The position numbers and the translations under genes were made by a program. 37,350 nucleotides of DNA, from positions 1-37,350 of the forward strand of contig JAJFFZ010000198.1 of NCBI GenBank assembly GCA_021776395.1, given 5' to 3'. The first letter of the stretch is position 1, and each line of letters starts with the position of its first letter. This DNA is from Hyphococcus sp. Its GTDB lineage: Bacteria > Pseudomonadota > Alphaproteobacteria > Caulobacterales > Parvularculaceae. Below are positions 1-37,350 of the stretch, piece after piece. The notes under the pieces are model-generated. The model searched no databases, had not been told where the DNA came from, and was given only the letters and a program-made list of their open reading frames with translations.

Positions 1-90
1 GCATGGCTCGGTATAAATCGCAGGCTTTCCATGGATCACGAACGATACGCCGCTACAACATTGACCTTTATGCGCCTGGCAATGATAAAA

Positions 91-486
91 CTATGCGTCC
101 GACGATTGGCCAGATCCTGAATTCCCGGACAGACTCTTAGAGAGAAAGCTGTAATCAGCACTGATATCCACATAATGGATGCCAAGCGCAAGACATTGCC
201 GGACAAACCCGGTGTCAGCCTGGTCCAGACACACCACGACCAGCGTCACGCCGTCCAGTGCGTTTGCAGCGTTTGATGAAAAAATATCCATCGCGCGCGC
301 CTGGGCGCCATGCCCCACATCAGTAGCAGCCAGCCGGGCCTTTTCGCCATTGCGCCCGGCGATAACCACCCGGTGTGGAAATTGCGGCGCCAGTTGTTTT
401 GCGATCGAAAAACCAACCTGGCCATAGCCGCCAACAATTAGAATTTTGTCGTGCTGTTCCGATTCGCTCTTGGTATTTATCGGCAT
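91..486 (-). pseudogene. Saccharopine dehydrogenase-like NAD(P)-binding protein, N-terminal fragment (131 aa)
   Basis: Rossmann start ILIVGGYGQVGFSIAKQLA, then VVIAGRN and GIHYVDISADY; the ORF ends right after the nucleotide-binding domain, whereas family members are usually much longer. Confidence 0.6.
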
Positions 487-810
487 GTTTTACATCTTCT
501 TCGTATCCGCACCGCTTTCTGGCAGGCAATCATACCGCAAGTGAAGAATAAACGATTGGGCGTCAACAATCCCTAATAAGAGGATTCTAGCCGATGGAAG
601 GTCAATACAAAAATAGAAAATTTTATTGCGGAACAAGTGATTTCTGATCCGCGATGTTTATTTCGCTCACAACCAGTCCTCGCTATGCTCGGGTCTGCGC
701 ATGCGCCGTTAGCTCAAATGCGCAAAATGAGAACCGCCGTTCTGGATCGCACGGGATGAATGTCGGAGGCTACAGCACATGCCTCCGTTCTCAAACAGGC
801 ATCATTGGTT

Positions 811-1227
811 TCAATGGTGGGCGGAAACGGCTTTGATGAGTTCGCCTGAAAGACTTTGTCCGGCGACTTGTGAAACATCGCCGAGGCTCAGCATGCCGAC
901 CATGCGTTTTTTGTCGTTGATGACTGGAAGGCGGCGAAGCTTCTTTTCTTCCATCCGGTGTATTGCATCTTCGATATTTTCATTTTCACGGCAATAAATT
1001 ACCCCTTTGGACATGACGTCCTGAGCCATTGTTTTTGAGAGATCGCGTCCGCCCGCAACCGCCCTGGCGGTGATGTCACGATCTGTCACCATGCCGACAA
1101 GCTTGTCGTTGGCGCCGATGGGAACTGCGCCGATATCCTCTGATTTCATAAGTTCCGCTAATTCCGTAACGGGCGTAGACGGCGAGCGCCACTCCACATC
1201 CCCGTACATCGCGTCTTTGACTTTCAT
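811..1227 (-). CDS. CBS domain-containing protein
   Basis: Two CBS repeats: VTELAELMKSEDIGAVPIGANDKLVGMVTDRDI and NIEDAIHRMEEKKLRRLPVINDKKRMVGMLSLGD. Confidence 0.9.
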   Translation of the reverse strand: MKVKDAMYGDVEWRSPSTPVTELAELMKSEDIGAVPIGANDKLVGMVTDRDITARAVAGGRDLSKTMAQDVMSKGVIYCRENENIEDAIHRMEEKKLRRLPVINDKKRMVGMLSLGDVSQVAGQSLSGELIKAVSAHH

Positions 1228-1353
1228 AAGACTTCTCCATGAAATAATTCATTCTCTTGCGCATCAACCTGCTTGAGGCGCTCGATCTCTTGCGTCGAAA
1301 AAAGACATAAGACCAGCATTTCTCTTTTTTGACCGAAAGCTCACGCCGTCGCG

Positions 1354-1367
1354 TTGATCTTCGTCAA
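1354..1367. promoter_or_regulatory. FNR/FixK-type box TTGATCTTCGTCAA
   Basis: One mismatch to TTGAT-N4-ATCAA; lies between the divergent CBS and phasin-like genes. Confidence 0.55.
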
Positions 1368-1423
1368 TGCGCGACAAGGAAAATCGCCTAGAAGGGATAC
1401 CGACAAAGCGAGGAGTGTGTTCG

Positions 1424-1846
1424 ATGAGCGAAACTAATGCAGCCGCCGAGAATTTTCAGAAATGGACCAAGCAAATTCTTGGAGACAAGCAAGGCCGGCA
1501 GGCTCTTGGCGAGCAAACGGAGCGATTTTGGTCCACTGAAGACGAATTTGTCGATGATGTTCACGATTATGTGGAAGGCTGGTGCGAGCGTCGTCACGCC
1601 GCCGCCAAAGCGGCAATTGAGTTCGGTCATTTAATGGCGAATGGCGGTGATCAAGGAGATGTCGTCAAGGCGTGGTCCAATCTTTCGGTGAGCGCGATGA
1701 AACGATTTGCAGAAGACGCGCAGGGGCAATTTTCATTGGTTCAGAAAATGGCCCTAAAAATGGCGCCCAATGGCGCCGCTCTGGCTTTTCCGATGGTTGT
1801 GGCGGAGGAAGAAAAAGCCGCCAAATCTACAAGCCGTGCGGATTAG
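1424..1846 (+). CDS. Phasin-like protein
   Basis: ATG at 1424 within ORF 1367-1846; short helical Ala/Glu/Lys-rich protein (FQKWTKQILGDKQGRQALGEQTERFW...LSVSAMKRFAEDAQGQ); family assignment is by composition and pattern only. Confidence 0.5.
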   Translation: MSETNAAAENFQKWTKQILGDKQGRQALGEQTERFWSTEDEFVDDVHDYVEGWCERRHAAAKAAIEFGHLMANGGDQGDVVKAWSNLSVSAMKRFAEDAQGQFSLVQKMALKMAPNGAALAFPMVVAEEEKAAKSTSRAD

Positions 1847-2291
1847 CGTAGAGGCGCGCTAGCGCCGGCGCTGCCGGAAATTCTTGCAGTTTTTATGTTT
1901 GTTACGCCGCATTCTTTGCTTTCCGGTTCTGCAAGGCCGAATGCTCGTCTTATTGTAGTGGTTAAGCTGTAACCACACTCAAGAAGTCCTTGGACTGCGA
2001 CGGGTTGCTGGCCGGACGCTATGAGAATGCTGTATTCAAGCGCGGGCTTCAATTTATCCTGGTTGGAGCGCATTAAATTTATGCCAACCCGAACGCCGTA
2101 ATGCGACTGTGGTTTTCGACGATCTGTGTAAATGGTCAGGTTCTGGTATGCAGTATACGCTTGCGTTACGTTCGATTGAACGGTCGAACTGAAATTGCAG
2201 CACAAAATGTTGATTTACAACTATTTTCTTAGAACCAACGTATACTGAATAATAGATAGACATTAAATGATATGTTGACATTCCTGTAATA

Positions 2292-2305
2292 TTGATTCGG
2301 ATCAA
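2292..2305. promoter_or_regulatory. FNR/FixK-type box TTGATTCGGATCAA
   Basis: Perfect TTGAT-N4-ATCAA palindrome, 60 nt upstream of the ATG at 2366. Confidence 0.65.
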
Positions 2306-2365
2306 TGCGCCAGAATGAGCGCGGGGATCGTATTGCCTCATAAAAACGAAGCAAAGGAGGTAGCG

Positions 2366-2560
2366 ATGTTTTCAAAAGAGAAGGTCAAATCTGAGGCGTT
2401 GACCTTAATGGCGTGGGGCGATGAAGATGCGACAATGCGTGCGCTGCTAAATATTGAAGATAGCCGTCGCAAGGGCGATGTGGAAAATGAAAAGAACTGG
2501 GCTCTTATCCTCGATCGCATTCGCCAATATGAATACCCCATCGACGACGATTGGGCGTGA
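2366..2560 (+). CDS. Small hypothetical protein (64 aa)
   Basis: ATG at 2366 preceded by AAAGGAGGT ribosome-binding site (within ORF 2315-2560); MFSKEKVKSEALTLMAWGDEDATMRALLNIEDSRRKGD. Confidence 0.65.
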   Translation: MFSKEKVKSEALTLMAWGDEDATMRALLNIEDSRRKGDVENEKNWALILDRIRQYEYPIDDDWA

Positions 2561-2566
2561 TCTGAA

Positions 2567-3133
2567 ATGGATGGCGCACATCACATAATCCCCCCGCCGT
2601 TTCGCCGTCAAAATGCAGCGGAATATCTCTTAAGGCGGTTACGCAACGACCACAAGAATACGCAAACGTGTCTTGCACTCCTCGAGTGGCAAATTGCCGG
2701 CGAACGAAAATTATCTCCCGATTTAGCGATAATAGATTCTGTATTGGATCCGTTTATCGATTCTCCGGACGATTTCCATCATATTCTGGAGCGAAAAGCT
2801 TTTCGGCGATTGTGGTTTCGCATGGATTGCTTCTTACCGAGATACTTCGATCTCGACGAATCTCATTCGACCTTGCGCGATCAGCGAGCCGGTGTTGTGG
2901 AAACGGTGGATCGAATTCGCACGCAAGGCGCGATCGACGATGACGGCGGAGCTGTCATTGCTCGCTATATCGCCTGCGTTCGATCGGCGATTGATGTCGA
3001 TGAAAAGCAGCTGTTTCCGCTGCTGACCCGGCATCTGACGGTCGACGACTGGAATAATCTCGCTGAAGCATCTCATTCTTATGATCAAATAATCGACGCC
3101 GTGAAGGCGAAGGAAATTCCGGTAGCGGCTTGA
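2567..3133 (+). CDS. Hemerythrin/HHE-domain-like protein
   Basis: LRNDHKN...DDFHHILERKAF...ESHSTLRDQ...VDEKQLFPLL: spaced H/E pattern of HHE cation-binding four-helix proteins. Confidence 0.65.
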   Translation: MDGAHHIIPPPFRRQNAAEYLLRRLRNDHKNTQTCLALLEWQIAGERKLSPDLAIIDSVLDPFIDSPDDFHHILERKAFRRLWFRMDCFLPRYFDLDESHSTLRDQRAGVVETVDRIRTQGAIDDDGGAVIARYIACVRSAIDVDEKQLFPLLTRHLTVDDWNNLAEASHSYDQIIDAVKAKEIPVAA

Positions 3134-3143
3134 CCTCCGTCAA
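3130..3143. promoter_or_regulatory. FNR/FixK-type palindrome TTGACCTCCGTCAA
   Basis: Perfect TTGAC-N4-GTCAA inverted repeat overlapping the stop codon of the HHE gene. Confidence 0.45.
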
Positions 3144-3354
3144 TGGCGGGCAGTGCGATATTTAACATAATCGAAGCGACATTCTGCCTGAATGTAACCC
3201 GTCAGTGATCATAAGATTTATTAAGTTGTTTTGCCAAAGGAGGATTTCAGTTCATCGTAATCCTTGAAGGGAATGACGGTGAGACACAAATTCAGACCAG
3301 AAGGATCAGCTTAAAAGACCGTAACAGACATCCGCCGGGCGATGCGCAAGCGAC

Positions 3355-3621
3355 ATGCGACGGAGGAGAAGATTCATAATAAGCCAGCTTAAAGACCTTG
3401 GCGTTGATGAAACGCGCCATTATGAAATGCTTTACCGTCATACACAGGAGATTGCGGACGCCATCGCATTTTTAGGATTCGACGGACTGATTGCGTCAAG
3501 CGTGCGGTGGGCTTGCAACAACGTCGTTGCCTTTCTTGATAGCTTTAACTTTGAAAATATGGCCATCATATCAACCGTGCAGATCGATTGGAACGGCTGG
3601 ATTTCAAAGAAGCGTCGTTAG
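3355..3621 (+). pseudogene. RES-domain (NAD+-degrading toxin family) C-terminal remnant
   Basis: EMLYRHTQEIADAIAFLGFDGLIASSVRWACNNVVAFLDSFNFENMAIISTVQIDWNGW resembles the C-terminal end of RES domains; the N-terminal catalytic half is absent. Confidence 0.5.
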
Positions 3622-4013
3622 CATTTTCGAGCAATCCATACCTAAACAAAGCTGGTTTTGTGATGGAAGTGGTTTTCCAAGAGCCGCATAACCATCGATA
3701 ATTACTCTTTGATCTTGTGTCGGTCGGAAGAAGTTAGAAAACGTCCGCAATACACCGAAATAACCCGCCTTCAAGCATGTGCTAATGCATGCGATCCTTG
3801 TCGGCATGACCGTTCGCGACTTGGTCTTGAAATTCTAATTTCGAAACGGATTCCTAGGAAATTCTTCGCAGTTTCAAGTGAATGTCCCTTACGAAGAAAG
3901 CCACCATAATTGTGCAACAAATTGCGCACAGTTCGTGTAACAACTCGAATCCTGACTATCGTTAAGTTGTTGAAATTGTTGTCATATTAAATGATTGGCG
4001 AGCTCGCTACCTG

Positions 4014-4046
4014 AACTTTTAATAGCCAAACCTGTTATTAAAAGTT
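4014..4046. promoter_or_regulatory. Inverted-repeat operator candidate upstream of fic
   Basis: AACTTTTAATA (4014-4024) and TATTAAAAGTT (4036-4046): perfect 11-bp arms, 11-nt spacer. Confidence 0.6.
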
Positions 4047-4094
4047 AAGCTCTGTTCTTTAATAAGAAACGTTGCTTGTTAAAGGAACGAGCCT

Positions 4095-5267
4095 ATGGCC
4101 CAAGAGGATTTCAAACCTCGCATCGGAGATTATGCAGTTAGCACCGTCGCGGGCGAGCGGGTGAACGCCTATGTGCCGAAGCCGCTGCCGCCAATACCGC
4201 CCGTTGATCTGACGGGCTTGTCAGGGCTGGTCAGCGACGCAATGCTCGCCCTTGGCCGACTGGACGGTGTGCGCAGTATTGCGCCGGATACGTCACTCTT
4301 TCTCTATATGTATGTTCGCAAGGAAGCGCTGCTGTCATCCCAGATCGAAGGCACGCAATCTTCACTGTCTGACTTGTTATTATATGAAGACGACGAGGCG
4401 CCAGGAGCGCCGATCGACGATGTGGAAGAGGTCTCGGCCTATGTCGCCGCGCTCAACCATGGGCTCGCGCGATTGGCCGAAGGTTTCCCGTTGTCTCTGC
4501 GGCTCTTGCGTGAAATGCACGCCATCTTGCTGGCGACCGGGCGCGGCAGCACCAAACAGCCGGGTGAGTTCCGCCAGTCGCAAAACTGGATTGGCGGTAC
4601 GCGCCCAGGCAACGCGCTCTTCGTACCGCCGCCGCCCGGCGATGTGCTGGATTTGATGAGCGATCTGGAACGCTTTCTCCATGAAGAAGAAAGCGGGCTC
4701 CCGCCGATCGTCAAAGCAGCGCTGGCTCATGTCCAGTTTGAAACCATCCATCCGTTTTTGGACGGCAATGGACGTCTCGGACGTTTGTTGATTACGCTTT
4801 ATCTGTGTGAGCAGGGCGTGCTTGAAGAGCCGCTCCTCTATCTGAGCCTATATCTGAAAACCCACCGGCAGACCTATTATTCGTTCCTTCAGGAAGTCCG
4901 TGAGCATGGTCGCTGGGAAACCTGGCTCGAATTCTTCCTCATTGGCGTTCGCGATGTCGCTGGGCAAGCTCATGAAGCGGCGCGCGCAATCTCGGCCATC
5001 TTTGAGGAGGACACGGCAAAAATAGCTGATCTTGGCCGCGCTGCGACGAGCGCGCGCGCCTTGCATCGCACGCTTCAACGACGCCCGCTTATGACAGCGA
5101 CGACAGCGGCGGGTTTGAGCGATATGACATTTCCAACGGCCATGACCGGGCTGCAAAATCTCGAAAAACTCGGGATTGTTGTCGAAATGACCGGCAAGGA
5201 TCGAGGTCGCACCTTCGTCTATCAGCGCTATCTGAACCTTCTCAGCGACGGCACGGAGCCGATCTGA
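4095..5267 (+). CDS. fic: Fic family protein (class II, N-terminal inhibitory motif, C-terminal winged-helix-like region)
   Basis: Fic motif HPFLDGNGRLGR; inhibitory motif SSQIEG (S-x3-E-G) N-terminal to it. Confidence 0.95.
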   Translation: MAQEDFKPRIGDYAVSTVAGERVNAYVPKPLPPIPPVDLTGLSGLVSDAMLALGRLDGVRSIAPDTSLFLYMYVRKEALLSSQIEGTQSSLSDLLLYEDDEAPGAPIDDVEEVSAYVAALNHGLARLAEGFPLSLRLLREMHAILLATGRGSTKQPGEFRQSQNWIGGTRPGNALFVPPPPGDVLDLMSDLERFLHEEESGLPPIVKAALAHVQFETIHPFLDGNGRLGRLLITLYLCEQGVLEEPLLYLSLYLKTHRQTYYSFLQEVREHGRWETWLEFFLIGVRDVAGQAHEAARAISAIFEEDTAKIADLGRAATSARALHRTLQRRPLMTATTAAGLSDMTFPTAMTGLQNLEKLGIVVEMTGKDRGRTFVYQRYLNLLSDGTEPI

Positions 5268-5655
5268 CGCCAAAGCGGGGGCCGCGGGACACCTCGAAGA
5301 CTCGTATTACAAAACCTCAGACAAGATCGAGAAACAACTGAGGATTTGTAACATCGGGTAATGTTGGAGTTGTATGAAAGAATCTATGTTGGCAGCCTGA
5401 TAGCTTGTCCGCTAACTGACGATGACGGCGATTGGGTGGTTATCCATGCTTGCAAGCATCCCTGTCATAAATAGGCCGTCGACTATACCGGCAATCTCGA
5501 CAAGCAGCACCCACAACGGTTGAATGGTAAAGTAGGCTTCCATTTTTGCAATGCACTCTAGTTTTGTGCGGCCGTATCTGCGGTGGTTTCCGCCACATTG
5601 ACGCGAGTGAAACGAGAAATGCGTCAAACCGCGGTGCGTTTTTTGTTCTGCAGAC

Positions 5656-6810
5656 TTATGAGTTTGTATATAGCCGAAAGATCAGTTGGCTGCGTGTATT
5701 GACGCCGACTTTTGAAAAAATCGAACGCAGATGGTTTTCTGTAGTGCGTACACTGATGCATAGCGCGTCTGCTACGTCTTGATTTGACTGCCCGCGTGCG
5801 ATAAGCCGAGCGATGTCTATTTCGCGGTGGGTCAGGCCGGATCGGTCCAGCCGCTGGTCAAGTAAGCCTTCATACCCATCCTGGCAGGTTTTTATGAAAA
5901 ACGTGTTGCCGCCTTTGTCGCGCATATGAAGTTGAACATGCAAGATGAGATCGCCATCTTCATCACCATACCGCCCGGCTCTATTCGGCAGCGCGATGCG
6001 GCGCCCGTTGCGCATGACTTCTGGCGCGCTCCAGTCGGTTTGTTGGCATAGGTTTTCGATTTGCTCCAAAATTGCGTGGCTGCTAGTGCTGTCGACGCAT
6101 CCGTCCTCCCCGGTTAAACCCAATACTAAGCGCCCCCGACGATTGGCGTACAAAACCGAGAAACTCTGGTCGAGAAGAACCACGCCCACATCGCGCGCCG
6201 CAAATTCAAGGCTGTCGACAATCGCGCGTTTTCGTTGCAACGCATTTTCCAGCGTCATGCCATGTAGCGCTGAAAGAAGAGCTGGCGCCGCCTGACGCGC
6301 GCGCCTTAAATCCTGTCTTGAAAATCCGGGCGCATCTGACGGGCGATGAAAGCCAAGCAACGCAACCTGATCGCGATTGCCGAACAGCCGAAAGGCGAGA
6401 ACAAGCACATGATGAATGTGATTAGGACGGAAAAAATCCTGATAATACTCAGTTTGCTTCAGACTTTTATAGTCACAAATGTCGGCAAGGCGGAACAGAT
6501 CAAAGCCGAAACGGGAGATCGATCCCAGCCGGCCGCCTTGACGCATGCCATATCGGAGCACAGGGTCCATCTGGTGAAAATAGGACGTGTACTGGCTATG
6601 CGACTGGTGGGCGACTTTGTGGCAACAATTATGACCGATAGCAAGCTGGTTGCCGCTAAAGTGAAACTGTCTAAAGGATGCGGTTTCAGCCGAGAGATGG
6701 TCTGCGAGCGGTTGAAGAACGCCGCCGGCTACGTCATCAAAGTGCTGACACGCTAAAAGCTTGTGATAGACCTCAAGCGCTCCGTCCTGTTCGAGGGGCG
6801 CCGTCGTCAT
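5656..6810 (-). CDS. LuxR family transcriptional regulator
   Basis: C-terminal LuxR HTH: LTHREIDIARLIARGQSNQDVADALCISVRTTENHLRSIFSKVGVNTRSQL. Confidence 0.92.
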   Translation of the reverse strand: MTTAPLEQDGALEVYHKLLACQHFDDVAGGVLQPLADHLSAETASFRQFHFSGNQLAIGHNCCHKVAHQSHSQYTSYFHQMDPVLRYGMRQGGRLGSISRFGFDLFRLADICDYKSLKQTEYYQDFFRPNHIHHVLVLAFRLFGNRDQVALLGFHRPSDAPGFSRQDLRRARQAAPALLSALHGMTLENALQRKRAIVDSLEFAARDVGVVLLDQSFSVLYANRRGRLVLGLTGEDGCVDSTSSHAILEQIENLCQQTDWSAPEVMRNGRRIALPNRAGRYGDEDGDLILHVQLHMRDKGGNTFFIKTCQDGYEGLLDQRLDRSGLTHREIDIARLIARGQSNQDVADALCISVRTTENHLRSIFSKVGVNTRSQLIFRLYTNS

Positions 6811-7048
6811 GGCAAAACTCTATTTCTATTCAATTTCAACCTACCACCCTCTGACGACTAGGCGCGCCGGATCGTGATCAATGATGCTACAGCAGTTTTG
6901 CGGTGAGCCCAAATGTGCACAGCAAGATAATGGTGTTAACCATACATAAAATCGCAGACTCCGCCCACGGATCGCTGTATTTCATGTATTTATGCGAGAT
7001 TCTGCTAACTTCTATTGCGGTGCGGCAGCTGACGAAAGCGCTATCTCG

Positions 7049-7291
7049 TCAAGAACCGTTTGTGCTCCGTTCGCCAGACTGCGTATCCTCCAGCGCCATT
7101 TTGATGGCGGCGGCCAGCACGTCTTCGCGCCCAATCTGGTTTGCAAGCACGAGCACAAGCCGTGATAAAAACTGTGGCGCATGTTCATCGCCCACCTCAT
7201 CAATCGCATCAACCAGCGCTGCGTAGAAGGCGTCGCCATCCTCGAACGCTGAATCGAATCGTAATGCGATATTTGTTCTTCGTTGGCTCAT
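7049..7291 (-). CDS. DUF2783-like small protein
   Basis: DAFYAALVDAIDEVGDEHAPQFLSRLVLVLANQIGREDVLAAAI; sits next to FAD monooxygenase and MBL genes, as is typical for this family. Confidence 0.6.
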   Translation of the reverse strand: MSQRRTNIALRFDSAFEDGDAFYAALVDAIDEVGDEHAPQFLSRLVLVLANQIGREDVLAAAIKMALEDTQSGERSTNGS

Positions 7292-7293
7292 TG

Positions 7294-8925
7294 TCAGTGT
7301 CTCCCCACCGCACGCGAAACGCTGTTATTTATTTTGGCGGCATCGAAGCTTCGCCATCGCGCTGCGATATGGTGATCGGGGCGAAACAAGTAAAGGCTTC
7401 CTGGCGTCAGATCATAGCGCTTGCGCAGCATATCGTTGCAATCGGTAATGGCGCATTGCGAACCCACGCATTTCACATCGACCGGAACGCCTTCAATGTT
7501 TAGATTAGCAGGAAGGTTGACGCCATCAGGTTCGTATGCAATCGCCGTGAAGCGGTCGCCAATCTCCTCTAGAAACCAGCCAGGTTTTGCATCGTTGGCG
7601 ATCGGCGCATCTTTCGCGGGCGAGCCGGGCGCCAGATCGCATTCAAATCGATCTTCATCGGCTGTATTTAGTGAAGATTCTTTTAGGTGAGCGGGTACAG
7701 ATAGCCGCCCGGAATTTACAAGCGACTGAGCGAATGGGTATTGGCTCGCCAACGCCAAGGTCTGGTCCCGAAGGATGCGGCTGGCTTGTGATTTTGGCGT
7801 GATGAAGTCTGTAGCCCGCGTCGAGTGCAGGAGGTTTTCACGAGCCGCATAAAGGCGCTCGGTCGTATATGTTTTAAGAAGGCTTGGCGCGGCCAGGCCA
7901 TCAAGGACTAATTTTAATTTCCAGCCGAGATTATCCGTATCCTGAATACCTGCATTCCCGCCGCGCGCGCCAAAAGGCGAAACCTGGTGGGCTGCATCGC
8001 CCGCGAAAATGACCCGGCCATGCACATAGTCCGAAAGCGTGCGGCACTGGAAGACGTAAACGCTGACCCAGATGATTTCAAAATCGACGCCATCGCCCAG
8101 CATTGCCCTGATACGCGGTTCGACGCGCTCCGGGCGTTGTTCCTCTTCATTATCGGCGTCCCAACCGAGTTGCAGATCGATACGCCAGACATCATCGGCC
8201 TGGCGGTGCAAAAGCGCTGTCTGGCCGTTGTGGAAGGGCGGCTCGAACCAGAACCAGCGCTCGCTTGGAAAATCTGCCTTCATTTTAACATCGGTGATAA
8301 GGAACTTGTCACGAAACGCCTTGCCGTCAAAAGGCAGGTCAAGCTGCCGGCGCACACCCGAGCGGGCCCCGTCGCAGGCGATCAACCAATCGCAAGTCAT
8401 CTCATAAGGGCCATCCGGCGTATTAATCATCAGCCTTGCATGGTCGTCATGTTGTTCAATCGAGGCGACTTTGTTGCGCCAGCGTACACTGCCGCCAAGC
8501 GCTTCGAGGCGGTCAATAAGATACGTCTCAACATAATATTGCTGAAGGTTGACGAAAGCCGGCATTTTATGGCCATTTTCCGGCAACAAATCGAAACTGT
8601 AGAGCAGCTGATCTTCGTTGAAAACCTTACCCGTCTTCCAGGTAACGCCGTGTTCGACCATAACGTCGCCAACGCCTAGCCGGTCCCAGATCTCAAGCGT
8701 GCGTTTGGCCTGACATATAGAGCGCGAGCCTTCGCTGACCGTATCCGTCCGCTCAAGGACGATGACCGGTATGCCTTTAGATATCAGCTCAATAGCCGTA
8801 GTCAGTCCGACCAGTCCGCCGCCGACGATGATGACGGGGTGGTGCGTCGGTTTCGCGGCGGATTGGTCAGGCGAGAACGCATATCCATAGCGTTTGCGCA
8901 AACCATTGATTTTGTCCGTCGTCAT
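7294..8925 (-). CDS. FAD-dependent aromatic monooxygenase-type oxidoreductase (UbiH/PheA/TfdB-like)
   Basis: PVIIVGGGLVGLTTAIEL FAD motif, DWLIACDGARSGVR, GRVIFAGDAAHQVSPFGARGGNAGIQDTDNLGWKL. Confidence 0.92.
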   Translation of the reverse strand: MTTDKINGLRKRYGYAFSPDQSAAKPTHHPVIIVGGGLVGLTTAIELISKGIPVIVLERTDTVSEGSRSICQAKRTLEIWDRLGVGDVMVEHGVTWKTGKVFNEDQLLYSFDLLPENGHKMPAFVNLQQYYVETYLIDRLEALGGSVRWRNKVASIEQHDDHARLMINTPDGPYEMTCDWLIACDGARSGVRRQLDLPFDGKAFRDKFLITDVKMKADFPSERWFWFEPPFHNGQTALLHRQADDVWRIDLQLGWDADNEEEQRPERVEPRIRAMLGDGVDFEIIWVSVYVFQCRTLSDYVHGRVIFAGDAAHQVSPFGARGGNAGIQDTDNLGWKLKLVLDGLAAPSLLKTYTTERLYAARENLLHSTRATDFITPKSQASRILRDQTLALASQYPFAQSLVNSGRLSVPAHLKESSLNTADEDRFECDLAPGSPAKDAPIANDAKPGWFLEEIGDRFTAIAYEPDGVNLPANLNIEGVPVDVKCVGSQCAITDCNDMLRKRYDLTPGSLYLFRPDHHIAARWRSFDAAKINNSVSRAVGRH

Positions 8926-9884
8926 GCGTCAACCTGTTCGAGCTGCTCCCACATTTTTCGATCACGTTCATCGGTCCAAATACGCGGATCTCGGATGCCT
9001 TGCGCTTCATCAAAGGCGCGGGTGACGTCAAAAGGCAGGCAATGGTCAAAGATCACCCAATGGCCATATTTTTTCTCCAGCTCGGCATGGGTCTGTTTAT
9101 AGATCGCGTGCAGGTCTTTGCCGTCCGCAGCGCCTGCCTTGACCGCTTCAAACATGTCGCAAATAAATCCGCGCGTGCCGGTAATGCCCGCCTTCACCGC
9201 TTCCGGCGTCATCAATGCGTCGCCGCGACCCGGCACGATGGCTTTTGCGCCCAGCGCTTCCAGATTGTCGAGGGTCTGCGGCCAGTCGGTGAGATAAGCA
9301 TCGCCCGTGTAAGGCGTGGCGCCATACTCGACGAGGTCGCCCGCGAACAAAACTTTCTGTTCCGGCAGCCACACGACGGTGTCGCCCTTGGTGTGGCCGC
9401 GGCCAAGTTGCATCAGCTTGACCTCAAGCGCACCCATCCTGAGCGTCATTTCCCCCTTGAAGGTGAGGCTCGGCCAGGTCAGGCCGGGCACCGATTCAAC
9501 TCCCGGGAAGAGGCGGGGGAAGCGCCCAATTTCTGAGGCCATGTCCTGCTCGCCGCGCTCGATAATCAGGTCATAAGTGTCCTGGCTGGAGATGATTTGA
9601 TCGGCGCCATAGGCCGAAGCGCCAAGCACGCGCACCGCGTGATAATGAGTGAGAACGACATACTTCACCGGTTTATCCGTAACCGTCCTAATTTTCGCAA
9701 TGACGTCTTCAGCCATTGCGGGCGTCGCCTGGGTGTCGATCACCATAACCCCATCATCGCCGATGATAATACCGGTGTTCGGATCGCCCTCCGCCGTATA
9801 AGCGTAAGCCCGCCCCGGCGACAATTCAGCGAAGGTAATTTTCTTGACTTCCAAGTCCGCCTGCGAGGCGAATGCTTTTGACAT
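8922..9884 (-). CDS. MBL-fold metallo-hydrolase-like protein
   Basis: GIIIGDDGVMVIDTQATPAMAEDVIAKIRTVTDKPVKYVVLTHYHAVRVLGAS...GRGHTKGDTVVWLPEQKVLFAGDLV. Confidence 0.88.
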   Translation of the reverse strand: MSKAFASQADLEVKKITFAELSPGRAYAYTAEGDPNTGIIIGDDGVMVIDTQATPAMAEDVIAKIRTVTDKPVKYVVLTHYHAVRVLGASAYGADQIISSQDTYDLIIERGEQDMASEIGRFPRLFPGVESVPGLTWPSLTFKGEMTLRMGALEVKLMQLGRGHTKGDTVVWLPEQKVLFAGDLVEYGATPYTGDAYLTDWPQTLDNLEALGAKAIVPGRGDALMTPEAVKAGITGTRGFICDMFEAVKAGAADGKDLHAIYKQTHAELEKKYGHWVIFDHCLPFDVTRAFDEAQGIRDPRIWTDERDRKMWEQLEQVDA

Positions 9885-9902
9885 GATCTGGCGTTACTTC
9901 CG

Positions 9903-10439
9903 TTAGCTCGGGAAATCGGAGAGATGCGCCAGGTGACCGGCTGCACCTGCCGCGTCGGCCATCTCATACATCGCGCGCGCATCAACAATGCCCTCTATAT
10001 TGCCCTCTTCGTCGTAACCGACGATGGGGCCGTATGCGATGGCGAACATGATCGTGCCTTTGGGCGAGTCCGGTTGATGGCGCGTCATCGCTTCCTCGTA
10101 GAAATAACTGCCGGCGCCGCCGCGGTCGTCGTCATAGCCGAACTCGCCTTCAAGGACATAGCCTTCAACGGCGCCTAGATGGCCATGAACCGGTGCGTCA
10201 TTGCGGGCGTCGACCTTGAGCAGCATGGTGAAGCCGCCGGTCTTTTTGTCGATGTTCAGTAGTTTGAAATGTGTCCCATCCATCACCCAGGGCGTCCATG
10301 GCATTTCGGCGGCGTTGAAAAACGCCGGACGCACCTGCAATAATGTTCCGAGTTTTGTATGCCCGACCTTCGGAGCCTCTTGTCCATCCATGATCTGAAA
10401 TCCCTTCTGAGTGAATGTTGCCGGTTTAAATTCGACCAT
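9903..10439 (-). CDS. Cupin-domain protein (2,4'-dihydroxyacetophenone dioxygenase-like family); true start may be 10391
   Basis: Cupin core GGFTMLLKVDARNDAPVHGHLGAVEGYVLEGEFGYDDDRGGAGSYFYEEAMTRHQPDSPKGTIMFAI. Confidence 0.75.
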   Translation of the reverse strand: MVEFKPATFTQKGFQIMDGQEAPKVGHTKLGTLLQVRPAFFNAAEMPWTPWVMDGTHFKLLNIDKKTGGFTMLLKVDARNDAPVHGHLGAVEGYVLEGEFGYDDDRGGAGSYFYEEAMTRHQPDSPKGTIMFAIAYGPIVGYDEEGNIEGIVDARAMYEMADAAGAAGHLAHLSDFPS

Positions 10440-10581
10440 AAACTGTCAAGGGTAAAGCTACACGGGACGCCAAGCCCTGAAATGACGGATTCCACCTAGA
10501 TATTCCCTCTACGTCTGCGTTTCGGACCCAAAGCTCAGATGCGCAGGCCTCAAGCGACCGCCCTTCGCCTGGTCTGAGCAG

Positions 10582-10602
10582 TTTCCGCTATTGGCGCGGA
10601 AA
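10582..10602 (+). promoter_or_regulatory. Shared cluster motif, site 1 (TTTCCGCTATTGGCGCGGAAA)
   Basis: TTTCCGC-N7-GCGGAAA inverted repeat in the divergent cupin/phytanoyl-dioxygenase promoter region. Confidence 0.7.
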
Positions 10603-10665
10603 GACATCTCTCGCTATTATGCGCCTCGGCGGTCACACTGCAGACTATCGCGTCGGAGCCAACAC

Positions 10666-11532
10666 ATGCCGGACAACACACTCCCCCATAAACTGGAAAA
10701 GACCATATCCGGCGAAGATATCGCCGCCTATAACCGCGATGGCGCTATCGTTGTCCGTGACGCCATTCCGATGGCGTGGATAAAGCTGATGAGGCGCGCA
10801 ATCCAAACCATCATGGACCGTCCCGGCGACGCTGCCGTTGAATATACGCCCAAAGGCGAGGCCGGCCGTTACTATGGCGATTTTTTTATCTGGCGGCGCA
10901 ATGACGATTTCCGCACCTTTATGCAGGACTCGCCATTAGCGGAGGTAGCAGCGACAATCATGGGCGCCCGTGAAATGCATTTTTTCTACGATCAGCTTCT
11001 GGTCAAGGAACCCGGCACCAAGGAGGAAACACCCTGGCATCAGGATCTTCCCTATTGGCCTTTGCGCGGTGAACAGATTATTTCCATCTGGGTTCCGTTC
11101 GATTCCGCCAGCGCCGACTCCGGCGTTGTGCACTACCTTAAAGGGTCGCATAAATGGGGCAAAATGTTTGCACCCAATTCATTCGCAAGCGATAGCGGTT
11201 TTGGCGATATCTATAAAAAAGCGGGGCTTGAACCGCTTCCTGAAAATCTTGCCCGCGACCACAAACATGATGTCATACATTGGGATGTTGAACCCGGCGA
11301 CATTATTATTCATCATCCGTTGACCCTTCACTTCGCGCCGGGAAACGCTTCCCAGACCGGTCGTCGCAGAGGACTTGCGTTACGGTATGTTGGCGACGAT
11401 GCTGTGTTCGACGACAGACCTGGCACATTTATAGACAATCCACGCCTGAAAGCGAGCCTGCCCATGATCTCGCTTAAAGATGGAGAACCGCTCTGCGGCG
11501 ATCTTTTCCCGAAGGTGTGGCCGAGACCTTAA
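10666..11532 (+). CDS. Phytanoyl-CoA dioxygenase family protein
   Basis: ATG at 10666 (within ORF 10591-11532); ETPWHQDLPYWPLRGEQIISIWVPFDSASADSGVVHYLKGSHKW...EPGDIIIHHPLTLHFAPGN (HxD...H Fe ligands). Confidence 0.92.
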   Translation: MPDNTLPHKLEKTISGEDIAAYNRDGAIVVRDAIPMAWIKLMRRAIQTIMDRPGDAAVEYTPKGEAGRYYGDFFIWRRNDDFRTFMQDSPLAEVAATIMGAREMHFFYDQLLVKEPGTKEETPWHQDLPYWPLRGEQIISIWVPFDSASADSGVVHYLKGSHKWGKMFAPNSFASDSGFGDIYKKAGLEPLPENLARDHKHDVIHWDVEPGDIIIHHPLTLHFAPGNASQTGRRRGLALRYVGDDAVFDDRPGTFIDNPRLKASLPMISLKDGEPLCGDLFPKVWPRP

Positions 11533-11572
11533 GGCGTTCGGCAAAGGGCTGGTAGCAGATCCGCGCTATCAC

Positions 11573-11593
11573 GCATTGTTTTCCAATGCTTTT
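11573..11593 (+). terminator. Hairpin GCATTG-ttttc-CAATGC followed by TTTT
   Basis: 6-bp perfect stem downstream of the phytanoyl dioxygenase stop, followed by a short T run. Confidence 0.3.
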
Positions 11594-11619
11594 ACACGCC
11601 TATAACGCCATATAGGTGT

Positions 11620-11640
11620 TTTCCGCTATTGGTTGGAAAA
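11620..11640 (+). promoter_or_regulatory. Shared cluster motif, site 2 (TTTCCGCTATTGGTTGGAAAA)
   Basis: First 13 nt identical to site 1; TTTTCC/GGAAAA arms; upstream of SDR. Confidence 0.7.
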
Positions 11641-11704
11641 GGTCTGTCTGACTACGGTCAATCTCAAGGAGCTATATCCCGATATATCACGCCGGAGGTT
11701 CACT

Positions 11705-12487
11705 ATGGCAAGCAGGCTTGAAGGCAAAGCTGCAATCGTTACAGGCGGCGCTTCCGGCATCGGCCGTGCGACATGCAAGCTGTTCGCGCAAGAAGGGGCA
11801 AACGTTATTGTCGCCGATCTCGATATGGATGGAGCGCAAGCTACAGTCGAGGCTATCGGCGCGGCTGCTTGTCCTTACACGCTTGATGTGACGAAAGAAG
11901 AAGCGTGGGAAGGCCTTATGGCTGGCGGCCTTGGCGTAGGTGGAAATCTGGACATTCTTGTCAATTGCGCCGGCATTGGCCGGGCCGGAGATTTTGAAGA
12001 GCTGTCGCTTGAGGACTGGAACGCCATGGTTGCGGTTAACCTGACCGGCGTATTTCTTGGCTGCAAACATGGCGTCAGGGCCATGCGGCAAGCAGGCAAT
12101 GGCGGCTCCATCGTCAATATCTCCTCAATCGCCGGCCTTGTCGGCGGTGACGACATTGCAGGCTATAGCGCCACCAAAGGCGGCGTGACGATGCTGACGA
12201 AGTCGGTTGCTTTGCATGGCGCGCGGTTCGGCATTCGCTGCAACAGCGTTCATCCAACCTATGTGGATTCAGAAATGCTGGACCCGGTTGCAGAAGCATT
12301 TCCTGATCGCGAAACCATGCTGGCGGGAATGGCGAAGCTGGTGCCGCTTGGCCGCGTTGCGACGCCGCAAGATATTGCCAACGCCATCCTTTTTCTCGCC
12401 TCCGACGAGGCCGCCATCGTCACAGGCTCAGCGCTTCTCGCCGATGGCGGTCAGTTGGCGGGCTTGCCGAGTGCGCATACCGGTTAG
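11705..12487 (+). CDS. SDR family oxidoreductase
   Basis: ATG at 11705 (within ORF 11633-12487); AAIVTGGASGIGRATCKL, NCAGIG, YSATKGG. Confidence 0.95.
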   Translation: MASRLEGKAAIVTGGASGIGRATCKLFAQEGANVIVADLDMDGAQATVEAIGAAACPYTLDVTKEEAWEGLMAGGLGVGGNLDILVNCAGIGRAGDFEELSLEDWNAMVAVNLTGVFLGCKHGVRAMRQAGNGGSIVNISSIAGLVGGDDIAGYSATKGGVTMLTKSVALHGARFGIRCNSVHPTYVDSEMLDPVAEAFPDRETMLAGMAKLVPLGRVATPQDIANAILFLASDEAAIVTGSALLADGGQLAGLPSAHTG

Positions 12488-12530
12488 CTAAGGGTGTTCT
12501 ATGCAGCGGCTTTAGAAAGGACGAGGTTCA

Positions 12531-14177
12531 TTGACAATATACGGACTGATGCAGGAAACGCCGCTGATGATTTCGTCGCTGCTAGACTATGCGGCGTCCT
12601 ATCACGGCAAACGGGAAATCATTACGCGCACGGTCGAAGGGCCGATCCATCGCTACACCTATGCTGATGCGCGAGCGCGCGCTGCACAAGCGGCCAATAC
12701 GCTCGTCAAGCTTGAGGTCTCGCCCGGCGACCGCATTGCAACCCTCGCCTGGAATACGCATCGACATTTTGAGTTGTTTTACGCCGTCTCTGGTCTCGGC
12801 GCCGTCCTCCACACAATCAATCCACGCTTGTTTGAAGAACAGATACGCTACATCGTCAACCATGCTGAAGACCGTGTGATATTCCTTGATCTGAATTTCG
12901 TAGAGCTGGCGGAAAAGCTGGTTGATAGATTCCCAACAGTAGAGCATTACGTCATATTGACTGACCGCAGCCATATGCCGGAAACGTCTTTGCCTAATGC
13001 GCTATGTTACGAAGACCTGATCGCAGACGAATCTACAACTTTTAAGTGGCCGGAATTTGACGAAAATACCGCATCGTCATTGTGTTACACCTCCGGTACG
13101 ACGGGCAATCCCAAAGGCGTTCTTTACAGCCATCGCTCGACGGTTATTCATGCGCTTGGCGCAGCGCAGAAAGGCGCTCTCGATCTTGGATGCGCCGATA
13201 CAATCCTGCCGATCGCGCCAATGTATCACGCCAACGCCTGGGCGATGCCTTACATTGCGCCCATGGTCGGCGCCAAGCTTGTTCTTCCGGGACCGAAGAT
13301 GGATGCGCCAAGCATCCTTGAGCTGATTAATAGCGAACAGGTTACTTTCGCCTGCGCCGTGCCTACCGTATGGACCATGGTGCTGGAGCATTTGCAGGCA
13401 ACGGGCGGTCGCATAGACAGTCTCAAACGCACCACCATCGGCGGGTCTGCGGTTCCACAATCGATGATGGATATTTTTCGCGAAGAATATGGCGTCACGG
13501 TCTTGCATCTGTGGGGCATGACGGAAACCAGCCCCATGGGTACGGTGGCGACACAAACCCCTGATGTCGCCGCCCTCCCACAGAAAGAAAAGCACAACCA
13601 ACTCGCCAAGCAGGGCCGCGTTCAATACGGCATCAACATCAAGATCATCGACAAGTCCGGTGCGCTTGCGCCGCGCGATGGCGAGACATCGGGCGATCTG
13701 TGGATTAAAGGCCCATGGGCTGCGCGCTGTTATTACAAGCGCGAAGATGTGGCTCCGCTCGACGCCGACGGATGGTTTCCAACCGGTGATGTCGCGACCT
13801 GGGACGCATACGGATATATGAAAATCACTGACCGTACGAAAGATGTGATCAAGTCTGGCGGAGAATGGATCAGTTCCATTGAATTGGAAAACGCCGCCGC
13901 CGGCCATCCGCAGGTCCGTCAGGCCGCCGTTATCGGCATTTATCATCCCAAGTGGGAGGAACGCCCGCTGATGCTCATCGTGCCGACTAAGGCCGCAGCG
14001 CCTACAAAACAGGAAATTCTTGATTTCCTCAGCGCGAAGTTCGCAAAATGGCAGTTGCCTGAGGACGTCCTTTTTCTCGATGAGTTGCCGCTTACGGCCA
14101 CCGGAAAAATCATGAAGACGGCGCTGCGGGAGATGTATAAGGACTTCTCTTTTTCTGGTGACAGCGGGCCGTCGTAA
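12531..14177 (+). CDS. Long/medium-chain acyl-CoA ligase (AMP-binding)
   Basis: [76 protein letters not shown] start at 12531. Confidence 0.95.
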
Positions 14178-14190
14178 TTTTATTGGCGGC

Positions 14191-15144
14191 CTAACTCGAC
14201 AAGGCCGCTTTGATGCGATCAGCCACCAGTGCAAGGCCCTCCTTGCCTGCATCTATGCCTCCGGAAAATGACATAAAGCCATGTATGGTGGTCTCGAAAC
14301 ATTTGTGTTCAACAGGCGCGCCGGCGGCGGCTAAGCGATCCGCATAGGCCTTTCCTTCATCACACAAAGGATCGTAGCCGGCAGTGATGACCAAGGCCGG
14401 GGGCAAACCGCTTAAATCTTCTGTCAGAATAGGAGAAATGCGCGGGTCGCTCGCCAATGTATGCTGGTCGAGGTAGTTCCCTTTCAACCACACAACATCT
14501 TTTCTGCCAATAAAGTACTCGCCGCCGCCAAAGCTAGTGCGCGAGGCGTATTTATCATTTGCATCATCGGTAAGATCGACAGCCGGATAAACAAGCGCCT
14601 GAAAAGCGATCATGGGTCCGCCCCGCGCTTTAGCCAGTTGACACATAACCGCACTAAGATTGCCGCCAGCGCTATCACCAGTAACGGCAATGCGGCTGGC
14701 GTCGCCGCCGATTTCTGCTGCATGCGCGCCCACCCACTCCAGCGCCGCGTAACAATCATCAACGCCAGCGGGAAATTTGTGTTCCGGCGCCAGGCGATAA
14801 TCGACATTGATGACGATGACGCCAGCATTGGCGCAATAATAACGGCAAACATTTTCATGCGTGTCCATATCGCCTAAAGTCCAGCCGCCGCCGTGATAGA
14901 GTAGAAGAACGGGCAAAGCGTCCGCCGTCGCATCAGGCCAGTAAATCCGTATAGGAATCTCCCCATTGGGGCCTGGAATGGTGCGTTCTTCAACCTTGGC
15001 CACGGGCGTTTTCGGCGCATCGACCGCGATTGTCATCTCTTTCAATGCGCGGCGAGCCTCGGGCGCCGGCATTTCATGGAGCGCAGGCGCCCCCGATTCC
15101 GCGCCTTGCGCTAAAATGGCGGCTGTTTGTTTGTCTACGGTCAT
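14191..15144 (-). CDS. Alpha/beta hydrolase (hormone-sensitive-lipase-like esterase)
   Basis: LLYHGGGWTLGD (HGGG), VTGDSAGGNLSAV (GDSAGG), VDYRLAPEHKFPA. Confidence 0.95.
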   Translation of the reverse strand: MTVDKQTAAILAQGAESGAPALHEMPAPEARRALKEMTIAVDAPKTPVAKVEERTIPGPNGEIPIRIYWPDATADALPVLLLYHGGGWTLGDMDTHENVCRYYCANAGVIVINVDYRLAPEHKFPAGVDDCYAALEWVGAHAAEIGGDASRIAVTGDSAGGNLSAVMCQLAKARGGPMIAFQALVYPAVDLTDDANDKYASRTSFGGGEYFIGRKDVVWLKGNYLDQHTLASDPRISPILTEDLSGLPPALVITAGYDPLCDEGKAYADRLAAAGAPVEHKCFETTIHGFMSFSGGIDAGKEGLALVADRIKAALSS

Positions 15145-15232
15145 GGCTGGAGTCCCTTCAGATTCAGTAACAGCGATCCTTCGCAGTCAGGTCGAGAACG
15201 TCACAAAATTTTGCGCATGCTCTCTGGTCGCA

Positions 15233-15895
15233 TCACTCGCCGCCCGGTTTTTTGTCGAGAAAAATTTGTACATACATCACGCCAGCCATATCGCCCTCGG
15301 GTGTTAATCCCCGCAAGTCCACTTTTTCGACAAACGTACCTGTCGCGCCGGCATAAAGGCCAGTCCCGCCGACGATAACCCCGCGGCCCGACGGATGAGG
15401 CCCAACGGAGACCTGAGCGGGGAGGGAGCCTGTCCACGCCTCTCCGCCGGCGACTGTTTCGAAAGCCGGCAGATGCGCCGCCGGGATGCGTTCGTTTTCA
15501 TGCATAAATAATGTGCCTTGCGGCGTTGTGACCGTCCAGTCGGTCTTCCAAGTCATGTCGGGGCGTATCCCATTTGCATCGGGGAAAATTTCAAGTTCAC
15601 TGGCCAGGCCAACAAGATTTCCGTCCCTGTCGCGAATGCGTCCGGTAAAGGCGAGCATGTCGCTGATGGTAGAATTTTCGAGCGTTGTAATGGCGTCAGG
15701 CATAGGCCCAATGCCGCCGGCAAATCCGTGGGTCAGGGATAAAACATCCCCCGGCAGTTCTATGGAATATTCTATGAAGCTAGCCTCTTCGGCAGGAGCT
15801 GCTGGCGCGGGCTTGCTGAATAAAAATACGCCGCTTATGCCGAGCGTCACCCCAGTTATCATCACAGGTAGCGTTTTTTTCATCTTCTGCTCCAC
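15233..15895 (-). CDS. Secreted/anchored allene-oxide-cyclase-barrel-like protein
   Basis: N-terminal hydrophobic signal (PVMITGVTLGISGVFLF); IVGGTGLYAGATGTFVEKVDL resembles AOC/dirigent barrel repeats. Confidence 0.5.
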   Translation of the reverse strand: MEQKMKKTLPVMITGVTLGISGVFLFSKPAPAAPAEEASFIEYSIELPGDVLSLTHGFAGGIGPMPDAITTLENSTISDMLAFTGRIRDRDGNLVGLASELEIFPDANGIRPDMTWKTDWTVTTPQGTLFMHENERIPAAHLPAFETVAGGEAWTGSLPAQVSVGPHPSGRGVIVGGTGLYAGATGTFVEKVDLRGLTPEGDMAGVMYVQIFLDKKPGGE

Positions 15896-15931
15896 AGTTT
15901 ATGCATATGGCTCAAGCCATAATAGTGTAAT

Positions 15932-16480
15932 TTAGGGACGCCGGATCGGATCCGCGCCGTCCCAGTCTTGCGACTGAGCGCGGATACCGGAGAACAAACC
16001 TTCCACATCATCGCTTAACTCAATAATTTCGATCATCCCGCGCAATGGCGCCATGGTGTCGATATAGGCGAACCGTTTACCACCTACCGGCACAACCTCT
16101 CCATAGAAGGCGACTTTGTGACCATTGGCTTTGTGTCGCGCGACATCGGCATCAAAATTTTCTGTCGATACCGCCCAGTGGTGAAAGCAACCCATGCGGT
16201 CCGTTTTGACGCAATCTGCATATACGGACGGAACGTCATTATGCTGAAAGATTAACTCAAAGCACATGGACCCGGAATAAGCCAGCGCGATAGACAGATC
16301 GATATCTGTGGGGTCGTCATAATATTTCATATTCTCCGCCGGAAAGTGCTCCATGATCATCCACGGGCCAACATTGAGATTTTTGACCCATTCCATTGCA
16401 GCCGCTTCCAGATCGTCAACGACATAGGCGACCTGCATGATCGCCCCCAACGGTTGACCGAATTTACACATGCGCGTCAT
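15932..16480 (-). CDS. VOC (glyoxalase/bleomycin-resistance) family protein
   Basis: Start MTRMCKF at 16480 (within ORF 15932-16696); IMQVAYVVDDLEAAAMEWVKNLNVGPW, CFHHWAVSTENFD, IEIIEL. Confidence 0.8.
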   Translation of the reverse strand: MTRMCKFGQPLGAIMQVAYVVDDLEAAAMEWVKNLNVGPWMIMEHFPAENMKYYDDPTDIDLSIALAYSGSMCFELIFQHNDVPSVYADCVKTDRMGCFHHWAVSTENFDADVARHKANGHKVAFYGEVVPVGGKRFAYIDTMAPLRGMIEIIELSDDVEGLFSGIRAQSQDWDGADPIRRP

Positions 16481-16508
16481 GGCGCCTCCTTTTCTATATG
16501 CCGAAACG

Positions 16509-17306
16509 TCAATTCGTAAGCTGCATGCCGCCATCGACAACCATTTGCTCGCCGGTGATATGCCGCGCTTCATCGCTGGCGAGAAACAACGCAGCGTTGG
16601 CGATATCAAGTGTCTGGCCAAACTCACCCATGGGTATGCGTGATAAAAAGTCAGCGCGCACCGCCTCTTCCGGGGCGCCCGCGGCGGTTGCAACATCGCG
16701 GATTAAACCGTCATGCATCGGCGTTGTGATCTGTCCTGGGTGAATGGTGTTGCAGCGAATTTTATGACCGTTCTGTGCGCAATGCAGGGCGATTGATTTT
16801 GACAATTGCAGCACTGCGGCCTTGCTGGCGCCATAGGCGGTGATGAAAGGCGTCGGCGCTAGCGCGGCGATCGAGGAGAGATTGATGATCGATCCGCCGC
16901 CAGTTTCCGCCATGACCGGGATCGCTGCGCGGCAGCCCAGAAACACGCCTTCCGCATTGACCCGAAAAATTCGCCGCCAGTCATAAAGTGTGGTGTCTTC
17001 AGGCGAATTGCCTTTCGCCAAATCGCCAAGTCCGGCATTGTTGACGAGCACATCAAGCCCGTCGAACTTCGCGCGCATCTCGTTCATTAGCTTTGGCCAT
17101 GAAGCTTCGTCGCCGACATCCTGTTTCATAAAATCGGCGCCCAGGCCTTTGGCCGCATCTAGGCCTGCGCTTTCGTCAATATCAGTGAGCAAAACCGATG
17201 CGCCTTCTTCGAGAAATCGCTCGACAATAGCGTAGCCGATGCCTTTGGCACCGCCGGTGACAAGAGTGCGTTTACCGTGTAGCCGTCCAGAAGCAATCGC
17301 CGCCAT
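16509..17306 (-). CDS. SDR family oxidoreductase
   Basis: TLVTGGAKGIGYAIVERF, NNAGLG, YGASKAAV. Confidence 0.95.
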   Translation of the reverse strand: MAAIASGRLHGKRTLVTGGAKGIGYAIVERFLEEGASVLLTDIDESAGLDAAKGLGADFMKQDVGDEASWPKLMNEMRAKFDGLDVLVNNAGLGDLAKGNSPEDTTLYDWRRIFRVNAEGVFLGCRAAIPVMAETGGGSIINLSSIAALAPTPFITAYGASKAAVLQLSKSIALHCAQNGHKIRCNTIHPGQITTPMHDGLIRDVATAAGAPEEAVRADFLSRIPMGEFGQTLDIANAALFLASDEARHITGEQMVVDGGMQLTN

Positions 17307-17363
17307 TTTATTTCCCTAGTAGAGCGTCAAGAAAAACATTCTCAGTCTGAAATCGGCCGCAGT

Positions 17364-18134
17364 CTACGGCCCATTCGTCACGCTTTCCACGACCTCGTTC
17401 AAGTCACGCATCAGCACAGGTTTTATCTTATCCGTCCAGCGCGCGTATCCGGTCTCATTTAAATGCAACCCATCAAAGATAAATACGTCATCCTTCAACG
17501 CGCCGCTATCATCAAGAATTGTATCTGATATGTCGATGAAATTAACGCCTTCATCCGTGTCTGAATATGCTGAAATAAGAGCGTTGGCGTCGCGCATGCC
17601 GGGCCAGCTTTTCCAGCGCAGTTTCGACGGCTTTATAGATACGTAGTAAATTGGCGTATCTGGCAGCTTGGCGCGCATGACGGATACGAACTCTTTAAAG
17701 TCTTTATAAACATCATTAGCGCTGCTTGGCTCGAAACCGGCAAAATTATTGTCGCCCGCGTAGAGAACAATCGCGGCAGGTTGGTATGGAAAAATGATGC
17801 GATCAGCGTAATACGTCACATGTGATAGATTGGAGCCGCCAAATCCACGATTCAAAACCGGCAGCGGCGCCATATCTTCTGCTAAAGAGCTCCAAAAACG
17901 AAAACTCGAGCTACCAACAAACAGAACTTGTCCTAACGCAGGCGGATATTCCGCATCTTGGGTTTCAAATTTAACAATCTCAGATTCCCAAAACTCTGGC
18001 TTCGGTTGGTTTTTTACAAAATAGTATCCGAAACTGACGCCGCCCGCGACGACAAGAACAATCAGCGCTGCAATGGCGAGTCCCGTTTTTTGCAACCATC
18101 CCAACCCGCCAAGAAACGAAAATATCTTTGTCAT
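17364..18134 (-). CDS. Membrane-anchored SGNH/GDSL-type hydrolase
   Basis: N-terminal TM segment; VLFVGSSSFRFW (block I, GSS variant), YAGDNNF (block III), FDGLHLNETGY (block V). Confidence 0.85.
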   Translation of the reverse strand: MTKIFSFLGGLGWLQKTGLAIAALIVLVVAGGVSFGYYFVKNQPKPEFWESEIVKFETQDAEYPPALGQVLFVGSSSFRFWSSLAEDMAPLPVLNRGFGGSNLSHVTYYADRIIFPYQPAAIVLYAGDNNFAGFEPSSANDVYKDFKEFVSVMRAKLPDTPIYYVSIKPSKLRWKSWPGMRDANALISAYSDTDEGVNFIDISDTILDDSGALKDDVFIFDGLHLNETGYARWTDKIKPVLMRDLNEVVESVTNGP

Positions 18135-18287
18135 TCCGAATTATCCAATAAAAGAACAGCGTTACATGGCGAGAAATTGCATTGCATTGGCGTTTTGGGA
18201 TAGTAACATTATATACTGTCGCCGTTAAAACGATCGCCCCCGCCACGCACCGCAAACGGCCGTGACGGGAAGGCGCGATTTCTTAAC

Positions 18288-20717
18288 TTAAAACGTTTTC
18301 TTGACGCTAGCCCCCCATTCGCGCGGCCGGCTGAAGAACCCTTCCTCAGTGCCAAAACTCGTGAGCGCCGACAGGCCACTCTCGACAAAACGTTCGTCGG
18401 TGATGTTGGTCATAAAGACGGCTAGTTCCCAGCCATTGTCCGGGTCTTCAAAAGCGATGCGTGCATTAACGATGGAATGAGCGCGTTGTTTGATTGCTTG
18501 TGAATTTTGAACATTCGGGAAATTTTCGCTGCGATAGGTCCAATCACCCCGGATACTCAGATTTCCGTAATCTTGCACCGGCACGGTGTATTGGGCGCTA
18601 AGGCTGCCGGTCAGCTCCGGCGCTTTGGGTAAAGCGGCGCTAAGGCCCGGAATGCCGGCGCCGGCAATGGCGGAGGCTTCCAACCTGGTATATTCGAGGT
18701 CGATATATCCAAGACTGCCGCTAATATTGAGCCCTTCGATGGGGTGGGCTTCAATTTCGGCTTCCACGCCCCAGGCTTGCGCATCGCCGCCGTTGATGAC
18801 GATAAGCGCCAAAGCGCCAAACGCATCGGTCGCCACGCTGGTCAGCTGCAAATCTTTATAATCATAATAGAATACAGCTCCATTGAGGCGCAGCCGGTGA
18901 TCCCACCAATCGGACTTTAGACCGCCTTCTACAGAGAAAATGAACTCTGGGTCATAAGAGCCTATCGAACCATCGTTTATCGGCCGTCCGTTAAACCCGC
19001 CGGACTTAAAGCCGCGCGACGCTTTTGCATAGACCAACATATCGTCTGTCAGCTGATAATCAGCAGTGCCTTCATATGTCACCGCCGTCCAATCATCGTT
19101 GACGGTTTCCATAAAGACAATCGGCGCTAGACTAGCTACCTTGAAATGGTTCGAAAAATAATCTTTCTTCTCGTATGTCAGACGCGCGCCACCGGTGAGA
19201 CTCAGTTTATCGGTGACATCGAATGTGCCTTGGGTGAAGGCGGCATAAGACGTGATGTCAATTTCATTGAAAACATCAAAATCAAGATCTAGGGCGACAT
19301 TGATCGGATTGCCTGGCCCGCCTGGCGCCGTCGGCATCGCCAGGGGTGATCCGTCAATAGGTCCGGGCAGGGCTTCAAACGCTCCGAACAGGCCGGATGT
19401 TAACACCACATCATTGTCATCGCGGCCAAATTCGTTGAAATAAAAGCCGCCGACGACCCAATTCAGGCGATCATCGAAACTGGCGCCGATGATCTGGATT
19501 TCCTGGCTGATTTGATTTTGGTCCTGGGCCTGGTTTGTTTCGACGATCGGCAGAGGGGAGCCGTCGCCGTCACGGCCGAACAAAGCTTCCATTTCGCGGT
19601 ACGCGGTGATGGATTTAACCGTCACCGGCCCCGCATCCCATTCAGCGGTCAGATTAACGCCCCAGGCCGTCAAATTACTGTTGTTGGGACCGGTGCCGAA
19701 GCTAACATCGGGATCGCCAGAAATGTAGCGTCCGTCAAAGGGTGTGCCGGCGGGGCCGCCGATCAAAGCGTTCCAAAGGGCAATGGGCGCACCGCCCAGA
19801 GGGTCAGCATTGAGCAGCACCGTTGGCACCGATTGCTCACGCACCCGGCTGTAATCGCCAATCAGATCGAAAGTGATGTCCTCGTCCGGTACATAACGCA
19901 ACGCTATGCGTCCCGCGGCTTCGTTTTCATTGCCTGTTTTGTCGATCAATTCGCCTGTGGTGAAATCGAGCCGCCGGCCATTACCGTCACGATTCTTGGA
20001 TGAGAACGATACTTTGGCGAATAATTTGTCCTCGACAACAGGGAATTCAAATGAGCCTCGGCCATCGATACGATTAAATTTTCCAGTAATTAATTCGGCA
20101 TAGCCACCCGTTTCGCCGGTTGGTTTGGAGGAAATGATATTGACCGCACCGCCGATCGTGTTCTTCCCGAACAGCGTGCCCTGCGGCCCGCGCAAAATTT
20201 CCACCCGTTCGAGATCAAGCAGGTCCATCACCCCGCCGAGGGTTCGGGGGTGATAAACACCGTCAATATAAATTCCTACACCCGGGTCGGTGGTGAACAA
20301 AAAGTCTGTCTGACCGATACCGCGAATGTAAATTTGGGCGTTCGTGCCGCCGCCGCTGCCGCCAGCGGCTGCCGCCATGTTGACGTTGGGCGCAAACGAC
20401 CCAACTTCCATCAAATTGGTAAGGCCCCGCTCAAGTAGCGACTCGCCAGTGAATGCTGTGATCGCAATTGGCACCGTTTGCAGATTCTCTTCGCGCTTTC
20501 GCGCCGTCACGGTGATCGTGTCAACGGCCGCACTTCTAGAGCCTTGGCTCGTTGTTTCAGCGCCGGCGCCAGCTTCCTGCGCCCCGCTTTGCGATGCGGT
20601 GAGGCTTAATATGGCGGCCAACGCTGCCATGGTCGCCAGATGAACACCCTTTGCATTAATTCCCCAGCTTTGACGATGCGCCAATTCACTAGCCGCCCCA
20701 CGTCCAAATTCACTCAT
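18288..20717 (-). CDS. TonB-dependent receptor
   Basis: Start MSEFGRG at 20717 (within ORF 18288-20819); ITVTARKREENLQTVPIAITAFTGE plug/TonB-box region, GPQGTLFGKNTIGGAVNIISSKP, C-terminal F. Confidence 0.95.
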   Translation of the reverse strand: MSEFGRGAASELAHRQSWGINAKGVHLATMAALAAILSLTASQSGAQEAGAGAETTSQGSRSAAVDTITVTARKREENLQTVPIAITAFTGESLLERGLTNLMEVGSFAPNVNMAAAAGGSGGGTNAQIYIRGIGQTDFLFTTDPGVGIYIDGVYHPRTLGGVMDLLDLERVEILRGPQGTLFGKNTIGGAVNIISSKPTGETGGYAELITGKFNRIDGRGSFEFPVVEDKLFAKVSFSSKNRDGNGRRLDFTTGELIDKTGNENEAAGRIALRYVPDEDITFDLIGDYSRVREQSVPTVLLNADPLGGAPIALWNALIGGPAGTPFDGRYISGDPDVSFGTGPNNSNLTAWGVNLTAEWDAGPVTVKSITAYREMEALFGRDGDGSPLPIVETNQAQDQNQISQEIQIIGASFDDRLNWVVGGFYFNEFGRDDNDVVLTSGLFGAFEALPGPIDGSPLAMPTAPGGPGNPINVALDLDFDVFNEIDITSYAAFTQGTFDVTDKLSLTGGARLTYEKKDYFSNHFKVASLAPIVFMETVNDDWTAVTYEGTADYQLTDDMLVYAKASRGFKSGGFNGRPINDGSIGSYDPEFIFSVEGGLKSDWWDHRLRLNGAVFYYDYKDLQLTSVATDAFGALALIVINGGDAQAWGVEAEIEAHPIEGLNISGSLGYIDLEYTRLEASAIAGAGIPGLSAALPKAPELTGSLSAQYTVPVQDYGNLSIRGDWTYRSENFPNVQNSQAIKQRAHSIVNARIAFEDPDNGWELAVFMTNITDERFVESGLSALTSFGTEEGFFSRPREWGASVKKTF

Positions 20718-20790
20718 GACGCACTCCCTGTTTGCGTTTTGCTTTTTGATCCCCATGGTCAAAGCCACACGCCATTTGGCCAAAATGCCG

Positions 20791-20811
20791 CAGGCGCCGC
20801 TATAGCGGAAA
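20791..20811 (-). promoter_or_regulatory. Shared cluster motif, site 3 (TTTCCGCTATAGCGGCGCCTG on - strand)
   Basis: First 10 nt identical to sites 1 and 2; contains perfect 12-bp palindrome CCGCTATAGCGG (20797-20808); upstream of the TonB receptor. Confidence 0.65.
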
Positions 20812-21001
20812 CCACTCAAATTCCAATGGTGCGGGCTTTCCTCAGCGTGGAGGAGTAGGTATTACATCGCTCGCTTGCCGTGAGGTATCGTGTTTTTCTT
20901 CCAACATCAGCCTTAAACGCGCGACGGGCAAGTCAACTGGCGGCGTCACCAAAGATAAACGCTTGTAATTTCGCATTCGGCCTCGGAAACCTTCGCGCTC
21001 G

Positions 21002-21241
21002 TCACTTCATCAAAATGCGAAAGCCTCGTTTGCAAGTCCAATTGGCGCCAGTGATGTCGAGGGCTGCGTTTTCTGGAATGACGACTTTCAGGCATGCATT
21101 GGCGGCGAGGCCCTTTTTGTAGCCGCGACTGCATTGCCAGCCATCGCTAAAGCACAACGCCGTCGCATTGGCGGGAACGCTCTGCGCCGTGGTAGGTGTC
21201 AGGGCGGCAATCACCAGCCCCGCTGCTATTAGAATGATCAA
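21002..21241 (-). CDS. Small secreted cysteine-containing protein
   Basis: Signal peptide MIILIAAGLVIAALTPTTAQS; internal repeat WQCSRGY / WTCKRGF. Confidence 0.55.
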   Translation of the reverse strand: MIILIAAGLVIAALTPTTAQSVPANATALCFSDGWQCSRGYKKGLAANACLKVVIPENAALDITGANWTCKRGFRILMK

Positions 21242-21831
21242 TCATCGGGCCATGATCCCCCGCTTTATTCGTGACCTTTCATTGGCGCTGTCACCCTGGA
21301 AAAGCGTAAACATCGCCAATTCGGCTGATCGTTCTTCAGCGCCGCGCTATTAGAGCGGCGTTCAGTTTCTCGAATCAACGACCGCGTGCGAACGCTTATC
21401 AGGCGTGCGAATAAGCGGCGCGATAACTGCTTTGGTCCGTCGATAGGTTCTCTCTTTTACGCCTCAGGGATTCATTTGATTGTCTTCACTGGCAAATGCA
21501 AAACGCCTTCTCCGCCAGCCACTGTGTCATCGTTTTAGCGCGAATTGCGCCACCCGTCTCCGCATCATTGCTTGCCGCAAGACAACCAACCCCGGCCTTT
21601 TTATGCGCGAAACTGAACGCCGGCCGCGCCGCCTGAAACCAGCGTTGACAGATTTTTTCCTCTGGCCGGACAAGTGTCCGACGCATTCATCGCCAAGCAA
21701 AAAATCCGCCCCCGCCGGTCCTCCGCTTTGCTTCGGCCACAAATGGTTCAGGCGTCCCGGCGCGCCGTTCCGATAATTTCGCGTCAGGCCGTGGGTATGG
21801 TTCTCCGGCGGCAAAAAATGGAGACGATAAG

Positions 21832-22161
21832 ATGGCTCAATCACTTGGAACCGTAACCAAACGCGAGACCGGCGGATTTGAAGGCACGCTCGCGATGATG
21901 ACCCTCACAACCCGGATCACCATCGTGCCGAATGATGCGAAAGAAAACGATCGCCAGCCCGATTTCCGCATCTACGCAGCGCGCGGCGGCGAAATCGGCG
22001 GCGGCTGGAACCGTGTCGGCAAGAATTCCGGCAAGGCATATGTCTCGCTCACTTTCGCTCATCCCGCATTCGGTCCAGCAAAGCTGTTCGCCAATTTGGC
22101 GAGGACCGCGGGCCAAGACAACGACAATGTTCTCGCGATCCTGTGGAACCCGCATAACTGA
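21832..22161 (+). CDS. DUF736 family protein
   Basis: NDRQPDFRIYAARGGEIGGGWNRVGKNSGKAYVSLTFAHPAFGPAKLFANL; conserved DUF736 pattern of conjugative elements. Confidence 0.88.
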   Translation: MAQSLGTVTKRETGGFEGTLAMMTLTTRITIVPNDAKENDRQPDFRIYAARGGEIGGGWNRVGKNSGKAYVSLTFAHPAFGPAKLFANLARTAGQDNDNVLAILWNPHN

Positions 22162-22182
22162 CCCGCGTTTCAATACCACGAT

Positions 22183-22216
22183 GCCCGCGCGAGATTTTTC
22201 TCGTGCGGGCTTTCTT
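22183..22216 (+). terminator. Rho-independent-like terminator after DUF736 gene
   Basis: GCCCGCGCGAGA-tttt-TCTCGTGCGGGC 12-bp stem (one G-T), then TTTCTT. Confidence 0.7.
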
Positions 22217-22395
22217 TGCGAGCGGGAATTCGCCGCGACGTTAACAGTAAAACTCGATCGCGGCAGAAGAGCGGCGTAAGTTTTCTGTAAGAAATCATCA
22301 GATGCAGCTGCAATTATTTGCCGAAGGTGAAACTGTTTTTGGTTAATGGCGCCAATAAGTTGGCGGGACTTGCTCTTTCTCACATCAAACTGTAT

Positions 22396-22427
22396 AAAAA
22401 CTATGGTTTAGTTATAAAAAAACTATG
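22396..22427. promoter_or_regulatory. Paired direct repeat AAAAACTATG, 22 bp apart
   Basis: AAAAACTATG at 22396-22405 and 22418-22427 in an AT-rich promoter-like region upstream of the HTH gene. Confidence 0.5.
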
Positions 22428-22448
22428 ATATAATTATGTGCTGACCAT

Positions 22449-22751
22449 ATGGAGGGGTTTTCGGCGGCTGCAAGAAGGGCTGGTCGCCGCTCAACATGGG
22501 GGATTGAGGTGGGTGAGTGTCGCGTAACGACGCCCAAGATTGAAAGTCCGTATCTGACGGTTGCGGAAGCCGCAGCTTATTTGCGTATTTCGGTGCGAAC
22601 GCTTGAATCTTCCCGGCAACAGAAAATCGGGCCCGCCTATCACAAGCATGGGGGCCGTGTTGTTTACCTCAAAGAAGATCTCGACGTCTGGTCGCGGCTA
22701 GTGCGCTTCGATTACAGCGGCGCTAGCGTCGCTGAAGAGGCGCGGCCATGA
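22449..22751 (+). CDS. Excisionase/AlpA-type helix-turn-helix protein (actual start may be internal)
   Basis: SPYLTVAEAAAYLRISVRTLESSRQQKIGPAYHKHGGRVVYLKEDLDVW. Confidence 0.82.
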   Translation: MEGFSAAARRAGRRSTWGIEVGECRVTTPKIESPYLTVAEAAAYLRISVRTLESSRQQKIGPAYHKHGGRVVYLKEDLDVWSRLVRFDYSGASVAEEARP

Positions 22752-23254
22752 AGTTAGAGGCCCGTCTTCCTCTTTTACTTGCCGCCGCAGCGATAGCGGC
22801 GCTTACTGTTGCCATTATTGTCGAATTTCCACCAAGAATTGTCTGGAATGGATCAAAAAGTGCGCCGCGCGGCGTCTATATCCTTCGCCAATTGCCGCTA
22901 GAACATGGGCGATTTGTCCTCGTAAATCCGCCGCCGGCGATGAAGAAATTCATCGAACGCCGGGGCTATCTGCCTCCGGATACGCCGCTGATCAAACGCG
23001 TGAGAGGTCTTCCCGGCGATGAGGTTTGTCGTGAGGGCGATAGGATTTTTATCAACAAAATCCATGTTGCAACGGCGTTAAAGGCCGACTCAATGGGGCG
23101 CGACATGCCTCACTGGTCTGGCTGTTTTACGCTTCAGGAAGACGAGATTTTTCTTCTCAATGAGCATGAAAAGTCCCTCGATGGACGATATTTCAGGACT
23201 GTGAAGCGCTGGCGCGTCATCGGGACCGCTTATCCCTTATGGACCAGGAAATGA
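22748..23254 (+). CDS. traF: S26 family signal peptidase / conjugal transfer protein TraF
   Basis: N-terminal TM, NGSKSAPRGVYIL (Ser region), LIKRVRGLPGDEV (Lys region), DGRYF. Confidence 0.88.
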   Translation: MKLEARLPLLLAAAAIAALTVAIIVEFPPRIVWNGSKSAPRGVYILRQLPLEHGRFVLVNPPPAMKKFIERRGYLPPDTPLIKRVRGLPGDEVCREGDRIFINKIHVATALKADSMGRDMPHWSGCFTLQEDEIFLLNEHEKSLDGRYFRTVKRWRVIGTAYPLWTRK

Positions 23255-23428
23255 CCTTGGCGGGAGTGGCGCGCATCATGGTATTTGAGAAATCGACTGT
23301 ATACGGAGGAGAGAAGACAGCGAAGGCAAGATTAAAGCAGTGGTGCAAGCACCACCTGCAAGCCTGTCTGCACATCTCGTTTTTATGCACCATAAGTGCT
23401 ATGTGTAGTGCAAAAAAGTGTAGGGCCA

Positions 23429-25402
23429 ATGGCGGGGTCTAAGGATGACTTCCGTCCACGATTGGGCCGCATGCGCGCGGCGGGCGGCGCTGCGTCAAAG
23501 CGCTATCTCGGCAAGCTCTATGCGACGATGGAAAGAACTCGCCCTGGCGTCTTCGCCAAGTGGTCTGGCGCACGGTTTACCGGCGCACGGATTGGGCGCG
23601 GGGCGGGGCTCGGCGCCGCCTTCGCATCGCGTTATCCTTTCGCGGGCTTTCGAGCCCGCCGTGTCGCCGTCAAAATTCGCTCGGTGAGATTGGGCGGCAA
23701 TGGCCTCGCAAAAGCGCAGGCCCATCTTCGATATCTGCAACGCGATGGCGCCCAAAAAGACAAGGATGGAGAGAAGATTCCAGGAAAACTCTATGGGCGT
23801 GATTGTGAGGAGATCGACGGCAAAGAGTTTTTAAAGGAAGGCAAAGGCGACCGTCATCAATTCAGGATCATCCTGTCACCCGAAGACGCGAGCGAGCTCA
23901 CCGATCTCAGTTCTTTCACGCGCGACGTCATGGCGGCGGCGGAGAAGGATTTGGGCACGAAGCTCGACTGGGTGGCGGTCAATCACTTTGATACTGACCA
24001 CCCGCATGTCCATGTTGTTTTACGTGGCAAAGCAGATGACGGAAAAGACCTTGTCATCGCCCGTAATTACATCACTCATGGCTTCCGAAAACGTGCGAGC
24101 GAGATTGCGACTCTGGAGCTCGGCCAGCGCCGCGATATCGAGATCGCCAGAAGCCGCTACGCGGAGGTTGATAAAGAACGCTTTACCAGCCTTGATCATG
24201 AGCTTGCCGTGATCGCAAAAGACGGCGCCATCGCTTTTGAAAAACCCCGCGCGCCCTATGAGCGTTTTCGCGTAAAGCTATTGATGGCGCGGTTACAGAC
24301 ATTGGAGAAAATGACTCTCGCGCGGCGAGACAAGTCCGGATGGCATTTGTCCGAGAGACATGAACCGGCGCTCAAAGCCATGGGCCGGCGCGGCGACATC
24401 ATCCGCTCCATGGCCGATGCGATAAGCGAGGGGTTTGGCCCTTTGACTTTTCGTGAGTTCGGATCAGAAACCTTGCCTGCAAAACTCATCGGCCGCATTG
24501 TGGGAATGGGCGCTGCAGATGACGCCCATGACAAACGTTTTTTGGCGCTGGGCGGCATAGACGGCAATCAATGGCATGTAGCGGTTGATATTGAGCCTGG
24601 CGCCATGCCACCGGAAAGCGCCATTGTTGAGGTAACGAGGGGCAATGCGACGCCTAAGAAATCTGATCTTGTGATTGCAGCGATCGCCGATCGCAATGAT
24701 GGTGTCTATTCGGACGATTTGCATGGCGCCACTGATCCATCCGCGAGCGCTGAATATCGCCTCGCTCATAAGCGGCGACTGGAGGCGTTACGCCGCGCCG
24801 GAATTGTTGAGCGAAAGAGCGACGGGTCATGGTTGATCCCACATGACTATCGGGAGCGCGCCAGTCAATTTGAATCTGGTCGTTCTGCGTCGCGTATCAA
24901 GGTGCTTTCCTGGGTCAGCATCGAACAGCTGCCAGAGGCGAGGGCGCAAATCTTTATCGATGATGTTTTGGAGCGCCATGAAAAGCTGGACGCCGTCGAT
25001 CATAAATTCGGCGGTGAATTGAATGCCGCTATCGCTGCTCGGCGGCGCTGGTTATTGTCGCAAGGATTGGCGAGGGAAACTGGTGATAGTTTTACCATTG
25101 ATCGAGCTAGTCTGTACGCTATAGAGCGCAAGGCGATGAATGAGACCGCTGCGATGATTGCAAAACAAAGTGGTAAGGCGTTTACGTCTGCCAATGAAGG
25201 TGAGCACGTCACCGGCGTCTATCATCGTCCGGCCGATCTGCCGTCAGGCCGGTTCGCCATCATCGAGAAATCGAAACAATTCACACTGGTTCCGTGGCGC
25301 GCAGCGCTTGAAAAACGGCGCGGCATGGAGGTCTCCGGCGTGATGAAGCACGGCGGCGTATCCTGGACCTTTGGGAAACCCCGAAGTGGGCCGGGGCGAT
25401 AA
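23429..25402 (+). CDS. VirD2-type relaxase with DUF3363-like C-terminal region
   Basis: Start MAGSKDDFRPR at 23429 (within ORF 23396-25402); HFDTDHPHVHVV relaxase His motif; RSVRLGGNGLAKAQAHLRYLQRDG. Confidence 0.93.
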   Translation: MAGSKDDFRPRLGRMRAAGGAASKRYLGKLYATMERTRPGVFAKWSGARFTGARIGRGAGLGAAFASRYPFAGFRARRVAVKIRSVRLGGNGLAKAQAHLRYLQRDGAQKDKDGEKIPGKLYGRDCEEIDGKEFLKEGKGDRHQFRIILSPEDASELTDLSSFTRDVMAAAEKDLGTKLDWVAVNHFDTDHPHVHVVLRGKADDGKDLVIARNYITHGFRKRASEIATLELGQRRDIEIARSRYAEVDKERFTSLDHELAVIAKDGAIAFEKPRAPYERFRVKLLMARLQTLEKMTLARRDKSGWHLSERHEPALKAMGRRGDIIRSMADAISEGFGPLTFREFGSETLPAKLIGRIVGMGAADDAHDKRFLALGGIDGNQWHVAVDIEPGAMPPESAIVEVTRGNATPKKSDLVIAAIADRNDGVYSDDLHGATDPSASAEYRLAHKRRLEALRRAGIVERKSDGSWLIPHDYRERASQFESGRSASRIKVLSWVSIEQLPEARAQIFIDDVLERHEKLDAVDHKFGGELNAAIAARRRWLLSQGLARETGDSFTIDRASLYAIERKAMNETAAMIAKQSGKAFTSANEGEHVTGVYHRPADLPSGRFAIIEKSKQFTLVPWRAALEKRRGMEVSGVMKHGGVSWTFGKPRSGPGR

Positions 25403-25454
25403 AGTCTCACGCTCTGCAGTTCGATGAGATCAATGCCATGTCCAAGAATACTTA

Positions 25455-26663
25455 TTATGTCTCCGGATATAAACGTGGGAAGAGCTGCTCCAATGCGTTG
25501 GTCGGAAAACGGAGGGACACAGGGCCTTTAGGCGTGTCCGAGGCCAGCAGGCCGGCATCTGTCAGATCTCCAAGAACCCGGCGCGACGTGCGCTCAGGAA
25601 GACCAGTGATACGCGACGCCTCACCGCGCTCGAACTGCCCGCGCATTAAAGCTTCTTGAAAGAGAGGTACAGATTCTGGCTTGAAGGTTTCGCTTCGATC
25701 AACCAGACGTGTGTAGCGTCCGGACAAAGTGTCGAGATCGAACAACTCGGCCATGAAGGTCACCTGGTCGATGCAAACATTTAGAAACCACAATGTGAAA
25801 TCCTGGAGCGCTGCAAGCGACAGGTTTCCGCGACCATCAAGATCACCTTGTCGAGGCGTATCGGCATGGTCCATGTATGTCTTGTAGTCTTTGCGGCTTG
25901 TCAGACCTCGCGCTAATCCCCGTGAAACCGACCACAGGCCATGAGCGCCAATGCCCGCTTTAAGCGCCATCGCATGGCTCATTAATCGGCTTACTCGTCC
26001 ATTTCCATCGGGGAATGGGTGGATGTAGTTGAAACGGTGATGCGCCGCTGGTATTGCTAAAATTTTGGCGCCAGTTCCCATACGGTCAAATCGATACCGG
26101 TTTTCAAAATATTCCATGAAGTCAGTTACGCGATGACTTGAAGGTGGTATATGACGTCCGACGGCAACGTCATGCTCAGGCTTTGAGCGCCATTCACCGA
26201 CATCCATAATAAATTCAGTATGTTCTGATTTGATCAGCAACATACTTTTAGGTGCGCCTTTGTAGAATTCACGGTGCAGATGCTTAATGAAATCGACTGA
26301 GGCCGGTTCGGGTAGCTCATCTGTACGATGCATTAGTTCGATCTCGGCTTGAATACGCACATGCGCCGCCGCTTCGATTTGAAGATTCCGGCGTTTCTCA
26401 TCCGTATCCCAATCACCGGATAACGCACGTTCAATATCGCGTGGGCGGGTATTATTCCCTTCAATTAGATTGCTGTAATAGGTGTTCATGATGCGCACGA
26501 GCCCAGATAGGTTCGCCGCAGTTTGGGGGTGTAAGCGATCTCCGAGTTTCGCGCTCTCGGCAGACAAAACAGCCACTGCGTCAGTGATATTTTCCGGTGC
26601 GTTTTCGAGCCGCGCCGGCTCTATGCGAGTGGGAGCTTCAATGATATCCTTGGCCGATGTCAT
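25455..26663 (-). CDS. fic: Fic family protein (class II) carried between relaxase and traG
   Basis: Fic motif [12 protein letters not shown]; inhibitory motif SNLIEG; C-terminal winged-helix-like region. Confidence 0.95.
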
Positions 26664-26847
26664 GATGCCGCTTTACCTTGTAAATACCGTCTAAATTCTC
26701 TATTTTTGTTCATTTTGGCCGAAAGCTTGGCCGATCTTAGGCGGTATCGATTTGATAAAGCAATGGCCGATTTCTGCTTTTCCCAAGCAGCTGTAATATA
26801 TATGTAATTCTAAAATAATTCAGAATTTTGGCCGAATTCTTGGCCGA
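26650..26847. repeat. Iteron-like TTGGCCGA array upstream of the second fic gene
   Basis: TTGGCCGA at 26650, 26715, 26727, 26828, 26840 and ATGGCCGA at 26763; two pairs with identical 12-bp period. Confidence 0.75.
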
Positions 26848-27041
26848 TCTGCGTCCGATAGGACGTATGACCATCTATAAGGCTCGCTTTGAGGATAATC
26901 CCGAGATAGCTTGAGTGCTCATCTGAATAGTCGAATTCCCGTTACGGCCTCAAATAACCGCAATCCACCACATAGAGCTACAAGAAACCCCTTATAATCC
27001 CTAGTGACAGTTTTTGGTTTGTAAGCCGATGATCGCCCGAT

Positions 27042-27055
27042 CGAGCGCGCGCTCG
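27042..27055. promoter_or_regulatory. 14-bp perfect palindrome CGAGCGCGCGCTCG just upstream of traG
   Basis: Self-reverse-complementary; ends 19 nt before the ATG at 27075. Confidence 0.4.
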
Positions 27056-27074
27056 TGTTTAACGGGAATTGGTC

Positions 27075-29096
27075 ATGACGCCAACAAAAATACTGATCGG
27101 CCAGGCGATTGTTGTGTTCCTCATTATTGCGAGTGCGATGTGGGCGGCGACCGCCTATGTCGCCGGCGCTTTTGGCTATGACGCGGCGCTTGGCACGCCG
27201 TGGTTCAAAACGTTTGATACGCCGGTCTATTATCCATGGCGTTTATTTGAATGGTGGTATTCTTACGAGGCCTATGCGCCGGAAATATTCATTCGTGGCG
27301 GTGCGATAGCAGCGTCCGGCGGAATTCTTGGCGCTGTCGCGGCGATCGCCGGTTCTGTCTGGCGGGCGCGGCAAACGAAAAATGTCACGACCTATGGTTC
27401 TGCGAAATGGGCGACCAGCCATAATATCGTGAAAGCCGGACTGCTAAATTCTTCAGGCGTATTTCTTGGGAAATGGCGCGGCGACTATCTCCGCCATGAT
27501 GGGCCGGAGCACGTTATGGCTTTCGCGCCGACACGATCTGGCAAGGGCGTCGGTCTTGTCGTGCCAACGTTGTTGTCGTGGACCGGCAGTGCTGTTATTC
27601 ACGATATCAAAGGCGAGAACTGGCAGCTGACTGCCGGTTGGCGATCAACCTTCTCGCATTGTCTATTATTCGACCCGACCAACCCGAATTCGGCGCGATA
27701 TAATCCGCTTTTGGAAGTTCGAAAAGGCGAGGGTGAGGTTCGTGATGTTCAAAATATCGCCGACATTCTGGTCGATCCGGAAGGCTCGTTAGAACGGCGC
27801 ACCCATTGGGAAAAGACCGGGCATGCTCTCCTGGTCGGCGTCATTCTTCATGTCCTCTACACCGAGGTAGAAAAGACGCTTGCCCGCGTAGCCTCGTTTC
27901 TGTCGGATCCTTCACGGTCATTTGAGGCCAGCCTCACCATCATGATGGCGACCAATCATCTTGGAACGAAAGATGTTTCCCGAGTGCATCCGGTTGTTGC
28001 GCAAGCGGCGCGCGAGCTTTTGAACAAGTCCGAAAATGAACGCTCAGGTGTTTTATCGACGGTGATGAGCTTTCTTGGGCTCTACCGCGATCCAACCATC
28101 GCAAAAGTCACAAGCGCTTGCGACTGGCGTATCGCTGATTTGATGGAGGCGAAGCACCCGGTCTCACTTTATCTGGTGGTGCCGCCATCGGATATCTCAC
28201 GCACCAAACCCCTGGTGCGATTGATCCTCAATCAGATTGGCCGACGTCTCACTGAAGAGCTGGAGACTGCAGCGAAGCCTAAACGCCACAAATTATTGAT
28301 GATGCTCGACGAGTTTCCAGCGTTAGGGCGTCTTGATTTCTTTGAATCGGCGCTTGCGTTCATGGCGGGCTATGGCGTGCGCGCCTATCTGATCGCACAG
28401 TCGTTGAACCAAATCGAAAAAGCTTACGGCGCCAACAACTCGATCCTCGACAATTGCCATGTGCGGATTGCCTTCGCTGCTAATGATGATCGCACTGCCA
28501 AGCGGATATCAGACTCGCTTGGCACGGCCACCGAATTGCGCGCCCAAAAGAACTATGCCGGACATCGCCTGGCGCCATGGCTCGCCCATGTCATGGTCTC
28601 GCGCCAGGAGACAGCGCGGCCATTGCTGACGTCGGGTGAGGTGATGCAATTGCCTGCCGATGATGCGATTGTGCTGACCGCAGGCGCCCTGCCGGTCCGC
28701 GCAAAAAAACTCAAATATTTTGACGATGCAAACTTCACGGCGCGATGTATAGCGCCGCCGGCGATTTCAGGATCACCTGATGCGTATCCAGATAGACCAG
28801 AGCAGCGCGGCGATGATTGGTCGAGCGCACCCGCACCAATCAATATCGGTCTTGGCCATTCTGATGTAGATGAGCATTCGCCGAAGAGTGTCTGCGACGA
28901 AGGCGGTCACGCCCTTAAACCCGAATTCGAAGCGCCGAAACCACAACAAGAAACAACGCCCGTCCCATCCGTTGAACTATCGGAAGGTGACGAAGACCCA
29001 GCCGCCGCGCGCCGCTTGAGAGAGCTTAGTCGTGAAACGGCGCGCCGCGCCGCCGGACTCGATCAGCATCCCGATAGCATTCTACCGAGCATGTGA
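27075..29096 (+). CDS. traG: Type IV coupling protein TraG/VirD4
   Basis: ATG at 27075; FAPTRSGKGVGLVVPTLLSW Walker A; KLLMMLDEFPALGRLDFFESALAFMAGYGVRAYLIAQSLNQI Walker B. Confidence 0.96.
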   Translation: MTPTKILIGQAIVVFLIIASAMWAATAYVAGAFGYDAALGTPWFKTFDTPVYYPWRLFEWWYSYEAYAPEIFIRGGAIAASGGILGAVAAIAGSVWRARQTKNVTTYGSAKWATSHNIVKAGLLNSSGVFLGKWRGDYLRHDGPEHVMAFAPTRSGKGVGLVVPTLLSWTGSAVIHDIKGENWQLTAGWRSTFSHCLLFDPTNPNSARYNPLLEVRKGEGEVRDVQNIADILVDPEGSLERRTHWEKTGHALLVGVILHVLYTEVEKTLARVASFLSDPSRSFEASLTIMMATNHLGTKDVSRVHPVVAQAARELLNKSENERSGVLSTVMSFLGLYRDPTIAKVTSACDWRIADLMEAKHPVSLYLVVPPSDISRTKPLVRLILNQIGRRLTEELETAAKPKRHKLLMMLDEFPALGRLDFFESALAFMAGYGVRAYLIAQSLNQIEKAYGANNSILDNCHVRIAFAANDDRTAKRISDSLGTATELRAQKNYAGHRLAPWLAHVMVSRQETARPLLTSGEVMQLPADDAIVLTAGALPVRAKKLKYFDDANFTARCIAPPAISGSPDAYPDRPEQRGDDWSSAPAPINIGLGHSDVDEHSPKSVCDEGGHALKPEFEAPKPQQETTPVPSVELSEGDEDPAAARRLRELSRETARRAAGLDQHPDSILPSM

Positions 29097-29101
29097 GCGC
29101 T

Positions 29102-29548
29102 ATGGCGAAACCCCGCATCAATATTCACATTAGCCCTGAGGCCGCCAAGCTTCTCGATCATGTATGCCATCAAGGCGCCAGTACAAAAGCCTCGATCGTT
29201 GACGCAGCGTTAAAGCAATTGCTGGCGCCAACATCCAATGATCGCGAACTTGGCATTCTTATTAAACGTTTTGACAAAATGACCAGAGTCATGGAGCGGC
29301 TTGCTGATGATGCAACCGCGCAATCGGAAACCCTTGCTCTCTACGTGCTTTATTATCTTTGCATCACGCCGCCACTCCCGGAGCAATCGCGCGCTGGCGC
29401 CGAGGCGCTTGGCCGCAAACGCTTCGAACATTTTATCGGACAGGTTGGCGACCGGCTGATGGGGAAGGAGCGCTATGGTGATGCGCTTCTCGATCACATG
29501 GGATTGGAACCGGTTTCCAGTGAACGCGGGATGGAGGCGGCCGAATGA
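29102..29548 (+). CDS. CopG/ribbon-helix-helix family protein of the trb operon
   Basis: RINIHISPEAAKLLDHVCHQGASTKASIVDAALKQLL; position between traG and trbB. Confidence 0.8.
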   Translation: MAKPRINIHISPEAAKLLDHVCHQGASTKASIVDAALKQLLAPTSNDRELGILIKRFDKMTRVMERLADDATAQSETLALYVLYYLCITPPLPEQSRAGAEALGRKRFEHFIGQVGDRLMGKERYGDALLDHMGLEPVSSERGMEAAE

Positions 29549-30549
29549 CGGGTCGATCTCCAATTAACGGCGCCGCGATCACGGCGGCGCGCCGGGCGTC
29601 GATGTTAAAGACGGCGTTCGGCCCGGTGATCAGCGCGGCGCTTGATGACACCTCCGTCATTGAGATCATGGTCAATCCTGACGGTGCGTTGTGGATTGAG
29701 CGCCACGAGACCGGCCGAGTTCGCGAGGATAAAACCCTAAACCGCCAAGACATTGAGCGGATTATCCGGCTGGTCGCCAGTCATGTGGGGTTTGACTGCA
29801 ATAAGGAAAACCCGGTTGTTTCCGCAGAGCTTCCCGGAACCGGCGAGCGCTTTGAAGGCGTGTTGCCGCCGGTGGCGCTTAGCCCCGCATTCGCCATTCG
29901 CAAACCGGCAGGCCGGGTTATCAGCCTAGACGACTATATTGAAGCGGGTATCATCACCGGCGCCCAGGCGCTGCTTCTGAAGTCCGCCGTTAAGACCCGC
30001 GATAATATTTTGATCGCGGGCGGTACATCGTCCGGGAAAACCACGCTCGCCAATGCATTGCTTGCCGAAGTGGCTAAAGCAGAAGAGCGCGTCGTCATTC
30101 TCGAAGACACACGGGAGCTTCGCTGTGAAGCGCCTGACCTTGTTGCTTTGCGCACGTCACCAGGCGTCAGGCTTGAACAACTCGTCAAGTCAACCATGCG
30201 CCTTCGCCCGGACCGGATCATTGTCGGCGAGGTGAGGGGCAGTGAAGCACTTGATCTTTTAAAGGCGTGGAATACCGGACATCCCGGCGGCATTGCGACA
30301 GTGCACGCCAATTCAGCGGCGACCGCCTTGTCGCGCATCGAGCAACTGATCGGGGAGCGGACGACTCGCATTCCGTATCAGCTGATCGCTGACGCAATCG
30401 ATCTCATTGTCTTCATCTCCAAGACCAATGACGGCAGACGCGTTGAGGAAATTCTCCGCGTCACCGGCCTCGACGCCCATGATTGTTATCAACTCGAGCC
30501 CGCCAGTGCTGGCGAGCTTTCTCTTGTTACCGAAGGAGCAAATTTATGA
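29545..30549 (+). CDS. trbB: P-type conjugative transfer ATPase TrbB
   Basis: ILIAGGTSSGKTTLANALLAEV Walker A; RPDRIIVGEVRGSEALDLLKAWNTGHPGGIATVHANSA. Confidence 0.96.
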   Translation: MTGRSPINGAAITAARRASMLKTAFGPVISAALDDTSVIEIMVNPDGALWIERHETGRVREDKTLNRQDIERIIRLVASHVGFDCNKENPVVSAELPGTGERFEGVLPPVALSPAFAIRKPAGRVISLDDYIEAGIITGAQALLLKSAVKTRDNILIAGGTSSGKTTLANALLAEVAKAEERVVILEDTRELRCEAPDLVALRTSPGVRLEQLVKSTMRLRPDRIIVGEVRGSEALDLLKAWNTGHPGGIATVHANSAATALSRIEQLIGERTTRIPYQLIADAIDLIVFISKTNDGRRVEEILRVTGLDAHDCYQLEPASAGELSLVTEGANL

Positions 30550-30875
30550 ATGCGTATGGTCTCAAACGCCGATTATTATCAACTGCGCTGTTGGTAAGCG
30601 TCGTTCTGGCGGCGACATTTGCGCCCGCAAATGCAGCCGGTTCCGGCATGCCGTGGGAAGCGCCGCTGGCGCAGATACTCGCTTCAATCGAAGGGCCAGT
30701 GGCGCGCATTGTTGCCGTCATCATCATTATCATCACGGGCCTGTCGCTCGCCTTCGGCGATACATCAGGCGGATCGCGGCGTCTCATTCAAATCGTCTTT
30801 GGACTGTCGATTGCATTTGCCGCTACCAGTTTTTTTCTCGCCTTCTTCTCCTTTGGCGGCGGGGCGGTGATCTAA
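30546..30875 (+). CDS. trbC: TrbC/VirB2 pilin-like protein
   Basis: Signal peptide ending ANAA, two hydrophobic segments, position after trbB; start overlaps trbB stop. Confidence 0.9.
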   Translation: MNAYGLKRRLLSTALLVSVVLAATFAPANAAGSGMPWEAPLAQILASIEGPVARIVAVIIIIITGLSLAFGDTSGGSRRLIQIVFGLSIAFAATSFFLAFFSFGGGAVI

Positions 30876-31126
30876 TGCAAGGGTATTCCGTTCCCATTCA
30901 TCGAAGCCTCACCGAACCAATCATGATGGCCGGTGCTCCCCGCGGTGTTGCGTTTTTGAATGGCACCATCGCCGCGGCGGTCGGTCTGGGCCTGCAAATG
31001 TGGGTTGCCGGGATTGTCCTCTGGATGATCGGCCATGGGGCAGCCGTTTACGCCGCGAAAAAGGATCCCAAATTCCTGGAAGCTGGGATGCGGCATCTAA
31101 AACACAAAGGCTATCTCGCATGCTAA
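30875..31126 (+). CDS. trbD: TrbD/VirB3-like protein
   Basis: YSVPIHRSLTEPIMMAGAPRGVAFLNGTIAAAVGLGL; TAATG overlap with trbC. Confidence 0.92.
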   Translation: MQGYSVPIHRSLTEPIMMAGAPRGVAFLNGTIAAAVGLGLQMWVAGIVLWMIGHGAAVYAAKKDPKFLEAGMRHLKHKGYLAC

Positions 31127-33561
31127 ATTTGCGCGAATATAAGGCGCGTCCGCAACGCCTAGCTGATTTCTTGCCATGGGCCTCGCTGATCGCACCCGGC
31201 ATTATTTTGAACAAGGATGGAAGCTTTCAGCGGACGGTTAGATATCGCGGTCCGGATTTAGAGAGCGCCAGCGCCGAAGAACTCTTAAGCTTTACCGCGC
31301 GGATCAACAATACTTTGAAACGCTTCGGTTCCGGCTGGTCCTTACATTTTGAGGCGGACCGGTTTCCTGCGCGAGACTATCCACAGAGCTGCTGGTCCGA
31401 TGATATCGCCTGGCTTGTGGATGAGGAGCGCCGCGCCAGCTTTGAAGATACCGAACGGCATTTCGAGAGTGCCTATTATCTGACCCTCACATTTCTACCG
31501 CCTACCGATCACACGCGGAAAACCGAGATGTTGTTTCTTGACCGCGATGAGGGTGAGGACAAAGTCAACTATCATGATCATCTGGAAGCTTTTATCCGCG
31601 AGACTGATCGCGCAATTGATCTCTTATCGACGCTGATGCCGGAATGCGCAGCGCTCAATGATAAAGAAACGCTATTTTACTTGCATGCATGCGTATCAAC
31701 CAAACGCCATCCAATTGCAGTTCCTGAAATCCCAACATATCTGGATGCGTTTTTACTGGATGCGCCTCTTACCGGCGGGCTAGAGCCAGTGCTGGGCGAT
31801 GAACATTTACGAAGCCTCACTGTGCAGGGTTTTCCTCCTGCAAGTGAGCCGGGGTTTCTGGATGCGTTAAACGCGCTCGGGTTTGCCTATCGCTGGACGA
31901 CGCGGTTCATTACGCTTGATAAAGCCAAAGCGACAAAAGAGCTTACAAAATACCGCCGCCAATGGTTCGCCAAACGCAAATCCATTGCTGCGGTTATTAA
32001 AGAAACGCTCTTTAATGAAGAGAGTGTTTTGGTCGATGCCGACGCCGACAACAAAGCGGCGGATGCGGACGCTGCGCTACAGGAGCTCGGCAGTGATGAT
32101 GTTTCTTACGGGTATTTTACCACAACAATTGTTGTTCGTGATAAAGACCGGACGATTGTTGAAGCAGAACTACGCGAGGTAGAGCGCATTTTAAATGCGC
32201 GCGGGTTCACAACGATCCGTGAAAGCGTCAATGCTGTTGAAGCGTGGCTCGGCAGTCTTCCCGGTCACATCTACGCCAATATCCGTCAGCCGCTCCTCCA
32301 TACGTTGAACCTTGCTCATCTGGCGCCACTGTCAGCCGTCTGGGCCGGGCAGCAGAGGAATGACCATCTTGATGCGCCGCCGCTCCTCTCCGCAACAACG
32401 CAAGAGACAACGCCGTTTAGGTTATCGACCCATATCGGCGATGTCGGCCATTCACTGATCGTTGGCCCAACGGGCGCCGGCAAATCTGTCCTTCTGGCGT
32501 TAATGGCGCTGCAGTTCCGTCGTTATGACGGTGCGCAAATATTCGCATTCGATAAGGGCCGCTCAATGCGTGCTGCTATCCTGGCGCTTGGCGGCGCCTT
32601 TCATGATCTTGGCGCTGAGGACGCGTTGGCGTTTCAGCCACTGGCCGATATTGACAGTGACGCGGGGCGGGGGCGGGCGCAGTATTGGTTGTTAGGCGTT
32701 CTCGCCCGGGAAGGCGTCGCACTTAATCCGTCGATCAAGGATGCGCTCTGGTCAGCCCTTGGAAGCTTGTCGGCGGTGCCTAAATGTGAACGTACACTGA
32801 CGGGGTTCTCGCTGCTTCTTCAGCGAACCGATCTCCGGGACGCATTAAAACCCTTCACCATTGACGGCGCTCATGGCGGTCTTTTCGATGCTGAAATCGA
32901 CACGCTTGATCTCACCGATGTTCAAGGCTTTGAGATGGAGACGCTGATACGCCGCGAGGCGGCGATCGCGCCGGCGCTTTCCTATCTTTTTGATCGGCTG
33001 GAAGCGCGATTCGATGGTAGGCCGACCCTGTTGCTGTTGGATGAAGCTTGGGTGTTTCTTGATCATCCCTTATTCTCTGAGCGTTTGCGGGATTGGCTCA
33101 AAACCCTGCGCAAGAAAAACGTCTCGGTTATTTTCGCAACCCAATCCTTAAGCGATATTCAATCTTCAAAAATCGCACCGGCGATTATTGAATCTTGTCC
33201 GTCGCGGATATTCTTGCCTAATCCCCGCGCTCAAGAGACCGGTATTCGTGCCGCCTATGATGCGTTTGGTCTTAACGCACGACAGATCGAGATCATCGCG
33301 ACGGCGACACCAAAGCGCGATTATTATTATCAATCCTCAATCGGTAATCGCTTGTTTGATCTCGGGCTTGGACCCATCGCCTTGAGCCTTTGCGGCGCCT
33401 CATCGCCCGATGATCATGGCTTAATGGATCGAATTGTTGACCAGCACGGCAAGAATGAATTTGGCCCCCAATTCTTGCGCGCCAAGGGACTCGATTGGGC
33501 CGCTGATCTCATCACCCAACAAACTAACCCCGAAGGAGCTTACTTATGCGCCGCCGAATGA
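31120..33561 (+). CDS. trbE: TrbE/VirB4 conjugal transfer ATPase
   Basis: MLNLREYKARPQRLADFLPWASLIAPGIILNKDGSFQRT; GHSLIVGPTGAGKSVLLALMALQF; TLLLLDEAWVFLDHP. Confidence 0.96.
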   Translation: MLNLREYKARPQRLADFLPWASLIAPGIILNKDGSFQRTVRYRGPDLESASAEELLSFTARINNTLKRFGSGWSLHFEADRFPARDYPQSCWSDDIAWLVDEERRASFEDTERHFESAYYLTLTFLPPTDHTRKTEMLFLDRDEGEDKVNYHDHLEAFIRETDRAIDLLSTLMPECAALNDKETLFYLHACVSTKRHPIAVPEIPTYLDAFLLDAPLTGGLEPVLGDEHLRSLTVQGFPPASEPGFLDALNALGFAYRWTTRFITLDKAKATKELTKYRRQWFAKRKSIAAVIKETLFNEESVLVDADADNKAADADAALQELGSDDVSYGYFTTTIVVRDKDRTIVEAELREVERILNARGFTTIRESVNAVEAWLGSLPGHIYANIRQPLLHTLNLAHLAPLSAVWAGQQRNDHLDAPPLLSATTQETTPFRLSTHIGDVGHSLIVGPTGAGKSVLLALMALQFRRYDGAQIFAFDKGRSMRAAILALGGAFHDLGAEDALAFQPLADIDSDAGRGRAQYWLLGVLAREGVALNPSIKDALWSALGSLSAVPKCERTLTGFSLLLQRTDLRDALKPFTIDGAHGGLFDAEIDTLDLTDVQGFEMETLIRREAAIAPALSYLFDRLEARFDGRPTLLLLDEAWVFLDHPLFSERLRDWLKTLRKKNVSVIFATQSLSDIQSSKIAPAIIESCPSRIFLPNPRAQETGIRAAYDAFGLNARQIEIIATATPKRDYYYQSSIGNRLFDLGLGPIALSLCGASSPDDHGLMDRIVDQHGKNEFGPQFLRAKGLDWAADLITQQTNPEGAYLCAAE

Positions 33562-34277
33562 AATCGAAGCTGTTGAGCCGTGTCGCCATCGTTGGCATGG
33601 CGCTGGCGCAGGCCTCACCCGCCAACGCCTTCATCCTTGGCGGTATTGTCTATGATCCGACAAATTATGCACAGAACGTTCTGACCGCAGCGCGCACCCT
33701 TCAGATGATCAACAATCAGGTCAAGCAATTGACCAATGAAGCGCAGATGATCGCCAATCAGGCGAAAAACCTCACGCAACTGCCTTATTCGGCAAAAGCG
33801 GCGCTCAATACGCGTCTCGCTGAGATAGACAACTTAATCAAAGCCGCAAACTCGATCGCTTATGATGTGGCGACGGTCGATACCGCCTTTAAAACCCTGT
33901 TTCCGGAAGACTACGCCAGCTTTTCCAATGCGGCGATGGGCGCGCAGGCGCGAACCCACTGGGAAGAGGCGTCGCGCTCGCTTCATGACGCGATGTTGAT
34001 GCAGGCGAAAATCGCGGAAACCATCGCCGATGATGCAATCACGCTCGATGAACTGTTGTCGGAAAGCCAGAGCGCTGTCGGTGATCTGCAAGTCTCGCAA
34101 GCCGGTAATCAGCTGATCGCTCTGCAGATCAAGCAGTCGATGCAAACGGCGCAAATGCTTAGCGTTCAATATCGCGCTGAAGCCATTGAGCGCGCCCGCC
34201 AGCTGCAGTCCGAAGAACGCTCCCGCATTCATCGTAAGCGCTTTCTTGGCGACGGTGCCGCCTACACGCCCTCATAG
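33546..34277 (+). CDS. trbJ: TrbJ/VirB5-like protein
   Basis: Signal peptide; GGIVYDPTNYAQNVLTAARTLQMINNQVKQLTNEAQMI. Confidence 0.93.
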   Translation: MRRRMKSKLLSRVAIVGMALAQASPANAFILGGIVYDPTNYAQNVLTAARTLQMINNQVKQLTNEAQMIANQAKNLTQLPYSAKAALNTRLAEIDNLIKAANSIAYDVATVDTAFKTLFPEDYASFSNAAMGAQARTHWEEASRSLHDAMLMQAKIAETIADDAITLDELLSESQSAVGDLQVSQAGNQLIALQIKQSMQTAQMLSVQYRAEAIERARQLQSEERSRIHRKRFLGDGAAYTPS

Positions 34278-34293
34278 GAAAACATGACACCTC

Positions 34294-35631
34294 ATGGACG
34301 ACATCAATGTCATAGATGATTTTACGAGCACCTTTATCGCTTATATCGATAGCGGTTTTGGCTTACTCGCCGGCGACGTGGGGTTTCTCACAGCGACCCT
34401 GATCGGCATTGACGTAGTTCTCGCCGGACTGTTTTGGGCGTTAGCCGGGGAACAGAACGTTCTCGGTCAATTCGTGAAGAAGGTCCTCTATGTCGGCGCC
34501 TTCGCCTTCATCATCAATAATTTCGCGCTGCTCGCCAATATCATCTTTTCGAGCTTTGCCGGACTTGGCCTTGTTGCTACCGGAACGACGCTGACGGCGG
34601 CGGACCTTTTAAAGCCCGGATTCGTCGCCGCAACCGGTTTTAATGCGGCATACCCGCTTCTTGAAGAAGCAAACTCTTTAATCGGCTTCCCAAGCTTTTT
34701 CACGAATTTCGTCACCATTGTAATTATTCTGCTGGCCTGGGTGATCGTTCTGTTCGCGTTTTTCATCCTCGCGATCCAGCTCTTTGTCACGATCATCGAG
34801 TTCAAACTGACGACGCTCGCAGGATTTGTGCTTGTGCCCTTCGCGCTGTGGAACAAAACCTCTTTTCTCGCTGAACGCGTCCTCGGCAATGTCATCGCAT
34901 CGGGCATCAAGCTGATGGTGCTGGCGATCATTGTCGGTATCGGTTCCACGATTTTCGGCTCCATAGCAGGGACGTTTACGCCGGGTTCGGTAACCCTTGA
35001 ACAAGCGGCGTCGACGATCCTGGGTTCCCTCGCTTTACTGGCGCTGGGCATATTCGGTCCAGGCATTGCAACCGGGTTGGTCGCCGGCGCGCCGCAACTT
35101 GGCGCGGGCGCCGCTGTTGCAACGGTTGCCGGAACCGGGGCTGCGCTTATCGGCGCTGGCGCTCTGGCGGGATCGGGCGCACGCGCCGCGGCGAGCGCAG
35201 GTCAGTCCGCCGTGCGTGCGGGCGCTTCCATGGCTGGGGGCGCCAATGCGGCTTACGCGCTCGGTAGCGCCGCATCAGGCGGGTCAGGTTGGCGTTCAGT
35301 TGCCTCCGGTACGAGCGGCGTTGCTCAGGCTGGTGTCGGCGCCGCGATGCAATCGGCGCGATCAACCGCCTCGCGCGCACTCGGCAACCCTGGTGAGGCT
35401 TATCAGTCAGGCGCGCGGGCCGCATTCACAGCAACTGGCGGGCGTGTTTCTGGTTCGTCGCCTGCGACCTCATCCTCCACTCCCGGCGTCAACTCCGCAC
35501 CAAACTGGGCGCAACAGTTGCGGCGGGAGCAAGGCATGCGTGATGCAGGGATGACCGCAACCCATGTGATCGCATCCGGCGACCGGCCGAGCTCCGCTGA
35601 TGCGCCAAAACTCCGACAAGAGGATGACTAA
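34294..35631 (+). CDS. trbL: TrbL/VirB6-like membrane protein
   Basis: Polytopic membrane protein, Ala/Gly-rich C-terminus; NVIDDFTSTFIAYIDSGFGLLAGDVGFLTATLIGIDVVLAGLFWAL. Confidence 0.94.
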   Translation: MDDINVIDDFTSTFIAYIDSGFGLLAGDVGFLTATLIGIDVVLAGLFWALAGEQNVLGQFVKKVLYVGAFAFIINNFALLANIIFSSFAGLGLVATGTTLTAADLLKPGFVAATGFNAAYPLLEEANSLIGFPSFFTNFVTIVIILLAWVIVLFAFFILAIQLFVTIIEFKLTTLAGFVLVPFALWNKTSFLAERVLGNVIASGIKLMVLAIIVGIGSTIFGSIAGTFTPGSVTLEQAASTILGSLALLALGIFGPGIATGLVAGAPQLGAGAAVATVAGTGAALIGAGALAGSGARAAASAGQSAVRAGASMAGGANAAYALGSAASGGSGWRSVASGTSGVAQAGVGAAMQSARSTASRALGNPGEAYQSGARAAFTATGGRVSGSSPATSSSTPGVNSAPNWAQQLRREQGMRDAGMTATHVIASGDRPSSADAPKLRQEDD

Positions 35632-35632
35632 C

Positions 35633-36322
35633 ATGTTCAAGCGATCTTCCGTCCGCTATAGCGAAACGCCGCTCCCTGAAACGCCCTATCAAAAAGCGAG
35701 AACGGCTTGGGACGAGCGTCTGGGTTCCGCTCACGCACAAGCAGCGAACTGGCGCATGGCCGCATTCGGCTCGATGGTGATCGCTGTTATCTGCGTCGGC
35801 GGTCTCATCTGGCAATCTAACCGCTCAATCGTGACGCCCTATGTTGTCGAAGTGGACGCGCAAGGGTCTGTACGGGCCATTGGGCCGGCGGTTGAAGCCT
35901 ATGAACCGACGGACGCGCAGATTGCACACAGTCTGGCGAACTTTATTCGCAACGTGCGGTCGATTTCAATTGATCCCGTCGTCGTTCGTGAAAACTGGCT
36001 GAAAGCCTATGACTTCGCCACCGATCGCGGCGCCATCGCGCTTAATGATTACGCCCGCGAGCATGACCCTTTTACAGATATTGGCCGCCGCAGCGTCAAT
36101 GTCGATGTCACGAGCGTCGTACGCGCATCTGATGACTCATTTGAAATCCGCTGGAGTGAAAAAACTTACGCCAGCGGGCAATTTGAAAAGCTCGAACGTT
36201 TTACCGCGCATCTGACGATTGTTATTGCGCCGCCGCGCAAGGAAGAGGCGCTCCATAAAAACCCCCTCGGGCTCTACGTCCATGGCATCAACTGGTCGAA
36301 AGACCTCGGAGAACCATCATGA
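35633..36322 (+). CDS. trbF: TrbF/VirB8-like protein
   Basis: MFKRSSVRYSETPLPETPYQKARTAWDERLGSAHAQAANWRMAAFGSM; one TM. Confidence 0.95.
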   Translation: MFKRSSVRYSETPLPETPYQKARTAWDERLGSAHAQAANWRMAAFGSMVIAVICVGGLIWQSNRSIVTPYVVEVDAQGSVRAIGPAVEAYEPTDAQIAHSLANFIRNVRSISIDPVVVRENWLKAYDFATDRGAIALNDYAREHDPFTDIGRRSVNVDVTSVVRASDDSFEIRWSEKTYASGQFEKLERFTAHLTIVIAPPRKEEALHKNPLGLYVHGINWSKDLGEPS

Positions 36323-37299
36323 AACACGCCGCATCCTTTATTGCCATCATTGCGCTCGCTGGCTGTGCAACGACCTATCCTGATATCGCTCTCGACAGCG
36401 AACTGATGCGTCCGGCCAAGGCCGTCAAATTCGATGTTGATACGCCGGTGCGCGAGATCGTTGAGACCGCGACGCCTTATCCATTGCCAGGTCAGTTGAA
36501 GCCGATCGAGGAAGAAGCGGCGACGGCGCCGTCGTTGAAACCGTTTCAGCGTATCGATACCGCGAATGAGCGCGCTAAGATCGAGCCTGATCTCAGCCGT
36601 TTCGTCAATGCAGTACAGGTCTATCCGTTTATGGAAGGCGCGCTTTATCGATTATATGCGGCGCCGGAACAAGTAACAGACATCACGCTGCAACCGGGTG
36701 AGCTTCTAAACTCGGTATCGGCTGGCGATACGGTGCGCTGGGTCGTCGGCGATACGACCAGCGGCGGCCCCAATGGCAGCGAGCGGGTTCATATTCTGGT
36801 GAAACCGATTGCGCCCCATCTCTCCACCAATCTTGTGATCGCCACCGACCGGCGCGCTTATCACCTCGAAATGCGGTCATTCAATGAGACCTATATGGCG
36901 GCGATCTCCTGGACCTATCCGCAAGAGCAGCTCACCCGCCGCCGCAAAGAGAATAAACGTGTTCGGCAACAGGCAAGCCATGTGATTGACGCCGCGGTCG
37001 ATCCCGGCGACTTAAAGTTTCGCTATAAGATTGAGGGTGACAAACCCCATTGGCGACCGGTGCGCGCCTTCGACAATGGCAAGCAGGTTTTTATTCAGTT
37101 TCCTGATAACATCGCCCAGGGTGAAGCGCCGCCACTGTTTGTGCTAAGCCGCAGAGGCAAACCCGAACTCGTCAATTATCGCATGCGTGGCAATTACTAT
37201 ATTGTCGATCGCCTGTTTACAGCGGCGGAACTCCGGCTCGGTGAAGACCCGCAAGCCATCGTACGCATTATTCGCAATGACATGAAGCGGCGGTCCTAA
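36319..37299 (+). CDS. trbG: TrbG/VirB9-like protein
   Basis: Lipoprotein-like start (IALAGCATTYP), VQVYPFMEGALYRLYAAPEQVTDITLQPGE, VNYRMRGNYYIVDRLFTAAELRLG. Confidence 0.95.
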   Translation: MKHAASFIAIIALAGCATTYPDIALDSELMRPAKAVKFDVDTPVREIVETATPYPLPGQLKPIEEEAATAPSLKPFQRIDTANERAKIEPDLSRFVNAVQVYPFMEGALYRLYAAPEQVTDITLQPGELLNSVSAGDTVRWVVGDTTSGGPNGSERVHILVKPIAPHLSTNLVIATDRRAYHLEMRSFNETYMAAISWTYPQEQLTRRRKENKRVRQQASHVIDAAVDPGDLKFRYKIEGDKPHWRPVRAFDNGKQVFIQFPDNIAQGEAPPLFVLSRRGKPELVNYRMRGNYYIVDRLFTAAELRLGEDPQAIVRIIRNDMKRRS

Positions 37300-37300
37300 A

Positions 37301-37350
37301 ATGGCCGCCGAGAAACAAAGTCCTGAAACGCTCGAATTGCGCGCCAAACC
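37301..37350 (+). CDS. trbI: TrbI/VirB10 N-terminus, truncated by window end
   Basis: ATG at 37301 encoding MAAEKQSPETLELRAK, directly after trbG; position and N-terminal pattern fit TrbI. Confidence 0.7.
   Translation, partial: MAAEKQSPETLELRAK

Follow-up and report, generated by a model that had tools for sequence, protein, structure and literature searches.

A catabolic gene cluster of marine alphaproteobacteria carries three copies of a 25-bp box that sequence comparison identifies as a conserved operator, and the three boxes are very probably operators of the LuxR-type regulator encoded within the same cluster (5656-6810), which is predicted to activate in the class II manner. The stretch of DNA that was analysed (the window) is 37,350 nucleotides long and constitutes one whole contig (C110) of a MAG of 3.0 Mb that is 83% complete. 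The cluster has a minus-strand part with the order LuxR – DUF2783 – FAD monooxygenase – MBL – cupin, a plus-strand part encoding PhyH, SDR1 and an acyl-CoA ligase, and a second minus-strand part in which the TonB receptor is followed on the same strand by a GDSL hydrolase, SDR2, a VOC protein, orf15233 and an HSL-type esterase. The FAD enzyme resembles aromatic/polyketide hydroxylases. The regulator, the boxes and the genes nearest to them are:

5656-6810, minus strand: LuxR-type regulator of 384 aa, with a C-terminal GerE HTH (325-377) and an N-terminal GAF/PAS-like sensor region
7294-8925, minus strand: FAD_binding_3 monooxygenase (NF006002 above its cut-off)
8922-9884, minus strand: metallo-beta-lactamase-fold (MBL) hydrolase
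9903-10439, minus strand: cupin, with a ChrR cupin-like domain only
10571-10595, plus strand: box 1, GGTCTGAGCAGTTTCCGCTATTGGC, upstream of PhyH (10666), between PhyH and the divergent cupin-MBL-FAD-DUF2783-LuxR genes
10666-11532, plus strand: phytanoyl-CoA dioxygenase family protein (PhyH), candidate target of box 1
11609-11633, plus strand: box 2, CATATAGGTGTTTTCCGCTATTGGT, upstream of SDR1 (11705)
11705-12487, plus strand: SDR oxidoreductase (SDR1), candidate target of box 2, followed by the acyl-CoA ligase (12531-14177)
18288-20717, minus strand: TonB-dependent receptor, candidate target of box 3
20798-20822, minus strand: box 3, AATTTGAGTGGTTTCCGCTATAGCG, upstream of the TonB receptor (start 20717)

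The window contains three exact copies of TTTCCGCTAT, at 10582-10591 and 11620-11629 on the plus strand and at 20811-20802 on the minus strand, and no fourth exact copy. They precede the PhyH, SDR and TonB-receptor genes, at the positions and on the strands reported in a first-pass annotation of this DNA, and the spacings that it gave between 21-bp sites and start codons (63, 64 and 73 nt) also hold, for the ATG codons at 10666, 11705 and 20717. The 21-bp frame itself is misplaced: the conserved part consists of TTTMCGCTATTGG together with 11 bp upstream, and the 3′ parts of the 21-bp sites (GCGGAAA, TTGGAAAA and GCGCCTG) are not common to the three. A 21-bp inverted repeat that can be drawn from sites 1 and 2 (TTTCC...GGAAA) was rejected, being absent at site 3 and at the TonB promoters of relatives. 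The count of TTTCCGCTAT in the window is not significant by itself and was set aside as proof, because 271 different 10-mers are present at least three times (about 126 in simulation, 98-156). TTTCCGCTAT is the only one of them with every copy intergenic, for which the simulation mean is 0.5.

TTTCCGCTAT forms the core of the 25-bp box, AAwTTGAGTRnTTTMCGCTATTGGC. A matrix trained solely on the TonB promoters of other genomes – with the window and L065 sites excluded from training, and sites 1 and 2 having no part in its making – recovers three of the three window sites, with p values of 9e-10, 1.6e-8 and 8e-11 for sites 1, 2 and 3, and E values per window of 7e-5, 1e-3 and 6e-6, respectively. 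Pattern searches of the own genome returned zero-mismatch matches to TNRGNRNTTTMCGCTATNG at the three window sites only, such that full box matches are confined to them; a motif scattered through the genome, which would have spoken against the first-pass reading, is not what is seen. The best extra-cluster matrix match among the fetched own-genome loci (C221:5962) lies in frame within a small CDS and was taken as chance, as was a partial match in another genome (TTTCCGCTATGGC, L053/G028) with a low matrix score (8.1).

TonB-receptor homologues were sought across 398 genomes of the order, and the box was looked for upstream of the best matches. In 12 related clusters, all in marine bacterial genomes, it precedes the TonB orthologue at a similar distance to the gene; where the start is clear, the first base of the box TTT triplet is ~74-94 nt ahead of it. 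These 12 include JAJFIU010000059 (L044; TonB 53%), in which AATTTGAGTGnTTTCCGCTATnGC survives between TonB and LuxR within upstream DNA that has otherwise diverged. Absence from orthologous clusters, the other outcome that would have spoken against the first-pass reading, is thus not seen for the TonB site (present in 12 clusters) or the SDR site (in three); site 1 is missing in the nearest orthologous cluster. That cluster, in JAADIH010000011 (L039, genome G026), is complete, encodes a PhyH 85% identical to that of the window, and retains the SDR1 and TonB sites. The SDR1-orthologue site is also kept in L035 and is degenerate in L083, and genome G041 has two additional weaker boxes, one before SDR1 and one before an orf15233-like gene. 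For site 1 the matrix score is the whole of the comparative support. PhyH was discarded as a conserved target: its homologues occur in plasmids and in Emcibacter-like MAGs, and the MAG loci have neither the cluster nor the box.

Within the catabolic cluster of the window, a DNA-binding domain was detected in the LuxR protein alone. Its GerE domain (residues 325-377) scores 50.4 bits against a Pfam cut-off of 23.5, which places it among the LuxR/GerE transcription factors. Pfam detects no receiver domain in its N-terminus, the mark of the NarL/FixJ response-regulator subclass, and no autoinducer-binding domain, that of the autoinducer-binding subclass; its NCBIfam response-regulator matches cover the C-terminal HTH region only. 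The recognition helix, SxRTxENHLR, is present in all 12 aligned LuxR homologues, with overall identity as low as 22%. AlphaFold gives a model of moderate quality (pLDDT 79, pTM 0.60), and in Foldseek its N-terminal part resembles the ligand-binding domains of LuxR receptors and GAF/PAS proteins, suggesting that the protein may sense a small molecule through this region. Quorum-sensing-type LuxR receptors (RhlR, SdiA, CepR2 and VqsR) are among the Foldseek matches, which comprise full receptors and the ligand domains of VqsR and CepR2 (TM by target 0.67-0.69). The window protein differs from these receptors in its low identity to them (10-17%), its lack of an autoinducer-binding Pfam match and the catabolic genes around it; the resemblance in fold therefore does not imply that the ligand is an acyl-homoserine lactone.

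LuxR/GerE-type activators (the lux-box class, FixJ, NarL and TraR) bind dyads centred near -42. The system described here is like them in having a C-terminal GerE HTH, a box over the predicted -35 and a regulator gene in or beside the target cluster. It differs from them in its imperfect dyad, TTGAGTA-N3-TACGCTA, and in an N-terminus that has no match to a receiver or an autoinducer-binding family in Pfam. The box is not known to resemble their sites in sequence. A promoter is predicted at each of the three boxes:

10591-10620, plus strand: predicted promoter TTGGCG-18-TATTAT from a consensus scan, with its -35 overlapping the 3′ end of box 1
11629-11658, plus strand: predicted weak promoter TTGGTT-18-TACGGT, overlapping box 2
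20774-20802, minus strand: predicted weak promoter TAGCGG-17-CCAAAT, overlapping box 3

At its 3′ end the box forms a poor -35 (TTGGCG, TTGGTT or TAGCGG), with a -10-like hexamer 17-18 bp further on at most sites, and five relatives have TTGGCG-17-TCAAAT at the TonB promoter. This predicted placement puts the box centre near -43, and ~-43 is the usual site position in class II activation by GerE-type proteins. A GerE dimer would be expected to bind a dyad. The best centre is between TTGAGTA and TACGCTA, and the symmetry there is weak: 13 of 500 column shuffles reach it in one clade and 84 of 500 when all TonB sites are taken, with a range of 13-170 of 500 according to the data set. In several TonB promoters (L084-L090) a second conserved block, GGTCAAATTGnCGCA, lies ~30 bp downstream of the box TTT; it is read here as the -10 region, though it is conserved beyond what a -10 needs.

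From these features we infer binding by LuxR, activation, a ligand and the promoters, as follows. The GAF/PAS-like N-terminal region of LuxR would sense a small molecule – the substrate or a pathway intermediate – and a LuxR dimer would bind the box through its GerE domain and activate transcription in a class II manner. LuxR is predicted to act on the operon of the TonB receptor (uptake), on the SDR-ligase operon and on PhyH; the cupin-MBL-FAD-DUF2783-LuxR operon, divergent from PhyH, could be a further target, which would result in positive autoregulation. Such autoregulation is likely, because LuxR is the last gene of the cupin operon facing box 1 in the window, in most relatives (L084-L090) the box is flanked by a TonB operon and a divergent cupin operon on whose side LuxR is found, and in L044 it is flanked by TonB and LuxR. 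The same operator could instead serve a LuxR that represses and is relieved by substrate, since the box overlaps the presumed -35 and a bound protein could block RNA polymerase, and the site 1 promoter (TTGGCG-18-TATTAT) is fairly good. We regard repression as rather unlikely, given the box position near -43, the poor match of the -10 and -35 hexamers at the majority of sites, and the activating role that is usual for GerE-domain proteins.

The assignment of the box to LuxR draws on the distribution of the two among genomes. A scan of 398 genomes of the order for exact GAGTRNTTTMCGCTAT, made without reference to genes, gave 11 matches in 11 genomes, and ten of these are TonB promoters of the clusters described here; the eleventh (G184) is within an ORF, and there is no such cluster there. 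A LuxR profile matches 11 of 358 genomes of the order, namely the ten with the box at the TonB promoter and G088, which has a variant box, TAGGTGTTTCCCGCTAT; because the profile was built from the cluster LuxR proteins, this order-level scan is not fully independent. Co-occurrence of box and LuxR in the order has a Fisher p of 1e-17 with phylogeny ignored, and since genomes within an order are related, p-values of this kind overstate independence. Of 385 genomes from across the class, only the window's genome and G597 match the LuxR profile, and the same two alone have the box TTGAGTRNTTTVCGCTAT. Seven TonB homologue loci with no nearby LuxR (L113-L119) lack the box; two of them are second TonB copies, in G120 and G041, genomes with a box elsewhere, and in G041 the LuxR gene is on a different contig, beside cupin-MBL-FAD.

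G597, which belongs to another order, has two loci of note. At one of them (L131) a LuxR homologue and the box are found at an unrelated TonB gene (26% identity), the neighbours of which, read from their sequence and not by a family search, look like TRAP-transporter genes; on this comparison regulator and box appear to remain together while the cargo changes. The first-pass annotation had named the in-cluster LuxR as the simplest reader of the sites, and this assignment gains computational support from the order and class co-occurrence, from the control loci that lack both, and from L131. The second locus (L130, G597:C39, 369-5131) encodes a TonB receptor 71% identical to that of the window, compared with 58% for the orthologous cluster L036, a PhyH at 49% and a very diverged LuxR (20%), and can be read as a putative mosaic exchange of cluster parts. 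It has no recognisable box, and its recognition helix is IHTVQNHLR rather than xRTVENHLR, with two changes (R to H and E to Q); helix differences and missing box may together reflect altered specificity in this one case.

A regulator encoded elsewhere in the genome might read the box as a real operator, with LuxR merely co-travelling with the cluster. Unlinked factors commonly regulate, and the dyad symmetry is weak, but the order and class scans place box and LuxR together in the same genomes, the pair persists at the unrelated TonB gene of L131, and the own genome has no full match outside the cluster, unlike what a global regulator would be expected to show; we consider this reading improbable. 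More improbable again is that an alternative (ECF-type) sigma factor recognises the box as a core promoter element, as the location of the box immediately upstream of genes at a similar distance, and the resemblance of the cupin to the ChrR cupin domain, might suggest. An ECF promoter has two elements, unlike the box, which is one unbroken 25-bp block lying upstream of a distinct -35/-10 pair. The scan of the cluster proteins turned up no sigma factor, and the match of the cupin to ChrR models is confined to their cupin part. Chance recurrence of a 10-mer, for all that so many recur in the window, can be dismissed in view of the conservation of the box over 12 clusters and its near-exclusive genomic distribution: chance is ruled out for sites 2 and 3, and site 1 alone could be non-functional.

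The probable operator of the in-cluster LuxR belongs to an ordinary kind of regulatory system, of which the LuxR-box pair is a new member. In the literature searched, neither this box nor this LuxR group came up, no paper on this regulon was found, and DUF2783 had a single, unrelated mention; as far as these searches show, the regulon is undescribed. The edc cluster of Novosphingobium tardaugens, a sphingomonad TonB-receptor catabolic cluster, is similar in having divergent catabolic operons, a TonB-dependent receptor and a dedicated regulator, and differs in its enzyme set and in its regulator, which is a putative TetR (PMC7793797). More tentatively, and with the balance slightly against it, LuxR and the 25-bp box may constitute a portable switch that alphaproteobacteria re-use before different TonB-receptor/uptake operons. 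The regulators would then form an undescribed, substrate-sensing subfamily with an operator class of their own, and the genus of the window may have enlarged its regulon through new boxes at SDR1 and PhyH.

With the box, an uncharacterised LuxR subfamily acquires an operator and a set of targets that can be tested, and a single catabolic regulon of marine alphaproteobacteria would bring together a TonB receptor, two promoter-proximal enzymes and an operon with a flavin monooxygenase. The box can be used for finding more targets and, as a reporter promoter, for finding the inducer and hence the substrate of the cluster.

Several other features of the genome are of note. A frameshifted fragment at G000:C198:24589-24869 (L133, about 6590-6980) is 72-86% identical to the C-terminal part of the window LuxR, and lies at a contig end adjoining a transposase-like fragment; it is apparently a decayed second LuxR copy. 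Two Fic/DOC-domain proteins are encoded on either side of the catabolic cluster (4095-5267 and 25455-26663). The region at 21832-37299 contains genes for a relaxase (DUF3363), a signal peptidase S26, a TraG coupling protein, a T2SSE-type ATPase, TrbL and a CagX-family protein, a trb-type conjugative module directly adjoining the catabolic cluster, which suggests a mobile element.
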